From Rhodospirillaceae bacterium (GTDB lineage Bacteria > Pseudomonadota > Alphaproteobacteria > CACIAM-22H2), in the NCBI GenBank assembly GCA_022843945.1, contig JALHMR010000003.1:124001-188000 (forward strand): a stretch of 64,000 nucleotides of DNA. Reading direction: 5' to 3'. Each line of letters starts with the position of its first letter. Positions within the stretch are counted from its first letter, which is position 1. Position numbers and translations under genes: made by a program. The notes beneath the pieces were generated by a model that was given only the letters and a program-made list of their open reading frames with translations, did not search any database and was not told where the DNA came from. Positions 1 to 64,000 of the stretch are shown in pieces.

Positions 1-132
1 GCGGAAGGTCGCGCCGTGGTGCTCGATGTGCGACACGCGCTCATGGTCGGTGATGTGCGTCGTGTAGCCGCCCTTCACGTCCGCATAGCAGTAGAGATCG
101 CAGCCAGGGTGCTGCCAACGGCAGTAGCTCAT
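1..132 (-). CDS. hypothetical phage protein, N-terminal part only
   Basis: An open frame starts at ATG 132 and runs off the left edge, giving 44 visible residues. The start overlaps the stop of the upstream gene as ATGA, the junction used throughout this operon, which supports it as real. The visible part begins MSYCRWQHPGCDLYCYADV and is rich in Cys and His, so a metal site is possible. The family is not recognised. Confidence 0.5.
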   Translation of the reverse strand, partial: MSYCRWQHPGCDLYCYADVKGGYTTHITDHERVSHIEHHGATFR

Positions 133-389
133 GCCGCATTCCCCGGCGTCGGCGCCTGCCATACCGGCTTGACCGACATAGACTTGTGCTGCTGCGTCTC
201 CATCACCTGCTCCAGGTCCCCTGTCTTGAATTCCTGTAGGCGTAGCTTCCCGCCTTCATCGCCTGTGCAGAGCACGACGGCGGTTGTTGGCCCCAGGCCA
301 CGCACCACCAGCATGTTCGGGCCGGCGCCCTTGGCGCGCACGACGGCGCCGCGGGCGAAGCCCAGCGAGGGGATTGCGGTCACGCTCAT
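129..389 (-). CDS. hypothetical phage protein, 86 aa
   Basis: This small protein has a Gly/Val-rich first half (residues 8-45) that could form a small beta-barrel, and a polar C-terminus. It sits in the leftward operon between the C5 methyltransferase, whose stop overlaps its start by 4 bases, and the partial gene at the left edge. No family or function is recognised. Confidence 0.6.
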   Translation of the reverse strand: MSVTAIPSLGFARGAVVRAKGAGPNMLVVRGLGPTTAVVLCTGDEGGKLRLQEFKTGDLEQVMETQQHKSMSVKPVWQAPTPGNAA

Positions 390-2326
390 GCCGCCTGCCT
401 CTTGGCCTTAGGTTTCGCCGCCGGCCGTGCTGCATCGGCCATGATCGCGCCGACGCAGGCCTTCATCTTGGCCACCGACACGGCGTTGCCGATTTGCTTG
501 ATCTTCTCCGTCTTGGTGCCAGCGAATTCGTACCGAGCCTCTTCGCTGTTGAAGCCCATCGCCGCTGCCAGCTCGTGCGGCTCGAGCATGCGGAACAGGA
601 TGTCGTAGCCGTCCACACCTTCGACCAGGTCTACATGACCCGTGGCCGCAATCGTCGGTGCCGGGTTGGCGATGTCGTGGACGCGCGGCGCCTGGCCGGG
701 ACGCTCGCCATGCTGGGCGGTGATGAAAGACAACTCGCCACGATTGGCGCCCGTCACGGCCGGTAACGGCTCATCCGGCCCGCGCACCCGGTCGCTCGTA
801 TCGTGATGTGTCACCGGCATGACCATGGCGAACTCGCCGCCCTTGGCTGTCGTCATCGTGGGTAAGGGCTGCTCAACGTCGCGTGGGTCTGGGCCGCCAT
901 TGCTGTTCGTGACCGGCACCACCATCCCGAACCGGCCTTTGCTGGTCACAGTGTCCAGCGGCACCTCGGCGCTCTTGCACGTCTCACCGGATCCGCTGCC
1001 GTAGTAGGGCGCGATCAGCACGTGACTCTGCTTGGCGACCTGCGTCGGTGTGGGCTCGTCGACCGCTCTCGGTGCGCCACCAGCGTGCCGGGAGAGGACG
1101 AAGGGCTCAACGAGCATGGGCCGTGCGCAGCCTGGGCGCCTGTCAGTCCCTGCGCCGCCTGTCGTAATCGTGGGGAGCGGATCACCTTCGCCACGCGGCG
1201 CGCCGGAGCTGTGCTGCGACAGAATCACCGCATCCGCTTTCCAGACCCCGCCCTTGGTGTCCAGCGTCGGCACTGGTGCACTCGATGCGCCAACGGCCTT
1301 GTTGCCCTTGCGGCCGTTTAGGATCAGCGGCTCGGCCACAGCGATCCGGCTGTCCGTCGCGGTCAGTGTCGGTGCAGGCTCGTCAACGCTGCGCGGCGCC
1401 GGTCCGCCGGTGTGCTGACGCGTCGAGAGGATGATCGGCTGTGCTAGCGCGATATGCCCTCCGCCCTTGTTGCCCCCGGTGCAGATCGTCGGCAACGGCC
1501 CGTCCACGCTCTGGGCGCTCATGTGGTTGCGCAGGATGACCAGGAACGGCTCGGGCCAGTTGAACTTGACCGCGCCGGCATGGATGCGCGCCAGCGTCTT
1601 CGGAGACAGCGGCTTCTTGCGGTTGAAGATCGACTTGCCACGGATGTCCCAGTCGATGATTTCCCGTGCTGCGCGCCAGGGCTTCGCCGTCGGGAAGAGC
1701 GCCAGGTTTTGCCCGGGCTTCTTCATATGCGTCGCGACCGGCCATTGCAGCGGTCTGCCATCGTTGCGCGCCATCAGGATGAAGCGCTGCCGGGTCGTGG
1801 CGTCGCCGTAGTCGGCCGCGTTGAGCTTCCGCCACTCGGGCTCGTAGCCCAGCTTGCGGATGACGTCGACCCAGGCTTTGAAGTATTCGCCCTTGCGCGC
1901 CTTGATCGGCTTGCCCGACCGCGCATCGACCGGGCCCCAGCCGATGAACTCCCAGACGTTCTCGATGATCATCCGCTTGACCCGAAGCTCGGTCAGCCAG
2001 GTGATGATGTGCCAGGGGTCGCTGCGCTGCTGGTCGCTGGTCGGCTTGCCGCCGCGCGCCACGCTGTGATGCGTGCAGGTCGGGCTTGCCATCAGCAGGT
2101 CGAGATAGCCCTCGGGCACCACCTGGTGCGGGCGCACGGTCGCGATGTCCTGGCAGTAATGCCGGGCCTCGGGGTGGTTGCGCTTGTGCGTCTCGATCGC
2201 CACGTCCCAGTGGTTGAGGCAGACCAGCTCCATCTCCAGCCCGAGATCCGCCAGCGCCCGCGCGCAGCCGGTTGAGGAGCCGCCGGCACCGCAGAGCAGA
2301 TCGGCAACGAGATACTTACGACCCAC
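386..2326 (-). CDS. phage DNA (cytosine-5) methyltransferase with tandem-repeat target domain
   Basis: This is a C5-type DNA methyltransferase. Motif I is VADLLCGAGGSSTG near residue 7, motif IV is the variant SPTCTHHS with the catalytic Cys near residue 84, motif VI is IIENVWEF near 121, motif VIII is QRFILMARNDG, and the last motif is QIGNAVSVAKMKA near the C-terminus. Between residues about 270 and 570 the target-recognition region consists of nine degenerate repeats of about 30-40 residues with the core R-x-V-D-E-P-x-P-T-x-T. It is about 646 aa, longer than the usual 350-450. GTG 2326 is chosen as start because it overlaps the upstream stop (TAGTG) and has GGGGGAGAAGG just upstream; ATG 2350 is the alternative. 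Target sequence and the presence of a cognate nuclease cannot be told; none is seen nearby. Confidence 0.9.
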   Translation of the reverse strand: MGRKYLVADLLCGAGGSSTGCARALADLGLEMELVCLNHWDVAIETHKRNHPEARHYCQDIATVRPHQVVPEGYLDLLMASPTCTHHSVARGGKPTSDQQRSDPWHIITWLTELRVKRMIIENVWEFIGWGPVDARSGKPIKARKGEYFKAWVDVIRKLGYEPEWRKLNAADYGDATTRQRFILMARNDGRPLQWPVATHMKKPGQNLALFPTAKPWRAAREIIDWDIRGKSIFNRKKPLSPKTLARIHAGAVKFNWPEPFLVILRNHMSAQSVDGPLPTICTGGNKGGGHIALAQPIILSTRQHTGGPAPRSVDEPAPTLTATDSRIAVAEPLILNGRKGNKAVGASSAPVPTLDTKGGVWKADAVILSQHSSGAPRGEGDPLPTITTGGAGTDRRPGCARPMLVEPFVLSRHAGGAPRAVDEPTPTQVAKQSHVLIAPYYGSGSGETCKSAEVPLDTVTSKGRFGMVVPVTNSNGGPDPRDVEQPLPTMTTAKGGEFAMVMPVTHHDTSDRVRGPDEPLPAVTGANRGELSFITAQHGERPGQAPRVHDIANPAPTIAATGHVDLVEGVDGYDILFRMLEPHELAAAMGFNSEEARYEFAGTKTEKIKQIGNAVSVAKMKACVGAIMADAARPAAKPKAKRQAA

Positions 2327-2736
2327 TAAACCTTCTCCCCCACCTGGCAATTCTCCTCACGCGCGATCTTCTGCGCCATCAGCACGGCTGACCGGGCCAA
2401 CGACCCCGGCTTGAACCACTCCGCCATCTCGTCGAGCGTGTGCCCGTCCTGCAGATGACGGGATAGGGTTTCGCCTATGTCATCGGCGTATCGGTGGAGG
2501 CTTGAGCCCCATTTGCCGGCGTGTTTTGTCGGTCGCAGGAATATCTCACCGGGTGCGCCGTCGTCGGGATGGAAGCCGACACGGATATAGATCGAGCGCC
2601 ACTCCGTGCGGTCCAGGCTCGGCTGCCACATGAACTTTTCGGCAATCGCCGGCCGGCGAGACGGCAGCAACCTCCTCTTGGGCGGCATGCTCCCGGTGCC
2701 TGAGGCTGGCTGTTGAGGATGAAGGGTGTCGGTCAT
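2326..2736 (-). CDS. TSCPD-domain-like phage protein
   Basis: Residues about 45-115 resemble the TSCPD domain found at the C-terminus of some ribonucleotide reductases and as stand-alone phage proteins: a YIRVGF strand, a GEIFL strand, a KWGSSLHRYADDIGETLS segment and a following helix with LDEMAEWF. The first 35 residues are Pro/Arg-rich and probably disordered. Stand-alone copies have no firmly known role. It overlaps its neighbours by ATGA and TAGTG, so it is co-translated with the two methyltransferases around it. The family match is moderate. Confidence 0.55.
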   Translation of the reverse strand: MTDTLHPQQPASGTGSMPPKRRLLPSRRPAIAEKFMWQPSLDRTEWRSIYIRVGFHPDDGAPGEIFLRPTKHAGKWGSSLHRYADDIGETLSRHLQDGHTLDEMAEWFKPGSLARSAVLMAQKIAREENCQVGEKV

Positions 2737-3533
2737 GCCAACACCTGACCTTGGGTTCCAGGGTTAGCGATGAACATGTCGCCCTGACGCTGAGCTTGTT
2801 CGATGCGCCGACAGGCTGTGTCGAAGTAGAGCTTCTCGATCTCGATGCCGATGAAGCGATAGCCCATCGTGACGGCGGCAACGCCTGTGCTGCCGGCGCC
2901 CATGTAGGGGTCGGCGATTACCCCCCCCCGAGCGATTCGAGCTTGCTCGATGCACCAGCGCATGAGCGGCAGCGGCTTCTGGGTTGGGTGAACGCGGGAT
3001 TGCCCGGCGGTCACCTCGTCGCGCGCCTGCGATCCGACACAGACGCCATCCCACAGCAGACGATAGATGCGCATCGGGCGGGGCGGATCATCGTTGATCC
3101 ACGCTGCCTCACCGTCGCCTTGATCGCGTATCTTGCCGGTCGGCACCTTGTCCCAAACCAACGACGTGCCGGCAGGCAGGCGGTGCCCGAACCGATGAGC
3201 GCCCCAGAGCAACACCCGCGGCGCCAGCGCCAGCAACGGCGCAGGATCAAACGGCTTGTCATCACCAACGATCTCATCAGGCCAGACAGTCGCAAGGCCC
3301 GTGCTGTGCAGAGCCCCAGAGCTCCGCGCCTTTGCCGCATTCGTCGAGGCGCGCGAACCGCAACGGGGCGGCGTCACAGCGCGGATGCCTCCGGCGTGTA
3401 CGACGTTCGTATTCTGCCGCTGCCCATACGGCGGATCGCTCACCACCGCATCGATGCCTGTGATCTGCGGGATGATCTCCCGGCAATCCCCCAGGTACAG
3501 CGTGGCGTTGCCGATGATGACGGGCTGGGTCAT
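2733..3533 (-). CDS. phage DNA amino-methyltransferase (N4-cytosine/N6-adenine)
   Basis: The N-terminal VVSDPPYGQ (motif IV, DPPY) comes before the C-terminal SAM site ADPYMGAGSTGVAA (motif I), the beta-class order. The HPTQKPLPLM segment before motif I is also typical of this class. Length is 266 aa. ATG 3533 is chosen because it makes the ATGA overlap used throughout the operon; a longer frame runs upstream but only through the neighbouring gene. A run of nine G on the coding strand (2931-2939 on the + strand as C) falls just before motif I. DPPY is compatible with either N6-adenine or N4-cytosine. Confidence 0.88.
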   Translation of the reverse strand: MTQPVIIGNATLYLGDCREIIPQITGIDAVVSDPPYGQRQNTNVVHAGGIRAVTPPRCGSRASTNAAKARSSGALHSTGLATVWPDEIVGDDKPFDPAPLLALAPRVLLWGAHRFGHRLPAGTSLVWDKVPTGKIRDQGDGEAAWINDDPPRPMRIYRLLWDGVCVGSQARDEVTAGQSRVHPTQKPLPLMRWCIEQARIARGGVIADPYMGAGSTGVAAVTMGYRFIGIEIEKLYFDTACRRIEQAQRQGDMFIANPGTQGQVLA

Positions 3534-4255
3534 GCCATCACCCACCGGTCGCGCGCCACTCGCCTGCCCGCGCCGCGCTGCAGCGTCTGCCTGATCTTCG
3601 CCCGATAGTTCGGGTTCCGTCGGGCCTTCGGGTGCTCGGACAGCGCGCGATAGAGATCCTGCACCGGCACCGGGCCGTGATACCGGCGCAGCACCTGCGC
3701 CACCGCCTCGCGCCAAGTCGGTTCCAACGCTTCGATCAGTACGCCCCGCGGGATGCGCAGCGGCACGAAATGCCCGGCGATGCCGCAGTAGGCGAGCACG
3801 TCGGCATCGTCCATGCCGTAGGCGGCCAGCACGACCGGCGCGCCGCTGTTCGCCACCTCACCTTTCTTGGTGGTGCAGAGCGATCCGTCCGGCTTGTGAA
3901 AGATCAGCCTGTTCTGAAGGAACAGGAGCGCCGTTGCTCCGCTCCACACTTCGCGGAACCATGCCGTCTCGGTGCGCGCATGCACGAGGGCCGTCCCGTG
4001 CCCGTGCTCTCGCATCTTCGCCAGCCAGAGGCCGACCACGTAGCGGTTGAACGGCGGATTCAGCCAGACCCGCCCGAACCAGGGCTGGGCAAGTCCGTCG
4101 TCCTTCTCGGTCAGCGTCACCCGGGCGCAGTCCCAGGGCCGGGGATCGTTACCGCACGGATCGAGGTCGAACACGCCCAACGGATCGAGGATGTGTCGCG
4201 GGGTGATATGCACCTGGCTGGCGCCGACGGTCTTTTGATGGGAGCCGAGGGTCAC
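3530..4255 (-). CDS. phage Dam-type N6-adenine methyltransferase
   Basis: This is a 241-aa protein of the phage Dam family. It opens with the thin SHQKTVGASQVHITPRHIL region, followed by FDLDPCGNDPRPW, and has the catalytic motif VWLNPPFNRY (NPPF). The GTG at 4255 overlaps the upstream stop as GTGA and gives the usual family length; the longer upstream extension lacks family features. It would methylate adenine in phage or host DNA, often as protection from restriction. Confidence 0.85.
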   Translation of the reverse strand: MTLGSHQKTVGASQVHITPRHILDPLGVFDLDPCGNDPRPWDCARVTLTEKDDGLAQPWFGRVWLNPPFNRYVVGLWLAKMREHGHGTALVHARTETAWFREVWSGATALLFLQNRLIFHKPDGSLCTTKKGEVANSGAPVVLAAYGMDDADVLAYCGIAGHFVPLRIPRGVLIEALEPTWREAVAQVLRRYHGPVPVQDLYRALSEHPKARRNPNYRAKIRQTLQRGAGRRVARDRWVMA

Positions 4256-4593
4256 GCGCGCCTCGCCTGCATTTGACGCCAGCGCTTCCACGGTGCTCCC
4301 GGTGCACGGTCTAACTTCGGCGGGTTGCTGCGGAGCATCCCCATGCGCGCATTCGACATCTGCTCGTTGCTGCTCAAGCCACACGCCCCTCGCCCATCGC
4401 AGTACCAGTGCATCACCCAGGGCTTGCGCTTGCCGCCGCAGATCGAGACGCCGACGCCCCAGTCGTACTGAACGCCACCGCATCGCCAGCACCGACGACG
4501 AGCGCGCCCTTCGCAGTCAGCTCCGTTGCGCCATGAGCGGTGCGCGACATAGGTGCCCCGATCCAGCTCGGCCGAGATGTTGCGCCGGGTCAC
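4252..4593 (-). CDS. hypothetical Cys/Arg-rich phage protein, 113 aa
   Basis: A basic protein with a possible zinc-binding set: C near residue 27, CWRCG near 35, a single C near 52, C near 64 and C near 70. It is locked between two methyltransferase genes by 4-base overlaps on each side. No family is recognised. The Cys spacing suggests an HNH-like or zinc-ribbon fold, but no clear catalytic motif is visible. Confidence 0.6.
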   Translation of the reverse strand: MTRRNISAELDRGTYVAHRSWRNGADCEGRARRRCWRCGGVQYDWGVGVSICGGKRKPWVMHWYCDGRGACGLSSNEQMSNARMGMLRSNPPKLDRAPGAPWKRWRQMQARRA

Positions 4594-5207
4594 GCGTAAT
4601 CCCCCGGGCGCTCGAGCGACTTCCGACAGGGAGCGGCAAACTTCTCCGTCTCATTGCCCCAGGCGTCCCAGCCCGGCCGCGATGTCCGGGCGAACAGCTC
4701 GCACCGTGGATCGGTCGGGAACATCCGCTCCAGGTTTTCGTGCATCTCATCGGGCTTCCGGCTGTGCTCCCGCACCGGGGCCACAATCAGGTTGCGTACG
4801 TTCTTGGCTCGCGGCTTCGGCTCGCCGATTGTGCCGACGAGGAAGAATTCAGAGGCGCAGCGGAACAGGTAACCGGTGCCGAATGCCCACTTCTCGCCTG
4901 TACTCGACTGCTTCGCCCACGATCCAGCCGTCTTGTAGCGAAAGCCCCAGGCCTTCATCACAGAGAGGGCCTTATCGAGCATCGGCTGCACGGCCCACAT
5001 GACCAGCATGCAGTCCGGCCCAGCCAACTGGTTGACCGGCAGGGCCTCGATCTCGGCCGTCGTCATCAGGCGATAGTGCTTGCTCGCCGACTTGTGCTGG
5101 TTGTGCTCGCCCCAGGTGCGGAAGCGCCAAGGCGGATCGGCCAAGATCACGCGATAGCGGAGAGGCGTCAGGCCATCGAACGGCCAGGGCTGTGCCGGCG
5201 CCGTCAT
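4590..5207 (-). CDS. MT-A70 family adenine methyltransferase
   Basis: A 205-aa MT-A70 protein: VILADPPWRF (DPPW catalytic motif) near residue 20, HYRLMTTAEI, a MLVMWAVQP strand, and a C-terminal KPDEMHENLERM segment typical of the family. It catalyses N6-adenine methylation of DNA in phages. It is the fourth methyltransferase in the leftward operon, with ATGA overlaps on both sides. Confidence 0.9.
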   Translation of the reverse strand: MTAPAQPWPFDGLTPLRYRVILADPPWRFRTWGEHNQHKSASKHYRLMTTAEIEALPVNQLAGPDCMLVMWAVQPMLDKALSVMKAWGFRYKTAGSWAKQSSTGEKWAFGTGYLFRCASEFFLVGTIGEPKPRAKNVRNLIVAPVREHSRKPDEMHENLERMFPTDPRCELFARTSRPGWDAWGNETEKFAAPCRKSLERPGDYA

Positions 5208-5410
5208 GCCACCACCCGCTCCGGGCTCTCGCCCATTGCCCCGTTCCGCAGCTCAAGCAAATCCTGCCGTGCCAGCCAGGCGGTGAGCAGCGCTGCTCTG
5301 TCCCCTCGCTTCTTCGCCGCCCTTAGGGACTCGTGCTCTTTGTGGATCAGGGAGGTGAAGACGGAGGGATCGTCAGCACCCGGCCCAGGCTTTTGGGTTT
5401 CGAGGGTCAA
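5204..5410 (-). CDS. hypothetical phage protein, 68 aa
   Basis: A short, mostly helical, charged protein. Start is read as TTG 5410, which overlaps the stop of the next gene as TTGA and has GGGGGA upstream. The in-frame extension above it is not used because it crosses a separate gene. It overlaps the MT-A70 gene by ATGA. No family is recognised. Confidence 0.5.
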   Translation of the reverse strand: MTLETQKPGPGADDPSVFTSLIHKEHESLRAAKKRGDRAALLTAWLARQDLLELRNGAMGESPERVVA

Positions 5411-5556
5411 GACTCGTCCCCCTTCGCCATGATGCTGAGGCCGAGCCAGATGCAGGCGGCACCCAGGCACAACATGATGCCCGGCGGCGTATGAGCGATC
5501 ATGCCGGCGGCGGCCCACACGTTCGCGATGATCAGGCGGGCGCTTGACTTCGTCAT
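5407..5556 (-). CDS. small membrane protein, 49 aa
   Basis: The frame from ATG 5556 to TGA 5407 encodes MTKSSARLIIANVWAAAGMI followed by a second hydrophobic stretch with the core IMLCLGAACIWLGLSIM and a polar tail. One or two membrane spans are likely. Both ends use the operon's 4-base overlaps (ATGA, TTGA), which is the main evidence that it is translated. Function unknown. Confidence 0.55.
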   Translation of the reverse strand: MTKSSARLIIANVWAAAGMIAHTPPGIMLCLGAACIWLGLSIMAKGDES

Positions 5557-5795
5557 CGCCCCGCCCTCCGCCTGCGGCCCTTGCTCAGCGCCTGCAGCTT
5601 CTTCCGCGCCGCTGCCCGTACCTCTTCAGCCAGGCGTCGGTGCGTGGCCTTGTAGATCCGCTCGTCGAGACGGCGGCGCTGTCCGAAGTTGCCTTTGACA
5701 CCCAGGCTGTCGCGTCTCTGCTTGAGCGCTGCGATCTCGGGATAGTCCCGGGAACCTTTACGGGTTGAGCGGGGTTTATGGCGTTGCGGGGTCAT
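5553..5795 (-). CDS. hypothetical basic phage protein, 80 aa
   Basis: Very basic (many Arg/Lys), with a helical core around residues 20-70 and an Arg-rich tail (KGRRRRAGR). It could bind nucleic acid, but no motif proves that. ATG 5795 is chosen because it overlaps the previous stop as ATGA; a second ATG two codons upstream is possible. Confidence 0.55.
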   Translation of the reverse strand: MTPQRHKPRSTRKGSRDYPEIAALKQRRDSLGVKGNFGQRRRLDERIYKATHRRLAEEVRAAARKKLQALSKGRRRRAGR

Positions 5796-6121
5796 GCGCA
5801 TGTGATGTCTCCCTGAACACGAGGCGAATGCCCGAGCGCCCAAGCATCGCGACGGAACTGATGCAGGGCGTCCGCCTCTACCGTGTCGAAGGTCCAGTTC
5901 TTCAGGCCGAGCGCCTCGTAAAGATTGAAGGCTGCGTAGGCGCCGGCGGTGCTGTCGCGGCGGCAGCCATGCGCCCAAAGGACCGCGTGAATGAGCTTCT
6001 CGGCCTGCTCGCGACTAAAGAACCGCTCATCGTCACGGTAACTGCCGCCTGGCTCCTCGCCCTTGTCGAGCAGCGCCTTGACATCGTCGACCATGAAGTG
6101 ATTGAGCAGCGACCAGCTCAT
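5792..6121 (-). CDS. hypothetical phage protein, 109 aa
   Basis: An acidic, soluble protein with a region FSREQAEKLIHAVLWAHGC in the middle. It is linked to both neighbours by ATGA overlaps. No family is recognised and no metal or catalytic motif is visible. Confidence 0.6.
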   Translation of the reverse strand: MSWSLLNHFMVDDVKALLDKGEEPGGSYRDDERFFSREQAEKLIHAVLWAHGCRRDSTAGAYAAFNLYEALGLKNWTFDTVEADALHQFRRDAWALGHSPRVQGDITCA

Positions 6122-6423
6122 GCGTCACCCCTCTTGGCCTTCGCCAGCATCTTGGCCGCATGCTCTTTAAGGCCGTCGCCGATCATGCTGAGCATCCCCG
6201 CAACCTCGGCGGCGATCTCTGCCTTGCCGCGTGTCGGGTGCGCCGCACGCGTGTAGTCGGCTTCGAGGTGGTCGATGATGGCGCTCTGCAGCACCAGCGA
6301 TATGTCGGCGGCTTCGCAGGGCTTCGATGTCTTCGCGCATTCAACCTCAGCGAAGGCGATCACGCGGCGGCCGATAGCGGCCAGCTCTGCGGAGAACGCC
6401 TCGGTGTAGCGTTCGCCGCTCAT
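6118..6423 (-). CDS. hypothetical phage protein, 101 aa
   Basis: A mostly helical protein with conserved-looking acidic segments and a Lys-rich end. It overlaps the HD-like gene upstream and the next gene downstream by 4 bases each. No family is recognised. Confidence 0.6.
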   Translation of the reverse strand: MSGERYTEAFSAELAAIGRRVIAFAEVECAKTSKPCEAADISLVLQSAIIDHLEADYTRAAHPTRGKAEIAAEVAGMLSMIGDGLKEHAAKMLAKAKRGDA

Positions 6424-7184
6424 GCCGCCAGCCCTCGGTGGAAGACATCAGAGCAGGACCGCATCAGCTCGGGATCGCCGTCGGTCAGGCAGATCACGAA
6501 GCTCTGCTTCTCGCGCAGATAGACCTGCGCCCGCTCCGGGTCACGCTCGCTCAGCGATTTGCAGTTGTCGTAGATGTCGGCGAGCTTGATCGTCTTCGCC
6601 TCTTTCGGCGCCGGGATGAGCCGCTGATATTCCAGCTTCAGGCGCGCATCTCGGGAAATGCGATGATCGCCCCCGTAGGCCTTGGTCACCCACGCGACCA
6701 GGCCCGCGACCTCGTCGCCGAATTCACGCACCAGCGTTTCGTGCGTGACCTTGGTGTCCTCGACCAGCGTGCAGCCGAGCGCCGTGGCGAGCTCCATGGG
6801 CACCATCATCGAGACGCGCGCCCAGCCGATCAGCGGCGAGGTGTAGTTGCTCAGCAGGTATTCCTGCCACTCGCGCGAGGCCACGTTCATCGCGCCAGGC
6901 GGCCGGCCAGCGCGCTTCTTGCCATCGGCCGGCATCGGCACCACGGCGAGCGGGTTGGCGGGATCTGCCTCGGCGCCGGGAAACAGCGCCAGCTGCGTCT
7001 TGATCTGATGCGGGTCGGGCTCGAAGGTCGGCACGGTGATCGTGCCCTCGGGTTTCTTCGCGCGGCCGGCGTCCTCGGCCATGCGCCGCGCCTGCGCGCG
7101 CGCATCGGCCTGCGCCTGGGCGACCTCGGCCACCTGCCGATCCGCCCAACCCGGTTCACCCATCTTCGGCTCACGCTCAGCCAC
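6420..7184 (-). CDS. phage protein with SpoT/Mesh1-like HD fold lacking the HD dyad
   Basis: A 254-aa protein. Residues 1-90 are a polar, helical, Ala/Gln/Arg-rich lead. GRPPGAMN near 94 starts a basic segment. Residues about 130-215 match the pattern of SpoT/Mesh1-type (p)ppGpp hydrolases: LATALGCTLVEDTKVT aligns with the usual L-A-A-A-L-L-H-D-V-V-E-D-T, then FGDEVAGLVAWVTK, then KTIKLADIYDN. The metal-binding His-Asp pair is Cys138-Thr139 here, so hydrolase activity is doubtful, while the following Glu-Asp and the KLAD motif are kept. It may be a binding or regulatory relative. Placement in the early operon gives no further clue. Confidence 0.55.
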   Translation of the reverse strand: MAEREPKMGEPGWADRQVAEVAQAQADARAQARRMAEDAGRAKKPEGTITVPTFEPDPHQIKTQLALFPGAEADPANPLAVVPMPADGKKRAGRPPGAMNVASREWQEYLLSNYTSPLIGWARVSMMVPMELATALGCTLVEDTKVTHETLVREFGDEVAGLVAWVTKAYGGDHRISRDARLKLEYQRLIPAPKEAKTIKLADIYDNCKSLSERDPERAQVYLREKQSFVICLTDGDPELMRSCSDVFHRGLAA

Positions 7185-7207
7185 CGAATATCACCCCAAT
7201 ATTTAAT

Positions 7208-8014
7208 TCAGTCGCGCCGCTCGACCACGATCTCAACGCTGCGCTTGAACATCATCGACAGGTCGCTGCCGTAACTCGCGTTCACCTGATCGGCGTGGAA
7301 GCGCGTCGGCGCGCTGAGACGAACAAACCGCGCATCGACGCTCGCCACGCTCAGCGCCTCAAACCACGAGCGATAGAGCACATCCCCGAAGCGCTTTTGC
7401 AGCTTGGGCTGCTGCTCGAACCACCAGCGCTCCACATCCGCTCGTCCGTTGCCTCGCATGCCCTCCGCCAGGGCCTCGCCCGCCGGGGCTGGCGGTGCCT
7501 GTCGCTCACTGCTCGCGCGCGCGAAGGTTCTTTGATGGTTCAATGACGGATCATCCATATGCCCCGCCACAGTTGACACCGGGGGGGCGTCAGCCTGACG
7601 GGGGGGTGCGTCACGGGTGGCACCGGGGGGCGTCAGGCTGGCACCGGGTTTTGACGGGGGGGCTGGTGTCAATCTGACGGAAGGCGTCAATCTGGCACCT
7701 CCCGCAGGCTTGGCGGGGGGGCGCGTCCGCGCCAGCGCATCGGGCGGCGCCAGGAGAAAGAACGCATCGCGGTCCCGGCCGCCCGTGCCCTTGATGTACC
7801 GCGGCTCGCGCCGGATGAACCGCTCCTCGATCAGATAAGCGATGTTGCGCTGCACCGTACGCTCGCTCTGCTCGGTCATGTGCTGCAGCCGCGCGTTGCC
7901 GGGCCAGCAGCAGCCGTCCTCGTCGGCGAAGTTGGCCAGCGCCACCAGCACCTGCTTGGCACCGGGATCGCCAATGGTCATCGACCACGCCCAGGTCATC
8001 GCCTCAACGCTCAT
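7208..8014 (-). CDS. phage replication initiator (helix-turn-helix plus DnaA N-terminal-like domain)
   Basis: 268 aa from ATG 8014 (ATGA overlap with the upstream gene). Residues about 5-90 form an HTH_36-type winged helix (MTWAWSMTIGDPGAKQVLVA, then LQHMTEQSERTVQRNI). Residues about 100-160 are a Pro-rich linker. Residues about 195-265 resemble DnaA domain I: WWFEQQPKLQKRFGDVLYRS, then LSAPTRFHADQV. This layout is typical of phage or plasmid initiators that bind origin repeats and load the host helicase. The linker DNA carries iteron-like repeats, as the lambda O gene does. Confidence 0.75.
   Translation of the reverse strand: MSVEAMTWAWSMTIGDPGAKQVLVALANFADEDGCCWPGNARLQHMTEQSERTVQRNIAYLIEERFIRREPRYIKGTGGRDRDAFFLLAPPDALARTRPPAKPAGGARLTPSVRLTPAPPSKPGASLTPPGATRDAPPRQADAPPVSTVAGHMDDPSLNHQRTFARASSERQAPPAPAGEALAEGMRGNGRADVERWWFEQQPKLQKRFGDVLYRSWFEALSVASVDARFVRLSAPTRFHADQVNASYGSDLSMMFKRSVEIVVERRD
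7587..7699. repeat. iteron-like direct repeats, candidate phage origin
   Basis: Five imperfect copies of G-C/T-GTCA-x-x-CTG-G/A-C start at 7587, 7608, 7630, 7666 and 7684; the copy at 7608 is the weakest. Several are followed by ACCGGG or runs of G, including G7 tracts. They lie in the low-complexity linker part of the initiator gene, the place where lambda-type phages keep their origin. They might only reflect repeated Leu-Thr-Pro codons. Confidence 0.45.
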
Positions 8015-9117
8015 TCGTGCGGCCACTCCCGATGCAGCTGGCCGTCGAGCAGCGCGCCGGCCTCGGCCTTGTCGACGCGGCGCATGTAGACATCGCCGAT
8101 ACGGTAGTGGCCATCGTTCTCGCGATCGGCGCAGACGTGGCGCACCAGGCCGCGGCGCATATCGCCACCGAGATCGCCGCCGGCGACGACGCGCGTCTCG
8201 GTCCAGCCGCCCCATTGCTTGAAGAAAAACGCCACGCCGGCCTCGGCGCACTGGTCGCGCAGCGAGCGCGCCCAGGCCGGGTGCATCGGCCGAGCGCCAT
8301 CGCCGCTCTCGCCGCCGGTGATCACCCAGTCCAGCCACTCGCCCGGCTGCATGTCGGGCGGCCCGGTCAGGGCGTTCTCGCAAAGGACGTTGTCGCCGAC
8401 CTTCTCGCCGGTCGGGATCATGGTCAGGTCGATCGGCCCGATCAGGGGCTCCGCCGAGATGAACCGGACCGCCGCAGGCGTCTTCAGCAGGTGCGGGATA
8501 CGCTCGTCGGCGGCATCCTGGTTTTCGGTTGAGACGCCCAGCCAGACGTTCGGCAAAGGCGCGTGATGCACAACGGCGGATTTCGCATCGACCGATGCCG
8601 AGGTTCGGTCCGGCACGAGGACGTCGATAGCCTCGCTGACTCGCGCCTGCCATGCCTTGACGTTCGGGGCTGGGTGCTCCGCGGCGAAGTACGCCCGCAT
8701 CCTATCCGCCCGCTTCGTCAGGATCTGGAACGTGTGTTGCGGGGCCAGGGCCATGACGGCGAACACCTTGTCGATGTCCTCGTCGCTCAGCTTCTCGTGG
8801 AACAGGTCCGAGGTGCTGTTGACGAAGATGCGTGAGGGCCTGCCTTCGGCCTTCGCCTTCTTCGATCCTTTCCAGCGCAGGGGCCAGTCGAGTTGATCGG
8901 GGATAAGCGCGACCTTGCCCGTCCACCGGGGCTCAAGGCCTTTCGATGTGGCGAAGCCGGCACCCCACATGGGCTTGCCTGTCTGCGGATTCCGGCCCGA
9001 GAACCGGGCGGCCATCTGCTCGGCATAGCAGTGCCGGCAGCCTTCGCTGATCCTGGTGCAGCCCCGCACCGGGTTCCAGGTGGCGTCGGTCCACTCTATG
9101 GTGGTACCTTGGCTCAC
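8011..9117 (-). CDS. Gp37/Gp68 family (DUF5131) phage protein
   Basis: 368 aa. The N-terminus has the family signature TIEWTDATWNPVRGC, with the Cys set C-x6-C-x2-C (GCTRISEGCRHCYAE) that resembles a radical-SAM cluster site. Later come FVNSTSDLFHE, TFQILTKRADRM, NVWLGVSTENQ, RFISAEPLIGPIDL and WVITGGESG, all characteristic. The biochemical role in phages is unknown. GTG 9117 is preferred over TTG 9132, which would begin only 3 bases from the tRNA-Arg gene. Confidence 0.85.
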   Translation of the reverse strand: MSQGTTIEWTDATWNPVRGCTRISEGCRHCYAEQMAARFSGRNPQTGKPMWGAGFATSKGLEPRWTGKVALIPDQLDWPLRWKGSKKAKAEGRPSRIFVNSTSDLFHEKLSDEDIDKVFAVMALAPQHTFQILTKRADRMRAYFAAEHPAPNVKAWQARVSEAIDVLVPDRTSASVDAKSAVVHHAPLPNVWLGVSTENQDAADERIPHLLKTPAAVRFISAEPLIGPIDLTMIPTGEKVGDNVLCENALTGPPDMQPGEWLDWVITGGESGDGARPMHPAWARSLRDQCAEAGVAFFFKQWGGWTETRVVAGGDLGGDMRRGLVRHVCADRENDGHYRIGDVYMRRVDKAEAGALLDGQLHREWPHE

Positions 9118-9135
9118 GACACCACCCCGCAAATC

Positions 9136-9212
9136 TGGCGCGACCGGCAGGACTCGAACCTGCAGCCTCCGGGTCCGGAACCCGGCGATCTATCCGGTTG
9201 AGCTACGGTCGC
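9136..9212 (-). tRNA. tRNA-Arg(CCG)
   Basis: The minus strand folds as a complete tRNA: acceptor GCGACCG with CGGTCGC, anticodon stem CCGGG/CCCGG with loop TTCCGGA (anticodon CCG), T-stem GCAGG/CCTGC, and encoded CCA. One D-stem pair is C-T instead of C-G. It lies inside the prophage early operon, between the Gp37/Gp68 gene and a second tRNA-like gene. Confidence 0.9.
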
Positions 9213-9295
9213 AAGAGGTGAGTGCGGGCCGGGCTGATTACCGGCCGTCGTGTCGATAGGCGTGGACTGACGCCTCGTTTTAGAGGTCCGGCATA

Positions 9296-9368
9296 GGGGA
9301 GCGGCAGGATTTGAACCTGCGACCCCCGCAGCAGAAAGCGGTGCTCTACCAGACTGAGCTACGCTCCT
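9296..9368 (-). tRNA. atypical tRNA (isotype unclear; CUG or UCU in an 8-base loop)
   Basis: The minus strand has tRNA-like acceptor (AGGAGCG with CGCTCCC, first pair A-C), D-arm GCTC/GAGC, and T-arm GCAGG-TTCAAAT-CCTGC. The anticodon arm is one base short: CCGC-TTTCTGCT-GCGG, a 4-bp stem with 8-base loop. The anticodon could be CTG (Gln) or TCT (Arg). CCA is not encoded. It may be a decayed tRNA or a special phage tRNA. Confidence 0.6.
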
Positions 9369-9436
9369 TGCACCCTGGCCGGCTCTCGACACGCTGATTA
9401 CGGGGCGCGTCCCCGTCGCCGCACTCATAAACATTT

Positions 9437-9715
9437 TCAGGTATCCAGCGCCCTGCGATACATCTCGAGCAGTTCGTCCTGCTCTCGCCTGTCGGCTACT
9501 TCCATCTTTCGCAGACGGATGAGCTGCCGCATGATCTTGGTATCGAAGCCATTGCCCTTGGCTTCGGCGAAGACCTCGCGGATGTCGGCTGCGAGTTCGG
9601 CCTTCTCCGCTTCCAGCCGTTCGATGCGCTCGACGAAGGAGCGCAGGCGATCAGCAGCGACAACGCCCGTGCTGTTGTGGCCTGGGCCGGCGGTTTCGGT
9701 TGCGGGTTCGCTCAT
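9437..9715 (-). CDS. GapR-like (DUF2312) nucleoid-associated protein
   Basis: 92 aa. It carries the near-invariant core ADRLRSFVERIERLEAEK, then AEAKGNGFDTKIMRQLIRLR, then a helical tail. GapR proteins of alphaproteobacteria bind overtwisted, AT-rich DNA and assist topoisomerases during replication. A phage copy in the replication operon probably assists or interferes with DNA topology during phage replication. Host genomes usually have their own copy as well, which is not in this window. Confidence 0.9.
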   Translation of the reverse strand: MSEPATETAGPGHNSTGVVAADRLRSFVERIERLEAEKAELAADIREVFAEAKGNGFDTKIMRQLIRLRKMEVADRREQDELLEMYRRALDT

Positions 9716-10149
9716 AGCGCGTACACCGCTTTCTGCTCGCCCTCGCCTGCCAACACACGGGAAGCCAGTGCGGCGACGCGTTCTTCCTGCTCCTTGCGGT
9801 CCTCGTCACCGGGCGGTTCGGCCATCGCCTCGAGGATTTCGACAGCCTGCCTGTGGCAGTCGGCAACGGTCGGTGCGCAGGCATCGCAGAGCGTCGGGCC
9901 GTCCCCGCAGCGATGTCCCAGCTCGCCGAAGAACAGGATCTTGGAACAGCCCTCGCAGGTTGCGGCCAGCTCACCGCCGAACCGCTCCAGGAGCGCGGCG
10001 CTCAAACCTTCGATTTCGGCCAGGGCCTTGCGGAACGGCGCCATAGCCGCGCTGATCGCCGCGCCGGCCTTGCCGAGCGCCTCAAGCTGCTCTTGCAACT
10101 GCTGGCGCTCCTGATCGGTGATCTTCGGTGCGGTTTCGGTATCAGCCAC
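9712..10149 (-). CDS. hypothetical zinc-ribbon phage protein
   Basis: 145 aa. Helical ends flank a central Cys-rich element: CEGCSKILFFGE near residue 65, then HRCGDGPTLCDAC near 79. The spacing fits a treble-clef or zinc ribbon. The gene overlaps the GapR-like gene by ATGA. The family is not recognised. Confidence 0.65.
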   Translation of the reverse strand: MADTETAPKITDQERQQLQEQLEALGKAGAAISAAMAPFRKALAEIEGLSAALLERFGGELAATCEGCSKILFFGELGHRCGDGPTLCDACAPTVADCHRQAVEILEAMAEPPGDEDRKEQEERVAALASRVLAGEGEQKAVYAL

Positions 10150-10179
10150 GATGCCCCCTCTTGATCGGCGTTATGCGGT

Positions 10180-10479
10180 CTAGCCGATGACGACGCCGCG
10201 CCAGGCGTGCAGCACTTGGGTGTATTCTTCGGTCTGAAATTCTTTGCCCGTCTCGTCGCTTATCTCGGTCCGGGCAGGCTTGATGTTTTCCTCGCGCGGG
10301 AGGTCGACATGCTCGACCTGGTCGATCGAGTAACGGACGGTCGGGCCATAACATCCATACTCGGGCGAGCGGAAGATGACGGGCTCGCTCGGGTCGAACG
10401 CCTTCAGCTTCTCGACGAGCTGTCCGACCGTCATGGTCCGCGCCGTTCGTTCGCTCCGCTCGTAGAATGTGTTGGCCAT
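10180..10479 (-). CDS. hypothetical phage protein, 99 aa
   Basis: It begins MANTFYERSERTARTMTVGQ and has a mixed alpha/beta look; similar short proteins with a TVGQLVEKL-type start are common in phages of this class and have no known role. ATG 10479 abuts the upstream gene's stop (TGATG). Confidence 0.6.
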   Translation of the reverse strand: MANTFYERSERTARTMTVGQLVEKLKAFDPSEPVIFRSPEYGCYGPTVRYSIDQVEHVDLPREENIKPARTEISDETGKEFQTEEYTQVLHAWRGVVIG

Positions 10480-10862
10480 CAGCGCGTGACTCCTGTGGCA
10501 TCGAGCCTCGCCTTCGGCAGGAGCCGGGCGTCCTCGTAGCCGTGGGGATGGATGGCAGACAGCCGGCGAGCGAACTCGCGATTGCTGGCGTCGGTCACGG
10601 GCGCCGCCTCGGTCACGGGCCGCCCCGGCTTCTTCTTCTGCCGCTCCGCGTTGAGCACCCACAGCCGGTCCCGCTGATAGGGCTCGCCACCCTCGGCGAT
10701 GCTCACCTGGCCTGCGGTCTTCATGTTCCGCAGCGTGTAGAGCACGACGTACTTTGAGAGGCGCGTGACGGTGACGAGCTCGTGGACCTTCAGGCCGATC
10801 TCGCCTGTCTGCTCCAGGGCTTTGGCGATTTGCTCGCGTGCGGTGACGGCCGGGGCGATCAT
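10479..10862 (-). CDS. winged-helix-like phage protein
   Basis: 127 aa. Residues about 8-60 look like a winged helix: REQIAKALEQTGEIGLKVHE, then TRLSKYVVLYTLRNMKTAGQ and a WVLN strand. The tail is basic and Pro-rich with a GRPVT hook. It probably binds DNA; a specific site cannot be named. ATGA overlap with the GIY-YIG gene upstream. Confidence 0.6.
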   Translation of the reverse strand: MIAPAVTAREQIAKALEQTGEIGLKVHELVTVTRLSKYVVLYTLRNMKTAGQVSIAEGGEPYQRDRLWVLNAERQKKKPGRPVTEAAPVTDASNREFARRLSAIHPHGYEDARLLPKARLDATGVTR

Positions 10863-11461
10863 GCCAACACCTGCGGCGTAATGCCTTCAGGCGGCGCCAG
10901 CATGATGCTTTGAAGGCTCTCGCCGCCTTCCACGCGCGCCACGAACTCGTCGAACACAAAACGATTGCGCCAGATCATCTGGTACCAGACGCTCACCTGC
11001 TTGTTGGTGGCCGCCAGCGCGATCAGGTTCGGCGCGCGGGGATCGCTCGAACCCTCAAACCAGTTCTGTGCTGTTCGGGGGCAGACACCGCCATCGCGAG
11101 CGATGTCGGCGTATCGCGTGGCCTCGTCCGGATAGCCAAGCGACAGTGCCGCCCTGAATGACAGCGACCACCCTTCAGACCATCGGCCATTCAAGCTTCG
11201 GCGCCTCTGATGATGAGGGGTGCCGAAGGCGTCGATGAATTGCTCCACCTCTATACAATCCGCAAACCACTCGCCGCGCACACGGAACCGATCTAGGAAA
11301 GTGTGAATCTCGCGCTCCCTAACCTGATCGCCGTCGCAAGTCGCTATGATTCGAAGCTCGCCAGCCGCGCTTGTCTGCAGCGCCCTGAGGCGCGCATAGA
11401 GGTCGGTCGTGCTGCCGATCTTGATGGGTCCACCGTGACGCGCTTGAATGAAGTAGATCAC
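10859..11461 (-). CDS. GIY-YIG (T5orf172-type) protein with C-terminal helix-turn-helix
   Basis: 200 aa from GTG 11461, chosen because it overlaps the upstream stop as GTGA and has GGAGGGG 8 bases upstream; GTG 11470 is the alternative. Residues 1-70 match the T5orf172 branch of GIY-YIG nucleases: YFIQARHGGPIKIGSTTD, LYARLRAL and EREIHTFL with the conserved Glu. Residues about 110-150 look like an HTH (IARDGGVCPRTAQNWFEGS), which resembles one in the next gene. It may be a sequence-guided nuclease or a regulator. Confidence 0.7.
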   Translation of the reverse strand: MIYFIQARHGGPIKIGSTTDLYARLRALQTSAAGELRIIATCDGDQVREREIHTFLDRFRVRGEWFADCIEVEQFIDAFGTPHHQRRRSLNGRWSEGWSLSFRAALSLGYPDEATRYADIARDGGVCPRTAQNWFEGSSDPRAPNLIALAATNKQVSVWYQMIWRNRFVFDEFVARVEGGESLQSIMLAPPEGITPQVLA

Positions 11462-11862
11462 CCGCGCCACCCCTCCGGCTCGTCGAGCTGGTTGACCATG
11501 CTCTTGTCCGCGTGCGCCCCACCCCTGCCGCCGAATTGCTGAAACGCTTCAAAGGCGGCGCTCATCGCGTGCGCGAGTCGGGGGTCAACACCTGGCTCGA
11601 TGCCGGCCAGGCTCAGCCACGCCGCGGTGAAGTGCGGGAAGTGTTTCGAGCGGATCAGGCGGAAGGCGTAGAGATCGTCCGGGCCGTTCTGCCGATCGAG
11701 CCAGTTGCGCGCCGTGCGCAGCCCGCAGCCGCAGGCATTGGCGATCTTCTTCTCGGCGTGCCGCTCTTCACCGACATCCGCGCGCAGGGCATCGCTGCAG
11801 ACCTTGGCGATCAGGTCCGTGCTCAGCTCTTCGGTGCGGATCTGGGCGGCGGCAGCGCTCAT
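11458..11862 (-). CDS. helix-turn-helix phage protein, first gene of leftward operon
   Basis: 134 aa from ATG 11862. Residues about 35-65 (KKIANACGCGLRTARNWLDR) look like an HTH and resemble the HTH of the next gene, with the shared RTA-x-NW core. The C-terminus is Gly/His-rich. Being first in the leftward operon and DNA-binding, it could regulate it. TTG 11868 is an alternative start. AGGTGA lies 7-8 bases upstream of the ATG. Confidence 0.6.
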   Translation of the reverse strand: MSAAAAQIRTEELSTDLIAKVCSDALRADVGEERHAEKKIANACGCGLRTARNWLDRQNGPDDLYAFRLIRSKHFPHFTAAWLSLAGIEPGVDPRLAHAMSAAFEAFQQFGGRGGAHADKSMVNQLDEPEGWRG

Positions 11863-11873
11863 GCGCAATCACC

Positions 11874-11901
11874 TGCCGAATTCCGGCAACATGTTTCGGC
11901 A
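11874..11901. promoter_or_regulatory. inverted repeat ahead of leftward operon; gene-free stretch 11863-12170
   Basis: TGCCGAA (11874-11880) and TTCGGCA (11895-11901) form an inverted repeat, with a smaller AACATGTT palindrome between them, 12-39 bases upstream of ATG 11862. It could be an operator for the leftward operon. It does not resemble the GTAAG operators. The rest of the roughly 308-base gene-free stretch shows no convincing gene; a TACAAT at 12022-12027 might be a -10 box for the lipoprotein gene to the right. Confidence 0.35.
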
Positions 11902-12170
11902 CGATGGCTCTCGAAAACATCTTCGGCGGCTTTCGACCCTGCGATACCGCGACGCAGCGCGCTACCTTCATGCACATCGGAGTGACACCCACCCCGACCT
12001 GCAGGGAGGCGCAAAGTGCGGTACAATAGTCCGAGAGTAGCGCCGCCCCGCTCGACCACCCGGGAGGCTGGATGGTCGAACGAGGCGGAGCCCATCGGAG
12101 CGCCGGGAGAGAAAACGCCGCCGAAGTCGAGCCCGATGACCGGGATCAATTCATGCGAAGGAGATGCACG

Positions 12171-12377
12171 ATGAAACGATTGGCTGTCCTGACGATCCTG
12201 CTGCTGCCGCTCGCGGCCTGCGCGCACCCACAGGCGAACGAACCGGCCTACCGCCAGGCGTTCAACGAGTGCGACTACGAATCCGCCAAGGCCACGGCCT
12301 CGGCTCTGAGCGTGGCTGATCGCGTCGCGAACCGGGTCGACCTCAACAAGCGCTGCATGGCCCTCAAGGGTTACTGA
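12171..12377 (+). CDS. small predicted lipoprotein, 68 aa
   Basis: The N-terminus MKRLAVLTILLLPLAAC is a lipoprotein signal peptide with lipobox LAAC at Cys17. The mature part is about 52 residues, polar, with two more Cys (FNECDYESA, NKRCMA) that could pair. AAGGAG sits 7 bases before the ATG. It lies in the switch region on the strand opposite to the early operon, so it may be a gene expressed from the prophage state. Function unknown. Confidence 0.65.
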   Translation: MKRLAVLTILLLPLAACAHPQANEPAYRQAFNECDYESAKATASALSVADRVANRVDLNKRCMALKGY

Positions 12378-12514
12378 GCCTCGGTGGTCACGGAGCTGGA
12401 AATGGCGGATCTGATCGGAGCGGCCGGGGAGCATGCCCCGCTTGGGGCCTGGGCGGGTGTCGTATGACACGGCGCCCTGCTCGCTCAACATCACCGGCGG
12501 GACAGCGCGCAGCG

Positions 12515-12718
12515 TCATGCAACGCGCCTCGTCTGGGCCTGGGCATCGGCGCGCACGCCGACATAACCGGAGTCGACGACCCGCAGCACCCGGCCGTCAT
12601 CTGCGGACAGGACCCACTTGCGCTTGGCGAACGGGATCAGCGCACGCGCCTGTCCTTCGCTGCCCTTCTCGCTCGGGTAGTTGCCGTCGAGGGAGATGAA
12701 CCAACGGACGCGGGGCAT
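12515..12718 (-). CDS. hypothetical protein, 67 aa
   Basis: A frame from ATG 12718 (GGGAGG 7 bases upstream) encodes MPRVRWFISLDGNYPSEKGS followed by a strand-rich part with WVLSADDGRVLRVV. It might be a small beta-barrel. It lies between two lipoprotein genes that run the other way. Evidence is the start context and reasonable composition only. Confidence 0.4.
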   Translation of the reverse strand: MPRVRWFISLDGNYPSEKGSEGQARALIPFAKRKWVLSADDGRVLRVVDSGYVGVRADAQAQTRRVA

Positions 12719-12777
12719 CAGGCGGCCTCCCGATCTGATAGGCTGCAGCGGCAAACGCCATGGCTTGGGAGGGGTCG

Positions 12778-13188
12778 ATGAAACAGCTTGCCTGCGCGGC
12801 GGCGGTGCTGCTCGTCACTGGCTGCTACGGCGCGACGCCGATCACGATCCGAGAGGATGCGCCGCGCCGAGAGGCGATCTTCGAGATGCCCTATCTCACC
12901 CTGGCCCGCTGCGCCGTGCGTGAATACGACACGATCAGCGATCCCTTCATGTTCGCCGTCACGACGGGCAAGATCCGGGAGTTCCCGGACGACGGCTATG
13001 CCGAGGTCATCATCGGCCAGCAATGGACGACGGCACTTGCCGAGTTCCGCCGCGTCGATGAAGGCCGCACCGCCGTGCGCCTGTACGTCAACCTGGCTAT
13101 GGGCGGCGAGGAGCTGACGGCGCGCATGGATGGGGTACACAAGGACTGCGCCGAGGGGCGCCGCACAGGGAAGATCGGCCGTGGCTAA
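12778..13188 (+). CDS. predicted lipoprotein, 136 aa
   Basis: MKQLACAAAVLLVTGC is a lipoprotein signal with lipobox VTGC at Cys16. The mature region has two further Cys near residues 45 and 126. GGGAGGGG sits just before ATG 12778. It is the second lipoprotein in the switch region. It could be a lysogenic conversion gene altering the host surface; that is inference. Confidence 0.65.
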   Translation: MKQLACAAAVLLVTGCYGATPITIREDAPRREAIFEMPYLTLARCAVREYDTISDPFMFAVTTGKIREFPDDGYAEVIIGQQWTTALAEFRRVDEGRTAVRLYVNLAMGGEELTARMDGVHKDCAEGRRTGKIGRG

Positions 13189-13199
13189 GAGGGCACGCA

Positions 13200-13397
13200 T
13201 TAAGCGGCCCTCTGCGGTGCTGGCACAATGTCCGGCCGGAGCAGGTGCGGCGGGGTGCCGGTGAGGTTTGAGACGGCCTTTACGTGGCGAGGCGGAATGC
13301 GCTTCCACTGCGACACGGCTTGCGTCGTGACGCCGCAGGCGTCGGCAATCGCCGTTACGCCTTTCCTTTCACGAGCCAAGCGGAGGCCTTTGTCCAT
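13200..13397 (-). CDS. Cro-like helix-turn-helix regulator
   Basis: 65 aa. Residues about 15-50 form an HTH: VTAIADACGVTTQAVSQWKR followed by IPPRHVKAVSNLTG, the pattern of YdaS/Cro-type phage regulators. The gene runs divergently from the repressor-like gene at 13482; the palindrome at 13408-13424 lies 11-27 bases upstream of its ATG, so it is likely controlled through it. Confidence 0.75.
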   Translation of the reverse strand: MDKGLRLARERKGVTAIADACGVTTQAVSQWKRIPPRHVKAVSNLTGTPPHLLRPDIVPAPQRAA

Positions 13398-13407
13398 AGC
13401 CCCGCAA

Positions 13408-13424
13408 GGTAAGACAGTCTTACC
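13408..13424. promoter_or_regulatory. operator copy 1 (GGTAAGAC-A-GTCTTACC)
   Basis: A perfect 8+1+8 palindrome between the divergent Cro-like and repressor-like genes, near the start of the Cro-like gene. The same half-site GTAAGAC recurs at 13456-13470 and 14189-14205. The likely role is a binding site for one or both regulators. Confidence 0.7.
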
Positions 13425-13455
13425 ATGATGTCAAATCAATCTGTCGGTGCCGGAC

Positions 13456-13470
13456 GTAAGGCCGTCTTAC
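13456..13470. promoter_or_regulatory. operator copy 2 (GTAAGGCCGTCTTAC)
   Basis: A 15-base palindrome with one mismatch in the left half-site relative to copy 1. It ends 11 bases before the ATG of the repressor-like gene, so binding would block its expression (autoregulation). Confidence 0.65.
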
Positions 13471-13481
13471 ATACTCCGGCT

Positions 13482-13883
13482 ATGTCTAGGTATTCGCGAG
13501 AACATATCGCCGCGATGATCAGGGAGCGCCGAGAGGCGCGGAATGAGACGCAGCAGGATGTTGCGGACGCCCTGGGCAAGCGCGACAAAACCGTGATCGG
13601 CTGGGAAAAGGGCAAGTATTTTCCCAACGTCATGGAGTTCTTCGATCTTTTGGACCACCTCGGGATCCCTTACGAGATCGGCGACTCGAACATCGACGCT
13701 ACCGTGCGGGCCGCCGTTCAGTTCGCGATCGAGGAGCTCGGGCACCCGGCGGGCGATCAGCTAAAGGCTGGTCTGGTCGAGATGGCTGTTCAGAACGGGC
13801 GCGAATTTCGGCGAAAACTCGAGGGGGATGACCCAGTTCCTCCACCACGAATCGAACCGTCTCCCAAAAAAGCCGGTCGCTGA
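13482..13883 (+). CDS. repressor-like helix-turn-helix protein (XRE/Cro-C1)
   Basis: 133 aa from ATG 13482. Residues about 5-65 form an XRE-type HTH: IAAMIRERREARNETQQDVA, then ALGKRDKTVIGWEKGKY. The C-terminal part (70-133) is a helical region ending Pro-rich, without the LexA/S24 peptidase Ser-Lys dyad, so RecA-induced self-cleavage is not expected. The family is consistent with the lysogeny regulator. The longer in-frame start at 13425 would place operator copy 2 inside the gene and is less likely. Confidence 0.7.
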   Translation: MSRYSREHIAAMIRERREARNETQQDVADALGKRDKTVIGWEKGKYFPNVMEFFDLLDHLGIPYEIGDSNIDATVRAAVQFAIEELGHPAGDQLKAGLVEMAVQNGREFRRKLEGDDPVPPPRIEPSPKKAGR

Positions 13884-13983
13884 AGCTACGTGCTTCCCCT
13901 CGGTGCGCGCGACTACGCTTCATTAACGCCTCCCCCTTTAGCCTGACCTGGCCCGCAAGGGCCGGTGGCTTGGTTATCCAGGG

Positions 13984-14030
13984 ACGAGGGCTCAGGAACC
14001 TCGTTGTCCGGAGCGCCCCCCAGCGCTCCG
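13984..14030. repeat. two adjacent stem-loops in gene-free stretch 13884-14241
   Basis: Stem 1 pairs ACGAGG (13984-13989) with CCTCGT (13999-14004). Stem 2 pairs CGGAGCGC (14009-14016) with GCGCTCCG (14023-14030) around CCCCCA. They lie 100-150 bases after the repressor-like gene. No run of T follows, so a simple intrinsic terminator is unlikely. They might end the repressor transcript or be part of a small RNA. Apart from these and the promoter with operator copy 3, nothing is seen in the stretch. Confidence 0.4.
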
Positions 14031-14178
14031 ACCCACCGATATTTACGCTATAGTTCTCCCAATGTTCCGCCACTTTCTCATGGCGTAGCACCCCCGTCAA
14101 AAGTCTTAAATTCTCTTAACTTTTACGGTACCGCGTGGGCCGAGTCGGCGGCGTGCGTTTTCGCACAGATATTATAGC

Positions 14179-14207
14179 TTGACCTTTACGTAAGACTATC
14201 TTACGTT
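14179..14207 (+). promoter_or_regulatory. candidate promoter of the rightward operon
   Basis: TTGACC (14179-14184) is followed after 17 bases by TACGTT, a plausible sigma-70-like pair with a weak -10. Operator copy 3 (14189-14205) fills the spacer, so repressor binding would shut the promoter. The first gene begins at 14242. Confidence 0.5.
14189..14205. promoter_or_regulatory. operator copy 3 (CGTAAGA-CTA-TCTTACG)
   Basis: A 7+3+7 palindrome sharing the GTAAGA half-site with copies 1 and 2. It covers the spacer of the likely promoter for the rightward operon, 36 bases before its first ATG. Confidence 0.7.
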
Positions 14208-14241
14208 GCTTCTCGTTCGATACCTCACGGGGGACGACGAG

Positions 14242-14551
14242 ATGGCCGAGGCACAGACCAGCACGAACGGAATCCGCGAAGCCTTCCGGCCCATCGCACA
14301 GCGCATCGTCAACGCCGAGAACCGCTTTCTCGTCTTCGTGCGCGAAACCGCAACGCGGCGCGCCCTGCGGAATTCTGTTCGGCAATTTCCTGGTCGCGAA
14401 GTGGCGCAACCTCTCGGCGGCAGAGCGGGTCGGCTGCCACGGGATCATGACCTCAGCCGACATGCGCCACGGGCCGGTGCTCGTGACGATCTTCGATACC
14501 TGCCCGCCGGATGGCCTGGCTGCGATTGGCGCGCGCTCGAGGGCCGCCTGA
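14242..14551 (+). pseudogene. hypothetical phage gene with apparent frameshift
   Basis: The frame from ATG 14242 (MAEAQTSTNGIREAFRPIAQ) has strong G/C third positions for about 40 codons, then turns into Arg/Pro-rich nonsense. From about 14370 the +1 frame carries the coding signal instead (NFLVAKWRNLSAAERVGCHG and then VLVTIFDTC) and stops at 14551, where the next gene's ATG overlaps the stop as TGATG. That tidy junction supports the second frame as the true C-terminus. A real frameshift, a sequencing error, or programmed shifting are all possible. Confidence 0.55.
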
Positions 14552-14724
14552 TGCGCTCGCCCGCTTCCCAGCATTGCAAGATCGTCGTCCAGTTGGATCA
14601 GGCCGCGCACATCAAGCTCGCGCAACTGGCTGAAGCCAGCGACCGCACCATCCGGGATCAGGCCCGCTTTCTGCTGAAGAAAGCTCTTGGCCTGCTGCCG
14701 GCCGAACCGGGGGAGGGCACCTGA
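14551..14724 (+). CDS. ribbon-helix-helix-like small protein
   Basis: 57 aa. KIVVQLDQAAHIKLAQLAEA followed by RTIRDQARFLLKKAL fits a ribbon-helix-helix (Arc/MetJ-like) DNA-binding fold. It is near the start of the rightward operon, with TGATG overlaps to the genes on both sides. Target unknown. Confidence 0.6.
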   Translation: MRSPASQHCKIVVQLDQAAHIKLAQLAEASDRTIRDQARFLLKKALGLLPAEPGEGT

Positions 14725-14972
14725 TGCGCGACCCCTCCCCCATCTTCGACGAAGTCTCCGACGACGGAGACGCCTATCACGCGAGCCTGTCCCGGGAACG
14801 GCGCTCGGCCGAGGGAATCATGGGCGACCGGATGGGCGTGCTGGTGATGATCTCACACGCACGCATCGAGACACGAGAAGACCTGGAGCAGGTGATCAGC
14901 GCCCTCAATGAGGCGTGGAAGAAACACGAGACGCTGAAGGCGCCCATCGCGCGCCAGCAAATTCAATCTTAA
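14724..14972 (+). CDS. hypothetical phage protein, 82 aa
   Basis: An acidic protein with a helical C-terminal half (ETREDLEQVISALNEAWKKH). It overlaps the RHH gene by TGATG. No family is recognised. Confidence 0.6.
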   Translation: MRDPSPIFDEVSDDGDAYHASLSRERRSAEGIMGDRMGVLVMISHARIETREDLEQVISALNEAWKKHETLKAPIARQQIQS

Positions 14973-14988
14973 TAGGGGATCGGAAGCA

Positions 14989-15717
14989 ATGGCCCAGACC
15001 TGGCTCAAGGATGACAACGGCAACCGCTGCTCGGTCGAGTATTTCGGCTCGCGCGAAGCCGCCCAGGCGGCGCTCGATAGCCTGAAGAACTGCCGGGATT
15101 GCACGAACTGCTCCGGCTGCTCCGGCTGCTCCGACTGCTCCGACTGCTCCCGCTGCTCCCGCTGCTCCGGCTGCTCCGGCTGCTCCGGCTGCTCCGGCTG
15201 CTCCGGCTGCTCCGGCTGCTCCGACTGCTCCGACTGCTCCCGCTGCTCCGGCTGCTCCGACTGCTCCGACTGCTCCGACTGCTCCCGCTGCTCCGGCTGC
15301 TCCGACTGCTCCCGCTGCTCCGGCTGCTCCGACTGCTCCCGCTGCTCAAACGTCGCCTGGCTGGTCAACAGGCAGAACCTGAAGGGCGACCCGGACAGCG
15401 CAGCGCCGGCCGGGCCGCCGCCCGTCCCGGTCATCGAGAACATTCACCAGCGGATCCTTGAGGCTGTCACGGCGCCGGGCAATTCGCTCAAGATGAGCGA
15501 CTGGCACACCTGCAGCACTACGCATTGCCGCGCCGGCTGGGTCGTGCATCTCGCCGGCGAGGCCGGGTACGCCCTGGAGCGCTTCCACAACACCGCGCTG
15601 GCCGCGCAGCTCATCTACCGGGAGAGCGGCGCACCCATCAACCCGTGCCGGTTCTACGACGGCAACGAAGACGCCATGGCCGACATGAAGCGGCTGGCCG
15701 AGGGCGGGGCGGCGTGA
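14989..15717 (+). CDS. phage protein with 29 Cys-triplet repeats and a conserved C-terminal domain
   Basis: 242 aa. Residues 1-34 form a short globular lead. Residues 35-121 are 29 tandem Cys-x-x triplets: CRD, CTN, then 27 copies of CSG, CSD, CSR or CSN. Residues about 150-240 form a folded domain with HTCSTTHCRAGWVVHLAGEA and NPCRFYDGNEDAMADMKRLA, a domain I recall from other alphaproteobacterial phage proteins. The Cys at every third residue could bind several metal ions or form a beta-helix-like solenoid; neither is proven. Function unknown. Confidence 0.8.
   Translation: MAQTWLKDDNGNRCSVEYFGSREAAQAALDSLKNCRDCTNCSGCSGCSDCSDCSRCSRCSGCSGCSGCSGCSGCSGCSDCSDCSRCSGCSDCSDCSDCSRCSGCSDCSRCSGCSDCSRCSNVAWLVNRQNLKGDPDSAAPAGPPPVPVIENIHQRILEAVTAPGNSLKMSDWHTCSTTHCRAGWVVHLAGEAGYALERFHNTALAAQLIYRESGAPINPCRFYDGNEDAMADMKRLAEGGAA
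15091..15351 (+). repeat. 9-bp tandem repeat (TGCTCCGGC type), 29 units
   Basis: 29 units of nine bases, each TGC-TCC-(GGC/GAC/CGC) apart from the first two (TGCCGGGAT, TGCACGAAC) and the last (TGCTCAAAC). Period nine keeps the reading frame, so unit gain or loss would only change the length of the Cys repeat. It is not a CRISPR array: there are no spacers. Confidence 0.95.
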
Positions 15718-16493
15718 TGCACGGCACCGCCACCATCCCCGACGACGTGCTCGACGTGCTCAGGCAGAGCAGGATCGACGGCACCACGCTGTACCTGCCC
15801 GGCGCGCAGCTCGAGCGCTCGCTCTATGAGCGGGTGAACAAGGTCATCGAAGGGCTGGGCGGGAAATGGAACCGCAAGCTCCGGGGCCACCTGTTCACCG
15901 TGGACCCGCGCACGCTCTACGGCCAGGCGGTCGAGAACGGATCGTATGTAGACCGGAAGAAGGTGCTGCAGTTCTTCGAGACACCGGCCGAGATCGCGCG
16001 CCAGATGGCGGAGCGGGCCAAGATCAAGAAGACCGACCTGATCCTCGAGCCCTCTGCCGGACACGGCGCACTGCTCGCCGCGATCGACCAGAATCACCCG
16101 GGCCCCTACATCACAGCGGTCGATGTGGATGATGAAAACTGCCGCGTGCTGCGCGAGCGCTTCCCGACCATCAACGTGGTCTGCGGCGACTTCCGCAAGT
16201 GGGCCCACAACGTCGGGCCGGAGCTGGACGTCATCCTGATGAACCCGCCCTTCCACGGCGGGCAGGACATCGAGCACGTCAAGGCCGCCTGGGAGCTGCT
16301 GCGCACCGGCGGCAGGCTCGTCGCCATCCTCGGTGAGGGCGCCTTCATCCAGCAGAACAAGCGGGCCAAGGCCTTCAGGCTCTGGCTTGAGGACATCCAC
16401 GCCCAAGGCGAACGGCTGCCACCGGGGACCTTCAAGGAGAGCGGCACGAACGTAGCGGCCCGGATGATCTGGGCAACGAAGGGGGATGACTAG
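15717..16493 (+). CDS. SAM-dependent N6-adenine-type methyltransferase
   Basis: 258 aa from ATG 15717 (TGATG overlap). Motif I is ILEPSAGHGALLAAI near residue 120, the acidic loop is TAVDVDDENC, and motif IV is DVILMNPPFHGG (NPPF) near 178. This is the alpha/gamma-type order of N6-adenine methyltransferases. The N-terminal 110 residues (LPGAQLERSLYERVNKVIEG) recall a domain seen on plasmid and phage methylases. It is the fifth methyltransferase of the prophage, in the opposite operon. Confidence 0.8.
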   Translation: MHGTATIPDDVLDVLRQSRIDGTTLYLPGAQLERSLYERVNKVIEGLGGKWNRKLRGHLFTVDPRTLYGQAVENGSYVDRKKVLQFFETPAEIARQMAERAKIKKTDLILEPSAGHGALLAAIDQNHPGPYITAVDVDDENCRVLRERFPTINVVCGDFRKWAHNVGPELDVILMNPPFHGGQDIEHVKAAWELLRTGGRLVAILGEGAFIQQNKRAKAFRLWLEDIHAQGERLPPGTFKESGTNVAARMIWATKGDD

Positions 16494-16676
16494 ATGGCTC
16501 GCAAGATGAAGGCGGCCAAAGCGCTGCCGGTGAAACGCCGTCTCGCCACAGCGCTGCGCAACCTCCTCGCCCGCTGTCAGAACTCGCGCGAATTCACCGT
16601 CTACCCGGATGCCCAGGACAAGCGCGCGATCCGTGAGGGCTATGCCGCCCTCAACGCCTATGACGGGGTCCGCTGA
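16494..16676 (+). CDS. hypothetical phage protein, 60 aa
   Basis: A small basic protein with a Lys/Arg-rich first half and a helical end. It follows the methyltransferase immediately and overlaps the next gene by TGATG. No family is recognised. Confidence 0.55.
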   Translation: MARKMKAAKALPVKRRLATALRNLLARCQNSREFTVYPDAQDKRAIREGYAALNAYDGVR

Positions 16677-16996
16677 TGCCCAAGACGATCAGCTTTGAAC
16701 AGAACATGTGGGGCCACGCCTTCCACGCCAGCAGCTTTACCAAGCTGCCTGAGCGTGACGGCTGGCTCAACCGGTGGCGCGACCGCCGCATCAGCGCGCG
16801 GCGCTTCTCGGTGCTGGTGCATTCCCGCGAATTCCCAGAGCCGGGCGACCTGATCCGCTACCCGGCCGCCAGCGGCGGCGTCGCAACAGCACAGGTTGAG
16901 CGCGTCGAGCAGATGCGCGACCCCGACGACATGTTCAAGCTCTTCCTGCTCAGGGATCGGAGCATCGATGAGCAGCACAACATGGTGTCGGCATGA
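16676..16996 (+). CDS. hypothetical phage protein, 106 aa
   Basis: Strand-rich in residues 35-90 (SVLVHSREFPEPGDLIRYPA, then VATAQVERVEQM). It overlaps the previous gene by one base and the next by four. No family is recognised. Confidence 0.6.
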   Translation: MPKTISFEQNMWGHAFHASSFTKLPERDGWLNRWRDRRISARRFSVLVHSREFPEPGDLIRYPAASGGVATAQVERVEQMRDPDDMFKLFLLRDRSIDEQHNMVSA

Positions 16997-17244
16997 GCAC
17001 CGCCGAAATCATCCCCGTCGAGACGGCCTACTTCGAAGCCGCCAAGCGCACACGGCTGGTCGCCCGGATGCTCAAGGAGACCAAGAGGTTTACCGAGGCA
17101 CTGACCCTCAATGCCGAAGCCAGGAGATTGGACGGCATAGGGTTCTGCATCCAGGCGAAGGCGGATGCACTGGCCAGGGCGGAGGCGAGGAACGCGAGCG
17201 CCCGGGACTTTGCGGCCGGTTGGCCCGAGGCGGTGTCGCCGTGA
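16993..17244 (+). CDS. hypothetical phage protein, 83 aa
   Basis: A helical, Ala/Arg-rich protein that could be a helical hairpin. Joined to neighbours by ATGA and GTGA overlaps. No family is recognised. Confidence 0.6.
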   Translation: MSTAEIIPVETAYFEAAKRTRLVARMLKETKRFTEALTLNAEARRLDGIGFCIQAKADALARAEARNASARDFAAGWPEAVSP

Positions 17245-17576
17245 TCACCCACACCCACGCGGAGAAGGCCCGCAGGCTGGTCGGCATCCTGCGCGACCCG
17301 ACGAGATGGCCGCCCGGGTTCGTCTGGGACTATTCGCGCTACTTCGACAGCAAAGCGAACTGCGGCTGCGCCATGCCGCTCGCCGTGCACGCCGGCCTTG
17401 TCGAAGACGACGAGGTCCCTGAGATGGCCCGGGCCTTCAACATGGCGCCTGACTGGGCGACGACCATCTTCACACGCGCGCACTGCTATCTCGGCAAGCT
17501 CATCTCAGACGTTACGGCGGAGGATGTCGCGGGGCTGATCGAGAAGTGGCTCGGCGAACAAGAGGTGTCGCCATGA
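17241..17576 (+). CDS. hypothetical phage protein, 111 aa
   Basis: Starts at GTG 17241, overlapping the previous stop as GTGA. It has PPGFVWDYSRYFDSKANCGC and a helical tail ending LIEKWLGEQ. Similar short proteins occur in other phage early operons, role unknown. Confidence 0.6.
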   Translation: MITHTHAEKARRLVGILRDPTRWPPGFVWDYSRYFDSKANCGCAMPLAVHAGLVEDDEVPEMARAFNMAPDWATTIFTRAHCYLGKLISDVTAEDVAGLIEKWLGEQEVSP

Positions 17577-18181
17577 AACACCCCTGCGGCGATCCGGCCT
17601 GCAACCAGGACCGCGAAGCCAAGATGGTCGTGGTCAAGGAAGGCGCGCCCGATCCTGACCGGCCCGGCCGGGTCAAGGGCGCGGTGTTCTGCGACCCCTG
17701 CATCGCCCCGATCGTCAAGGCGCTCAATGATGCCGGGCTGGAGACAACCTGGTCGTGCTGCGGCCACGGCCATATGCCTGCCAGCATCGGTCTCAAGAGT
17801 GGCCAGCAGCTCGTCATCGCGCGCGACCGGGAAGAGCTGCAACTCATCCACGCCCTGTTCCCCAAGGACATCAACGGCAACCCCGGCACCGGCGACCGTG
17901 ACCTGTGGGGTTGGTTCGGCCTGTCCTATGCCTCGTGGCTCACCCTGCCGCGCGTGCTGATGCACGCCATGCCCGAGAGGTGGCAGTGCATGATGGCCAC
18001 TCTGCTCCACCAGTACGGCGATGCCTATCCCAACCAGCCAGACATCGGCACGCGCGTCCAGTGCACGGACAAGGGCGGCAAGCTGATCCCGACGCCGGAA
18101 TGGCTGCTCAACTACCGGCACCCGGAGCAGGATCAGATTGACGCCTGCCGCGCTGCGCCGCAGAGCGAGGGCGCGCCATGA
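17573..18181 (+). CDS. hypothetical zinc-ribbon phage protein, 202 aa
   Basis: Two possible metal sites: HPCGDPACNQDREAK with FCDPCI, and WSCCGHGHMPASIGL near residue 60. The second is a recurring phage motif. The rest is globular with Trp-rich segments (DLWGWFGLSYASWL). ATG 17573 overlaps the previous stop as ATGA. Function unknown. Confidence 0.65.
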   Translation: MKHPCGDPACNQDREAKMVVVKEGAPDPDRPGRVKGAVFCDPCIAPIVKALNDAGLETTWSCCGHGHMPASIGLKSGQQLVIARDREELQLIHALFPKDINGNPGTGDRDLWGWFGLSYASWLTLPRVLMHAMPERWQCMMATLLHQYGDAYPNQPDIGTRVQCTDKGGKLIPTPEWLLNYRHPEQDQIDACRAAPQSEGAP

Positions 18182-18636
18182 ACGGCTCGGGTGTCGACAT
18201 CTTCAAGCAGACCATTGCGGGCTACGACATCGCCACCCTGCTCCGGCTGATGCCGAAGGCGAAGCGCCCGGCCGGCGAGGCAATCCTCAAGCGCATCTGG
18301 GTCACATATGCAGGCCACGCTGCAGCCAACCACGCAACGATCGTGGGCGGGGGAGTGTGCGCCAGGATCGCCGAGGCGATCAGACCCACGCCTGCACCCG
18401 ATGCCCTCCCCGAGATCCGCCACACCGACAAGATCGAGGTCAGGTCCATCTCGGATGAATTCGCCGAGGTTTCAGAGACGACCTGGCAGAAGCTCAAGGG
18501 CGAGCTGTTCCAGGCCGGGCTCGACGAGAACGACGTCAGGCTGATCGCACGCTCCCTGGCCAAGGGTGTGGGGGCGGTGCACGGCGGCGGGGCATCGCCC
18601 CGGTACGAATACCGGAAGGTGCAGGCCAATGGCTGA
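18178..18636 (+). CDS. hypothetical phage protein, 152 aa
   Basis: A soluble protein, helical in the first third (FKQTIAGYDIATLLRLMPKA) and at residues 100-135. It starts with an ATGA overlap; its stop lies inside the next gene by eight bases. No family is recognised. Confidence 0.6.
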   Translation: MNGSGVDIFKQTIAGYDIATLLRLMPKAKRPAGEAILKRIWVTYAGHAAANHATIVGGGVCARIAEAIRPTPAPDALPEIRHTDKIEVRSISDEFAEVSETTWQKLKGELFQAGLDENDVRLIARSLAKGVGAVHGGGASPRYEYRKVQANG

Positions 18637-19153
18637 GGGCGCGCGGCACGTCGCCATCACCGCGGCAACGCCCGGCCCGGACGGCGCACGGCATGCCGTG
18701 TATCTCGCCTGGCGCGCAGCACCGATCACCAACCCCAAGAAATTCTGCATCACCCGCTCGCTCGACGGCGACGGGAACCAGATTGGCTGGCTGATCCGGC
18801 AGGGCGGAGAGAAGGGCGACATCCTGCACACCTACACCCGGGGCGACGAGCAGCTCGCCGACTGCATCCTCACCTGGGCCCTGCTCCGGGCCAACCCGCC
18901 CGAGGGCTGCATCGGGAAGGACGAGCTGCGCATCCTCAAGACGCTCGGGCCCGAGCACGGACACCGCGTCCTGTCGGACCTGGACGAGGCCGGCATACCC
19001 GTCAAGCCCGGCGTCGCCGGCTGTCTCGCCAGGGGCTGGGTGTGGTGCAGGCCGGCCGCCTACAGCCCGACCTATGCCTGGTACCGGCTGACCGAAGAGG
19101 GCGACAGGGTCGCCGAGAAGTTCTTTCCCAAGGGGTTCAGGACATGGCTGTGA
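18629..19153 (+). CDS. hypothetical phage protein, 174 aa
   Basis: A mixed alpha/beta protein. The C-terminal half contains a winged-helix-like stretch: ELRILKTLGPEHGHRVLSDL, then WYRLTEEGDRVAEKFF, as in phage proteins with a C-terminal HTH. DNA binding is possible, not shown. Confidence 0.6.
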   Translation: MAEGARHVAITAATPGPDGARHAVYLAWRAAPITNPKKFCITRSLDGDGNQIGWLIRQGGEKGDILHTYTRGDEQLADCILTWALLRANPPEGCIGKDELRILKTLGPEHGHRVLSDLDEAGIPVKPGVAGCLARGWVWCRPAAYSPTYAWYRLTEEGDRVAEKFFPKGFRTWL

Positions 19154-19350
19154 AAGACGGCGGACCCGCATTCCCCACGCACGACTACCTCAAGAGCGGC
19201 GAACCCGGCATGACGCTGCGCGATTTCTTCGCTGTTCACCTGGCTGCGGCCGCACTGACGCGGGCCACCACCAGTGACAAGCTAGACCGCATCGCGGTCG
19301 TCGCCTACGCCGGCGCCGACGCGCTGATCGCCGAGCGGGAGAAGCGCTGA
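19144..19350 (+). CDS. hypothetical small phage protein, 68 aa
   Basis: It contains GMTLRDFFAVHLAAAALTRA, a pattern typical of a common short phage protein family with a GMTLRDYFA-like core and unknown role. The start overlaps the preceding gene by 10 bases and the stop is TGATG with the next. Confidence 0.65.
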   Translation: MAVKDGGPAFPTHDYLKSGEPGMTLRDFFAVHLAAAALTRATTSDKLDRIAVVAYAGADALIAEREKR

Positions 19351-19574
19351 TGTTCACCTGCTCCGCCCTCAGCATCCCCCTGCGCTCTGAGATCGAAGCC
19401 AGAGGCCCGGAGCGGGTGTTCGCCGAGGTCGTCCCGCCGCTGATCCGTAACGCCGCCACCTGCCGGAACCTGGCTGTGCGCATGCGCTCGATCGGCAATC
19501 ACCTCGAGGCGAGGCGGTACGACAACGAGGCCAACATGTTCGAGGCGCGGGCCGTGATGGCGGGTGCGACATGA
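19350..19574 (+). CDS. hypothetical phage protein, 74 aa
   Basis: A helical protein with a Cys near the start and a central RNAATCRNLAVRMRSIGNHL segment. It overlaps both neighbours (TGATG and ATGA). No family is recognised. Confidence 0.55.
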   Translation: MFTCSALSIPLRSEIEARGPERVFAEVVPPLIRNAATCRNLAVRMRSIGNHLEARRYDNEANMFEARAVMAGAT

Positions 19575-19990
19575 CAATGAGAAAGGGCGGGGCAATGCAG
19601 AAGTTTCTCATGATCGCGGCACTCGGAGCCCTGGCGGCCTGCTCGGAGGCCGACGTGGCGTCGTCGAATATGTCGAAGGCCGCCGACCAGTTCGAGGTCG
19701 AGCGCCGGGTGATCTTTTACAACGGCATCACGGGCGAATACATGCTCGTGATTGAGGGGCGCTGCTCGCTCGGCAACCACGACAAAGGCGACCGACTGTC
19801 GGTCACCTGCAAGACCGGAGACAAGGATTACAAGAAGCACTTCCTCGGCCTGTCCGACAACGTCACCTTCTTCGTCGAGCAACTGCAGCCGAAGACCGTC
19901 AGCGCGTACCACTATCGCGTGATCTTCAAGCCGCAGGTCATCATCCCCGATATTGATTTCCGGGGCGACGCACGCGAGCTGGTGCGCTGA
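19571..19990 (+). CDS. phage beta-sandwich-type lipoprotein
   Basis: 139 aa. MQKFLMIAALGALAAC within the first 24 residues is a lipoprotein signal with lipobox LAAC. The mature region is strand-rich, with VERRVIFYNGITGEYMLVIE, HFLGLSDNVTFFVEQLQ and YRVIFKPQVIIPDI, which matches a phage lipoprotein family predicted to be a beta-sandwich. ATG 19571 gives an ATGA overlap; ATG 19595 is an alternative. It could act at the host envelope, for example in exclusion. Confidence 0.7.
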   Translation: MTMRKGGAMQKFLMIAALGALAACSEADVASSNMSKAADQFEVERRVIFYNGITGEYMLVIEGRCSLGNHDKGDRLSVTCKTGDKDYKKHFLGLSDNVTFFVEQLQPKTVSAYHYRVIFKPQVIIPDIDFRGDARELVR

Positions 19991-19994
19991 TTTG

Positions 19995-20225
19995 ATGACC
20001 CAGGCTGCCGCCCTCCCCTCCGATCAAGACCTGATCGCCTTCATCAAGACCAACCAGCCGGTGACGGCCGGGTTCCTGGCCTACCGCTTCAACGTCGAGC
20101 GCGAAGCGATGCGCGGCTTGCTGAGACGGCTGAGAGCCGAGCGGTTGCTCCACAGCGAGTCGGTGAAGGTCCGGGTGCCGAAGATCCATAGCTGGAAATA
20201 TGTGACGGATTGGAGGGTGGCCTGA
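19995..20225 (+). CDS. winged-helix phage protein, 76 aa
   Basis: Residues about 10-60 look like a winged helix: LIAFIKTNQPVTAGFLAYRF, REAMRGLLRRLRAERLLH. Likely a small DNA-binding protein. Ends with a TGATG overlap to the ASCH-like gene. Confidence 0.6.
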   Translation: MTQAAALPSDQDLIAFIKTNQPVTAGFLAYRFNVEREAMRGLLRRLRAERLLHSESVKVRVPKIHSWKYVTDWRVA

Positions 20226-20932
20226 TGCCGTTTGACGGAACCCTCAACGCCTGGGTCAGCGACATCGGCTTTTCGGGGCCGATGATCCGCGCCCTGCTGG
20301 ACGATCTCAAGACGAATACGCGGCGCCTGGCCTGGGGCAAACCTGTCGGCCTCGACATCGACGACGAGGAGGCAGCCGAGCTGAGCCGCAAAGGCTGGAA
20401 GATCAGCGGGCCCGACGATACCGAGCATCGCATCGGCTGGCAGCCTTCGCGCTGGCAGCGCATTCACCGCGAGGTGCAGTCCGGGCGCCGGGTGATCCTC
20501 TGGGTGCGGGAGAACTTCGCCACGCCGTTCGCCCGGACGAAGAACGATCCGGGCGCGATCTATGCCGCTGACGCCGACGACTACCTGGGCCCGCTGCGCG
20601 GCCTGCACCGCTGGGGTGCCAAGGAAAAGGGCAAGTGGACGCCCTTCATCCATATGCCCCGCTACGTGTCGCGCCTCACGCTTGAGGTGACGGCGAGCAA
20701 GATCGAGCGGCTGCAGGCGATCAGCAATGAAGATGCGCGGGCCGAAGGTGTCGACTACTGGCCCGACTGTGAGAGGGCGCGCCGCGATCCGTTCCCGGCT
20801 CAGCGCTTTCGCGACCTGTGGGCATCGCTCCATGGCATGGAGAGCTGGGACGCAAATCCCGAAGTCGTCGCCCTCTCCTTCAAGGTCATCAAGCAGAACA
20901 TCGACTCTCTGCCCAAGCAGGAGGCGGCCTAG
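20225..20932 (+). CDS. ASCH-like phage protein
   Basis: 235 aa. SGPMIRALLDDLKTNTRRLA at residues 16-36 is the start of the ASCH-type fold seen in phage proteins. It is followed by VILWVRENF, HMPRYVSRLTLEVTASKIER and LQAISNEDARAEGV, then FRDLWASLHG. ASCH/PUA-fold domains bind RNA or modified nucleotides; in phages the function is not established. Length and motif order match the family well. Confidence 0.75.
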   Translation: MPFDGTLNAWVSDIGFSGPMIRALLDDLKTNTRRLAWGKPVGLDIDDEEAAELSRKGWKISGPDDTEHRIGWQPSRWQRIHREVQSGRRVILWVRENFATPFARTKNDPGAIYAADADDYLGPLRGLHRWGAKEKGKWTPFIHMPRYVSRLTLEVTASKIERLQAISNEDARAEGVDYWPDCERARRDPFPAQRFRDLWASLHGMESWDANPEVVALSFKVIKQNIDSLPKQEAA

Positions 20933-21184
20933 ATGAGCACACGACCGCGTCAACCTCGTCCCGAGACTCTCCAGAAGCAGGCCGACGCCTGGAACGCTAA
21001 GCATCCAGTCGGCACGCGGGTTGTAGTGACGAAGGACAATACCAGCGCCTTCATTCCCGGCACGACCACGAGCGAAGCCTACGTGATGGGCGGACATAGC
21101 GCCGTCATCCATATCGACACGATCAGCGGCTGTTACTTGCTCAGCCGTGTCACGGCCTGCCCCGCGCCGCAGGAGGCCGCCTGA
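20933..21184 (+). CDS. hypothetical phage protein, 83 aa
   Basis: An N-terminal helix (ETLQKQADAWNAKHPVG) followed by strands (TRVVVTKDN, SAVIHIDTISGCYLLSRV), possibly a small beta-barrel. It overlaps the next gene by TGATG. No family is recognised. Confidence 0.6.
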   Translation: MSTRPRQPRPETLQKQADAWNAKHPVGTRVVVTKDNTSAFIPGTTTSEAYVMGGHSAVIHIDTISGCYLLSRVTACPAPQEAA

Positions 21185-21420
21185 TGCCCGACGGCATGAC
21201 CTACCGCCAGAGCCTGGAGCAGGCGATCAAGGCGCCGGTTCGCTTTGTGCCGGCACCGCAGCCCCCGGTCCAAGTCCCCGCACCACGCCACAAGGAAGCC
21301 GCCGCGGCCTTCGCCCGCGCTGCCGTCCTGGCCGCAGCCGCCGGTGACCCGATGATGGCCGCCTATTTGCGGGACCTGGCCATGAACAGGCGGATAGCCG
21401 CCAAGCAGAGGTCGGCATGA
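21184..21420 (+). CDS. hypothetical phage protein, 78 aa
   Basis: Pro-rich between residues 20 and 38, Ala-rich and helical after that. It overlaps the next frame (21417) by ATGA. No family is recognised. Confidence 0.55.
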   Translation: MPDGMTYRQSLEQAIKAPVRFVPAPQPPVQVPAPRHKEAAAAFARAAVLAAAAGDPMMAAYLRDLAMNRRIAAKQRSA

Positions 21421-21527
21421 CCGAGACGCGCGCATTCCCAACGGATGAAGCCCTGTCGGCGATCACCGGGGTTCTGGTTTCCATGCTTATCCGGTTATCA
21501 CCCACAGACACAAGGAGTAGCCAATGA
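21417..21527 (+). pseudogene. 5' fragment of a split phage gene (partner at 21982-22353)
   Basis: This 36-codon frame starts with an ATGA overlap and encodes MTETRAFPTDEALSAITGVL and then VS before becoming unlike the rest. The first 22 residues look like the missing N-terminus of the protein at 21982-22353. CTGGTTTCCA occurs here (21474-21483) and there (22012-22021), in frame in both. The frame might still be translated as a short peptide. Confidence 0.5.
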
Positions 21528-22021
21528 CCGCGCAACCTCATGAGCCAAAGACCGGCAGTTACCAGGAATCCGGCCCGGCTATCGATGACCCGCCGACCTG
21601 CGCCGTCTGCGGCGAGCCGATGCCCGAGGGCGAAACGATGTTCAAGTTTCACGGCTACAGCGGGCCATGCCCGAAGCCGCCGCTGCCGCCCAAAGAGAAG
21701 AACCCGCAAGTCGGCCCCAACCCGGAGAGCCGTCAATCGCTTGCGGCCTACACCGCAACGGATGGCTATCGGTATTACCCGCGATACGTGTCGATCAACC
21801 TGTTGGGCACCGGCGAGGTCCAAATCTCTGTGCGAAGCGCGGAGCACGAGGGCCGAGAAGGTTCCTACGGGTTTGCGACGATGCCGGCGGCCACATTCAA
21901 GGCCATGTGCCGCGAAGCTCTCGCGAAGCTTGATCCCGGCCGCCCGGTCCCGCACCACGGCTCTGGGCCGGACAACCTCTAGTGACCGTGGGTCCCAACC
22001 GGATAGGCATGCTGGTTTCCA
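21474..22021. repeat. 10-bp direct repeats (CTGGTTTCCA) bounding an inserted cargo gene
   Basis: Copies at 21474-21483 and 22012-22021, 538 bases apart. Each lies at the same point of what looks like one coding sequence, in frame on each side. Removing one copy and the DNA between them would join the two halves into an open reading frame. There are no transposase genes or terminal inverted repeats in the segment. Confidence 0.45.
21524..21982 (+). CDS. hypothetical Cys-containing protein (possible inserted cargo), 152 aa
   Basis: Residues 25-50 hold CAVCGEPMPEGETMF and a later CPKPPLPPK, a possible zinc site. The C-terminal half is strand-rich (YYPRYVSINLLGTGEVQISV). Base composition is like its neighbours. 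It lies wholly between two 10-bp direct repeats that split another gene, so it may have arrived as a unit. Function unknown. Confidence 0.6.
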   Translation: MTAQPHEPKTGSYQESGPAIDDPPTCAVCGEPMPEGETMFKFHGYSGPCPKPPLPPKEKNPQVGPNPESRQSLAAYTATDGYRYYPRYVSINLLGTGEVQISVRSAEHEGREGSYGFATMPAATFKAMCREALAKLDPGRPVPHHGSGPDNL

Positions 22022-22353
22022 AGAGGGGCGTCGGCTGCATCTATGAGGTGCTCAACTGGATGTCGGGCGACAACCTGTTCACGCATCAACTGCCGCGGGT
22101 GAGTCGCGAGGCCGAGGCTGCGGCCGTAGCGTTCAACCCAGCCCTGCGACAGGCCGTAGAAGACGCCAAGCAGATTACGCCCGCCAATGCCGTTCTGTGG
22201 CGCGAGAGGTGGTTCGAGCGTTACGGCGAGACGATCACCCTGCCCCGCATGACCGAGGATCAGCACGAGCGGAAAGACTCGCATTCTGAACTCGCAGAGA
22301 AGGTCCACCCAGACAAGATCGCCGTCGTTGACCCGAAGGAGATCGGTTTATGA
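21982..22353 (+). CDS. phage protein, C-terminal majority of a split gene
   Basis: 123 aa from GTG 21982, which overlaps the cargo gene's stop. The core KRGVGCIYEVLNWMSGDNLF and THQLPRVSREAEAA is typical of a common phage protein that normally starts with a FPTDE-x-LS-x-ITG segment. Here that segment lies 500 bases upstream at 21417. The first ten residues (MTVGPNRIGM) look like a replacement start. Function unknown. ATGA overlap with the next gene. Confidence 0.6.
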   Translation: MTVGPNRIGMLVSKRGVGCIYEVLNWMSGDNLFTHQLPRVSREAEAAAVAFNPALRQAVEDAKQITPANAVLWRERWFERYGETITLPRMTEDQHERKDSHSELAEKVHPDKIAVVDPKEIGL

Positions 22354-22652
22354 AACGCTTCCTCGAGATCGGCGTCGCGGTGATCGCCGCTATCGCCATC
22401 ACCGCCTCATGGGAACGCTGGGACAGAGATGCGTTCGTCTCTAACCGCGTCGATGACCTGGTGTCGACGGAGCTGATGGAGATCGAGCGCTATGTCGACG
22501 AGTATGTCAGGCCCTCCTGGGTCAAGGCGCAGAGGCTGGGCAACCTGGCTCAGGCCCTCTGCGCTGACCGGACCGCCGCCACCCAGGTTGTGCGGGTGCA
22601 GGACGAACAGAGAGACATCGGGGCGGCGATCGAGCCGGTGTGTGGGCAATGA
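22350..22652 (+). CDS. membrane-anchored phage protein, 100 aa
   Basis: One N-terminal membrane span (residues 4-20, EIGVAVIAAIAITAS) followed by a helical soluble part (VDDLVSTELMEIERYVDEYV). Two Cys near residues 71 and 98 could form a bond if the domain is periplasmic. It could resemble spanin or Rz-like anchors only in general layout; no claim is made. Confidence 0.6.
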   Translation: MKRFLEIGVAVIAAIAITASWERWDRDAFVSNRVDDLVSTELMEIERYVDEYVRPSWVKAQRLGNLAQALCADRTAATQVVRVQDEQRDIGAAIEPVCGQ

Positions 22653-22939
22653 CCGGGACTCTTTCCAGGCTGATCGGCCGGCTCCTTTGCTCTCTCAATT
22701 TCCACGCCGAGCAGATCGAGAAGCGTTTCGAGGCGGAAGGTGAGCACTCGATCTACGGGGTTGTCTGTCAGCGCTGCGACGCGCCGCGATGCACGGTCGG
22801 CGCTGTACGGCTGCGGGCGCCGCCGGCGCCGGGCAGCGACCGCGAGCGCCGGATGAAGCTGCAGCGGGCCGCGGCACGGGCTTGGCTCGAGGGCGAACTC
22901 CGTCGGCCGGCCGGCGACAGCTTCGTGTGGTGGGGCTGA
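22649..22939 (+). CDS. hypothetical phage protein with CxxC, 96 aa
   Basis: It has VVCQRCDAPRC near residue 45, a possible metal site, and an Arg-rich second half. Overlaps are ATGA and TGATG. No family is recognised. Confidence 0.55.
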   Translation: MTGTLSRLIGRLLCSLNFHAEQIEKRFEAEGEHSIYGVVCQRCDAPRCTVGAVRLRAPPAPGSDRERRMKLQRAAARAWLEGELRRPAGDSFVWWG

Positions 22940-23172
22940 TGATCGTCACCGAAGAGCAGGCGCTCAAGATGCGCTGCTGCGGGCCGGAGGGGTGCGGCGA
23001 CACCCGCTTCGCAGATTACAACGCTCTCAAGCGCGAGCGCTTCTGCTTCGGCTCGAAATGCATGGCCTGGTTCTGGTCGATCGACATGCGCCCGCCTGGG
23101 ATGCGCGCCGACGAGCCAATCCCCGCGGCGGAGCGCGAAGGCGGGTGTCACTACGTCGAGAAGAGGCTCTAG
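22939..23172 (+). CDS. hypothetical Cys-rich phage protein, 77 aa
   Basis: Cys pairs at MRCCGPEGCG, RFCFGSKCMAW and GGCHYVE suggest a zinc-binding or disulfide-stabilised small protein. The SKCMAW core is a recurring phage pattern. Function unknown. Confidence 0.6.
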   Translation: MIVTEEQALKMRCCGPEGCGDTRFADYNALKRERFCFGSKCMAWFWSIDMRPPGMRADEPIPAAEREGGCHYVEKRL

Positions 23173-23174
23173 CT

Positions 23175-23645
23175 ATGCCTCTCCCTGCCCGCCACGGCCG
23201 CACCGAGCCCCGCCCCACGGTCAGGCCCCGCGAGGGCAACAGCCCGAGCTACTTAGCCTGGCTGCGCACGCTGCCCTGCCTGGTCACCGCCGCGGATCCT
23301 GGTGGCGATCCCCATCACCTGCTCCGGGCCTTCAACGAGGATGGTAAGCGCGCTGCTCGCGGGACAGGGCTGCGGACCGTGGACAGGTATGCCGTCCCGG
23401 TCTGCCGGTGGATTCACGACGCCGCACACCACGCCCCCGACGGAGACGATGAAGCCCTGTTCGCCTCTCTCGGCTTCGACGTCCGATCACTCACCTCCCG
23501 GCTGTGGTCGATGCGCTCATGGCCTGATCGGGATCAACGGGCCCGGGATCTGATCTTCAAGCTGCAGCAGGAAGCCCGGTTGAAGGTGAAAGGCTGGGCC
23601 TCGGTGCTGAGGGCGCTGCACGCCAAGCATGGGCCGAAGGCATGA
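23175..23645 (+). CDS. DUF968-like phage nuclease-type protein
   Basis: 156 aa. It has the HNH-like pattern of this family: YLAWLRTLPCLV near residue 27, DPHHLLRAF near 48, GLRTVDRYAVPVC near 65 and HDAAHHAPDG near 80. DUF968-type phage proteins are thought to be HNH/recombination nucleases. The usual first Cys pair (CxxC) is partly missing here, so activity is not certain. Confidence 0.65.
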   Translation: MPLPARHGRTEPRPTVRPREGNSPSYLAWLRTLPCLVTAADPGGDPHHLLRAFNEDGKRAARGTGLRTVDRYAVPVCRWIHDAAHHAPDGDDEALFASLGFDVRSLTSRLWSMRSWPDRDQRARDLIFKLQQEARLKVKGWASVLRALHAKHGPKA

Positions 23646-24367
23646 CGCTCAACATTCTTTCACGAAGCCAGACCTGGGACGAGGTCTGCCGCGATCTGAG
23701 CGGGGAGGTTCGTGCGACCACGACTGCCATCGGTGAGCGCAACGCCGAGTGCCGTGGCTGGGAGATCCAGAGCCAGAATAACTCACAACGAGCAAGAGAA
23801 GCCGAAGCCCGCGCCGAAACCGCCGAACGCCAGCGCGACGAAGCCTTGGCCCGGGAGGGGGAGTTGGAGGGTCACAACAAGGCACACAAGGCCGCCCACC
23901 TTGAGACGCAAGCCGAGGTAGATCGACTATCGAAGCTCGTCTATGTGCCGGGTGTTTGGCGTTGCGCGAAATGTAAACTCGTGCTCGTCAGCACGAACAT
24001 GTACGCCGCCACGGGAACATTCTCCGCCAACAACGAGCCGCAGCAATGCTCGAATGGCTGCGGCCCCATGTGGCGGCACACGGAGCGCGACGCGGGCAAC
24101 GAACTGGTGGACAAGCTTGAGGCCGCCGAAGCTCGCGCCACCGCCACCGAGGCCAAGGCCGAGGGGATGAGGGCAGTCGTGGAGGGCAAGATCGTTTTGG
24201 AGCGCGACGATTTCGAGAAGCTTCTCGCCGCCATGGAGACGTTCTTTGAGATTGCGCGCGAGGCCAAGATCAAGGTCAACAATATGCCGAACATCCGCGA
24301 CTTCTATCAGCGAATGCACGCATTGCTCGCCGCCATCCCGACAGACGGTAAGGGCACCGAGCGATGA
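23642..24367 (+). CDS. coiled-coil phage protein with zinc-ribbon insert
   Basis: 241 aa. Residues about 40-100 and 150-190 are charged heptad-like helices (REAEARAETAERQRDEALAR), interrupted by a Cys element: WRCAKCKLVLV near 107 and CSNGCGPMW near 136. It looks like an elongated scaffold with a zinc-bound tip. No family is recognised. ATGA overlaps on both ends. Confidence 0.6.
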   Translation: MTLNILSRSQTWDEVCRDLSGEVRATTTAIGERNAECRGWEIQSQNNSQRAREAEARAETAERQRDEALAREGELEGHNKAHKAAHLETQAEVDRLSKLVYVPGVWRCAKCKLVLVSTNMYAATGTFSANNEPQQCSNGCGPMWRHTERDAGNELVDKLEAAEARATATEAKAEGMRAVVEGKIVLERDDFEKLLAAMETFFEIAREAKIKVNNMPNIRDFYQRMHALLAAIPTDGKGTER

Positions 24368-24726
24368 GAGCCCAATGGCCGCACATCCAGATCAACGCTC
24401 AGCTTGAAAAGATCGCCATGCTGCGTGCGGCGCTGGAGGGCGCGAAGTCTGCGCTTGAGCACTCTCTAAAATGGTGCGCGAAAAACTCTCTCTTGTGGAA
24501 AGACGAGACGGCGGCCGTTACCAAAATTGATGCCGCCCTCGCCTCCACCCCCGGAGAGGGCTGGGTGCCCGATGACGTGCGCCGCTTGGTTATCGCTGCG
24601 CGCACGGTCGCGTTCGCGGTGCAGCACGCTGGGGTGGACCCCGAAGCAGTCAAGGAACTGGACGCCGCCAGCGAGGCGTTCGCCTCTCGCGTGCCGTGGG
24701 AAGAGGAACCGCTCAATGAAGAATGA
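24364..24726 (+). CDS. hypothetical helical phage protein, 120 aa
   Basis: Helical with a charged N-terminal half (QLEKIAMLRAALEGAKSALE) and an acidic end. It overlaps the next gene by 11 bases. No family is recognised. Confidence 0.55.
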   Translation: MRAQWPHIQINAQLEKIAMLRAALEGAKSALEHSLKWCAKNSLLWKDETAAVTKIDAALASTPGEGWVPDDVRRLVIAARTVAFAVQHAGVDPEAVKELDAASEAFASRVPWEEEPLNEE

Positions 24727-24973
24727 CGCCGCCTACGGGCGCACCCCGCTCGGCCAGCTTATCCACGATATGGCTTTCGCCCGCCTGACGCCAAGGTGGA
24801 TCGCCAGAAAGCACAAGATGCCGATTGCCGACGTGAGGAAGTATCTCGCGCTGCCGGCAATCAAGACGCTGATCCGCAAGAATACGAAGCGCAAACGGCT
24901 CACCAAGGCGGCAAAGAATACCGCCGCGCTGTCGAAGAGGGTTGGCCGCGCCCTCCTACAGAAGGGACGGTGA
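24716..24973 (+). CDS. hypothetical basic phage protein with HTH-like segment, 85 aa
   Basis: MKNDAAYGRTPLGQLIHDMA leads to WIARKHKMPIADVRKYLALP, which could be an HTH, then a Lys/Arg-rich tail. Probably DNA-binding. Confidence 0.55.
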   Translation: MKNDAAYGRTPLGQLIHDMAFARLTPRWIARKHKMPIADVRKYLALPAIKTLIRKNTKRKRLTKAAKNTAALSKRVGRALLQKGR

Positions 24974-24977
24974 GGGG

Positions 24978-25163
24978 ATGGCCTCTGATTGCCTCAAGCC
25001 CAAGAAGCACGTCCGCAAAGGCTGGCGCGATGGCATCGCCCCGGGCACCCCTGAATGGGAGAAGCGGCACCCCAATTGGATTTGCCGGTGCAGCGATACG
25101 AGCGTGGTCCCGCGTGGCGAACGCTGCCCGCATTGCGGCAAGACCGAAAGGGAACGCGCATGA
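24978..25163 (+). CDS. zinc-ribbon phage protein, 61 aa
   Basis: Basic N-terminus, then CRCSDTSVVPRGERCPHCGK, a C-x-C...C-x2-C zinc ribbon, at the C-terminus. GAGGGG lies before ATG 24978. ATGA overlap with the next gene. Confidence 0.6.
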   Translation: MASDCLKPKKHVRKGWRDGIAPGTPEWEKRHPNWICRCSDTSVVPRGERCPHCGKTERERA

Positions 25164-25387
25164 CCGCACAGGGGGAGAAGATGACGCCAATTCATTTGAG
25201 CGACCCAGTTCGAGGCGAGTTCACGCTTACAGAGCGCGATGAACTGGCGTTGCGTGCCGCCGCGCTTGGGTATCGCTGGATTGCTCCCGAGCCTGACAAG
25301 CTGCGTCTTCTGTTTTTGGGCCTTGTCGATCAAAACGCCGCCCTCACCGAAGCCGGGCGCGCAGCCCTCAAGGACCACCCCCGATGA
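25160..25387 (+). CDS. hypothetical phage protein, 75 aa
   Basis: A small protein with GEFTLTERDELALRAAALGY and a helical end (NAALTEAGRAALKDH) that recalls a winged helix. No family is recognised. Confidence 0.55.
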   Translation: MTAQGEKMTPIHLSDPVRGEFTLTERDELALRAAALGYRWIAPEPDKLRLLFLGLVDQNAALTEAGRAALKDHPR

Positions 25388-25707
25388 TAAGTGACGACAC
25401 GCTGACGCTGCTGGACAATGACGAGTTGGCGCGGCTGGAGCGGGCATTGAACCCGGAACAGGTGCCCGAGGTTCAGGTCCGACAATTAGCCGCGCGCCTC
25501 ATCGCAGAGGTCCGCCGTCACCGCCTCCCCTCCCAGGCTGGGGGCGATCTGGAAGCACGGGCGCGGGAATGGCTGAAAACTTACACGGGAACTCAATTCA
25601 TCGACGGCTGGATGTCGGATCGAGTGCGCGCCAAAGCCCTCGCCCGCGAGTTCCGCGCAGTACAGCTTGCGGCTTACGAAGAGGCGAAGCACGAGGGGCG
25701 CCCATGA
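25384..25707 (+). CDS. hypothetical phage protein, 107 aa
   Basis: Helical and acidic, with DNDELARLERALNPEQVPEV in the first third. It overlaps both neighbours by ATGA. No family is recognised. Confidence 0.55.
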   Translation: MISDDTLTLLDNDELARLERALNPEQVPEVQVRQLAARLIAEVRRHRLPSQAGGDLEARAREWLKTYTGTQFIDGWMSDRVRAKALAREFRAVQLAAYEEAKHEGRP

Positions 25708-25898
25708 TGCAATCGGCTGTCACCGAGCTCTGCCCTGTCCGCGGCCTCTCCGAATCAGAGGCCGCCACCTATCTGGGTATCAACCTCACCTGTTTCAGGA
25801 AAGGTGTGCGATCAGGAAGATGGCCCAGGGGTACAGGGTTAGAGGAAGACAGGTGGTCCGTGGAGGATCTGGACAGGGCGAGGAGGCGCGCAGCTTGA
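25704..25898 (+). CDS. AlpA/excisionase-like helix-turn-helix protein, 64 aa
   Basis: The core GLSESEAATYLGINLTCFRK followed by a basic wing (SGRWPRGTGL) and WSVEDLDRARRR is the MerR/AlpA/Xis-type winged HTH. It could be a directionality factor or transcription activator of the integrase region. A second similar protein is encoded at 26484. Confidence 0.7.
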   Translation: MMQSAVTELCPVRGLSESEAATYLGINLTCFRKGVRSGRWPRGTGLEEDRWSVEDLDRARRRAA

Positions 25899-26272
25899 GC
25901 AAGAAAGGCTATCGCCAGAAGCCCTGGCTCTACATCGTCACCGACCCGGTGAAGGGCTGGCGGAACAAGATCGGCCGGCCGACATCGTTCGACCTCAATC
26001 TCGACCTTGATAGACCGAGCCGCTTCACCGTGCTCCTGCCCCCGGGCAGCCACACAGCCCCGCTCACCGAGGCCAGGCGCAGGAGGCGCAAGCTTTCCTT
26101 TGTCCTGCTCGTGCCCGCCCTCGGAACCTTCCGCTTCGACGGCGCGCCGCAAGAGACGATCACGCTGTCCGGCGCGGCGGCGCGCGACGAAGCGACCACG
26201 ATCATCATCGACCTGATGACTTTCCAGTTCCGGCAGGCACGGCGCAAGCAACCCCAGAAGGCCGCAGCCTGA
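25895..26272 (+). CDS. hypothetical phage protein, 125 aa
   Basis: Starts at TTG 25895 (TTGA overlap). A strand-rich, basic protein (SRFTVLLPPGSHTAPLTEAR, LSFVLLVPALGTFRF) ending in a basic tail. It lies between the two AlpA-like genes. No family is recognised. Confidence 0.55.
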   Translation: MSKKGYRQKPWLYIVTDPVKGWRNKIGRPTSFDLNLDLDRPSRFTVLLPPGSHTAPLTEARRRRRKLSFVLLVPALGTFRFDGAPQETITLSGAAARDEATTIIIDLMTFQFRQARRKQPQKAAA

Positions 26273-26487
26273 TGCCCCGCACCCGGTCCTTCCAAGCCTC
26301 ACGCGATGTCGCCGCAGGCTGCCAGCGCTGCCATGCCGGCAATCCCCAATGGAACGGACCCTCAGCCCAAGGCCTGGCTGCCCAGCACCACGACCGGACA
26401 GGCCACGAGACCTGGGTAAGGGTGGTGATGCACATCCGGTACGGGGTGGGGAAGCAGGCGAACAGCGCGGAGCCGAGGCTGCTGTGA
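26272..26487 (+). CDS. hypothetical Cys/His phage protein, 71 aa
   Basis: It contains CQRCHAGNPQ near residue 17 and His-rich segments (AAQHHDRTGHETW), a possible zinc site. TGATG and GTGA overlaps to neighbours. No family is recognised. Confidence 0.5.
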   Translation: MPRTRSFQASRDVAAGCQRCHAGNPQWNGPSAQGLAAQHHDRTGHETWVRVVMHIRYGVGKQANSAEPRLL

Positions 26488-26741
26488 ACAGAGAGGATCG
26501 TCCACGACCCTGCGCGCCGCGCGGCCTCTCCCGCACTGAGGCGGCAGCCTACATCGGCGTCTCGCCCACGAAGTTTGACGAGATGGTGGCCGACGGCCGG
26601 ATGCCGTCACCGAAGATGATCGACGCCCGCACGGTCTGGGACCGGCTCCGACTTGACGAATGCTTCGACGCCCTGCCTGATAAGGCCCAGGTTAACCCTT
26701 GGGATACGACTCTACGCGCCCATGAAGGTCAAAATGCCTGA
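26484..26741 (+). CDS. AlpA/excisionase-like protein next to integrase, 85 aa
   Basis: Starts at GTG 26484 (GTGA overlap). GLSRTEAAAYIGVSPTKFDE followed by MVADGRMPSP is a winged HTH of the AlpA/Xis type. Its position directly before the integrase gene, which starts inside its last codons, fits an excisionase. The Arg-rich start and long tail (WDRLRLDECFDALP) are also typical. Confidence 0.75.
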   Translation: MNREDRPRPCAPRGLSRTEAAAYIGVSPTKFDEMVADGRMPSPKMIDARTVWDRLRLDECFDALPDKAQVNPWDTTLRAHEGQNA

Positions 26742-27840
26742 CGGCTCGGGCACTCTGGATTTGCGATACCTGATCCGGGACGTGGACCGGCATGGCAAAG
26801 AGCGCATCTATTTCCGGCGCAAGGGCAAACCGAAGATCGCGCTGAAGGCGCCGGCGGGAAGCCGGGCGTTCCTCGAGAAATACCGGCAGGCCCTGCACGG
26901 CGACATTGAGCCGCGCGTCACCATCGGCGCAGCGTCACCCGGCAGCCTGCGCCACCTGTGCCAGCTCTACTATGGCTCGGCCGAATACAAGGGCCTGTCC
27001 CCGCGCACGCGCCACGTCCGCAAGCTGATCCTCGACGGGCTGTGTCGCAAGCACGGCTCGAATCCGGTCGACCGGATGGAATCGAAGCACGTCCGCACGC
27101 TGCGAGACGAGAAGGCCGAATTCCCCGAGGCGGCCAACGCCCGGCTGAAGCAGCTCCGCCAGGTCTTCAAATGGGCCGTCGAGGCCGAGCATATGAAGCG
27201 CAACCCGGCGCTGGACATTTCCTACATCCGCACAGGCTCGGACGGCTTCCACACCTGGTCGATCGAGGAGGTCCGCCAATACGAGAAGCGGCACGCGGTC
27301 GGCACCAAGGCCCGCCTCGCCCTCGATCTCCTGCTCTGCACCGGCGGCCGGCGCAGCGACGCCGTGCGCCTCGGGCCCCAGATGGAGCGAGCCAACGGCA
27401 CCGAGATCCACTTCACCGAGGCCAAGGGCCGCACGCGCATGATCAAGCAGCGCGCCATCCCCATCCTGCAGCAGCTCCGCCAGTCGATCGACGCCGCGCC
27501 CTCGGGGCACCTTGCCTATCTCGTGACGCACTTCGGCAAGCCGTTCACCAGCAACGGATTCGGCAACTGGTTTCGGGACCGCTGCGACGAGGCGGGCCTG
27601 CCCCACTGCACCGCGCACGGACTGCGCAAGGCGGGCGCCACGATCGCCGCAGAGCGCGGTGCCACCGAGCACCAGTTGATGGCGATCTACGGCTGGGAGA
27701 GCACGAAGCAGGCGGCGATCTATACGAAGAAAGCGAACCGCGGGCGGCTCGTGCGCGCCGCGATGCATCTCATCGTGCCGGAACAGGAAGCGGACGAAAG
27801 TGTCCAACCTAAATCCGGGTTGGACAATTTTGCCGACTAA
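26722..27840 (+). CDS. tyrosine-type site-specific integrase
   Basis: 372 aa from ATG 26722. Residues about 75-165 form the core-binding SAM-like domain. The catalytic domain has Arg210/211 (CTGGRRSDAVRL), Lys in the AKGRTRM beta-turn, H299-x-x-R302 (AHGLRKAGAT), Trp325 (IYGWES) in the second His position, and Tyr334 (AAIYTKKANR). It drives integration and excision at the adjoining tRNA-Phe gene. It is the last gene of the rightward operon, and its first codons overlap the AlpA-like gene. Confidence 0.95.
   Translation: MKVKMPDGSGTLDLRYLIRDVDRHGKERIYFRRKGKPKIALKAPAGSRAFLEKYRQALHGDIEPRVTIGAASPGSLRHLCQLYYGSAEYKGLSPRTRHVRKLILDGLCRKHGSNPVDRMESKHVRTLRDEKAEFPEAANARLKQLRQVFKWAVEAEHMKRNPALDISYIRTGSDGFHTWSIEEVRQYEKRHAVGTKARLALDLLLCTGGRRSDAVRLGPQMERANGTEIHFTEAKGRTRMIKQRAIPILQQLRQSIDAAPSGHLAYLVTHFGKPFTSNGFGNWFRDRCDEAGLPHCTAHGLRKAGATIAAERGATEHQLMAIYGWESTKQAAIYTKKANRGRLVRAAMHLIVPEQEADESVQPKSGLDNFAD
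27802..27830 (+). terminator. terminator-like hairpin at integrase 3' end
   Basis: GTCCAACC (27802-27809) pairs perfectly with GGTTGGAC (27818-27825) around an 8-base loop, followed by AATTTT. It overlaps the last codons of the integrase gene. It fits a weak intrinsic terminator for the rightward operon, or an arm site for the integrase. Confidence 0.5.
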
Positions 27841-27871
27841 CCGATTGAAATTGTTGGGCCGAGTTGGGCAA

Positions 27872-27947
27872 TGGTGCCCAGGGCCGGAATTGAACCAGCG
27901 ACACTGCGATTTTCAGTCGCATGCTCTACCAACTGAGCTACCTGGGC
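27872..27947 (-). tRNA. tRNA-Phe(GAA), prophage attachment site
   Basis: The minus strand folds as a full tRNA: acceptor GCCCAGG/CCTGGGC, D-arm GCTC/GAGC, anticodon arm TGCGA-CTGAAAA-TCGCA (anticodon GAA), T-arm GCTGG/CCGGC, and encoded CCA at 27872-27874. Its 3' end faces the integrase, so this is the right attachment site and the functional copy. A duplicate of its 3' end should mark the left boundary outside the window. Confidence 0.97.
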
Positions 27948-28032
27948 CCATCGCGATGTATGGGAGTCCTCACGGACGTGCCGCTTATAGAGAAATCACC
28001 CCGGCCTGTCCAGCCGCCCCGCGCCAGCGAAA

Positions 28033-28251
28033 TCAACGCGTTAGCGTGTCATTTCCATCCCCGCCATCGGGGTCGTCCGGCGGCTCCTTCGTCGGGATGC
28101 GGTATTCCCCGCCTAGCCAGCGACGCAAGTCCTCGTCGGCACAGCGCTTCGAGCAGAACGGCTCGCTGCCGGCCACCGGTGGGCGGCCGCACACCGGGCA
28201 CTTGCGCTTTCGCCGGCGTGGCTCGGGAAAGGGTACGAGCTTGTCGCTCAT
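28033..28251 (-). CDS. yacG: DNA gyrase inhibitor YacG
   Basis: 72 aa. KCPVCGRPPVAGSEPFCSKRC gives the four zinc Cys of YacG (C-x2-C and C-x3-C), followed by RRWLGGEYRIP. YacG binds gyrase and blocks DNA binding. The N-terminal basic stretch and acidic tail fit. It is the last gene of the housekeeping block, overlapping rng by ATGA. Confidence 0.92.
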   Translation of the reverse strand: MSDKLVPFPEPRRRKRKCPVCGRPPVAGSEPFCSKRCADEDLRRWLGGEYRIPTKEPPDDPDGGDGNDTLTR

Positions 28252-29369
28252 ATGACCTCGACAATGGCAGCGGTGCGCGCCCGGGTGCGAATCATCTCGA
28301 ACAGCCCTGCCCGGGTCCAGCCAAGCATCTGCACCGGCACGCGGTCCGGCGCCAGAGCCCGGCGCAGGGCCGTCTCGATCCGCCCGCGCGTGGTCTTGGC
28401 CGGGGTCTTGAGGAAATCAACGACGATCACGCCCCCCAGGTTTCGCAGGCGGACCTGCCTTCCGACCTCGACGGCCGCCTCCAGGTTGGTGCGCAGCATC
28501 GCCTCGGCGCCGCTGGTGCCGGCGGCGCTGTCGACGTCGATGGCGGTCAGCGCTGCCGTGGTCTCGATGGCCAGCCGCCCGCCCGAGGGCAGCGGCAGGA
28601 CAGTGGTCTGGGCCGAGGCGAGGATGTCGCCGATGCCGTGCCGCGACAGCAGCGCCCCGTCGGCTTCGGTCTCGATGGCGGCCGACAGGCCGAGGCGGGC
28701 GGCGGCCTTCTCCGCCAGTCGCGCGGTCGCCGCATCGTCGAAGATGAAGCGCGGCGCCTGACCGAAGCGGCGCATCAGCCGCACCAAGCCGTCGCCGTCA
28801 TCGAGCAGGCAGGCGGGCGGCGTGGCGCTCTTCAGCGCCGTCTCGATCTCACGCCAGCGCTCGCGTAGCGCCTCGGTCTCGGCGGCCAGCGCCGCGGACG
28901 CTGTCTCCACGGCCGCGGCTCGCACGATCAGGCCCTCGCCGGACTGCTTGGCCGCCGCGGCGGCCTCCTCGAGCTTGCGCCGGACCGCCTCGCCGGAGAC
29001 GCGCCGCGACACCGAAACGCCCTTGCCGCCCGGGATGAGCACGACCAGCCGGCCTTCCAGGGCGAGGCGGCGGGTGACGCGCGCCCCTTTGTCTCCGGCC
29101 GCGGCTTCGATCACCTGGACCGCGAGCGCCGAGCCCTCGGCCGGCGGATCGCGCGCGACATCGAGCAGCGCCGGGCGGGCGAGGCCGAGCTCGATGAACA
29201 CCCCGCCGATTTCCGGGGCTCGGCGGACGACCCGGCCGAGATAGATGCTGCCCGGCGCGCCGCGCAGCTGGCGCGGCTCGAGCGCCGTCTCGACAAGCTC
29301 GCCGCCGGCCACCGCCACCGCGTGCAGGCTTGTCCCCGCCGTCTCCACCAGCACCTCGTCGATCACCAC
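28248..29369 (-). CDS. rng: ribonuclease E/G family protein (RNase G-like)
   Basis: Catalytic-core RNase E/G of about 373 aa: S1-like segment SIYLGRVVRRAPEIGGVFIE near residue 40, then the DNase I-like part with AIDVDSAAGTSGAE and GGVIVVDFLKTP, which carry the two metal Asp. The Asn usually next to the first Asp is Asp here, and the CPxC zinc link is absent. GTG 29369 is chosen because GAAGGAAGA sits 6 bases upstream; GTG 29402 is the alternative. It processes rRNA and decays mRNA. Confidence 0.85.
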   Translation of the reverse strand: MVIDEVLVETAGTSLHAVAVAGGELVETALEPRQLRGAPGSIYLGRVVRRAPEIGGVFIELGLARPALLDVARDPPAEGSALAVQVIEAAAGDKGARVTRRLALEGRLVVLIPGGKGVSVSRRVSGEAVRRKLEEAAAAAKQSGEGLIVRAAAVETASAALAAETEALRERWREIETALKSATPPACLLDDGDGLVRLMRRFGQAPRFIFDDAATARLAEKAAARLGLSAAIETEADGALLSRHGIGDILASAQTTVLPLPSGGRLAIETTAALTAIDVDSAAGTSGAEAMLRTNLEAAVEVGRQVRLRNLGGVIVVDFLKTPAKTTRGRIETALRRALAPDRVPVQMLGWTRAGLFEMIRTRARTAAIVEVI

Positions 29370-29480
29370 GCCCGTCTTCCTTCTGGTCCCGTGCGCGCTC
29401 ACTGTTGACGGGACGGGCCCGGCTTGGCAAGGCTCCGCAGCGGGCCGGCTTCATCCGGCGTCTCAGGGGGAGCATCGGCC

Positions 29481-30455
29481 ATGCTGAAAGCGGCAATCTG
29501 TGGGCTCGGACGCTGGGGACAGCGCCTGGTCGATTCGGTCCACGGCAAGAGCGACCGGATCCGCTTCGTGCGCGGCCTCTCCCGCGACCCGGGGGCGCGC
29601 CAGGAGTTCAGCGACAAGACCGGCATTCCGCTGACCGCTAGCTATGCCGAGCTGCTGCGCGATCCCGAGGTCGACGCCGTGGTCCTGGCGACGCCGCATT
29701 CGCAGCATCACCGCGAGATCGCCGAGGCGGCAGCCTCCGGCAAGCACGTCTTCGTCGAGAAGCCCTTCGCCCTCACCCGTGAGACGGCTGAAAGCGCCAT
29801 CGCGGCCTGCCGTAAGGCTGGCATCACCCTCGCCCTAGGCTTCAACCGGCGCTACGCGCCGTCCTTCATCGACATGATGCGCCGCCTGCGCGCCGGCGAG
29901 ATCGGCGACGTGCTGCATATCGAAGGCCATTTCTCCGGCGGCTCCGGCTACCAGCTCAAGCCCGGGGCCTGGCGCGCCGATCGAACCGAAAGTCCGGCCG
30001 GCGCCATGACGGCGCGCGGGGTTCACGCGCTCGACGCCATGATCCAAATCGCCGGCCCGGTCGGCACGGTCGCCGCCTTCAGCGACCGCCGCAAGCTGAC
30101 CGTCGATATCGACGACACCACCTCCGTGCTGGTGCGCTTCGCCAGGGGCGCCACCGGCTATCTCGGCTGCCTGCACGCGACGGCCGAATACTGGCGGCTG
30201 CATATCTTCGGCAGCCAGGGCTGGCTGGAGATGCGCGGCGATACCGAACTCGTCGTGCGGCAGCTCGACGGCCCGGCGATCGCCCTCACTTTCCCCGCCG
30301 TGGACAAGGAGCGCGCCGAACTCGAGGCTTTTGCCGACGCGGCCAAGGCGAAGCAGGCCTTCCTGGTGCCCCCCGAGGAAGCCATCAACGGCGTTGCCAC
30401 GCTGCAGGCGATCGTCGCCTCGGCGCCGGCCGGGAACCTGGTGCGGATCGGTTAG
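29481..30455 (+). CDS. Gfo/Idh/MocA family oxidoreductase
   Basis: 324 aa. Rossmann motif CGLGRWGQR near residue 7, VVLATPHSQHH near 68, and the family signature GKHVFVEKPFAL near 88 with the catalytic Lys. The C-terminal alpha/beta domain is typical. Substrate unknown, probably a sugar or inositol-type compound. The gene runs against its neighbours, inside the otherwise minus-strand maf-rng-yacG block; its stop overlaps the maf stop. Confidence 0.88.
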   Translation: MLKAAICGLGRWGQRLVDSVHGKSDRIRFVRGLSRDPGARQEFSDKTGIPLTASYAELLRDPEVDAVVLATPHSQHHREIAEAAASGKHVFVEKPFALTRETAESAIAACRKAGITLALGFNRRYAPSFIDMMRRLRAGEIGDVLHIEGHFSGGSGYQLKPGAWRADRTESPAGAMTARGVHALDAMIQIAGPVGTVAAFSDRRKLTVDIDDTTSVLVRFARGATGYLGCLHATAEYWRLHIFGSQGWLEMRGDTELVVRQLDGPAIALTFPAVDKERAELEAFADAAKAKQAFLVPPEEAINGVATLQAIVASAPAGNLVRIG

Positions 30456-31051
30456 ACGGCGAAGCCGATCCCGCGCAGCAGCGCCGCGACCGTATAGAGG
30501 TCGAGACCGACCACATTGGTGTAGGAGCCGCCGAGGCTGCGCACGAAGGCCGCGGCGCGCCCCTGGATGGCATAGCCGCCCGCCTTGCCGCGCCATTCGC
30601 CCGACTCAACATAGCGCGCGACATCGCTGTCGGTCAGGCGGCGAAAGACCACCGCCGTATCGACCACCCGTTCGGCGATGCGGCCATCGGCGCCGATCAG
30701 GCAGATGCCGCCATAGACCCGGTGCCGGCGGCCCGACAGCAGCTCCAGGCAGGCCCGCGCCTCGGCCTCGGTCTCCGCCTTGGGCAGGACACGGCGCCCG
30801 CAGGCCACCACCGTATCGGCGGCCAGCACGGCGGCGCCCGGATGGCGGGCGGCCACCGGCGTGGCCTTGGCCCGGGCCAGGCGGCGCACCAACACAGCGG
30901 GCAACTCGCGCGCCCGCGGCGTCTCGTCGATCTCCGCGGCGTCGATAACCGGGGTCAGCCCGATCTGGGCCAACAGGTCGCGCCGTCGCGGCGAGGCGGA
31001 GGCAAGCACGAGGCGCGCGGCGGATGGAATCGACATGGCCCAATTAGTCAT
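30452..31051 (-). CDS. maf: Maf family nucleoside triphosphate pyrophosphatase
   Basis: 199 aa. LVLASASPRRRDLLAQIGL near residue 14 is the Maf signature; VLAADTVVACGRRVLPKAET and GGYAIQGRAAAFVRSLGGSY follow. Hydrolyses non-canonical or dTTP/UTP nucleotides. No good ribosome site precedes ATG 31051; ATG 31036 is a near alternative. Confidence 0.93.
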   Translation of the reverse strand: MTNWAMSIPSAARLVLASASPRRRDLLAQIGLTPVIDAAEIDETPRARELPAVLVRRLARAKATPVAARHPGAAVLAADTVVACGRRVLPKAETEAEARACLELLSGRRHRVYGGICLIGADGRIAERVVDTAVVFRRLTDSDVARYVESGEWRGKAGGYAIQGRAAAFVRSLGGSYTNVVGLDLYTVAALLRGIGFAV

Positions 31052-31076
31052 AAGAAGGGGGCGCGAACCTAGCAGA

Positions 31077-31511
31077 TTACGGGGTCTGCTTCGGCGGAAA
31101 GCGTTCGCGGATGCGGCGCGCCAGGTAGTCGCGGACCTCGCGATAGGCGGCCAGCCGCTGCTCGCGGCTGCCTTCGAGCGCGGTCGGGTCGAAGGTCTGC
31201 CAGTACTCGACGTCGCAGGCCATGGTGCGCGTCATCTCGACCGCGCGGTGCTGCGCCTCCGGCGAGAGCGTGACGATGACGTCGAACGACGTATCGGAAA
31301 GATCGTCGAAGCTTTTCGGATGGTGGGCCTGAATGTTGATGCCGATCTCGGCCATTACCTCCACCGCCAGCGGATCGACGACATCGGCCTTCAAGCCGAC
31401 GGAGTCGACGAAGATCCGCCGGGCATGGGTGTGTTTTAGGATGGCTTCGGCCATCGGCGAGCGGATCGAGTTCAGGGTACAGGCGAACAAGACGCTTCCG
31501 GGTAACCCCAT
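31077..31511 (-). CDS. low-molecular-weight protein-tyrosine phosphatase / arsenate reductase-like protein
   Basis: 144 aa. VLFACTLNSIRSPMAEAIL carries the C-x5-R phosphatase loop (Cys11 to Arg17), and the C-terminal DPTALEGSREQRLAAY supplies the general-acid Asp region. Found in alphaproteobacteria next to hisD and UPF0262. Whether the substrate is a phosphotyrosine protein or arsenate is not clear from sequence; no further thioredoxin-type Cys pair is obvious. Confidence 0.85.
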   Translation of the reverse strand: MGLPGSVLFACTLNSIRSPMAEAILKHTHARRIFVDSVGLKADVVDPLAVEVMAEIGINIQAHHPKSFDDLSDTSFDVIVTLSPEAQHRAVEMTRTMACDVEYWQTFDPTALEGSREQRLAAYREVRDYLARRIRERFPPKQTP

Positions 31512-31521
31512 GGCACGGAGC

Positions 31522-31998
31522 TCAGGCCCGGATGTGCAGGACGCAGATCAGCGTGAACAGGCGCCGTGACGTGTTTGGATCGAGCTGAATCTTCTCCTTG
31601 AGCCGCTCGCGCAGCAGTTCCGATCCTTCGTCGTGCAGGGCCCGGCGACCCATGTCCAGCGCCTCGATCTGGCTCGGGCTCGAGCGCTTGATCGCCTCGT
31701 AGTAGGTCTCGCAGACCGTAAAGTAGTCTTTGACCACCGTGCGGAACGGTGTCAGGGCGATCTGCACCTTGTCGCAGACCTCACCCGCCTGCGTCTTGAT
31801 ATCGAAGACCAGGCGGTTCTCTTCGATGCTCAGGCGGAGCTGATAAGGGCCCTTGCTGCCGCCCACGAGGGCGAAACGGTTCTCCTCCAGCAGATCGAAG
31901 ATGGCGACCGCCCGCTCGTGCTCCACGTCAGGGCTGCGCCGCACCACCGTGCGCTCGTCGAGCTCGATCTTGACGATGCGGTGAGCGATGGGGTCCAC
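31522..31998 (-). CDS. UPF0262 family protein
   Basis: 158 aa, the usual length. RIVKIELDERTVVRRSPDVE, then ERAVAIFDLLEENRF and VKDYFTVCETYYEAIKRSSP, are the family's conserved parts. Function unknown; conserved next to hisD in alphaproteobacteria. Confidence 0.92.
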   Translation of the reverse strand: MDPIAHRIVKIELDERTVVRRSPDVEHERAVAIFDLLEENRFALVGGSKGPYQLRLSIEENRLVFDIKTQAGEVCDKVQIALTPFRTVVKDYFTVCETYYEAIKRSSPSQIEALDMGRRALHDEGSELLRERLKEKIQLDPNTSRRLFTLICVLHIRA

Positions 31999-32006
31999 GG
32001 GGCCCG

Positions 32007-33338
32007 CTATTTCCGGCGGGACGGCAGCCGCAGCGCCACCGAACGCGCATGCGCCGCAAGACCTTCAGCCTCCGCCAGTATCACGGCCGACGGCCCGAGC
32101 TGCGCCAGGCCCTTGGCGTCGCAGCCGATCAGCGAGGTGCGCTTGAGGAAGTCGAGCACGCCCAGCCCCGAGGAGAAGCGCGCCGTGCCCGAGGTCGGCA
32201 AGACATGGTTCGGCCCGGCCAGGTAGTCGCCCAGCGCCTCGGGCGCGTGACGGCCGAGGAAGATCGATCCCGCGTGGCGGACTTTCTTCGCCAGGGAATC
32301 GGGATTGTCGACGGCAAGCTGGAGATGCTCCGGCGCCAACCGGTTGATCAGGGCCGGCGCGTCGGTCAGCCGCCTTACGACGATGATCGCCCCGTGCTTG
32401 CGCCAGCTCGCCCCGGCGATGGCGGCGCGCGGCAGGGTCTCGAGCTCGCTCTCGACCGCCTCGGCCACCGCCTCGGCGAACACCTTGTTGTCGGTGATGA
32501 GGACCGACTGCGCCGCCGCGTCATGCTCGGCCTGGGCCAGCAGGTCGACGGCGATCCAGCGCGGATCGTTGCGCCGGTCGGCGACGATCACGACCTCGGA
32601 AGGGCCGGCCACCATGTCGATGCCGACCGCCCCGAAGACCATGCGCTTGGCCGCGGCCACATAGGCGTTGCCCGGACCGGTGATCTTGTCCACGGCCGCG
32701 ATCGTCTTCGTGCCATAGGCCAGGGCGGCGATCGCCTGCGCCCCACCCACGCGGTAGATCTCGTCGATGCGCGCGATACGCGCGGCCGCCAGGACCAGCG
32801 GGTTGAGCTTGCCGTCCGGCGTGGGCACGGTCATCACCAGGCGACGGACCCCGGCCACGCGCGCCGGCACCGCATTCATCAGGACCGAGCTGGGGTAGGC
32901 GGCCGTGCCTCCCGGCACATAGAGGCCCGCCGCGTCGACCGGGGTCCAGCGCGCCCCCAGGCGCAGGCCTTGCGCGTCGCGATAGGACAGCGCCGCCGGC
33001 ACCTGCCGGCGGTGATAGGCTTCGATGCGCTTGGCCGCCAGCCGCAGCGCGGTCATCGTCTTCTTCGGCACCTGCTCGACCGCGGCGTCGATCTCCGCCT
33101 TGCCCACGCGCATCGTCTCCGGCGTCAGCGCGATGCGGTCGAAGCGCTTCGTATAGTCTATGAGCGCCGTATCGCCGCGCCGGCGCACGTCCTCGATGAT
33201 CGCCGCGACAATCGCATCGACGTTGGTTGCGCTTTCCTCGCGGGCCCGGAGCAGCGAACGGAAATCGTCGTCAAAGCCGGCGCTGGCCGCGCTTAGAAGG
33301 CGCGGCCCGGCATCCGGCGGCGACGCGTCACGCGGCAC
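32007..33338 (-). CDS. hisD: histidinol dehydrogenase
   Basis: About 443 aa from GTG 33338 (GAGG seven bases upstream, 11-base overlap with hisG). Signatures: [70 protein letters not shown] and [16 protein letters not shown]. Catalyses the last two steps of histidine synthesis with zinc and two NAD. Confidence 0.96.
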
Positions 33339-33990
33339 GGGCGACCTCGGCAACGCGATTGACCCAGGGAGAGACCTCGGCGTGCCGGGTCTTGAGCGCC
33401 GCCCTATTGACGATGAAGCGCGAGGTGATATCGGCGATGTGCTCGACCTCGACCAGGCCGTTGGCCTTGAGCGTGGCTCCGCTGGAGACCAGATCGACGA
33501 TGCGCCGGCACAGGCCCAGGGCGGGCGCCAGCTCCACGGCGCCATTGAGCTTGATGCACTCGGCCTGGACGCCGCGCGCGGCGAAATGCTGGCGGGTGAC
33601 GTTGGGATATTTAGTGGCCACGCGCACATGACTCCAGGTGCGCGGATCGTCGCGCCCGGCCAGCTCCACCGGCTCGGCCACCGAGATCCGGCACTTGCCG
33701 ATGGCGAGATCGAGCGGCGCGTAGATCTCGGCGTAGTCGAATTCCATCAGCACGTCGTTGCCCGCCACTCCCATATGAGCGGCGCCGAAGGCCACGAAGG
33801 TGGCGACGTCGAAGCTGCGCGCGCGGATGATGTCGAGCCCCGGATCGCTGGTGGTGAATTGCAGCTTGCGAGTCTCGGGATCGTCGAACTCGGCCTCGGG
33901 CTCGATGCCGGCGCGGCGCAGCAGAGGCATGACCTCGCGCAGGATGCGCCCGTTGGGCAGCGCCAAGATAAGCTTGTCGTTCGCAGTCAC
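33328..33990 (-). CDS. hisG: ATP phosphoribosyltransferase, short form
   Basis: 220 aa from GTG 33990. [20 protein letters not shown] near residue 7, [49 protein letters not shown], and the PRPP-loop-like [16 protein letters not shown]. It lacks the C-terminal regulatory domain of the long form. Short HisG normally needs HisZ, which is not in this window. Confidence 0.94.
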
Positions 33991-34039
33991 GAAAAAGGAT
34001 CCCCGGAAGAACCGGCCGAAGCCGGGAGAAACGGAAAGC

Positions 34040-34567
34040 TCAGGCGGCTTCGCCGGCTGGCTTGTCGGGATGATACGGCCGCCACTGGGTCGGCCAGGGC
34101 TCGCCGATATCGCCGACATGGCAGGTTATATGCTGGCCTTCCAGGCGGATGGCCGCGCCCCCGGCGAAGACCAGCATGACGGCTGTGCCGCCGCCGTCGG
34201 GCCCGGTGTCCACTTCCATGGTCAGGAGCTCGAGAATCCGGCCGCGGTCGCGCTGATCGAAGCCGCGCTGCCGTACCTGCTGCACGTTGTCGAAGCGAAC
34301 GCCGCAATTGACCCGTTCGTAATGCGAGCAGGCGGCAAGCGTGGGATCGGCCGGCTGGCCGCTGATGTTGATCGGCGCGTCGGCGGCCTCATCGCAGTTT
34401 TCCCAGCGGAAGCGATTGGCGACCAGCATGAAGCAGCCCTGCTCGCGCTGGAACTGCACGTCGGACAGGGTGATCAACGCATCCTGAAGACACGCCGCGA
34501 TGATGCGCAGATCCTCCGCATCCTCGGCGCGCAGCTTCAGCTTGCCGTTGTTCTGTCCGTCGCTCAC
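34040..34567 (-). CDS. DUF2948 family protein
   Basis: 175 aa from GTG 34567 (GTGA overlap with murA). [29 protein letters not shown] and [18 protein letters not shown] are characteristic. Unknown function; regularly sits between murA and the his genes in alphaproteobacteria. Confidence 0.88.
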
Positions 34568-35859
34568 CCGGCCGTCTCCTTGACTCGCTCGATATCCGCG
34601 CCGCACGCCGCCAGCTTCTCCTCGAGCCGCTCGTAGCCCCGGTCGAGGTGGTAAACCCGGCTGACCAGAGTCTCGCCCTCGGCCGCCAGGCCGGCCAGCA
34701 CGAGGCTGACCGAGGCCCTGAGATCGGTCGCCATGACCGGTGCCCCCGTTAATCGGGGTACGCCACGGACCATGGCTGACGACCCATGTAGATTTATGTT
34801 GGCCCCCATCCGGCGCAACTCCGGGACGTGCATAAATCTGTTCTCGAAGATCGTCTCCGTGATCATTGACGCGCCGTCGGCCGTGGTCAACAGGGCCATG
34901 ATCTGGGCCTGCAGATCGGTCGGAAACCCCGGAAAAGGCTCGGTCATTACGTCCGTGCCCCGTAGCGGGCCCTCCAGCCGCTGTACTCTAATACCTTTTT
35001 CAGTGGGTGTCACCGTCGCCCCTGCCTGGCGCAGGACATCCAGGGCGGCGTTCATCAGGTCCGCCCGGGTCCCGACCAGCTCCACGTCGCCTCCTGTGAT
35101 GGCGGCGGCCATCGCGTAGGTCCCGGTCTCGATCCGGTCCGCCACGATCTCGTGGCGGGCGCCGTGCAGGGCTTTGACGCCGGTGATGCGCAGGGTGTCG
35201 GTCCCGATACCGTCGATCTTCGCCCCCATGGCCTGGAGGCAGTGGGCCAGGTCGGTGACCTCCGGCTCGCGGGCGGCGTTGGCCAGGACCGTCTCGCCCT
35301 TGGCCAGGGTGGCCGCCATCATGATGTTCTCAGTCGCTCCGACGGAAACCTGGGGGAAGACGATCTCCGCTCCCGTCAGGCCGTTGGGCGCCTCGGCATC
35401 GATATAGCCTTCCTTGAGCTCGATACGCGCCCCCAGCTGCTGCAGGGCCTTGAGATGCAGGTCCACCGGCCGGGCACCGATGGCGCAACCGCCCGGCAGC
35501 GAGACCTTCGCCTTGCCCTGGCGGGCGACCAGGGGCCCGAGGACCAGCACCGAGGCGCGCATCTTGCGGACGAGGTCATAGGGCGCCGTCGTGCTGGCGA
35601 TCTTGGCGGCAGTCAGCGACAGCACCCGGCCGGCATGGCCGCCGTTGGGGGAATGGCCGTCCATGCGAATCTCGACGCCGTGCTGCACCAGGAGGTTGGC
35701 CAGGGTCGTGATATCGGCCAGGTGCGGCAGGTTGGCGAGGGTGAGCGTGTCCTCGGTCAGGAGGCTCGCGGTCATCAGCGGCAGCGCGGCATTCTTGGCG
35801 CCGCCGATGACGATGGTGCCGCGCAGGGGCTTGGCGCCGCGTATCCGAATCTTGTCCAT
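34564..35859 (-). CDS. murA: UDP-N-acetylglucosamine 1-carboxyvinyltransferase
   Basis: 431 aa. Start [20 protein letters not shown] with the KNAALP active site, [16 protein letters not shown] with the Cys that binds PEP and fosfomycin, FPTDLQAQ and [18 protein letters not shown]. First committed step of peptidoglycan synthesis. First gene of the housekeeping operon. Confidence 0.97.
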
Positions 35860-35960
35860 TAGGCCCGTCGTGTTGAGAGAACGATCCCGCCCCGGCGGTC
35901 AGATAGCCCCAAATCGTGGCCGGGTCTAGGCATTCCGCAGGCGCAGTGAGGCGCCCGGGC

Positions 35961-36551
35961 TCAGAACGACGAATTCGGCTGCTGCAGGAAGGCCAGCTCC
36001 TCGGCGGTCGAGGCGCGGCCAAGGAGCGCGTTGCGGTGGGGGAAGCGGCCGAACTGGGCGACGATGTCGTGGTGGCGGATGGCGTAGTCGATCACTTCGT
36101 CGCGCCAGGCGACCGGCGGCAGGGTCTTGAACAGCGCCACGGAACGGATCTGGTCCTCGACATCCTCGCTGTGCTCGAAAGGCAGGTAGATGAAGATCCG
36201 CTCCACCGGCGACAAGACCTTGTCGAGCCCCATGCCGATGGCAAGGCGGGCCACGGCCCGCGCCTTGGCGTCGTAGGCGAAGGCCCGCGCCTCGCCACGA
36301 AACAGATTGCGGGTGAACTGGTCGAGCATGATCAGCAGCGCCAGCACGCCGTCAGCGGTGCCGGACAGGCCATCGAGCTTGCCGCGGCCGGCCTCCATGA
36401 CGTCATCGAGAAAGCGTTGCCGGATCTCGGCATCGAAATCCGGGTTTGGCGTGAACCAGATCTTGCGCAGCGTGCCGCGCTCGGGATGCCCGTGCGGACC
36501 AAACCAGAAGTCCAGCAATTCGCGTACGAGGCTCGCGGAATCCTTCATCAT
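35961..36551 (-). CDS. DUF924 family protein
   Basis: 196 aa. ELLDFWFGP near residue 10, KIWF, DQFTRNLFRGEARAFAYDAK, YLPFEHSEDVEDQ and FGRFPHRNALLGRASTAEEL are all family signatures (a TPR-like helical protein). Function unknown. Its start overlaps the stop of the small gene upstream. Confidence 0.93.
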   Translation of the reverse strand: MMKDSASLVRELLDFWFGPHGHPERGTLRKIWFTPNPDFDAEIRQRFLDDVMEAGRGKLDGLSGTADGVLALLIMLDQFTRNLFRGEARAFAYDAKARAVARLAIGMGLDKVLSPVERIFIYLPFEHSEDVEDQIRSVALFKTLPPVAWRDEVIDYAIRHHDIVAQFGRFPHRNALLGRASTAEELAFLQQPNSSF

Positions 36552-36721
36552 GGATCCCGCTTGTCCGTGCCGCCGGTGTGCCCACCCGGCGCGGCACGCG
36601 CGCGCTCACCCTGCTTGCGGCGCCGCAGATTCTCGCGCAACGCCGCCGCGCGACGCGCGTTGCGACGCTCCGCCTCAGTCTGGTTTTTGGCTGGGGACCG
36701 CCCCGACTCCTGCCGCTTCAT
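36548..36721 (-). CDS. conserved small Arg-rich protein, 57 aa
   Basis: Frame from ATG 36721 to TGA 36548: MKRQESGRSPAKNQTEAERR then AALRENLRRRKQGERARA. It has the look of a small alphaproteobacterial protein often found near DUF924. The stop overlaps the DUF924 start (CCATGATG). Basic and helical; may bind RNA or ribosomes, not shown. Confidence 0.6.
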   Translation of the reverse strand: MKRQESGRSPAKNQTEAERRNARRAAALRENLRRRKQGERARAAPGGHTGGTDKRDP

Positions 36722-36761
36722 GGGGCGGATTGTCGCCCAAGCCCGGAAGCGTCACAACCGG

Positions 36762-37640
36762 TTAGAAATGATTTAAAGGGATTTTCAAATAGGCGATCCC
36801 GTTCGATTCAGCCGTCGGCAGACGGCCAGCCCGGATGTTGATCTGGATCGAGGGCAGCAGGAGTGTGGGCATATCGAGCGTGCGATCACGATTGGTTCGG
36901 AACTCGACGAAGGCGTCTTCGCTCGTGCCGTCCTTGACGTGCAGGTTGGCCCGCCGATGCTCCGCCACCGTGGCTTCGTAAGCCATCGCCCTGCCGCCCG
37001 GCTGATAGTCGTGGCCAACGAAAATCCGCGTGTCCGGCGGCAGCGACAGGATGCGACGGATGGAGCGATAGAGCTGGCGCGCATCGCCGCCGGGAAAGTC
37101 GGCGCGCGCCGTGCCGTAATCCGGCATGAACAGCGTGTCGCCGACGAAAGCACAGGCCGGGCTGCCGGGCGCGGTCACGACATAGGTGTTGCAGGCCGGC
37201 GTGTGTCCGGGTGTATGCAGCACGGCGACATCGAGCGTGCCGATCCTGAAGCGGTCGCCTTCGGCAAAGAGCTGATCGAACTGTGAGCCGTCGGCCCGGA
37301 AATCCGGATCGAGATTCAGCAGCCGTTTCCAGGTGCGCTGCACCTCGGCCACGTGCGCACCGATGGCGATCCTGCCCCCGACCTTGCCCTTCACGTAGGG
37401 CGCGGCCGAGAGATGATCCGCATGGGTGTGGGTTTCGAGGATCCACTCGACCTTGAGGCCGGCAGCGGCCTCGATCATCCGGTCGGCCGAAGCGGTCGAG
37501 GTGCGCGCCGCCTTGCCCTCGAAGTCGAGGACGGGATCGATGATCGCGGCGGCACCCGTGGCGGGATCGGCGACGAGGTAGGAGAGCGTGCTGGTGGTCG
37601 CGTCAAAGAAACCGCGGACCTGCGGCGCAGTCTGGCCCAT
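36762..37640 (-). CDS. MBL-fold metallo-hydrolase (ETHE1/BLH-like persulfide dioxygenase family)
   Basis: 292 aa. ILETHTHADHLSAAPYVK holds the HxHxDH metal motif near residue 70; VLHTPGHTPACNTYVV, AFVGDTLFMPDYGTARADFP and IFVGHDYQPGG complete the metal and substrate sites. The GT-x-RADFPGGD stretch is typical of the ETHE1/BLH branch, which oxidises glutathione persulfide to sulfite. Divergent from a rhodanese gene. Confidence 0.8.
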   Translation of the reverse strand: MGQTAPQVRGFFDATTSTLSYLVADPATGAAAIIDPVLDFEGKAARTSTASADRMIEAAAGLKVEWILETHTHADHLSAAPYVKGKVGGRIAIGAHVAEVQRTWKRLLNLDPDFRADGSQFDQLFAEGDRFRIGTLDVAVLHTPGHTPACNTYVVTAPGSPACAFVGDTLFMPDYGTARADFPGGDARQLYRSIRRILSLPPDTRIFVGHDYQPGGRAMAYEATVAEHRRANLHVKDGTSEDAFVEFRTNRDRTLDMPTLLLPSIQINIRAGRLPTAESNGIAYLKIPLNHF

Positions 37641-37663
37641 TGTCTTTGTTACCCCGAACCTTG

Positions 37664-37690
37664 ATATTATATTATCGGCCTCTAATATAC
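37664..37690. promoter_or_regulatory. AT-rich inverted repeat between MBL and rhodanese genes
   Basis: An AT-rich island in GC-rich DNA, with TATTA (37670-37674) and TAATA (37683-37687) as an inverted repeat, and a GATATTATATTATC stretch. It resembles in composition the operators of ArsR-type sulfide sensors (BigR), which control this gene pair in other alphaproteobacteria. No BigR gene is in the window. Confidence 0.35.
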
Positions 37691-37723
37691 CTCATCAGAC
37701 CATTTTATTCCATGGAGGCGCCG

Positions 37724-38254
37724 ATGGCGGCCCATCCGGTTACCGAAATCGACGCCAGGACGGCGAAGTCCTGGCTCGATAGCAGCGATACCCTGCTGCT
37801 CGATGTGCGTGAGCCGGACGAGCACGCGCGCGAGCACATTCCCGGCGCGCAACTGGTGCCGCTGGGGCAGCTCGATCCCGCCCGCCTCGACCTGCGGGGC
37901 AAGCGCCGGGTCGTCGTGCACTGCGCCTCAGGCCTGCGCTCGGCCACGGCAGCCGAGCGGCTGCGCGCGGCCGGCATCGGGCCTGCTGCCAATCTGGCGG
38001 GTGGCCTCCCGGCGTGGCGCGACGCCGGCTATCCCGTGACGGTCGATCAGCGCGCGCCGCTACCGCTGATGCGGCAGGTGCAACTGGCCGCGGGCGGTCT
38101 CATCGTCTCCGGCGTGGTGCTCGGCTTTTTCGTCCACCCGGGATTCTACGCCCTAGCCGGAGCTGTCGGCGCCGGTCTCATCTTCGCCGGTGCTACGGGG
38201 TGGTGCGGTATGGCGATGCTGCTTGCCAAGCTTCCTTACAACCGCGCTGCTTGA
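37724..38254 (+). CDS. rhodanese with C-terminal membrane domain (DUF2892-like)
   Basis: 176 aa from ATG 37724, with GGAGG five bases before it. Residues 10-105 are a rhodanese domain with the active loop VVHCASGLRSATAAERLR (Cys near residue 67). Residues 115-170 hold two membrane spans (GGLIVSGVVLGFF; ALAGAVGAGLIFAGATG, then WCGMAMLL). It would transfer sulfane sulfur at the membrane. Divergent from the MBL hydrolase. Confidence 0.85.
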   Translation: MAAHPVTEIDARTAKSWLDSSDTLLLDVREPDEHAREHIPGAQLVPLGQLDPARLDLRGKRRVVVHCASGLRSATAAERLRAAGIGPAANLAGGLPAWRDAGYPVTVDQRAPLPLMRQVQLAAGGLIVSGVVLGFFVHPGFYALAGAVGAGLIFAGATGWCGMAMLLAKLPYNRAA

Positions 38255-38335
38255 TCGCTTGCGCTTTGGGCGCGCCTCCCGGAACATGGCTTCGGGGAGC
38301 CCGCCAGTTGCGCGGGATGCTATGGGGTGGGGGTT

Positions 38336-39010
38336 ATGGCCGACAAGCCGGGCCAGCTTCTCGTCTGGACGGACGTGGAGCCGGCGCATGAAGCCGATTT
38401 CAATCGCTGGTACGACCGCGAGCACATGGCGGAGCGCGTCGCTCTGCCCGGTTTTGAATGGGCGCGCCGCTATCGCTCGGCCGGCGATCGCCGACGCTAC
38501 CTCGCTCTCTATCGGACGACGTCCCTCGCCGCCTTTACCTCGCCGGCGTACCGCCAAGCCTACGCCAATCAGACGATGTGGTCGAAGCGCAACCTCGCGC
38601 GCATGGTTGACCCGATGCGGCGCGTCTGCGCGGTCGAGTGCGAGCGCGGCGCCGGGGTCGGCGGCGCCATCGGCGTGGTGTCGCTGACAACAGCGGTCGA
38701 CCCGCGCATGCTCGAGCACCTGCTGGGCAACACGATGACCGTCGACGGTGTCCTCGGCGGGCATCTCCTGATGCCCGATACGGCGCTCTCCACGCCGCTG
38801 CCCAACGAAGCGACCGAGGGGCGCCTCCTCGAACCGCTCCTGATCCTCGAGACCACGAGCGAGTTCGCCGCCGAGCGCGCGGCGGGCATGGCGGCGCGCG
38901 AGCTGGAAGTGTCGATGGAGCGCGTGGCGCTGCTGTCACTGATGTGGGAGCTGCGGGCGGCCCCGGCCGCCGAGGAGCAGGCCCCGGCGGTAAAAGGCGC
39001 GCTGGGCTAA
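38336..39010 (+). CDS. hypothetical protein (EthD/dimeric ferredoxin-like fold?)
   Basis: 224 aa from ATG 38336, with GGGGTGGGGG just before. LLVWTDVEPAHEADFNRWYD then REHMAERVALPGFEWARRY resembles a ferredoxin-like dimeric alpha/beta-barrel. A second repeat-like part begins at about residue 110. Function unknown. It ends just before the convergent kinase gene. Confidence 0.65.
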   Translation: MADKPGQLLVWTDVEPAHEADFNRWYDREHMAERVALPGFEWARRYRSAGDRRRYLALYRTTSLAAFTSPAYRQAYANQTMWSKRNLARMVDPMRRVCAVECERGAGVGGAIGVVSLTTAVDPRMLEHLLGNTMTVDGVLGGHLLMPDTALSTPLPNEATEGRLLEPLLILETTSEFAAERAAGMAARELEVSMERVALLSLMWELRAAPAAEEQAPAVKGALG

Positions 39011-39013
39011 GCC

Positions 39014-40180
39014 TTACGCGGCGGCAGAGGGCGGAGCGCCGCGCGGTCCGGCGGTGCGCTCCAGCACCCGGCTGGGCGGGAAGCGCACGATCACGGCGGT
39101 ACCGTCGTTGCGGCGGTTGACGATCTCCAGCGACCCGCCATGCAGCTCGGCGAGCCCCTTCGATATCGGCAGGCCGAGCCCGGTCCCTTCGTAAGTATGC
39201 GCGACGCCGCTCTCCGCCTGCTGGAAGGGCTTGAGGATGCGCTGGATATCCGCATCCGACAGCCGGACGCCGGTGTTCACCACGATGAGAGTCAGTCCGG
39301 TGCTCGGCGACGCGGTCGCCTCGATCGTCACGCGCCCACCGGCTGGCGTGAACTTCACGGCGTTGCTCAGCAGGTTGATCATGATCTGGCGCAGGCGCCG
39401 GCGATCGGCCTGGAGCGTGATGTCCTCCGGCGCCTCGATGGTCAGCGTCAGGTTGGCGGCCCGGGCCCGCTCCTCGATCAGCTTGAGGCTCTTGTCGAGC
39501 TCCTCGCGCAGCAGCACGCGCTCTTCCACCAGCTCGGTCATGCCCGCCTCGATCTTCTCGAGATCCAGCAGGTCGTTGACCAGCGCCAGCTGATGCGCGG
39601 CGCTGTGGCGGATATCGCCGAGATACTCCTTCTGCTTGGGCGTCACCGCGCCCCAGTAGCCGCGCTCGATCATCTCGGAGAAACCGAGGATGGCGTTGAG
39701 CGGCGTACGCATCTCGTGGCTCATATTGGCGACGAAGGCGCTCTTCACCTGGCTGGCCGCCCGGGCGCCGTCGCGCTCGAGCAGCAGGGCCGTGGTGCGC
39801 GCCGCGCGGCGCTGCAGGAGGCCGACCATCAGCGCCACGCCGGGCGTGGTGATCAGCAGGACGAAGAGGCGAGCAAGGTTATCGGGCGCGAAGCTGAACA
39901 GCGCGCCGGGCTTGGAGAAGAACCAGGCAGCGTAAATCAGCGTGATGGCGGCACTGACCAGGCCCGGCCCGATGCCGCCGTGGAAGGCCGCGAAGACCAC
40001 AGCGGTGAAATAGATCACCGCCGGGTTGGGGATGGCAAAGACCGTACGGCTCACGCCTTCGATGAACACGAGGATGGCGAGGGTGAGCAGCGGGCCGACG
40101 AGATAGCGATGACGCGCCGCCAGATCGCGCAACGTGACCGCCGCGCTCTTCAATCCGCCGCCGTTCGCTTTCGCACCCAC
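39014..40180 (-). CDS. sensor histidine kinase (HisKA, HATPase) with degenerate G box
   Basis: 388 aa. Four membrane spans lie between residues 25 and 122 (DUF4118-like). HisKA has FVANMSHEMRTPLNAILGF with phospho-acceptor His155. The N box is LLSNAVKFTP. The first G box reads IVVNTGVRLSD instead of V-x-D-T-G-x-G, so the adenine-binding Asp is Asn and the next Gly is Arg; the second, GTGLGLPISKGL, is intact. ATP binding may be weak. No response regulator is adjacent. Confidence 0.88.
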   Translation of the reverse strand: MGAKANGGGLKSAAVTLRDLAARHRYLVGPLLTLAILVFIEGVSRTVFAIPNPAVIYFTAVVFAAFHGGIGPGLVSAAITLIYAAWFFSKPGALFSFAPDNLARLFVLLITTPGVALMVGLLQRRAARTTALLLERDGARAASQVKSAFVANMSHEMRTPLNAILGFSEMIERGYWGAVTPKQKEYLGDIRHSAAHQLALVNDLLDLEKIEAGMTELVEERVLLREELDKSLKLIEERARAANLTLTIEAPEDITLQADRRRLRQIMINLLSNAVKFTPAGGRVTIEATASPSTGLTLIVVNTGVRLSDADIQRILKPFQQAESGVAHTYEGTGLGLPISKGLAELHGGSLEIVNRRNDGTAVIVRFPPSRVLERTAGPRGAPPSAAA

Positions 40181-40232
40181 GCCGGCAGTATACGCCGCTT
40201 TGCCGATTGGAGGGTTAACCCGCTTAACCCAT

Positions 40233-40859
40233 TTACCGTTCCGCCGCCGCGAACGGGGCGGCGTGATAGTAGTGCCAGAGGAAGTGGGCCGCCGCCCCGC
40301 GATAGGGCCGCCACGCCTCGGCCAGCTTGATCATGCGCTTGGGGTCCGGGCGTTTGCGCAGGCCCCGCAGGCGCTGCATGGCCACCTGCAGCGCCAGGTC
40401 GCCGGCCGGCCAGATATCCTGGCGCTTGAGGGCAAAGAGCAGATAGACCTCGGCGCTCCAGCGGCCCAGCCCCTTGATCTTGATGATCTCGCCGATCGCC
40501 GCCTCGTCCTCCAGGGCGTGCACGCGCGCGAGATCGAGCCGGCCGTCGAGAATCTCGCGCGCCAGGCCCAGCGTGTAAGCCGCCTTCTGGCGCGACAGGC
40601 CGAAGCCGCGCAGCTGCTCCTCGCTCCTCAGGACGACGGCCTCCGGCGTGAAGGGATCGATGCCCGCCGTCAGGCGGTTCCACATCGAGACCGCCGAGGC
40701 GGTGGAGACCTGCTGGCCGACGATAATGCGCGCCAGGCTGGCGAAACCGGGCTCGCGCTCGCGGCGCGGCGGCAGGCCGCAGGCGGCGAAGGCCTTGGCG
40801 AATGCCGGATCGTCGGCGGCGAGCCGGCGCAGGGCAGCGGCGTGCGGATGGCGGGGCAT
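40233..40859 (-). CDS. DNA-3-methyladenine glycosylase II (AlkA-type)
   Basis: 208 aa. HhH-GPD fold: IIVGQQVSTASA near residue 46, then IIKIKGLGRWSAEVYLLFAL and PAGDLALQ with the catalytic Asp near 155. Lacks the N-terminal domain of E. coli AlkA, as in the short bacterial form. Removes alkylated purines. Confidence 0.9.
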   Translation of the reverse strand: MPRHPHAAALRRLAADDPAFAKAFAACGLPPRREREPGFASLARIIVGQQVSTASAVSMWNRLTAGIDPFTPEAVVLRSEEQLRGFGLSRQKAAYTLGLAREILDGRLDLARVHALEDEAAIGEIIKIKGLGRWSAEVYLLFALKRQDIWPAGDLALQVAMQRLRGLRKRPDPKRMIKLAEAWRPYRGAAAHFLWHYYHAAPFAAAER

Positions 40860-40869
40860 TGCGAAGGAT

Positions 40870-40898
40870 TTGACCCTATCAGCTATTGCTAATAGAAG
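40870..40898 (+). promoter_or_regulatory. candidate promoter/operator upstream of soeA
   Basis: TTGACC (40870-40875), 17 bases, then TAGAAG (40893-40898). A perfect inverted repeat CTATT-GCT-AATAG (40883-40895) overlaps the -10. The soeA start is 36 bases further. The element could be a binding site; the regulator is unknown. Confidence 0.4.
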
Positions 40899-40933
40899 GG
40901 ACTGAACAACACGACGAATAACAAGGGCATAAA

Positions 40934-43780
40934 ATGGCTGGGGCCGACGAGGTTATCGATACCTCGCCCAAGGTGCATGACGAGGTCAAGACCACGACCT
41001 GTTACATGTGCGCCTGCCGCTGCGGCATCAAAGTCCATCTCAAGAATGGCCAGATCCGCTACATCGAGGGCAACCGCGCCCACCCGGTGAATCGCGGCGT
41101 GCTCTGCGCCAAGGGCTCGGCCGGGATCATGCAGCACTACTCGCCAGCCCGGCTGACCAAGCCGCTCAAGCGCGTGGGCGAGCGCGGCGCCGGCGAATTT
41201 CAGGAGATCGAATGGGACGAGGCGCTGGCCCTGGCCACGGAGTGGCTGGGCGGCATCCGCGCCACGGATCCCAAGAAGCTCGCCTTCTTCACCGGCCGCG
41301 ACCAGAGCCAGGCGCTGACCGGCTGGTGGGCCAGCCAGTTCGGCACGCCGAACTACGCCGCCCATGGCGGCTTCTGCTCGGTCAATATGGCGGCGGCCGG
41401 GCTCTACACCATCGGCGGCAGCTTCTGGGAGTTCGGCGAGGCCGACTGGGAGCGCGCGAAATACTTCCTGATGTTCGGCGTCGCCGAGGACCACGACAGC
41501 AACCCGATCAAGATCGGCCTGTCGAAGCTCAAGGCCCGCGGCGCCAAGTTCGTCTCGGTCAATCCGGTGCGCACCGGCTACTCGGCGGTCGCCGACGAAT
41601 GGGTGGCGATCAAGCCGGGCACCGACGGACTGTTCGTCTTCGCCCTGATCCACGAGCTGCTCAAGGCCGACAGGATCGACCACGACTATCTGGCGCGCTA
41701 CACCAACGCACCCTGGCTGGTGATCGCCAACCCGGGCAAGGCCGATGACGGGCTGATCGCCCGCGACGAGGCCGGCAACCCGCTGGCCTGGGACGCCACG
41801 ACCAACGCACCGGCCAACGCGCTCTCCGCCGACACCAAGCCGCGCCTGGCCGGTGACTACACGCTGCCCGACGGGCGCAAGGCCCGGCCCGCCTTCCACC
41901 TGATGGCGGAGCGTTATCTCGATCCGCAATACGCACCCGAGGCCGTGGCCGCGCGCTGCGGCGTGCCGGCCGCCACCATCCGCCGCCTGGCGGCCGAGAT
42001 CGCCCACGCCGCTTTCGAGCAGCAGATCGTGCTCGACCAGCCCTGGACCGACTGGGCCGGGCGCCGCCACGAGACCATGGTCGGCCGGCCGGTGTCGATG
42101 CATGCCATGCGCGGCATCTCGGCGCATTCCAACGGTTTCCACACCTGCCGCGCCCTGCACGTGCTGCAGATGCTGATCGGCGCCATCGACACGCCAGGGT
42201 CCTTCCGCTTTGAAGCCCCCTTCCCGCGCCCCTGCCCGCCGCCCGGCAAGCCGGCCGGCAAGAACGTCTCGCCCAACACGGCGCTGGGCGGCATGCCCTT
42301 AGGCTTCCCGCTGGGCCCCGAGGACCTGCTGCTCGAAGCCGACGGCTCGGCGCGGCGCATCGACAAGGCCTTTTCCTGGGAGGCGCCGCTAGCCGCCCAC
42401 GGGTTGATGCACATGGTGATCGCCAACGCCTGGAAGGGCGATCCCTACCGGATCGACACGCTGTTCCTCTACATGGCCAACATGGCCTGGAACTCGTCGA
42501 TGAACACCGCCGGCACCATGGCCATGCTCGCCGACAAGGACGCGAGCGGCGCCTACAAGATCCCGCGCATCATCTACTCCGATGCCTATTTCTCCGAGAC
42601 GGTGGCCTACGCCGATCTCGTGCTGCCCGATACGACCTATCTCGAGCGCTGGGACTGCATCTCGCTGCTCGACCGGCCGATCGGGAATGCGGAAGGTCCG
42701 GGCGACGCCATCCGCCAGCCCGTGGTCAAGCCCGACCGCGACGTGCGGCCCTTCCAGGACGTGCTGATCGACCTCGGCGCGCGGCTCAAGCTGCCGGGCT
42801 TCGTCACGCCCAGTGGTGCTGCGCGCTACCCCGGCGGCTACAAGGACTACATCGTCAATCACGAGCGCCGTCCGGGCTTCGGACCGCTGGCCGGCTGGCG
42901 CGGCATCGACGGCGACAAGATCGGCAGGGGCGAGCCCAATCTCGACCAGCTCGACCGCTACATCGAGAACGGCTGCTTCTGGAAACATGAGCTGCCGCAC
43001 GACCAGCTTTATTACAAGCACGCTAACAAGGGCTATCTCGAGACGGCGGTGAAGCTCGGCTTCCTCGACAAGGCCGAACCCATCATCCTGCAGCTCTATT
43101 CGGAGACGCTGCAGCGCTTCCGCCTCGCCGCGCGCGGCCACGGGCCGGTGCAGCCGCCCGACCGCCACCGCGCCCGCATCGACGCCTATTTCGATCCGCT
43201 GCCCATCTGGTACGAGCCGTTCGAGAGCTCCGCCGTCGATACCGGGGCATTTCCCTTGCGCGCCATCACCCAGCGGCCGATGCCGATGTATCACTCCTGG
43301 GGCTCGCAGAACGCCTGGCTGCGCCAGATCATGAGCAACAACCGGCTCTACGTGAACAAGGACACCGCCGCCCGCCACGACGTGGCCGACGGTGACTGGG
43401 TCTGGCTGACCAGCCACCACTCGCGCGTCAAATGCCAGGTACGGCTGATGGACGGCGTCGAGGCCGACACGGTGTGGACCTGGAACGCCATCGGCAAGCG
43501 GCCCGGCGCCTGGAACCTGGCGCCCGATGCCGCCGAGGCGACCCGCGGCTTCCTGCTCAACCACGTCATCTCGGAGCTGCTGCCCGAGCGCGACGGCTAC
43601 CGCTATGCCAATGTCGACCCGGTCACCGGCCAGGCCGCGTGGTTCGATCTGCGGGTGCGCATGGAGAAGTGCGACATCGCCGAAGCCGGCGTCACCGCGC
43701 CGTCGTTCGCCGCCTTGACGCCGCCCGCGGGCCTGCCGGCGCGCCCGTCGATCCTGCGCTACGGGGCCGATCTCAAATGA
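40934..43780 (+). CDS. soeA: sulfite dehydrogenase (quinone) subunit SoeA, molybdopterin oxidoreductase
   Basis: 948 aa. N-terminal [4Fe-4S] site C23-x2-C26-x3-C30...C58 (CYMCACRCGIKVH, then VLCAKGS). No twin-Arg signal, so it acts in the cytoplasm, as SoeA does. Molybdopterin-binding features include YFLMFGVAEDHDSNPIK, VNPVRTGYS and the C-terminal dinucleotide-binding domain from about 800. It oxidises sulfite to sulfate and passes electrons to SoeB and SoeC. The assignment rests on the Cys motif, length and the three-gene order; other DMSO-reductase-family members remain possible. Confidence 0.82.
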   Translation: MAGADEVIDTSPKVHDEVKTTTCYMCACRCGIKVHLKNGQIRYIEGNRAHPVNRGVLCAKGSAGIMQHYSPARLTKPLKRVGERGAGEFQEIEWDEALALATEWLGGIRATDPKKLAFFTGRDQSQALTGWWASQFGTPNYAAHGGFCSVNMAAAGLYTIGGSFWEFGEADWERAKYFLMFGVAEDHDSNPIKIGLSKLKARGAKFVSVNPVRTGYSAVADEWVAIKPGTDGLFVFALIHELLKADRIDHDYLARYTNAPWLVIANPGKADDGLIARDEAGNPLAWDATTNAPANALSADTKPRLAGDYTLPDGRKARPAFHLMAERYLDPQYAPEAVAARCGVPAATIRRLAAEIAHAAFEQQIVLDQPWTDWAGRRHETMVGRPVSMHAMRGISAHSNGFHTCRALHVLQMLIGAIDTPGSFRFEAPFPRPCPPPGKPAGKNVSPNTALGGMPLGFPLGPEDLLLEADGSARRIDKAFSWEAPLAAHGLMHMVIANAWKGDPYRIDTLFLYMANMAWNSSMNTAGTMAMLADKDASGAYKIPRIIYSDAYFSETVAYADLVLPDTTYLERWDCISLLDRPIGNAEGPGDAIRQPVVKPDRDVRPFQDVLIDLGARLKLPGFVTPSGAARYPGGYKDYIVNHERRPGFGPLAGWRGIDGDKIGRGEPNLDQLDRYIENGCFWKHELPHDQLYYKHANKGYLETAVKLGFLDKAEPIILQLYSETLQRFRLAARGHGPVQPPDRHRARIDAYFDPLPIWYEPFESSAVDTGAFPLRAITQRPMPMYHSWGSQNAWLRQIMSNNRLYVNKDTAARHDVADGDWVWLTSHHSRVKCQVRLMDGVEADTVWTWNAIGKRPGAWNLAPDAAEATRGFLLNHVISELLPERDGYRYANVDPVTGQAAWFDLRVRMEKCDIAEAGVTAPSFAALTPPAGLPARPSILRYGADLK

Positions 43781-44514
43781 CCTCGTATACGGTCGGCGAG
43801 AAGAAGCTCGGTCTGGTGATCGATCTCGACACCTGTGTCGGCTGTCACGCCTGCGCGGTGAACTGCAAGGAATGGAATACCGGCGGCCACTCGGCCCCGC
43901 TTCCCGACCGCGATCCTTATGGTGCCGACGTCACCGGCGTGTGGTTCAACCGCATCCACACCTTCGAGGTCGACGACGGCGAATGCGGCCGCACCGTCCA
44001 CTTCCCGAAATCCTGCCTACATTGCGAGCAGCCGGCCTGCGTCGAGGTCTGCCCGACCGGCGCCTCCTACAAGCGCACCGAGGACGGCATCGTGCTGGTC
44101 AACGCCGATACCTGCATCGGCTGCAAGCTCTGCTCCTGGGCCTGCCCTTACGGCGCCCGCGAGTTCGACGACGATGCCGGCGTGATGAAGAAATGCACGC
44201 TGTGCATCGACCGCATCTACAACGAGAACCTCGAAGAGGTCGACCGCGTGCCGGCCTGCGTCGCCACCTGCCCGGCCAGCGCCCGGCATTTCGGCGATTT
44301 GGGCGATCCGGGATCGGCCGTCTCGCGCCTGGTCGCCGAGCGCGGCGGCCATGATCTGATGCCGGAGCTCGGCTACAAGCCGGTCAACAAGTACCTGCCG
44401 CCGCGAGCCGGTCGCGCCAGGCAGGCCGCCGAGACGCCCGAGCGGCTGGAAGCCGTTGCCGCCGACACCGGCAGCCTCTTCCTGCGCTGGATCGATCGCG
44501 CCCTGTCCCGCTGA
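43777..44514 (+). CDS. soeB: sulfite dehydrogenase iron-sulfur subunit SoeB
   Basis: 245 aa with four ferredoxin-like clusters: CVGCHACAVNC near residue 19, CLHCEQPACVEVC near 79, CIGCKLCSWAC near 111, and CTLCIDR with ACVATC near 138-161. Long C-terminal tail. ATGA overlap with soeA and TGATG overlap with soeC show tight coupling. Confidence 0.88.
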   Translation: MTSYTVGEKKLGLVIDLDTCVGCHACAVNCKEWNTGGHSAPLPDRDPYGADVTGVWFNRIHTFEVDDGECGRTVHFPKSCLHCEQPACVEVCPTGASYKRTEDGIVLVNADTCIGCKLCSWACPYGAREFDDDAGVMKKCTLCIDRIYNENLEEVDRVPACVATCPASARHFGDLGDPGSAVSRLVAERGGHDLMPELGYKPVNKYLPPRAGRARQAAETPERLEAVAADTGSLFLRWIDRALSR

Positions 44515-45455
44515 TGCACCCCGCTTTTTCGGTCATCTTCTTCACCACGGCGTCGGGCGCCGGCTACGGCCTGCTCGCCCTGACCGGCATTGGCGCGCCG
44601 TTCGGATTGATTCCCGCCGACCGCGGCTTCGGATTCACGGTGCTGGCCCTAGCGCTGGCCTTGATCACGCTGGGCTTGCTGTCTTCCACCGCGCATCTCG
44701 GCCGTCCCGAACGCGCCTGGCGCGCCTTCAGCCAGTGGCGCACCTCCTGGCTGTCGCGCGAGGGGCTGCTCTCCCTCGGCACCTACGCGCCGACGGCGGT
44801 CTTCGGTATCGGCTGGGTGTTCTTCGGCCGGCTCGATGGGGTCTTTACCCTCGCCGCCCTCGCCCTGGCGGTCCTTGCCGCCATCACCGTCTACTGCACG
44901 GCGATGATCTACGCCTCGCTCAAGCCGATCCACGCCTGGCGCAATGCCTGGGTGCCGCGCGTCTATCTCGTCCTGTCGCTGATGAGCGGCGCCCTGTGGC
45001 TCAACGCCCTGGTCCAGCTCTGGGGGGCCAGCGCCTCCTGGCTGACGATCCTGGCCTTGCTCAGCATCGTCGCCGGCGCCTGGACAAAGGAGCGCTACTG
45101 GACCTTCATCGACACCACCCAAGGCCCCTCGACGGTTGAGACGGCGACCGGCCTGCGCGGCACGGTCAGCTTCCTTGATGGGCCGCACACCGAAGCAAAC
45201 TACCTGTTGCGCGAGATGGGCTATCGCATCGCGCGCAAGCATTCCGTGAAGCTGCGGCGCATCGCGCTCGCCCTGGGCTTTGCCCTGCCGCTCGTGCTGA
45301 CCCTGTTGAGCGCGGTGGCCGCCGGCCCGGCGGCAGCCTTTGCCGCGCTGCTCGCCGCTCTCTCGGCCATGCTCGGCATCCTGGTGGAGCGCTGGCTGTT
45401 CTTCGCCGAGGCGAAACACACAGTCACTTTATATTACGGCGCCACAACGGCATGA
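44514..45455 (+). CDS. soeC: sulfite dehydrogenase membrane subunit SoeC (DmsC-like)
   Basis: 313 aa, about eight membrane spans, with STAHLGRPERAWRAFSQWRT near residue 62, typical of DmsC/SoeC quinone-binding anchors. Starts at ATG 44514 overlapping the soeB stop. Anchors the complex and reduces quinone. Confidence 0.87.
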   Translation: MHPAFSVIFFTTASGAGYGLLALTGIGAPFGLIPADRGFGFTVLALALALITLGLLSSTAHLGRPERAWRAFSQWRTSWLSREGLLSLGTYAPTAVFGIGWVFFGRLDGVFTLAALALAVLAAITVYCTAMIYASLKPIHAWRNAWVPRVYLVLSLMSGALWLNALVQLWGASASWLTILALLSIVAGAWTKERYWTFIDTTQGPSTVETATGLRGTVSFLDGPHTEANYLLREMGYRIARKHSVKLRRIALALGFALPLVLTLLSAVAAGPAAAFAALLAALSAMLGILVERWLFFAEAKHTVTLYYGATTA

Positions 45456-46180
45456 CGACTCAAGACATCGGCACGGTCAAACAGATCAACCGCTACCCGG
45501 TCAAATCGTTTGGTGGCGAAGGCCTGCCATCGGCGGAGCTGAAGTGGTCAGGCATCGACGGCGACCGGCAATACGCTTTCCACAAGGTGGCCGACGGCTC
45601 GCGCTTTCCCTGGCTCACCGGGCGCGCGCTGTCGCAGATCGTGACCTATACCGCGCGCTTCGCCGATCCGGCAGACCCGCGCAAGTCCACGGTCCGCGTC
45701 ACCGCCGGCAAGGACGAGTTCAGCCTGCGCGACCCCATCTTGGCGAAGCGCCTCGGCGATGCCATTGGCGAGGAGGTGCGGCTGATCCAGATCGGCCGCG
45801 GCATCTTCGACACCATGCCGGTCTCGGTCATGGCCACCGCCACGCCGCCGCTGGTCGAGGCGGCCGCCGGCGTGCCCATCGACCCCCGCCGCTTCCGTGC
45901 CAATCTCGTCATCGAGACGCCATCCGGCGAAGCGGCGCGCGAGACCCATTGGGTCGGCGGTACGCTGGTCTTCGGCGACGGGCCGGACGCAGCCAAGCTG
46001 CTGGTCAGCAGCCCGATCGACCGCTGCGTGATGATCACCATCGATCCGGATACGGGCGAGCGCAATCCCGCCATCCTGCGCACGGTGGTCGAGCGCTTCG
46101 ACAACTTCATCGCCTCGCGCTGCTCGCCCGCGGTCCTGGGCACGATCAAGGTGGGCGACCGCGTGCGTCTGGAACGCTGA
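45452..46180 (+). CDS. MOSC domain protein
   Basis: 242 aa. An N-terminal beta-barrel domain (VKQINRYPVKSFGGEGL) then a MOSC region with RRFRANLVIET and SPIDRCVMITIDPDTGERNP, containing the conserved Cys near residue 192. MOSC proteins handle molybdenum cofactor or N-hydroxylated substrates. It overlaps soeC by ATGA, so it may serve SoeA cofactor maturation; no direct evidence. Confidence 0.85.
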   Translation: MTTQDIGTVKQINRYPVKSFGGEGLPSAELKWSGIDGDRQYAFHKVADGSRFPWLTGRALSQIVTYTARFADPADPRKSTVRVTAGKDEFSLRDPILAKRLGDAIGEEVRLIQIGRGIFDTMPVSVMATATPPLVEAAAGVPIDPRRFRANLVIETPSGEAARETHWVGGTLVFGDGPDAAKLLVSSPIDRCVMITIDPDTGERNPAILRTVVERFDNFIASRCSPAVLGTIKVGDRVRLER

Positions 46181-46188
46181 TCAGCAGT

Positions 46189-46713
46189 TCAACCCAGCGA
46201 CTTGAAGAAGACTGTCGTAGAGGCCAGCTCGCCGCCCGGCATCAAGGCGTAATTGGGGATGTGCCCGCATTGCTGCCAGCCATGCCGGGCATAAAGGCGC
46301 TCGGCATCGCCCCCGGTGATCGTATCCAATACCAGCAGCGTCCTGCCGGCGGCGCGCGCCTGCGCTTCGATCGCGGCCAGCAGCGCCGCGCCCACGCCCT
46401 GCCGCCGCCCGCGCCGATGAACCAGCATCTTGGAGACATCGGCCCGGTGCGGCTGATTCTCCGGCGCTGCCCAGATAACCTGCACCGTACCAACGATACC
46501 CCGCGCGTCCTCCGCGACGAGGACCACCCGTTCACCCTTCGCGATACTCTTCGCCACCCCGCGCCAGAATGCCTCCGCCGTGGCCCGGGTGATCGGCAGC
46601 ATGAAGCTGACGGAGGCGCCAGCCTCGACACAGTCGATCAGGACGTCGCTCAGCCCGTCGATCTCCCCCTGACCGATGGCATCGAGGCGACGAATACGGA
46701 TGCCCGCCGTCAC
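46189..46713 (-). CDS. GNAT family N-acetyltransferase
   Basis: 174 aa. KMLVHRRGRRQGVGAALLAA near residue 94 is the acetyl-CoA-binding motif A, followed by LLVLDTITGGDAERLYARHG and a W-x-x-C. Substrate unknown. Convergent with the MOSC gene. Confidence 0.88.
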   Translation of the reverse strand: MTAGIRIRRLDAIGQGEIDGLSDVLIDCVEAGASVSFMLPITRATAEAFWRGVAKSIAKGERVVLVAEDARGIVGTVQVIWAAPENQPHRADVSKMLVHRRGRRQGVGAALLAAIEAQARAAGRTLLVLDTITGGDAERLYARHGWQQCGHIPNYALMPGGELASTTVFFKSLG

Positions 46714-46717
46714 GGCG

Positions 46718-48454
46718 TCAGGGCGTCTGGCAGACCACGTTGAGCAGCGCCTGGCGGCCGCCGCGCACCGCCTCGATGGCTCGCTTCAACGCACCGGGCA
46801 GATCGGCCGGCTTCTCGACCTTCTCGCCATAGCCGCCCTGCGCCTCGACCAGCTTTTCGAAAGCCGGGCTCGGACTGAGGTCCGCCAGCGTGCGGTGATT
46901 GTCCTTCGCCGCTGCGCCCTCTTTGTACATGGCCAGAGTGGCGTTGCGCACGGCGCCCCACATCGAGTTGTTGAACACGATGGTCAACACCGGCAGCTCA
47001 TGCGCCGCCGCGACCCAATGGCAGGCCGTGGGGTTGGTGAAGATGTAGGAGCCGTCGCCCAGCGTGGCCACGCAGAGCTTCTCGGGTGCCGCCAGCTTGG
47101 CACCCAGCGCTGCCGGCAGCGACCAGCCGAGGCCGCCGGCCGGCGACAGGCCGAAATAGCTCATCGGCCGATCGAAGGCGCAGTGCTCCATCTTCAGCGG
47201 ATACTCGTTGAACACCACGGCATCGTCGCCGAGCACGTCGGCGAGGCACTTGCTGATCCAGGGCGGCCGGATCACTGGCTCCTTGCCGGCCTTCTCCGCC
47301 TCTTCCTTCCAGGTGGCGCGCATCCGCGCCGATTGCTCGGTGACCCGGGTGCGCCGCGTCGCGGTCTGCGGCTTCCCGGCCAGGCCGCTCTTCTCCAGCG
47401 CCGCATCGAGCGAGCGGATGGCGGCTTCCGGGCTGGCCGTGATGACCAGGTCGGACGGGAAACTGCGCATCGGGTAGCGGGCAAAGAGCGGATCGATACC
47501 GATATGGATGATCTTGGCACCGGCCGGCGGGCCTTCGAGATTGAGGATCCAGGGCACGTCGCTGTCGAGCACGACCACGACATCGGCCTCGGCCAGCGGC
47601 ACCTTGGGCAGGAAGCCGAGATGCATCGGGTGGCTGTGCGGCAGGCAGACATAGCGCGGGTTATGGCTGACCACCGGCAGAGCGTAACGCTCGGCGAGCT
47701 GGGCCAGCGCCTCGACGCCGCCCTTGGTGCTGCCGCTGCGCGCCGCGATGATCAGCGGTCGCTCGGCCGCGGCGAGCCATTCCGCCGCCTGGGCGATGTC
47801 CGCGGCATTGGCGGCTGGCGCGCCGGCCACGGCGCGCCGGGTCGCCGGCCGGCTGGCCGGCGATTCCATGGCCAGGACTTCGCGCGGCAGGGTCAGGTAG
47901 ACCGGGCCGCGGGGCTCGGCCATGGCGATCTCCATCGCCCGGCCGACCACATCACCCGGGTGCTGGGTGGCATGCAGCTCGTAATCCCACTTCACCGCCT
48001 CGCGCAGCATGCCCGCCTGGTCGAACATCTCCTGCGCCCAGTGGATGGGGCGGCTGCGCGTGCCATGCGGGCCGGTTTCGGTGATCGGCGTGCGGCCGGC
48101 GGTCAGCAGCATCGGCACGTTGTCGCGGGCGCTGTTGATCAGCGCGCAGATCGTATTGGCCGTGCCGACATTGACGTGGACCATCAGCGCCTGCGGCCGG
48201 CCGGTCATCAGGTAGTAGCCGTGGGCCATGCACACGGCCGCGTTCTCGTGCGGGACGGTCACCGGGCGAGGCGCTGCCTCGCCGGCCTGCTTCATGCGCG
48301 AGAAGGCCTCGATGATCGGCGGAAAATCGGTGCCGGCATTGGCGAACAGGCAGTCCACGCCCTGGGCGCGGAGGGCGGCGAGGTAGTCCTCGGCGGTCAG
48401 GCGCTTGGCGGCGACAGAAGCGGCAGGCGTCGCGGCAGGCTTGGGGGCATGCAT
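46718..48454 (-). CDS. thiamine-diphosphate-dependent enzyme (acetolactate synthase-like)
   Basis: 578 aa from ATG 48454 (GGAG 8 bases before). N-terminal PYR domain with HENAAVCMAHGYYLMTGR near residue 66 (activating Glu), a central domain, and a C-terminal domain whose LGDGSYIFTNPTACHWVAAA is the GDG-x(24-27)-N ThDP motif. Specific substrate unknown; no regulatory ilvH-type gene nearby. Confidence 0.87.
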   Translation of the reverse strand: MHAPKPAATPAASVAAKRLTAEDYLAALRAQGVDCLFANAGTDFPPIIEAFSRMKQAGEAAPRPVTVPHENAAVCMAHGYYLMTGRPQALMVHVNVGTANTICALINSARDNVPMLLTAGRTPITETGPHGTRSRPIHWAQEMFDQAGMLREAVKWDYELHATQHPGDVVGRAMEIAMAEPRGPVYLTLPREVLAMESPASRPATRRAVAGAPAANAADIAQAAEWLAAAERPLIIAARSGSTKGGVEALAQLAERYALPVVSHNPRYVCLPHSHPMHLGFLPKVPLAEADVVVVLDSDVPWILNLEGPPAGAKIIHIGIDPLFARYPMRSFPSDLVITASPEAAIRSLDAALEKSGLAGKPQTATRRTRVTEQSARMRATWKEEAEKAGKEPVIRPPWISKCLADVLGDDAVVFNEYPLKMEHCAFDRPMSYFGLSPAGGLGWSLPAALGAKLAAPEKLCVATLGDGSYIFTNPTACHWVAAAHELPVLTIVFNNSMWGAVRNATLAMYKEGAAAKDNHRTLADLSPSPAFEKLVEAQGGYGEKVEKPADLPGALKRAIEAVRGGRQALLNVVCQTP

Positions 48455-48542
48455 GGCAGTACTCCGTCGATCGGACGGGCAGCCTAGCGCCGAACCACCC
48501 CCTGTCAAACGGTTTGGGGTTCGGGAAGAAGCCTCAGGTGCG

Positions 48543-49787
48543 CTAGTCCTTCAGCAGGCCGCCCGAGCGCTGGGATACGGGCGCCGGCGCTGGTGCAGAC
48601 GCCGGCGCCGGCGCGGGTGCGGCTGCGGGTGCGCTGGATTGAACCGGAATTTTCGCCGTCCGCAACGATGGGTGCGGCTTCGTGCGACGGGTCAGCGGCC
48701 GGCCGTCCTCTTCGTCGAGCCAGAAATAGAGCAGCGCCACTTCAGGGTATTGCTCGAAGGTATCGAGGTTCTGCTCGCCGATCAGGCGCTTCTGCTGGGC
48801 CTCGGCCGTCCGCCCCAGCTGGTCCAGCATAAGCGCCCAGTAGAGGTACATATCCGAGCCCTGGGGATAGAGGCGCACGGCTTCGGCGAAATCCCTTTGG
48901 GCATCCGCATGGCGCTTCATCGCCCAGTTGGCGACCCCGCGGGTGGTGAACGCCGCGGCATGAATCGCCGGGTTGCGCGGGCGGGCCCGGCGCTCGATGA
49001 TCGGCTGAACAGCCTGGATCGCATCCTCGTAGCGGTCCTGCTCGACGCGCACAAAGCCGAGGTTGAGCAGCGCCGCCGAATAATTGTACGTGTCCTTCGT
49101 CGCCTGCTCGAACAGCTCGCCGGCCTTGGCCAGGTCATGGTCCAGGAGTGCCGCGATGCCCTGCAGGTTACGGAACAGGGCCCGCTCCGGATTGTCGGGC
49201 GTCGCGGCCAAACGGTCGATGCTCGTCTGCAGCAGCGTCTTGAGATTCGCCATGTTCTTGTCGACGTCGTTGCGCTCAAGCAGATAAAGCGAGGTGTGGT
49301 AGGGGTCGAGCCGGGAGGAGGTCTCGACCGCGGCCCGGCGGACGAAGCGCGGCATCTCCTCGTCCGCGTTGCGCTCCAGCAGGATGGTGAATGGCGCGCG
49401 GGTGCGGCTGGTGCTGGTAACCAGGACCGCCTGCTTGGTTCCGTTGTCCATCAAGGCGACCTTCACCTGCACGGGATCGAGCCCGAACATGTGCTGGAAG
49501 GCGTAGGTCAGGTCATCGAGCTTGAGCGAGCTGGCGATGACCGAGATGACGCTCTGGTCGTTGGCGGCCCGGATATCGGGCGTGCGGATGATCGATTCGT
49601 TGGAAAAGATCGTCTGCAGCTCGTGCGAGAACAGCGTCGTGGCGAAATCCGCGGACAGCCCGTCGTCGGAGTATTTCTTCGAGACCTCGACCTTCGAAAT
49701 GATGGAATCGGCGTACCAGTAGGCGTCGGCGCCGACCAGCGCGAGGCCCATGGCCGCGTAATACAGTAACGTGGCGATATCCAGCAC
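48543..49787 (-). CDS. TPR-repeat protein with N-terminal membrane anchor
   Basis: 414 aa from GTG 49787 (GGGGAT upstream). One membrane span at residues 5-22. Three or four TPR-like units between about 200 and 330 (LLNLGFVRVEQDRYEDAIQA, ANWAMKRHADAQRDFAEAVR). A Pro/Ala-rich tail (PAPAPASAPAPAP) follows. Probably a scaffold or envelope-associated protein. Confidence 0.7.
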   Translation of the reverse strand: MLDIATLLYYAAMGLALVGADAYWYADSIISKVEVSKKYSDDGLSADFATTLFSHELQTIFSNESIIRTPDIRAANDQSVISVIASSLKLDDLTYAFQHMFGLDPVQVKVALMDNGTKQAVLVTSTSRTRAPFTILLERNADEEMPRFVRRAAVETSSRLDPYHTSLYLLERNDVDKNMANLKTLLQTSIDRLAATPDNPERALFRNLQGIAALLDHDLAKAGELFEQATKDTYNYSAALLNLGFVRVEQDRYEDAIQAVQPIIERRARPRNPAIHAAAFTTRGVANWAMKRHADAQRDFAEAVRLYPQGSDMYLYWALMLDQLGRTAEAQQKRLIGEQNLDTFEQYPEVALLYFWLDEEDGRPLTRRTKPHPSLRTAKIPVQSSAPAAAPAPAPASAPAPAPVSQRSGGLLKD

Positions 49788-49969
49788 GTCGTCTATCCCC
49801 TGTTACGGCGCCTGATCCGGCACCCCCACAGGCTAAGATATCATGCTTTCGGGGCGATAAACTTGCCTAAATAACAGTGGCATGGCCCGAAAACGGGGTA
49901 TTGGGGCGCTGTCGGTCGTGGTTGCATGGACCGAGCGCCTGTGGCATTTTCCGCGCCGTTTTCCGGAAT

Positions 49970-50044
49970 GCCGCCGTAGCTCAGTGGTAGAGCACGTCCT
50001 TGGTAAGGACGGGGTCGAGTGTTCGATTCACTTCGGCGGCACCA
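49970..50044 (+). tRNA. tRNA-Thr(GGT)
   Basis: Acceptor GCCGCCG/CGGCGGC, D-arm GCTC/GAGC, anticodon arm CGTCC-TTGGTAA-GGACG (anticodon GGT), T-arm, and encoded CCA at 50042-50044. A plain chromosomal tRNA with no integrase next to it. Confidence 0.97.
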
Positions 50045-50152
50045 CCGGAAAACCGCTTTCTCCCCCGCCTGTAAACGGCCCCATCCTGTAAACGGGAAGT
50101 TAACGCGCTTATAGTCTGCTCGTCGGATCGATTCCGTTCGAGGGGGGCACGT

Positions 50153-50983
50153 ATGTGCCGCTGGCTGGCCTATTCGGGTGTCCCGGTCTCCGTGGATACC
50201 CTGCTCTTCCAACCGCATAACTCGCTGATCCGGCAGAGCCTGTCGGCCCAGCGCAGCATCGTGCCGACCAACGGCGACGGCTTCGGCCTGGGCTGGTACG
50301 CGGATCTTCCGCATCCCGGCCTGTTCCGCGACACCATGCCGGCCTGGAACGACGCCAATTTGCGCAGCTTGGCCGAGCAGATCCGCTCCTCGCTGTTCTT
50401 CGCCCATGTCCGCGCCTCGACGGGCACGGCCACGACGCGGCTCAACTGCCATCCCTTCCGCTATGGCCGGCTGCTGTTCATGCATAACGGCAAGATCGGC
50501 GGCTACGCGCTGGTGCGGCGCGAGCTCGAGCACCGGCTGAAGCCCGAGTATTACCTGAACCGCGAAGGCTCCACCGATAGCGAGCTGTTCTTCTACCTGC
50601 TGCTCGGCAACGGCTTCGCCCGCGATCCCATGGGCGCCTTCCAGCGCACCATCGGCGAAGTGCTGACGGCCATGGAAGCCGAAGGCGTGGACGAGCCGTT
50701 CCGCATGGCCGCCGCCGTGGCGGATGGCGACCGCATCCTGGCGCTGCGCTGGTCGAGCGACCGCAAATCGCCGTCGATGTTCTTCGGCACGGGCAGCGAC
50801 GTCTGGATCGAGCAGGGCGACGTGCGCTTCAGCGAAGGGCTGGGTTGCGCCCTCGTGCTGTCGGAGCCGCTCGACGAGGTCAGCGGCCACTGGCACGAAG
50901 TGCCGGAAGCGAGCTTCGTCGTGGTCGAGAACGCGACCGTCACCGTGCGGCCCTTCGCCCCGTCGCTGCGCGCCGCCGCCTGA
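50153..50983 (+). CDS. class II glutamine amidotransferase
   Basis: 276 aa. MCRWLAYSG puts the nucleophilic Cys at residue 2 after Met removal; GFGLGWYAD, FFAHVRASTGTATTRLNCHP, FMHNGKIGGY and GSTDSELFFYLLL fit the YafJ/EgtC branch. It releases ammonia from glutamine or a gamma-glutamyl substrate. Partner enzyme not adjacent. Confidence 0.9.
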   Translation: MCRWLAYSGVPVSVDTLLFQPHNSLIRQSLSAQRSIVPTNGDGFGLGWYADLPHPGLFRDTMPAWNDANLRSLAEQIRSSLFFAHVRASTGTATTRLNCHPFRYGRLLFMHNGKIGGYALVRRELEHRLKPEYYLNREGSTDSELFFYLLLGNGFARDPMGAFQRTIGEVLTAMEAEGVDEPFRMAAAVADGDRILALRWSSDRKSPSMFFGTGSDVWIEQGDVRFSEGLGCALVLSEPLDEVSGHWHEVPEASFVVVENATVTVRPFAPSLRAAA

Positions 50984-51030
50984 GGCCGGCCGGCTCTTGC
51001 TCTCCCGAGTGTCGGATTCTACGCTCGCGC

Positions 51031-52233
51031 GTGGCTTACCGGTTCGCGCACGACTACCCGCTCCTGCACTGGCTTCTGACCGACGCAAGGCGGATCACCG
51101 AGCCTAAAGCTTTCCTCGCCGCGCTTGCCGACAAGCTCGTTGCCCACGGTATCGAGGTGGCGCGACTTGTCTCGGGTGTGCCGATCCTGCACCCCCAGGT
51201 CCATTCCTACAGCGCGCGCTGGGATCTCGGAAAAGGTGTCTCGGAGCGCTTCTTCCGCCTGACCGCGGAGACCTTGCCGGTCCTCGAGAACAGTCCGGTC
51301 AAGACCGTCTACAGCGGGGGTGGATCGGTACGCTGCGACCCCACCGCGCCGCCGCGCGACGGTGAATTCGGGATTCTCTCGGACCTGCGCCGCGACGGCA
51401 TGACCGACTACGTAGCCTTGAGCATTCCCTTTTCGGACGGCGCGACGAAGCTCCTGTCGGTCGCCACCCAGCGGCCCGGCGGCTTCTCCGGCCAGCAGAT
51501 GGAACTTCTGGAAGCCATCATCCCAGGCGTGGCCATCAACCTGGAAGTCCAGGCGCTGCGCCTGACGGCGCGCACGCTGCTCGACACCTATGTCGGGCGT
51601 CAGGCCGGCGCGCGCGTGCTGGAAGGCGCCATCAAGCGCGGCATGGGCGAGACCATCCGCGCGGTCGTCTGGCTGTGCGACCTCCGCGGCTTCACCAGCC
51701 TCTCCGAACAGCTGCCGCGCGATGCCCTGATCGGGCTGCTCAACGACTATTTCGGCCGCATGTGCGCGGCCATCGAGACCGGCGGCGGTGAGGTCCTGAA
51801 ATTCATCGGCGATGCGCTGCTCGGGATTTTTCCCATACTCGGCGACGATGCTGCCGCGACGTGTGGTCGCGCGCTTGCCGCGGCCGAAAAGGCGCAGGAG
51901 ACGATTGTCGCCTTCAACGCCGCCCAGGCGGAGGCCGGCAAGCCGCGCATCGAATATGGCATCGCCTTGCACATCGGCGATGTCATGTACGGCAACATAG
52001 GCGGCGAGAACCGCCTCGACTTCACGGTCATCGGGCCGGCGGTCAATCTCGCCGCACGGATCGAGGGACTGTGCGGCGAGCTGGGCCGCCCTGTCCTGCT
52101 GTCCGAAGGCTTCGTCACGGCCTCCGGCGTGGCCGCCGAGCCTCTCGGCGCCTTCTCGCTGAAGGGCCTGAACACGCCTCAGCCGGTCTATGCGCCGGCG
52201 TCTACCCGCAGCGCCGGCAGCGGATCGCCATGA
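51031..52233 (+). CDS. class III adenylate/guanylate cyclase with GAF-like N-terminus
   Basis: 400 aa from GTG 51031. Residues 1-190 look like a GAF-type sensor part (FGILSDLRRDGMTDYVALSI). The cyclase domain has VWLCDLRGFTSLSEQLPRDA (metal Asp), GGGEVLKFIGDALLGIF (second Asp), and DFTVIGPAVNLAARIEGLC. Makes cAMP or cGMP. No strong ribosome site. Confidence 0.88.
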   Translation: MAYRFAHDYPLLHWLLTDARRITEPKAFLAALADKLVAHGIEVARLVSGVPILHPQVHSYSARWDLGKGVSERFFRLTAETLPVLENSPVKTVYSGGGSVRCDPTAPPRDGEFGILSDLRRDGMTDYVALSIPFSDGATKLLSVATQRPGGFSGQQMELLEAIIPGVAINLEVQALRLTARTLLDTYVGRQAGARVLEGAIKRGMGETIRAVVWLCDLRGFTSLSEQLPRDALIGLLNDYFGRMCAAIETGGGEVLKFIGDALLGIFPILGDDAAATCGRALAAAEKAQETIVAFNAAQAEAGKPRIEYGIALHIGDVMYGNIGGENRLDFTVIGPAVNLAARIEGLCGELGRPVLLSEGFVTASGVAAEPLGAFSLKGLNTPQPVYAPASTRSAGSGSP

Positions 52234-52390
52234 AGATGTCGTCGACGTCGGCATCCTGCATGGCGTGGTCGAGAACCACGCGCAGCGCCTTCGAGGCATC
52301 GGGCAGCGAGTAGCTCTCGGCCATCTGCTTCAGCCAGTCGAGCTGGTCGGCCTCGATCTCGAGCGGCTCGACGATCTTGCTTTTTTGCAT
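52202..52390 (-). CDS. small conserved hypothetical protein (RHH-like), 62 aa
   Basis: MQKSKIVEPLEIEADQLDWL leads to MAESYSLPDASKALRVVLDH, a ribbon-helix-helix-like pattern, and a Cys pair (IRCRRCG) at the end. AAGGACG precedes the ATG. It overlaps the 3' end of the cyclase gene by 32 bases, tail to tail. Confidence 0.65.
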   Translation of the reverse strand: MQKSKIVEPLEIEADQLDWLKQMAESYSLPDASKALRVVLDHAMQDADVDDIFMAIRCRRCG

Positions 52391-52417
52391 GGTGACGTCC
52401 TTCAGCGCGCCCGGTCT

Positions 52418-53410
52418 TCAGCGATTGAGGTCGACCACGACCCGGCCGCGCACCTGACCCTTGAGGATACGCTGGCTCTCATTCGCCAGGTCGCCAAGGC
52501 CGATGACGCTGGTCATGGCGTCGAGTTTTCCGAGCGGCAGGTCGCGCAGCAGCCGCGCCCAGGCCTCGCGACGCTCCGGCATGGGCTTCATCGCCGAATC
52601 GATGCCCAGCAGGTTTACCCCGCGCAGGAGGAATGGAATGACGCTGGCCGGCACGTCGTTGCCGCCGGCATTGCCGCAGGCGGCGACCGAGGCGCCGTAT
52701 TTCATCGCCGGCAGCACGCCGGCCAGGGTCGCGCCGCCGACGGTGTCGACGCAGCCGGCCCAGCGCTCGGCGACCAGCGGCTTGCCCGGCGGGGCGACCG
52801 TCGCCGCGCGGTCGATGATCGTGGTCGCGCCCAGCTGTCGCAGATAGTCATGGGTCTCGGCGCGGCCCGTGGAGGCGACGACCGTGTAACCGAGCCGGGC
52901 GAGAATGGCGACGGCGACACCGCCCACGCCGCCGGCCGCCCCGGTGACCAGCACCTCGCCGCCCTCCGGCTTCAACCCGTGCTTCTCCAGCGCCAGCACC
53001 GCCAGCATCGAGGTGAAGCCCGCCGTGCCGATGGCCATCGCCTGCTGCGCACTCATGCCGGCCGGCAGCGGCACCAGCCATTCGCTTTTCACCCGGGCCT
53101 TCTGGGCGTAGCCGCCCCAGTACCATTCACCCACGCGCCAGCCGGTGAGGATCACCTTGTCGCCTGGTTTGAAAGCCGGTGAGTCGGAACGCTCGACCGT
53201 GCCGACGAAATCGATGCCCGGCACATGCGGGTACTTGCGCACGATCCGGCCGAGGCCGGCGAGGATCAGCCCGTCCTTGTAGTTGAGGGTCGAATGGCTG
53301 ACGGCGACGGTGACGTCGCCCGGCGGCAGGGCGGTCTCGTCGACCGTCTGCAGCGCCGAAGAGACCTTGCCGTCCTTTTCCTCGAGGACGAGCGCGCGGA
53401 AGCTGGACAT
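52418..53410 (-). CDS. acuI: acrylyl-CoA reductase AcuI / YhdH family oxidoreductase
   Basis: 330 aa, zinc-free MDR type. LNYKDGLILAGLGRIVRKYP, PGIDFVGTVERSD, AIGTAGFTSMLAVLALEKHG and VLVTGAAGGVGGVAVAILAR (NADPH site) are family hallmarks, and the length is exact. It reduces acryloyl-CoA to propionyl-CoA with NADPH. Confidence 0.88.
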   Translation of the reverse strand: MSSFRALVLEEKDGKVSSALQTVDETALPPGDVTVAVSHSTLNYKDGLILAGLGRIVRKYPHVPGIDFVGTVERSDSPAFKPGDKVILTGWRVGEWYWGGYAQKARVKSEWLVPLPAGMSAQQAMAIGTAGFTSMLAVLALEKHGLKPEGGEVLVTGAAGGVGGVAVAILARLGYTVVASTGRAETHDYLRQLGATTIIDRAATVAPPGKPLVAERWAGCVDTVGGATLAGVLPAMKYGASVAACGNAGGNDVPASVIPFLLRGVNLLGIDSAMKPMPERREAWARLLRDLPLGKLDAMTSVIGLGDLANESQRILKGQVRGRVVVDLNR

Positions 53411-53461
53411 GAATCGGCCCGAGCGGTTGTTGTGCCCGGGCCGATTATAGCGGGTGGGCGC

Positions 53462-54649
53462 TTACTTGTTGCGCTCCTTCCAGGGATCCTTGACCGCCGG
53501 GTAGGTCTCGAACACCACGTTGGTCAGGCGGCCGTTCACCCGCTCGACCTTGCAGATGTAGATGTTCTGCACGATATCGCGGGTGACGGGGTCGATGCTG
53601 ATGGGACCGCGCGGGCTCTCGGACTTCCAGGTCTTGATGAAGGCCATCGCCTTGTCGCCGTCGATCTTGCCGTCGAGGGCCTTCACCGTGTCGTAGATCA
53701 TCTGCATGCCATCCCAGGCACCGACGGCGAAGAAGTCCGGATCAGTGTTGTAGGCGGCACGATAAGCGGCCACGAACTCGCGGTTCTTGGCCGACTGGTA
53801 GCCGGCCGAGTAGTGCGTGGCGGTGATCAGGCCGACGGCGAGGTCGCCCAGGTTGTCGATCTGGGATTCGTTGGTGGCTTCGGCACTGGGCATCAGCTTG
53901 ATGCCGGCCCTGGCGAGGCCGAGCTCGTTGAATGCCTTGACGTAGGCGGTCGGCTGCGTGCCGCCGGGCAGGAAGGCGTAAACGCCTGCCGGCTTCTGGT
54001 CGAGGATGCGCTGCAGGAACGGCACGAAATCGGGATTGGCCACCGGCATGCGCACGCTGGCGACCACCGTGCCGCCGCCGTCGGTGAAGCCCTGCTTGAA
54101 CGCCGCCTCGGCGTCGTGGCCGGGGCCGTAATCGGAAACCGAGGTCAGGGCCTGCTTCATGCCGCCCTTGGTCGCCGCCCAGCGGCCGAAGATCTCGGTC
54201 GTTTGCGGGAGAGTGAGGGACACTCGCGTCAGGTAGGGCGAGCGCGTGGTGATCATCGCCGTGGCGGCGTTCATGATCACCACGGGGGTCTTGGACTCGG
54301 TGGCCAGCGGCGCCACCGCCAGCGCGTTGGGCGTGAACACCAGGCCGGTGATGATCTTGGCGCCGTCGCGGGTGATCAGCTCCTGGGCCAGGCGCTTGGC
54401 GACGTCCGGGTTGGGGCCGGTCTCGTCGCGGCGGATGATCTCGATCTTGTGGCCGCCCGAGCTGTCGCCGTTCTTGGCGACGAAGAGCTTGACGGCATTG
54501 TCCTGGGTGAGGCCGAGGCTGGCGAAGGGCCCCGACGTGGTCGTGATGAAACCGACCTTGACGGTCTCGGCGGCAGCCTGTCCGGTAAAGAAGGGGCCGG
54601 CGATGATGGCGATGGCGGCCGCGGTGGCCAGAAGGCGCGTAAGGCGCAT
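53462..54649 (-). CDS. ABC transporter substrate-binding protein (Liv/branched-chain type)
   Basis: 395 aa from ATG 54649 (GGGAGGG upstream). Signal peptide MRLTRLLATAAAIAIIAGPF with cleavage after QAAA near residue 27. Periplasmic-binding-protein type 1 features: VGFITTTSGPFASLGLTQ, NADVAKR-like RDETGPNPDVAKRLAQ, and ITTRSPYLTRVSLT. No Liv permease or ATPase gene is next to it. Confidence 0.9.
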   Translation of the reverse strand: MRLTRLLATAAAIAIIAGPFFTGQAAAETVKVGFITTTSGPFASLGLTQDNAVKLFVAKNGDSSGGHKIEIIRRDETGPNPDVAKRLAQELITRDGAKIITGLVFTPNALAVAPLATESKTPVVIMNAATAMITTRSPYLTRVSLTLPQTTEIFGRWAATKGGMKQALTSVSDYGPGHDAEAAFKQGFTDGGGTVVASVRMPVANPDFVPFLQRILDQKPAGVYAFLPGGTQPTAYVKAFNELGLARAGIKLMPSAEATNESQIDNLGDLAVGLITATHYSAGYQSAKNREFVAAYRAAYNTDPDFFAVGAWDGMQMIYDTVKALDGKIDGDKAMAFIKTWKSESPRGPISIDPVTRDIVQNIYICKVERVNGRLTNVVFETYPAVKDPWKERNK

Positions 54650-54789
54650 GGAGGTCCCTCCCTGGGGTTGTTCGTTGGCGCCCACTCTGCCGCAACTCCG
54701 CGGACGCGGCAACGCCGCCCCTCGTGGGGCCTATCCCATTGGCCCGTCCGGGGGTTTCGTGTTAAGGGCACGGCCCTCTGGAGGACACC

Positions 54790-55902
54790 ATGAAGCCGCC
54801 GTTCCGCGCCGACCATGTCGGCAGCCTGCTCCGCCCCAAAGCCCTGCTCGAGGCCCGCGACCAGCGCGCCAAGGGCGCCATCCCGGCCGAGGCCCTGACC
54901 GAGGCCGAGGACAAGGCCATCAGCGACGCCGTGCGCAAGCAGGAGGCGATCGGCCTCCACTCGGTGACCGACGGCGAGTTCCGCCGCACCATGTGGCACA
55001 TGGATTTCATCACCCGCTTCGCGCATGTCGCGGTGGTGCCCTCGGAGATCAAGATCCGCTTCCACACCCACGAGGGCGATATCGATGTCGCCCCGCCGGG
55101 CCTCAAGGTCACCGGCAAGCTGGCCCGACCGGGCGGCATCTTCGTCGACCACTTCAAGTACGTGAAGAAGGTGGCGAAAGAGACGCCCAAGATCACCATC
55201 CCCTCGCCCACCGTGCTGCATTTCCGCGGCGGGCGGGCGGCCATCGACGACAAGGCCTACCCGACGATGGAGGCCTTCTACGCCGACCTCGCCCGCGTCT
55301 ACAGCGAGGAGGTGAAGGACCTGGCCGCCGCCGGCTGCCGCTACCTGCAGATCGACGAGACCAACTTCGCCTATCTCTGCGACCCGTCGGTGCGCGAGCA
55401 GGTGCGCGAGCATATCCACGAGGACCCCAACGAGCTGCCCAAGACCTACGCCAAGCTGATCAACGGCGCCGTCGCTGGCAAGCCGGCCGACATGACGGTG
55501 TGCATGCATCTCTGCCGCGGCAACAATCAGAGCGCCTGGCTGTCCGAGGGTGGCTACGACCCGGTGGCCGAGGTGCTGTTCAACGACATCAAGGTCGACG
55601 GCTATTTCCTGGAATACGACACCGACCGGGCCGGCGATTTCTCGCCCTTGCGCTTCGTGCCCAAGGGCAAGCGCATCGTGCTCGGCCTGGTGACCAGCAA
55701 GCAGCCGGCGCTGGAGGCCAAGGACGCGCTCAAGCGGCGCATCGACGAGGCGGCGAAGTACGTGCCGCTCGACCAGCTCGCCATCAGCCCGCAATGCGGC
55801 TTCGCCAGCACGGTCGAAGGCAACCGCATGACCGAGGACGACCAGTGGCGCAAGCTCTCGCTCTGCGTCGAGGTGGCGCGCGAGGTCTGGGGCGCGAACT
55901 AG
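54790..55902 (+). CDS. cobalamin-independent methionine synthase C-terminal-like protein
   Basis: 370 aa. PFRADHVGSLLRP at the N-terminus and SVTDGEFRRTMWHMDFITRF are hallmarks of the MetE C-terminal-domain family (YxjG/YxjH-like). YLQIDETNFAYLCDP, VCMHLCRGN with metal His and Cys, and QLAISPQCGFASTVEGN with the last zinc Cys. Methyl donor unknown; may act as a methyltransferase or degrade a methylated compound. Confidence 0.87.
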   Translation: MKPPFRADHVGSLLRPKALLEARDQRAKGAIPAEALTEAEDKAISDAVRKQEAIGLHSVTDGEFRRTMWHMDFITRFAHVAVVPSEIKIRFHTHEGDIDVAPPGLKVTGKLARPGGIFVDHFKYVKKVAKETPKITIPSPTVLHFRGGRAAIDDKAYPTMEAFYADLARVYSEEVKDLAAAGCRYLQIDETNFAYLCDPSVREQVREHIHEDPNELPKTYAKLINGAVAGKPADMTVCMHLCRGNNQSAWLSEGGYDPVAEVLFNDIKVDGYFLEYDTDRAGDFSPLRFVPKGKRIVLGLVTSKQPALEAKDALKRRIDEAAKYVPLDQLAISPQCGFASTVEGNRMTEDDQWRKLSLCVEVAREVWGAN

Positions 55903-55906
55903 CCGC

Positions 55907-57076
55907 TCAGGCGCGCAAGGGCTGCAGAATGGTCACGTAGTTGGCTACCGCGGCGCCGCCCATGTTGAACACGCCGGTGACGCCGGTCTTCTTGATCTGC
56001 ATCTCGCCGGCCGTGCCCGTCGCCTGCATCGCCGCCATGATGTGCATCGACACACCGGTGGCGCCGATCGGATGGCCCTTGGCCTTGAGCCCGCCCGAGG
56101 CATTGACCGGCAGCCGGCCGTCCTTCTCGGTCCAGCCTTCCATGGCCGCGCGGGCCCCCTGCCCCTTGGGCACCAGGCCCATCGCCTCGTACTGGATGAG
56201 CTCGGCGATGGTGAAGCAGTCATGCGTCTCGACGGCCGCGAGGTCGTCGATCCTGAGCCGGGCGTCGCCCAGCGCCTTCTTCCAGGCGAGCGCGCAGCCC
56301 TCGAAATCGACGATGTCGCGGCGGCTCATCGGCAGGTAGTCGTTGACCTGCGCCGTGGCGCGCAGCAGCACCGCCTTCTTCAGGGTCATCGCCGTCTCGA
56401 CGTCGGTCAGCACCAGCGCCGCCGCCCCGTCGGAGACCAGTGAGCAGTCGGTGCGGCGCAAGGGCCCGGCGACGATCGGGTTCTTGTCCGACACCGTGCG
56501 GCAGAACTCGTAGCCGAGATCCTTGCGCAGCTGCGCATAGGGGTTCGCCACGCCGTTCTTGTGGTTCTTGGCAGCGATCCTGGCCATGGCGTCCGACTGG
56601 TCGCCGTAGCGCTGGAAATAGAGCTGGGTGATCTGGCCGAATACGCCGGCGAAGCTCATGCCGTCGCGGTCTTCCTCCTTCACATAGGAGGCCTTCATCA
56701 GGATGCCGCCGATCTGCTCGCCCGGGGTCTCGGTCATCTTCTCGACGCCGACCACCAGCACGACGCGCGCCTTCCTGGCGGCGATGGCGTTGGCGCCCTG
56801 GTGGACGGCGGCCGAGCCGGTGGCGCAGGCATTCTCCACCCGCGTCGAGGGCTTGAAGCGCAGCGCGTCGGAGGCCTGGAGCACGAGCGAGGCCGGGAAG
56901 TCCTGCTTGACGAAGCCGCCGCCGAAATGGCCGACATAGATCTCGTCGATGTCACCCGGCGCCAGGCCGGCATCGGCGATGGCCGCCGTCGAGACCTCGA
57001 CGATCATCTTCTCGAGGTCTTCGCCCTCGCGCTTGCCGAACTTGCCGTGCGACCACCCGACGATGCATGCCGTCAT
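55907..57076 (-). CDS. thiolase family protein (acetyl-CoA acetyltransferase, SCP2-like)
   Basis: 389 aa from ATG 57076. RVENACATGSAAVHQGANAI carries the nucleophilic Cys near residue 86; the C-terminal has VETHDCFTIAELI, NASGGLKAKGHPIGATG (catalytic His) and a final GVFNMGG loop in place of the usual Cys-containing end. The VETHDCF type is common to SCP-x-like thiolases. Confidence 0.88.
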   Translation of the reverse strand: MTACIVGWSHGKFGKREGEDLEKMIVEVSTAAIADAGLAPGDIDEIYVGHFGGGFVKQDFPASLVLQASDALRFKPSTRVENACATGSAAVHQGANAIAARKARVVLVVGVEKMTETPGEQIGGILMKASYVKEEDRDGMSFAGVFGQITQLYFQRYGDQSDAMARIAAKNHKNGVANPYAQLRKDLGYEFCRTVSDKNPIVAGPLRRTDCSLVSDGAAALVLTDVETAMTLKKAVLLRATAQVNDYLPMSRRDIVDFEGCALAWKKALGDARLRIDDLAAVETHDCFTIAELIQYEAMGLVPKGQGARAAMEGWTEKDGRLPVNASGGLKAKGHPIGATGVSMHIMAAMQATGTAGEMQIKKTGVTGVFNMGGAAVANYVTILQPLRA

Positions 57077-57143
57077 GACGCTGCCTCTGAGCGATAATTG
57101 GAAGCCCCAAGAATAGCAGGAATGCCCCGCCCGGATAAGCGCT

Positions 57144-57692
57144 CTAACGGGCGAAATGCGCCTTGAGCGCCGCCATCGCCGCCGGTACGTCGGGCACCGT
57201 CTGGTAACTGCGATGCATGCGCGACCGCAGTACGCCATGCGCGTCGAAATCGCGGATCAGGGCCTCGAACGGGTCCCAGAAACGCTCGATGTTGCACAGA
57301 ACGGTCGGCTTGGCGTGCAGGCCGAGATCGAACGTCGTGATCATCTCCAGCAGCTCGTCCAGCGTGCCGATGCCGCCGGGCAGGCAGACGAAAGCATCGG
57401 AGAGCTCGGCCATCAGCTCCTTGCGCTGGGCCAGGGTATCGACGATGCGCAGCTCGGTGATGTCGCGGTTGGCGACTTCGGGCGCCACCAGCACCGTCGG
57501 GATCACGCCGACCACCGTGCCGCCGGCCGCCATGGCGGCGCGCGCCGCCTCGCCCATCAGGCCGCGCCGCGACCCGCCGTAAACCAGGCGCCAGCCGCGG
57601 CCCGCCATGGCCGTCCCGAACTCCGCCGCCGCCGTGCGAAACGAGGGCGCCAACCCCTCGACCGCCGAGCAGAACAGGCAGACGGATTTCAT
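57144..57692 (-). CDS. LOG family protein
   Basis: 182 aa. VYGGSRRGLMGEAARAAMAA, MAELSDAFVCLPGGIGTLDE and the PGGxGTxxE motif give the family (nucleoside 5'-monophosphate phosphoribohydrolase, cytokinin-activating type). Overlaps pyrC as TGATG. Confidence 0.92.
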   Translation of the reverse strand: MKSVCLFCSAVEGLAPSFRTAAAEFGTAMAGRGWRLVYGGSRRGLMGEAARAAMAAGGTVVGVIPTVLVAPEVANRDITELRIVDTLAQRKELMAELSDAFVCLPGGIGTLDELLEMITTFDLGLHAKPTVLCNIERFWDPFEALIRDFDAHGVLRSRMHRSYQTVPDVPAAMAALKAHFAR

Positions 57693-58774
57693 CAGCTGCC
57701 GGCGCGCGGTCGCGTCTCGTTGACGGCGGCTTCCACCAGCCCCACGAACCGCCAGGCGAGGCCGTTGGGCCCGGCGAAGGGCAGCAGCCGCTCGTTGCCG
57801 GCGCCGATCTCCCGGGGCGCCTCGCTCCGGCCGCGCTCGAGCACCGCCTGCCGCTCGTTCGCCGGCAGGCCGTAGAAGGCCGGCCCGTAGAGCGAGGCGA
57901 AGCCCTCGAGCTTGTCGAGCGCCTGCTCCTCGTCGAAGACCTGGGCGTAGAGCTCGAGGGCGAACGGGGCATTGAAGATGCCGGCGCAGCCGCAGGCATT
58001 CTCCTTGGTATGCACCGCATGCGGCGCCGAATCCGTGCCCAGGAAGAACTTGGCGCTGCCGGAGGTCGCGGCCCGGCGCAGCGCCCGGCGGTGCCGCTCG
58101 CGCTTGACGATCGGCAGGCAGTAGAGATGCGGCCGGATGCCCCCGACCAGCATGTCATTGCGGCTGATCATCAGGTGGTGGGGCGTGATGGTTGCGGCGA
58201 TCTGGGTGCTGGTCGCCATCAGGAAATCGACGGCCTCGGCGGTCGTGATGTGCTCGAGCACGACCTTGAGGTCGGGGAAATCATCCAGCAGCTTGGTCAG
58301 TACCTTGTCGATGAAGACATTCTCGCGGTCGAAGATGTCGACGCCCGGATCGGTGACCTCGCCGTGCAGCAGCAGCGGCATGCCGATGCGCTGCATGCGC
58401 TCGAAAACGCGCGTCAGCTTCTTCATGTCCGTCACGCCATGCGCCGAGTTCGTCGTCGCATGGGCCGGATACAGCTTGGCGGCGGCCCATACTTTCGTCG
58501 TATAGCCGCGCTCGATCTCGTTCGGGTCGGAAGCGTCGGTCAGGTAACAGGTCATCAGCGGCTGAAACGCCGAGTCCGCGGGAACCGCCTGGCGGATTCG
58601 GTCGCGATAGGCGTTTGCCATGGCGACGGTGGTCACCGGCGGCGTCAGGTTGGGCATGACGATGGCCCGGGCAAACTGGCGGGCGGTGAACGGAACGACG
58701 GTCGCCAGCATGGCGCCATCGCGCAGATGCAGATGCCAGTCGTCAGGCTGTCGCAGGATCAGTCGGTCGCTCAT
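57692..58774 (-). CDS. pyrC: dihydroorotase
   Basis: 360 aa, class II. DDWHLHLRDGAML near residue 11 has the metal His pair; VWAAAKLYPAHATTNSAHGV has the carbamylated Lys; VLEHITTAEAVDFL, TITPHHLMISRNDM and FLGTDSAPHAVHTKE complete the site. Third step of pyrimidine synthesis. Confidence 0.96.
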   Translation of the reverse strand: MSDRLILRQPDDWHLHLRDGAMLATVVPFTARQFARAIVMPNLTPPVTTVAMANAYRDRIRQAVPADSAFQPLMTCYLTDASDPNEIERGYTTKVWAAAKLYPAHATTNSAHGVTDMKKLTRVFERMQRIGMPLLLHGEVTDPGVDIFDRENVFIDKVLTKLLDDFPDLKVVLEHITTAEAVDFLMATSTQIAATITPHHLMISRNDMLVGGIRPHLYCLPIVKRERHRRALRRAATSGSAKFFLGTDSAPHAVHTKENACGCAGIFNAPFALELYAQVFDEEQALDKLEGFASLYGPAFYGLPANERQAVLERGRSEAPREIGAGNERLLPFAGPNGLAWRFVGLVEAAVNETRPRAGS

Positions 58775-58777
58775 GTC

Positions 58778-60541
58778 CTACCGTGTTGCCAGGCACTCGA
58801 AGACGTCGCCCTCGGCGGGCAGGCCGATCATATGCCGCCGGTGCCACAGGGCATAGAAAAGCAAAATCCAGGCCGCGAAACCGCCATGCTTGTCCGGACT
58901 GGTGAACAGGCGCCGCACGGCCGTGGGGTCCGCGATCTCCTCGATGCCCGGCTGGGCGGCCACCAGCGGACCGAGCCGTTTGCCCTCCGCCGCGATCCAG
59001 GTCGCCACCGGCACGGTAAAGCCACGCTTGGGCGCGTGGCTCAGCGCCGCCGGCAGGGCCCGGCCCAGCCACTGGCGCAGCAGCCATTTGCCCTGACGGC
59101 CGCGCACCTTGAAGCGGTCGGGCAGTCGGAAGGCGAATTCCGCAACGGCGGGATCGAGGAACGGCGTGCGCCCCTCCACGCCGTGCGCCATCAGGCAGCG
59201 GTCGAGCTTGGTCAGCAGATCGTTGGGCAGCCAGTCGGCGCAATCCACCGCCTGGGCAACCTGCAGCCGGGTGCGGTCTTCCGTCCGTTCGGTGATTTCC
59301 GCCGCTTCGATGCCGTCGCGCCAGCCGGAGCCGCGCTCGCGCAGCACGCCCAAGCCGTCGAAGGTGCCACGGCGGCGCATGATGCGCCCACCCAGCCACC
59401 AGGGACGCAGCGCACTGCGGTAACGGCCGTAGCCGCCGAAGATCTCGTCACCGCCCTCGCCCGACAGGATCACCTTGAGACCTTCAGCCTTGGCCCGCCA
59501 GGCGAGGATATAGGTCGGCACGCAGGCGTAGTCGGCCGCCGGATCGTCCATCGCCGCGGCGATGCGCGGCAGCTCGGCCCAGAAATCCTCGGCCGTGATC
59601 GGCACTTCGATGTGCCGGGCCCGGGCCCCGCGCGCCACGGCCTGGGCGGCGGCGCGCTCGTCGGCGACCGGCGTATCGGGGAAATAGGCGGTGAAGGCGG
59701 TCACCGGGTTGGGATTGAGACGGGCCATCTGCGCCAGGACGACGGACGAATCGATGCCGCCCGACAGGAACATGCCGTAGGGCACGTCGGAGCGCTGGTG
59801 CACCTTGACGCTGTCCTCGAGAACGGAATCGAGCGCCGCCAGCGCCTCCTCGGGAGAGTGCGACACCGGTCCACCGGCCGGCAGCGCTGGCCGGCGGCGG
59901 CGCTCGACGATCCGCCCGTCGGCGATGACGATCGCCTCCCCCGGCAACAGCCGTTTCACGCCGGCGAAAATCGTCTCGCTGCGCGTGGTGAACTGGAGCT
60001 CCAGCAGCTCGCTGCGCCGCGTCGCGTCGATCGCGCGCGGCACGATGCCCGCCTCGACCAGGGCCTGGGCTTCGGAGGCGAAGGCCACGGCGTCCGGCGT
60101 CTCGACGTAGTAGAGCGGCTTGATGCCGAAGGGATCACGCGCCAGGACGAGGCGACCGGCCGCCGCATCGTGCAGGGCGATGGCGTACATGCCGCGCAGT
60201 CTGTCGATGAAGTCCAGGCCGAGCCGGCGGTAGAGAAGCAGCGGCGGCTCGCAATCCGACTGCGTCGTAAACTTGGCGCCGCGCATCTCGGCGCGCAGCT
60301 CGACGTAGTTGTAGATCTCGCCGTTGGCGACCAGGGCCGCACCGCCCGGTTCGCGCAGCGGCTGATCGCCGGTGGCAAGATCGATGATGGCCAGCCGGTT
60401 ATGCACCATCCCGACATTGCCGCTGCGATATTCGCCCGACCCGTCGGGTCCGCGATGCGCCAGCGCCGCCGCCAGCCGGGCCAGCACGTCGGCTGCCGGC
60501 CCGTTGGGGCCGCGCGTCATCATCCCCGCCAACCCGCACAT
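58778..60541 (-). CDS. asnB: asparagine synthase (glutamine-hydrolysing)
   Basis: 587 aa. MCGLAGMMTRG with Cys2 nucleophile; NGEIYNYVELR, SDCEPPLLLYRR and FALHD-like IALHDAAAGRLVLARDPFGI; synthetase P-loop FLSGGIDSSVVLAQMA and LSGEGGDEIFGGYGRYR. In a glycosyltransferase operon, the enzyme may amidate a glycan rather than make asparagine. Confidence 0.92.
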   Translation of the reverse strand: MCGLAGMMTRGPNGPAADVLARLAAALAHRGPDGSGEYRSGNVGMVHNRLAIIDLATGDQPLREPGGAALVANGEIYNYVELRAEMRGAKFTTQSDCEPPLLLYRRLGLDFIDRLRGMYAIALHDAAAGRLVLARDPFGIKPLYYVETPDAVAFASEAQALVEAGIVPRAIDATRRSELLELQFTTRSETIFAGVKRLLPGEAIVIADGRIVERRRRPALPAGGPVSHSPEEALAALDSVLEDSVKVHQRSDVPYGMFLSGGIDSSVVLAQMARLNPNPVTAFTAYFPDTPVADERAAAQAVARGARARHIEVPITAEDFWAELPRIAAAMDDPAADYACVPTYILAWRAKAEGLKVILSGEGGDEIFGGYGRYRSALRPWWLGGRIMRRRGTFDGLGVLRERGSGWRDGIEAAEITERTEDRTRLQVAQAVDCADWLPNDLLTKLDRCLMAHGVEGRTPFLDPAVAEFAFRLPDRFKVRGRQGKWLLRQWLGRALPAALSHAPKRGFTVPVATWIAAEGKRLGPLVAAQPGIEEIADPTAVRRLFTSPDKHGGFAAWILLFYALWHRRHMIGLPAEGDVFECLATR

Positions 60542-61590
60542 CAGGCCGTCACCGCGCGGAAGAAATCGAGATAGCGGCGGACCACGGCGCTCTCGGTGAA
60601 CGCCGCCTCGTAGGCGCTTCTGCCTGCCGCGGCCAGCGAGGCCCGCCGGGCCGGATCGGCGACCAGTGCTTCGATCGCCCGGGCCAGCGACGCCGCGTCA
60701 TCGACCGGCACGATCATGCCGGTGCGTCCATCCTCGACCAGCGCCGCAGGGCCGGCAGAGGCCGCGACGATCACCGGCCGGTCCTGCGCCCAGCCTTCGA
60801 TCACCACATTGCCCAGCGGCTCGTGGCGCGACGGACAGACCAGCACGTCGCTCGCGGCAAGGAGAGCCGGCACATCGTCGCGCCAGCCGAGCAGGCGCAC
60901 CCGCGAGGCGAGGTCGAGACGCGCGATCTGCGCCTCGAGCTGCGGCCGCAATTCCCCCTCGCCGGCCAGCCAGAGAGTGGCACGCGGCACGCGGGCCATG
61001 GCATCGAGCAGGACGTCGAAGGCCTTGTTGGGATGAAACCGACCCAGCGCCAGCACGACCACGGCGTCGGCCGGCGTCTGCAGGGTCGCCCGATCGACGG
61101 CCGGGGCTTTCTCGGCCGTCACGAAATTCGGCAGGTAATGCGCCCGTTCGGCCGGCCATCCCTGGCGCTGGACATAGTCGACGATATCGCGCGTGTTCCC
61201 CACGAGGTGGTCGCAGCCGCGATAATATTTGAGATCGTAGTAGCCGCCGAGACGACCGACCCGCACGGCCCGGTCACCGGCCAGCCGCCGCGACGGCATC
61301 GCCGCGCTGGCCCGGTTCATCCAGGTCAGGATCACGCTCGGGCGATAGTCGCGGATCGCGGATCTCAGCCGGAACGGGGTCACGAAATCGAAGGCTCCGC
61401 CGAAGGCGAGCTCGATCGGCTCGAACCCGGCACGCCGAAGGCGCGCGCTACGCGCGTCGTCCCGGCGAATGGCAACACGCTGATCGACGCCCACGCGCCG
61501 CAACGCACCGACCAGCCGCTCGAAAAACGCTTCGGCGCCGCCCTGTTTCCGGCCGGCGATCGCTTGCAGCACACGCAGAGTCTCTGCCAC
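60541..61590 (-). CDS. glycosyltransferase (GT4-like)
   Basis: 349 aa from GTG 61590 (AGGAAG four bases upstream); longer starts up to 61617 exist. GGAEAFFERLVGALRRVGVD is the N-terminal acceptor loop and VVLALGRFHPNKAFDVLLDA, GWRDDVPALLAASDVLVCPS and RHEPLGNVVIEGWAQDRPVI give the nucleotide-sugar site with E-x7-E. TGATG overlap with asnB. Confidence 0.9.
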   Translation of the reverse strand: MAETLRVLQAIAGRKQGGAEAFFERLVGALRRVGVDQRVAIRRDDARSARLRRAGFEPIELAFGGAFDFVTPFRLRSAIRDYRPSVILTWMNRASAAMPSRRLAGDRAVRVGRLGGYYDLKYYRGCDHLVGNTRDIVDYVQRQGWPAERAHYLPNFVTAEKAPAVDRATLQTPADAVVVLALGRFHPNKAFDVLLDAMARVPRATLWLAGEGELRPQLEAQIARLDLASRVRLLGWRDDVPALLAASDVLVCPSRHEPLGNVVIEGWAQDRPVIVAASAGPAALVEDGRTGMIVPVDDAASLARAIEALVADPARRASLAAAGRSAYEAAFTESAVVRRYLDFFRAVTA

Positions 61591-61635
61591 GATTCTTCCT
61601 GACACTAGGCCCGGCAACCTACGGCACCGGCACGC

Positions 61636-62685
61636 TCAAGTCGAGCCAATCAGGCGCTCGAAATCCGCCGCCGCGTCGTCCCAGCTCCGGCCGCGCTGGC
61701 GCGCCACCGCGCCGGCATGCAGGCGCGACCACAACGCGTCGTCGCTCAGCAGCTTGAGGGTGGCGGTCATGAATTCGTCTTCGTCACGCCCCTCCTCCGC
61801 CGACACGACGAAGCCGGTCGTGCGGTTGATGACCCGCTCCGGAAGCGAGCCGATGGCACAGACCACAGCCGGCACGCCCGCCGCCTGGGCCTCGGCGGCG
61901 GCCATGCAAAAGGTCTCGTCCGACGTGCCGCGATAGGTGAAGACGCGGAACGACGGCAGCTCCCGGGCGAGCTCCGCCTTGGGCAGGGGCTCGCGCAGGA
62001 CGACGCCGGCTTCCGACATGCGTTTGGCGAATTCCAGAACCGGCAGCATGCGCTCCGCCTTGGCCGCCGCCCCGTAGGTCGAGGGCCCCGAGAAAATATG
62101 CAGCTCGGCCTTGGGTAGCGCGGGGTGGATGCGTGTGACCCAGAGCTCGATCAGCCAGTCCAGCCCGCGCAGGGGGTTGGAGGTGAATACGGCGCGTGGC
62201 GGCGGCGGAGTGTCGACGGGCTGGGCCTCGAGGAAACAGGCATCGACGCCGTGCGGGATGGCGGCCCAGTCGCCGCTCGGCACCCAGGCCGGGCAGGTCG
62301 TGGCGTGATAAGGCCCGACGAAGACCAGCGTTGGCTTGCGGCGCCACAGCTTCCAGAGATAGCGCGGCTTCAGGAGATAGCGCGCCGGATTGTGAATCCA
62401 GAAGGCCACGCGGCGCGCCCGCGGCACCAGCGACAGCAGCCTGTCGCCGCGATTAGCAATGTAAAGGTCCGCGTCCTCGGGCGCCTCGGCACCGATGGGC
62501 TGCCAGGTCACGCCGTTATGCTCGACCGGCGCCGCGCAGTTCGACAGGGCCAGGACCGAGTGACCGCGCTTCGCCAGCGCCTCGGCCACCGCGACGAAGG
62601 CCGATTCGGCCCCGCCCAACGGGCCCCGCTCCGGGCTGCGTCCGTCGAACGCGATCCCGTCATCCGCCATGACGATGCGCGCCAT
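61636..62685 (-). CDS. glycosyltransferase (GT4-like)
   Basis: 349 aa. GPLGGAESAFVAVAEALAKR near residue 21, then VFTSNPLRGLDWLIELWVTR and FRVFTYRGTSDETFCMAAAE with the donor-site Glu. One of four glycosyltransferases in this operon, probably for lipopolysaccharide core. Confidence 0.88.
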   Translation of the reverse strand: MARIVMADDGIAFDGRSPERGPLGGAESAFVAVAEALAKRGHSVLALSNCAAPVEHNGVTWQPIGAEAPEDADLYIANRGDRLLSLVPRARRVAFWIHNPARYLLKPRYLWKLWRRKPTLVFVGPYHATTCPAWVPSGDWAAIPHGVDACFLEAQPVDTPPPPRAVFTSNPLRGLDWLIELWVTRIHPALPKAELHIFSGPSTYGAAAKAERMLPVLEFAKRMSEAGVVLREPLPKAELARELPSFRVFTYRGTSDETFCMAAAEAQAAGVPAVVCAIGSLPERVINRTTGFVVSAEEGRDEDEFMTATLKLLSDDALWSRLHAGAVARQRGRSWDDAAADFERLIGST

Positions 62686-63443
62686 CAGTCGGCTTCCAGC
62701 TTCGCCTTGAGGTGCGAGACGATCGGGTAGAGCCCGGCCATCAGCGCGATCAACAGGCCCCAGCCACCCTCACGGTAGCCTTTGCGCCGCACATAGCATT
62801 TGTAGAAGCGCGAGAAGATGCGCCGCACGTATTTCCACGTTGGGTCGGGATCGCCCGTCTCGCGCAGGTCGCGGGCCCGCGCCGTGGTGTAGCTGTCGAG
62901 CCGGCGCAGCATGTCGGAGATGTTGCGGTCGACGAGATGCACCAGGCGATGGCGCAGCGGCGTCCCTTCCCGCCCCGTGAGATGGATCTGCGGATGCACG
63001 CGGCCCTTGCCCCAGCTCTTGCTGCCCTTGCGGAACAGGCCCGGGTAGGCGGATTTGCCGAAGCTCGCGCCCCAGCCGTAACGCACGAGGGTCTTGCCGA
63101 TGTAATTGTCGACCGGGATCAGATGGCGGTCGGCGCTCGACTGGCGGACGGCTTCGCGAATCTCGGCGGCCAGCTCGCTCCCCACCCGCTCGTCCGCATC
63201 GACCTCGAGGATCCAGTCGCCGGAGCAGGCCGCGATCCCGGCGTTGCGTCGTTCGCCCTCGCGCGTCCACGCCCCCTCGATGATCACGGCGCCGGCCCGC
63301 TCGGCGATGGCGCGCGAGCCGTCCGTGCAGCGATCGAGCGCCACGACGATCTCGTCGGCGAAAGCGAGCCCGGCCAGGCACTCGGCGAGCTGGCGCTCCT
63401 CGTTGTGCACCGTCACCAGGGCGGAGAGTCTTGGTCCGCTCAT
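62685..63443 (-). CDS. glycosyltransferase family 2 (WaaE/KdtX-like)
   Basis: 252 aa from ATG 63443 (ATGA overlap). SALVTVHNEERQLAECLAGL is the GT2 start, with LDRCTDGSRAIAERAG and DWILEVDADERVGSELAAEI (DXD). The end has FYKCYVRRKGYREGGWGLLI. Typical of core glucosyltransferases that act near Kdo and heptose. Confidence 0.9.
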   Translation of the reverse strand: MSGPRLSALVTVHNEERQLAECLAGLAFADEIVVALDRCTDGSRAIAERAGAVIIEGAWTREGERRNAGIAACSGDWILEVDADERVGSELAAEIREAVRQSSADRHLIPVDNYIGKTLVRYGWGASFGKSAYPGLFRKGSKSWGKGRVHPQIHLTGREGTPLRHRLVHLVDRNISDMLRRLDSYTTARARDLRETGDPDPTWKYVRRIFSRFYKCYVRRKGYREGGWGLLIALMAGLYPIVSHLKAKLEAD

Positions 63444-64000
63444 GCGGCGCGGTCCCGCGTGCGCTCGTAGAGCGCCGTCGCCGCCGCGGCCACGGCGTCG
63501 ACGGTCAGGCTGCCCATCAGGCTGCCGGTGGTCCGGTGATCGAAGCCGGCGTGGCCCATCAGCTGCTGGGGCGTGAGCGGCGTACGCACCACGGCGGCGC
63601 GTGGCCCCCAGGGGCCGTAGCGCGTCTCGTTGCCCGGTCCGAACAGGCCCAGGGTGGGCGTGCCGACCGCCGCCGCCATGTGCATGAGGCCCGAATCGTT
63701 GCCGATATAGAGCGCGCAGCGCCGCAGGCAGGCGGCGGCCGTCGGCAGGTCGACCTTGCCGATGAGATCGATACGCCGATGCTCGGGAACGGCGCGCAGC
63801 ACCGGCTCGGCCGCTTCCCGTTCCGCGGCGGCGCCGAAGAGCGCGACGCGCGCGCCGGCCAGCGCGCCGCCGTTGCCGGTCAGCCGCTCGATCAGGGCGG
63901 CGAAATTCTCGGCCGGCCATTCCTTGCCGCGCCAGTTCGCCGTCGGGCCGATGCCGAGAACCGTGCCGGAGGATATGAGCGCCGCAGCCTGGCGGCCCTG
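63440..64000 (-). CDS. glycosyltransferase family 9 (heptosyltransferase-like), N-terminus outside window
   Basis: The frame is open to the right edge. The 186 visible residues contain GIGPTANWRGKEWPAENFAA, then LYIGNDSGLMHMAAAVGTPT and LGLFGP, the C-terminal signatures of ADP-heptose:LPS heptosyltransferases (GT9). It implies a heptose-containing lipopolysaccharide core. Start codon not in the window. Confidence 0.9.
   Translation of the reverse strand, partial: QGRQAAALISSGTVLGIGPTANWRGKEWPAENFAALIERLTGNGGALAGARVALFGAAAEREAAEPVLRAVPEHRRIDLIGKVDLPTAAACLRRCALYIGNDSGLMHMAAAVGTPTLGLFGPGNETRYGPWGPRAAVVRTPLTPQQLMGHAGFDHRTTGSLMGSLTVDAVAAAATALYERTRDRAA

Follow-up and report, generated by a model that had tools for sequence, protein, structure and literature searches.

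Why should one prophage carry four unrelated DNA methyltransferases in a single overlapping run of genes, with a fifth enzyme in its other operon? The question is raised by positions 386–5207 of the window, that is, of the whole 64,000-nucleotide stretch analysed here (C3:124001–188000), where four unrelated methyltransferase families on the minus strand are interleaved with two small genes. An earlier note on this DNA had taken the arrangement for an unusual module, serving broad anti-restriction or epigenetic control and not restriction-modification.

The methyltransferase operon

The upstream end is formed by an MT-A70 methyltransferase with the DPPW motif (4590–5207; PF05063, E 7e-30; METTL3-like PDB matches). 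The next gene encodes a small Cys-containing protein of 113 aa without a family match (4252–4593). It is followed by a phage Dam-type methyltransferase with the NPPF motif and a GTG start (3530–4255; PF05869, E 4e-7; alignment of 11 homologues), a beta-class DPPY amino-methyltransferase (2733–3533; PF01555, E 2e-16; PDB matches to DpnA and CcrM), a small TSCPD-like protein of 136 aa (2326–2736; PF12637, E 0.012, below the cut-off), and finally a C5-cytosine DNA methyltransferase of 646 aa, again with a GTG start (386–2326; PF00145, E 2e-25; phrog_116, E 3e-65; C5 fold). All six genes are on the minus strand. The matches to PF00145, PF01555, PF05869 and PF05063 all exceed the curated Pfam cut-offs, and in PHROGs the four operon enzymes, as well as the fifth, fall in phage methyltransferase families; thus the presence of four families in this stretch, claimed earlier from the letters alone, is confirmed. 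The same holds for the fifth enzyme, also of the NPPF type, encoded on the plus strand in the rightward operon (15717–16493; PF05175, E 5e-8; phrog_6263 and phrog_15406), although its Pfam matches are to generic methyltransferase families.

The C5 enzyme has the motifs expected of its class, SPTC (motif IV, with the catalytic Cys), ENV and GNAV; the residue preceding the catalytic Cys varies within the family. In the DPPY enzyme the DPPY motif comes first and the SAM-binding motif is near the C-terminus, and its target is probably N6-adenine. The non-specific M.EcoGII is likewise of class beta (PMC11551740).

The genes are joined by the junctions GTGA, GTGA, ATGA, ATGA and TAGTG, the last being a 1-base overlap of the C5 gene start with the TSCPD-like gene. 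ATGA junctions extend the chain both ways, at 5204 on the upstream side and at 386 on the downstream side. Hence the arrangement fits coupled translation. The overlaps of one to four bases noted before are reproduced once the likely starts are chosen (2326 for the C5 gene, 4255 for Dam, 3533 for the DPPY gene).

Prophage context

The operon belongs to a prophage that spans about 64.2 kb and has tRNA-Phe as its integration site. The 16-base attR core TGGTGCCCAGGGCCGG is at 27872–27887, in the 3' end of tRNA-Phe, and the matching attL core, at C3:87670, lies immediately beyond the tail genes. The integrase gene, assigned by reading (26653–27840, plus strand), abuts attR. A Cro-like regulator (13200–13397, minus strand; PF14549/PF15943) starts the leftward operon and is adjacent to a CI-like repressor (13425–13883, plus strand; PF01381). 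This pair separates the leftward operon, with four methyltransferases and directed toward the terminase, from the rightward one, with the fifth enzyme. The terminase, portal, protease and capsid genes, named by reading, are located left of the window (locus L005) on the methyltransferase strand. The methyltransferase operon is therefore situated between the repressor and the terminase, upstream of the latter.

A GapR-like DNA-binding protein is encoded upstream of the operon (9437–9715, minus strand; PF10073, E 2e-33), and its relatives are present in four of the related loci (L010, L012, L013, L015). A protein with a DnaA_N domain is also encoded on the methyltransferase strand. A sigma-70 promoter scan of positions 1–14500 yielded no site, compared with a mean of 1.6 in shuffled sequences, and is uninformative for this organism. 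No near-identical plasmid relatives were found, and phage matches span about 1% of the query.

Integrity of the genes

According to the earlier note, decay of the frames in close relatives would refute the module idea. Eight frames from relatives, two per operon enzyme, have no internal stops. In these frames 14–32% of codons differ at positions 1 and 2, and 43–58% at position 3, so that divergence at the third position is about twice that at the first two; the alignments show that the catalytic motifs are kept. There is thus no decay in the frames compared, and the four operon enzymes are, by this codon pattern, under purifying selection at the family level, the compared relatives being not very close. 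Very close relatives were not found in our search, and recent decay of the prophage's own copy is judged by its open frames alone.

The same data bear on the idea that the genes are mosaic leftovers without a current function. The strong differences in gene content among relatives would agree with it, but the open frames, conserved motifs, third-position-biased divergence and coupled junctions would not, and we consider this explanation highly improbable. The methyltransferase locus is real, apparently intact, and an unusually dense case of a known phage strategy.

The C5 enzyme and its module array

In the C5 enzyme a P-x-P-T module of about 32 residues is repeated nine times at residues about 259–568, after the core motifs and before motif IX, the P-x-P-T-like motifs being 31–42 residues apart. 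In C5 enzymes this position is held by the target-recognition region. Shuffling of the array region produced on average 0.4 motifs, and at most five in 10,000 shuffles, compared with the nine observed. By an HMM of the repeat unit, 37 aligned proteins have between one and ten copies each. The AlphaFold model of the catalytic core is confident and matches known C5 structures; across the array pLDDT is about 30 in two predictions, and hence we make no claim about its fold.

Bacillus subtilis phages SPR and phi3T have multispecific C5 methyltransferases, in whose variable region several recognition modules are combined. The analogy is that several modules, putative in our case, would share one C5 variable region. 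By extension, the nine modules might read DNA as a modular array: their number and sequence would set the count of methylated targets, and phages would gain or lose modules to retune cytosine protection. We regard this as an improbable proposal, for which the family, with one to ten modules in the 38 proteins examined, is a direct test case.

The near full-length alignment with ARM81mr_p29 (31.7% identity, E 3e-58) is informative about specificity, as the latter is listed as a phage m5C enzyme with relaxed specificity (PMC5537653). Both proteins have P-x-P-T modules, but ARM81mr_p29 has four of them and SPDC in motif IV, whereas the enzyme studied here has nine and SPTC. JCM7686_0772 is related to the same phage enzymes (PMC5537653) and partially protects CCNGG, CCWGG, AGCT, CCGG and other sites (PMC3925955). 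The C5 enzyme may be placed in the relaxed-specificity group by its homology to ARM81mr_p29.

Candidate nucleases and the small genes

Among the genes scanned with Pfam, NCBIfam and PADLOC, none matches a restriction-enzyme family. The earlier statement that no restriction nuclease is nearby holds in that no cognate type II enzyme is recognisable, but it has to be qualified. An HNH-like ORF, read by eye and recognised by no library model, is located beyond the C5 gene, on that gene's strand (L005:19001–19672, window −999 to −328), ending about 0.33 kb outside the window edge. T5orf172/MUG113 genes are also found on the minus strand (window 10859–11470 and L005:16838–17254).

These genes could be seen as the nucleases of a split restriction-modification or defence module acting against competing phages, the more so as the DUF5131 gene (8011–9132) matches the PADLOC candidate families PDC-M41B and PDC-M30B. 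However, HNH genes are common near repressor and terminase genes in such phages, and with no restriction-enzyme match in the three libraries we give this interpretation very little credence. With at least two families and no cognate restriction endonuclease among the genes scanned (not an absolute statement, given the nearby HNH-like ORF), the locus has the features of an orphan methyltransferase cluster; the annotation supports the assignment of the operon enzymes to orphan phage methyltransferases.

The two small genes had been suggested as partners of the enzymes. The TSCPD-like protein scores 16.4 bits against PF12637, the cut-off being 22.8, and is not assigned to this family. It has no relative in the phages, the viral contigs, or the ORFs of related loci, and the 113-aa protein has none in the phages or in the ORFs of related loci. 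With no relatives detected and nothing beyond the junction coupling, the suggestion is unsupported.

Possible roles: protection, regulation and packaging

Single-family searches of the host's own genome identified a CcrM-like gene (contig C56), a second C5 gene (C13) and an N6_Mtase gene (C18). There is one Mrr-type gene and no match to HSDR_N, and MT-A70 is confined to the prophage. Palindromes of 6 bp are rarer than expected under a maximal-order Markov model, with an observed-to-expected ratio of 0.815 in the prophage compared with 0.885 in the flanking host DNA. The most under-represented one in the prophage is CAGCTG, with 2 occurrences against 21.9 expected; since about 80 palindromes were tested, only the strongest deficits deserve weight.

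We are inclined to believe, with some reserve, that several orphan methyltransferases jointly give the phage DNA broad protection against restriction. The homology of the C5 enzyme to a relaxed-specificity phage enzyme makes broad modification the best reading, and the case for broad protection is made by this homology to ARM81mr_p29, by the partial protection conferred by JCM7686_0772, and by the orphan methyltransferases of lactococcal 936 phages, which protect against HphI and DpnII (PMC4190342). The varying subsets in relatives and the like placement of C5 homologues in two Bradyrhizobium phages also speak for it. The sequence itself shows the gene identities, the retained catalytic motifs, the junctions, the conservation and the location before the terminase, with no cognate restriction enzyme recognisable among the genes scanned; we infer the activity, targets, timing and protective role of the enzymes as follows. 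The locus would serve a temperate phage for DNA modification. Upon infection or induction, four methyltransferases would be produced from the leftward operon and the fifth probably from the rightward one. They would modify cytosine C5 and amino groups (adenine N6, possibly cytosine N4) within different short sequences, so that newly made phage DNA would be methylated before packaging and the virions would withstand restriction in the next host.

The scarcity of palindromes in the prophage is consistent with exposure to restriction, and it also hints that methylation alone would be an incomplete shield. Several observations count against protection or caution against assuming it. The host Mrr-type gene might cut methylated DNA. 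Two of the phage methyltransferases tested in E. coli showed no activity (PMC5537653), and hence the activity of the prophage enzymes should not be assumed.

Further, several enzymes of Sinorhizobium and Paracoccus prophages methylate GANTC (PMC5537653, PMC3925955), and this mimicry points to regulation. One or more adenine enzymes would then copy the specificity of the host CcrM and time phage replication or lysis, and protection would be a by-product. The CcrM-like gene of the host agrees with such a role, as do the DnaA_N-domain and GapR-like proteins encoded on the methyltransferase strand. However, the Dam, DPPY and MT-A70 enzymes of the operon do not resemble the GANTC enzyme PhiLM21_p027 overall: MT-A70 shares with it only a 30-residue tail, Dam and DPPY give no match, and the fifth enzyme has a weak profile match of 24.9 bits. 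Moreover, regulation would not account for the cytosine enzyme, whose specificity is probably relaxed. Regulation is thus a secondary possibility, and mimicry of CcrM as the main role seems rather unlikely.

The position of the operon upstream of the terminase raises another alternative, a ParB-terminase modification locus with enzymes targeted to DNA during packaging. In Paracoccus prophages, 57 of 88 methyltransferase genes are in the ParB-Tls locus (PMC6536676), but no ParB domain was found among the operon proteins scanned, and we hold this alternative to be quite improbable. Modification linked to packaging is compatible with protection, and the two do not exclude each other.

Returning to protection, if all the enzymes are active, a single operon of one temperate phage would produce several distinct methyl marks, and the prophage would be a compact test of phages stacking orphan methyltransferases against many restriction systems.

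Related phages and known systems

Relatives were drawn from genome contigs, viral contigs and annotated phages, as loci no longer than about 22 kb, many of them fragments. Of 183 other loci, 131 have one of the five families, 39 have two and 13 have three. The subsets vary among relatives, and the gene content differs strongly. Four families within about 20 kb occur in none of the 183, while the window's own stretch alone exceeds three.

The census of these short loci had suggested that the five-family repertoire is unique, but this was rejected when the full records of 20 loci were searched: three large viral records, G026, G027 and G033, each hold all five families (C5, that of the fifth enzyme, PF01555, MT-A70 and Dam), spread out. 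Four families in one coupled run were not seen elsewhere in the sets searched. G026, the IMG/VR record from which locus L023 derives, resembles the prophage in its repertoire, and the prophage portal and capsid proteins match G026 proteins adjoining the G026 terminase. It differs in being about 121 kb long, with the methyltransferase genes scattered across about 49 kb instead of forming one run. As it yields one match each for terminase, portal and capsid (120 of 121 kb read), G026 appears to represent one large phage; a second structural set unrelated to the first would, however, have escaped this search.

Published surveys agree with a continuum in the number of methyltransferases per phage. 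In 31 Sinorhizobium phages and prophages, 39 genes were found, with at most four per phage, in Phi3_AK83 (PMC5537653). These phages likewise carry multiple orphan enzymes, but the prophage studied here has five, of which four are contiguous. In 59 Paracoccus prophages, the 88 methyltransferase genes include the 57 that have a ParB-like gene on one side and the terminase gene on the other (PMC6536676). According to that paper, which cites Iyer et al. 2013, the ParB-Tls locus has orphan m6A/m4C and m5C genes upstream of the terminase, similar to the operon studied here; the differences are the coupling of four families in one run and the lack of a detected ParB domain, so that the operon is not assigned to this locus type. 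In two Bradyrhizobium phages, the C5 homologues occupy the same position, upstream of the terminase.

Hence, of the earlier proposal of a broad module without restriction-modification, the orphan nature of the enzymes and broad modification as the best reading stand, and the unusual kind of module does not: Paracoccus and Sinorhizobium phages and prophages are known to carry more than one orphan methyltransferase close to replication or terminase genes (PMC6536676, PMC5537653), and the same five families recur in three large viral records. The prophage is a large example of what many related phages do, and no new kind of system.

Sequence features of the prophage and its flanks

Two palindromes are strongly under-represented in the prophage (C3:87670–151887): CAGCTG is observed 2 times, with 21.9 occurrences expected under the maximal-order Markov model, and AGATCT also 2 times, with 17.7 expected.

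The gene at window 14989–15717 shares one base with the fifth methyltransferase gene, its stop overlapping the start of the latter. Its protein contains a long run of Cys-Ser-x repeats, and an NCBIfam search with it yielded no match.

Within the leftward operon, tRNA genes are predicted at window 9136–9212 and 9296–9368, both on the minus strand; one of them has an irregular, four-base anticodon. The GapR-like (PF10073) gene at window 9437–9715 has counterparts in four loci of relatives (L010, L012, L013 and L015), where it is likewise combined with methyltransferase clusters. Within the structural region, to the left of the window, genes at L005:787–7569 were assigned by reading to sugar and surface-modification enzymes, among them a CMP-KDO synthetase-like protein and an FkbM-like methyltransferase.

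The att core occurs a third time, with similar flanks, at C3:67193 (L203), 20.5 kb left of attL at C3:87670 (L202). The interval between them contains a predicted tRNA-Sec and, as assigned by reading, genes for selenocysteine synthesis and formate dehydrogenase; it may be a separate island using the same tRNA-Phe site as the prophage.

The MT-A70 protein and PhiLM21_p027, a phage GANTC enzyme (L200:15739–16386), have in common a CRKxLERPxDY C-terminal tail (window 4593–4670 on the MT-A70 side), with 50% identity over 30 residues; outside this short tail the two proteins are unrelated.

Follow-up and report, generated by a model that had tools for sequence, protein, structure and literature searches.

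Phage proteins with length-variable cysteine-triplet arrays that appear to take the place of pentapeptide repeats

Introduction

Phage pentapeptide proteins (PF00805) are built of five-residue A(D/N/V/Y)L(S/R)(G/D) units with invariant Ala and Leu, and lack a Cys ladder. The antifreeze protein of Tenebrio, which is secreted by the insect, has a 12-residue repeat, disulfides and an ice-binding Thr face. TAL effectors consist of near-identical units of about 34 residues in which one or two positions differ, and their repeats are reshuffled from strain to strain.

The window analysed here, a stretch of 64,000 nucleotides from a Rhodospirillaceae bacterium (GenBank assembly GCA_022843945.1, contig JALHMR010000003.1, positions 124,001 to 188,000), encodes a protein in which every third residue over 87 residues is Cys. 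The first-pass annotation described it as a phage protein with 29 Cys triplets coded by a 9-bp tandem repeat, and suspected a variable-length module, able to change length in frame, attached to a conserved C-terminal domain (C-domain); these points are borne out below. Beyond them, sequence comparison indicates that the array is swapped with pentapeptide repeats and that its third residue varies in a restricted and apparently selected manner. We propose, with a probability of about 0.5, that the protein acts in the cytoplasm as a modular binding rod of variable length, built around a Cys core, where the solenoid fold, the inward orientation of Cys and the binding role are the parts that we infer.

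The gene and its repeat array

The gene (14989..15717, plus strand) starts with ATG and encodes 242 residues followed by a stop. Its N-terminal cap (residues 1–34; 14989..15090, plus), which was also aligned among 16 relatives (A4), is predicted by AlphaFold2 to form a strand-strand-helix unit. The array (residues 35–121; 15091..15351, plus) comprises 29 uninterrupted C-x-x triplets, as read directly from the sequence and in agreement with Tandem Repeats Finder, which reports a 9-bp array at 15108–15347 with 26.7 copies and a 91% match. There are 11 TGCTCCGGC, nine TGCTCCGAC and six TGCTCCCGC triplets, and three border units are represented once each. When the residues of the protein were shuffled 2000 times, C-x-x runs reached at most five triplets. 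The array is followed by a segment starting with NVAWLVNRQNLKGDP and a linker (15352..15420, plus), and many relatives have a similar segment. The C-domain (15421..15714, plus), with the motif WHTC-x-TTHC-RAGW, is alpha-helical with a hairpin according to AlphaFold2 and alignments A1 and A3, the latter revealing further conserved His and Cys residues. The stop codon of the array gene overlaps by one base (TGATG) with the ATG of a methyltransferase-like gene (15717..16493, plus), which has an NPPF motif, a match to Pfam MTS (E 4.7e-8) and phrog matches.

Several other open frames overlap the array, e.g. 14853–15443 and 15005–15349 on the minus strand and 15099–15461 on the plus strand, and these are side effects of the repeat. 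The reading frame used here is supported because relatives keep Cys irrespective of the Ser codon that prevails, namely TCG (50), TCC (18), TCA (5), TCT (4), AGC (3) or AGT (2) among 82 distinct arrays.

A presumed prophage locus

The host genome amounts to 5.38 Mb in 82 contigs. An integrase gene (26653–27840; phrog_1) abuts a tRNA-Phe gene (27872–27947), and leftward of it lie a repressor-like gene (13203–13397, minus) and a replication-initiation gene (7211–8653, minus). On this basis the array gene, which belongs to a rightward gene cluster together with the methyltransferase-like gene at 15717, is presumed to sit in a prophage; this and the phage family relatives agree with its initial description as a phage protein. 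The C-domain is present in a single copy in the host genome (E below 0.2).

The presumed prophage also contains two tRNA genes (9136–9368, minus), one of them called with a four-base anticodon (tctg), and two further DNA methyltransferase-like genes are found in the leftward region of the window (389–3716, minus), additional to the one at 15717. PF00805 matches occur at 90 places in the host genome, and the genomes of many relatives are similarly rich.

No conserved operon partner was found in 81 records, many of them incomplete. The largest neighbour clusters correspond to recombination genes, namely YqaJ (11 of the 81 records) and ERF (10), and YqaJ, ERF and RecT family genes recur near the array gene in a minority of records.

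A widespread phage family

The window protein matches two phage protein clusters, phrog_31265 (residues 146–242, E 3.1e-22) and phrog_15341 (residues 8–129, E 1.2e-14). The former match, together with alignments A1 and A3, confirms that the C-domain is conserved; the window protein has both its WH-x-C-x-TTHC-RAGW motif and the downstream LAG..G..LE. Pfam and NCBIfam yielded no family for the protein. In IMG/VR, 223 relatives of the whole protein were confirmed by tblastn, and 80 of these were fetched. The set examined comprises 83 records (the window, L001–L081 and L087), with L082–L086, which represent the window again and weak matches, excluded; a Cys-array ORF is present in 82 of the 83 records, amounting to 83 ORFs. 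The family is recognized by more than six in-register C-x-x triplets between cap and C-domain, an arrangement found in the window protein. Array size ranges from 7 to 59 triplets, some arrays being cut by contig ends, and totals 2600 triplets. The first position is Cys in 2595 of them and the second is Ser in 2208, while the third is mostly occupied by Asp (1026), Gly (745), Arg (560), Asn (105), Tyr (69) or His (43).

Records of bacterial genomes contributed eight loci with the C-domain. Cys arrays with caps are found in alphaproteobacterial (L088) and Rhodospirillales (L090) MAGs, Kaistia (L089) and Phyllobacterium (L092); the Methylobacterium locus (L091) has a Cys array cut by the contig edge, and the Sphingomonas locus (L094), also edge-cut, was left without class. 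The Paracoccus MAG (L093) and Nitrosomonas MAG (L095) loci are of the LTVGG and pentapeptide types, respectively. One named phage record, that of Flavobacterium phage FL-1 (KY421186), matches the whole protein. Its locus (2473–3300) contains a Cys-array ORF of 36 triplets that is absent from the annotation, the deposited CDS covering the C-domain only; the frame breaks within the C-domain, perhaps due to a sequencing error. Another contig (L013) encodes two adjacent Cys-array genes, near 4074 and 4962, with 46 and 53 triplets and a different array order.

Full-text literature searches on Cys-triplet or phage pentapeptide variation, at the level of listings, yielded no description of the family. 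The string CSDCSDC was absent from the literature searched, and CSGCSGC occurred only in papers of unrelated title. This is a widespread, uncharacterised family of phage proteins.

Exchange of arrays and C-domains

A diverse alignment of the C-domain confirmed 429 relatives in IMG/VR, of which 80 were fetched and classified together with the window (entered again as L176) and L177, some contigs being shared with the whole-protein set. In these 82 loci, the ORFs with a C-domain include 36 of the Cys-triplet type (the window among them), 33 of the pentapeptide type, five that are too short and nine 'other' in eight loci. By eye, several of the latter are pentapeptide-like, L146 has hexapeptide repeats and L116 contains two copies without repeats. 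Pfam confirms pentapeptides in L087, L095 and L113, the first being a Bordetella plasmid protein in which 49 pentapeptides are joined to a window-type C-domain. In L146 (3392–4306), the C-domain is fused after hexapeptide repeats of the left-handed beta-helix type (Pfam Hexapep, E 4.8e-18), and LTVGG-type repeats precede it in L093. The two copies in L116 (3508–4330) stand alone, and the second follows a stretch that we take to resemble the start of a DNA cytosine methyltransferase. The first-pass annotation had regarded fully functional homologues without the repeat, together with an absence of bound metal, as what would speak against its reading; half of that stands, in that repeat-less homologues of the C-domain exist in L116. 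Its view of the array as a variable-length module on a standard domain fits well with the range of array sizes and with C-domains that carry other repeats or none.

The exchange extends to the other end. A DNA-pattern scan of IMG/VR for Cys arrays returned at least 80 loci; among those listed, arrays in L242, L261, L277 and L306 end in other domains and the array in L246 ends in none. The L242 tail matches 134 phage records, including annotated pentapeptide repeat proteins of Caulobacter phages BL94, Jess A and RapA, and the L277 tail weakly matches the pentapeptide protein of Caulobacter phage GB2A (E 7e-3). Since relatives of these two tails follow pentapeptide arrays in isolated phages, array type and C-domain type have been exchanged both ways. 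The short profiles of the N-terminal caps revealed no relationship between Cys-type and pentapeptide-type proteins, and thus the equivalence of the two kinds of array rests on the shared C-domains. Judged from this exchange of modules, the Cys array appears to occupy a slot for solenoid modules.

Pentapeptide sister arrays bring to mind MfpA and Qnr, and the protein might likewise be a DNA-mimic rod that inhibits gyrase or a host nuclease, a notion that agrees with the recombination genes among its neighbours. Such a mimic should be consistently acidic, however, whereas the array charge (Arg minus Asp) spans −29 to +8 with a mean of about −6 in 75 arrays, which renders this explanation highly unlikely.

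Perfect runs consisting of CSG only were also seen in other phages (e.g. L229, L232, L237 and L284). They probably represent a repeat of some other gene, read in another frame.

Rapid turnover of array units

Where relatives have identical flanks, their arrays differ in length by multiples of the 9-bp unit, as expected if the repeat changes length without shifting the frame, and unit order differs as well between phages with such flanks. The comparison of repeat number, proposed in the first-pass annotation for strains, was possible for three pairs of metagenome contigs, in which a 9-bp repeat may be misassembled from short reads: L165 and L170, identical over 1500 bp on each side, have 28 and 25 triplets; L002 and L004, identical over 373 and 1500 bp, have 37 and 42; L077 and L081, near identical close to the gene, have 50 and 30. 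No further relatives of these three pairs were found besides the pairs themselves.

Isolated phages of Caulobacter and Acinetobacter provide comparable pairs, which are of the pentapeptide type and have C-domains that differ from that of the window. Jess A and RapA display no mismatch in 1056 + 1734 bp of flank, but their arrays, composed of three unit types, have 20 and 27 units. RW and GB2A, likewise without mismatch in 1119 + 1690 bp (4 gap positions), differ by 25 units, and Acba_3 and Acba_13 by five units with 2 mismatches in 2814 bp. The authors of a report on Caulobacter phages describe a 375-bp deletion in the pentapeptide gene of GB2A; they regard Jess A and RapA as almost identical and list an equal host range for both (PMC11053796). 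One array is common to RW, RLK and KcrB, and one to Acba_3, 4, 15 and 16. Moreover, in SR18 (L361), a relative of Jess A, a different 204-bp gene (2597–2800) takes the place of the pentapeptide array gene of Jess A and RapA. Because SR18 lacks the array gene at this place and separately isolated phages have identical arrays, turnover is fast but not constant.

The hypervariable prophage genes of Liberibacter (lasA) were set aside as a parallel, their repeats being 132 bp long and their products being described as autotransporter-like by the authors (PMC4249863).

Apparent selection within arrays

Codon differences from the majority were counted at each triplet position in 82 distinct arrays. 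Units in one array are copies of one another, so that the figures are counts and not rates, with copying affecting both classes alike. Cys codons show 62 synonymous and five nonsynonymous differences, compared with 40 and 384 at the Ser position and 10 and 1437 at the third position. The dominant Ser codon, the identity of which varies between arrays, has a mean share of 98% and reaches at least 95% in 76 of the 82 arrays. With arrays shorter than 12 triplets excluded, as well as the first two units and the last unit of each array, 86 of 101 arrays contain all of Asp, Gly and Arg, and 89 of the 101 have a uniform third base in the third-residue codon. Third residues are spelled GAC/GGC/CGC in mostly C-ending arrays (82) and GAT/GGT/CGT in T-ending ones (18).

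Pentapeptide arrays with a window-type C-domain follow the same pattern, having 18 synonymous and 740 nonsynonymous differences in 30 arrays, nearly all at the three positions other than Ala and Leu. By contrast, chromosomal pentapeptide controls from related bacterial genomes, which may include prophage genes (L219 has a ratio of 0), have 564 synonymous and 1620 nonsynonymous differences in 34 arrays; arrays scoring below 10 were dropped from this comparison. We read these sequence patterns as frequent homogenisation through unit turnover, combined with selection that would fix Cys and keep the third residue mixed.

An in-frame 9-bp minisatellite that arose by chance and slips neutrally would account for the fast gain and loss of units, and outside the family this DNA unit does form perfect runs of CSG alone, 32 of the 42 runs there being all Gly. 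However, none of the 43 runs in family context is all Gly, Cys hardly changes nonsynonymously while synonymous change occurs, and different Ser codons maintain the same protein pattern. Neutral slippage is already disfavoured by these data and we consider it most improbable.

Targeted mutagenesis by a diversity-generating retroelement is also unlikely, because reverse transcriptase (RVT_1) was found in none of 36 genomes or records (the host genome and 35 virus records, possibly fragments).

The order of letters within arrays displayed no autocorrelation of note. Autocorrelation of identity, charge and bulky residues, at lags of 1–20 or 1–16 triplets, provided no consistent signal for a turn length; of the many tests, a few stood out singly, with z values as extreme as 3.6 (lag 13) and −3.4 (Arg, lag 1).

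Fold and the role of cysteine

AlphaFold2 was run with a 46-sequence family alignment (A2; the L015 row was dropped due to a stop codon) and, in a second run, on the array by itself. Confidence is high for the N-terminal cap (pLDDT blocks of 85, 88, 92 and 79) and the C-domain (mostly 86–98), whereas the array has a pLDDT of about 30 with the alignment, is below 50 over most of its length, and has a mean of 46.8 when modeled alone. Neither the family alignment nor the array alone yielded a solenoid fold, and no confident counterpart of the right-handed four-sided beta-helix of pentapeptide repeat proteins emerged. With the whole-protein model as query, Foldseek searches of viral models and the PDB, followed by VIA-align on the best 70 PDB chains from Foldseek, returned no convincing known fold for the C-domain, and a profile search of PDB sequences gave a best E of 0.34.

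The low confidence across the array and the lack of periodicity would suit a flexible, mainly disordered element, Cys-rich or crosslinked through redox-sensitive disulfides, which requires only richness in Cys, Ser and charge. Against it stand the exact three-residue spacing of Cys, which 83 ORFs maintain through arrays of 7 to 59 triplets, and the occurrence of the C-domain with repeats of known solenoid type; moreover, failure of AlphaFold2 is no proof of disorder for a repeat without a known fold. On balance, we regard a disordered or redox element as clearly unlikely. What favours a solenoid for the array is the company that the C-domain keeps. In a pentapeptide-related knotted solenoid, conserved Cys pairs lie close together and form no disulfides, providing a useful parallel for thiols inside a solenoid (PMC13123833).

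No hydrophobic N-terminal signal was found in the window protein, and the array is therefore expected to reside in the cytoplasm. The cytoplasm is a reducing environment, where proteins without a signal are expected, and thus a disulfide ladder, one of the options raised initially, is less likely. The same environment would suit a metal-thiolate protein, in which successive C-x-x-C motifs of the ladder would coordinate metal ions or clusters in a row, making it a metallothionein-like store, buffer or sensor. Indeed, Cys is nearly invariant even though small hydrophobic residues could fill a core, its codons change synonymously in strong excess, and the C-domain contributes extra conserved His and Cys. 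A pure store, however, has no obvious reason to have its C-domain in common with pentapeptide and hexapeptide arrays that lack Cys, and needs no mixed Asp/Gly/Arg alphabet, and no metallothionein family was matched in Pfam or NCBIfam at E up to 1. We consider metal binding of this kind unlikely overall, yet it is the main rival, followed by the disordered or redox element, the DNA mimic and neutral slippage.

A proposed binding rod

In the length-variable binding rod that we prefer, the probably cytoplasmic protein consists of the short cap, the array of Cys triplets and the conserved C-domain, and the array would most likely take over the role that pentapeptide or other beta-solenoid arrays have in sister proteins sharing the C-domain. 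The repeats would build a stiff rod with Cys as the core side chain and with outward faces made of Ser and a small alphabet, mostly Asp, Gly and Arg. Whole 9-bp units are gained, lost and rearranged much faster than the remaining phage sequence changes, while selection would hold Cys fixed and keep the outward residue mixed. The rod might thus be a tunable binding surface that presents the C-domain to a target in the host or in a rival phage. A more specific version, which we view as speculative and doubtful, sees in the array a minimal beta-solenoid of a new kind, with sides three residues long and a thiol-lined bore (e.g. four Cys per twelve-residue turn), possibly with a metal stack; the outward Asp, Gly and Arg would spell a recognition code that is rapidly rearranged and used by phages in conflicts with their hosts or with competing phages.

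If the binding rod is real, phages would own exchangeable repeat rods, with the Cys-triplet module replacing pentapeptide, hexapeptide or LRR-like solenoids on one C-domain and with length and order varying among otherwise identical phages. A fixed core, uniform codons and a restricted but varied surface look like selection for surface diversity, which would point to a form of phage conflict that has gone unrecognised. In that case, the Cys module itself might represent a new protein fold or a regular scaffold of metal thiolates.

Comparison with known systems

Phage pentapeptide proteins share the most with the window protein: the C-domain (the Bordetella protein is 50% identical to the window protein over the aligned part), a similar layout of cap, array and C-domain, and variation within arrays at uniform codons. 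They differ in the repeat unit, and indeed the window protein, with its period of three residues, lacks the A(D/N)LXX pattern and has no Pfam match (PF00805/PF13599 included) at E up to 1. Both phrog_31265 and phrog_15341, to which the window protein can be assigned, are unannotated clusters with no function, fold or repeat analysis attached. The Tenebrio thermal hysteresis protein (1ezg) is likewise Cys-rich with a short repeat, and phmmer weakly matches it to the array (E 0.0025). However, this match is probably a composition effect. The array contains one Thr and no T-x-T ladder. Metallothioneins also have many Cys residues and C-x-x-C spacing, but the window array is far more regular and is set between two folded domains. 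Finally, the array, although nothing in it points to recognition of nucleic acids, may be compared with TAL effector repeats in its near-identical, reshuffled units, with a unit of three residues instead of about 34.
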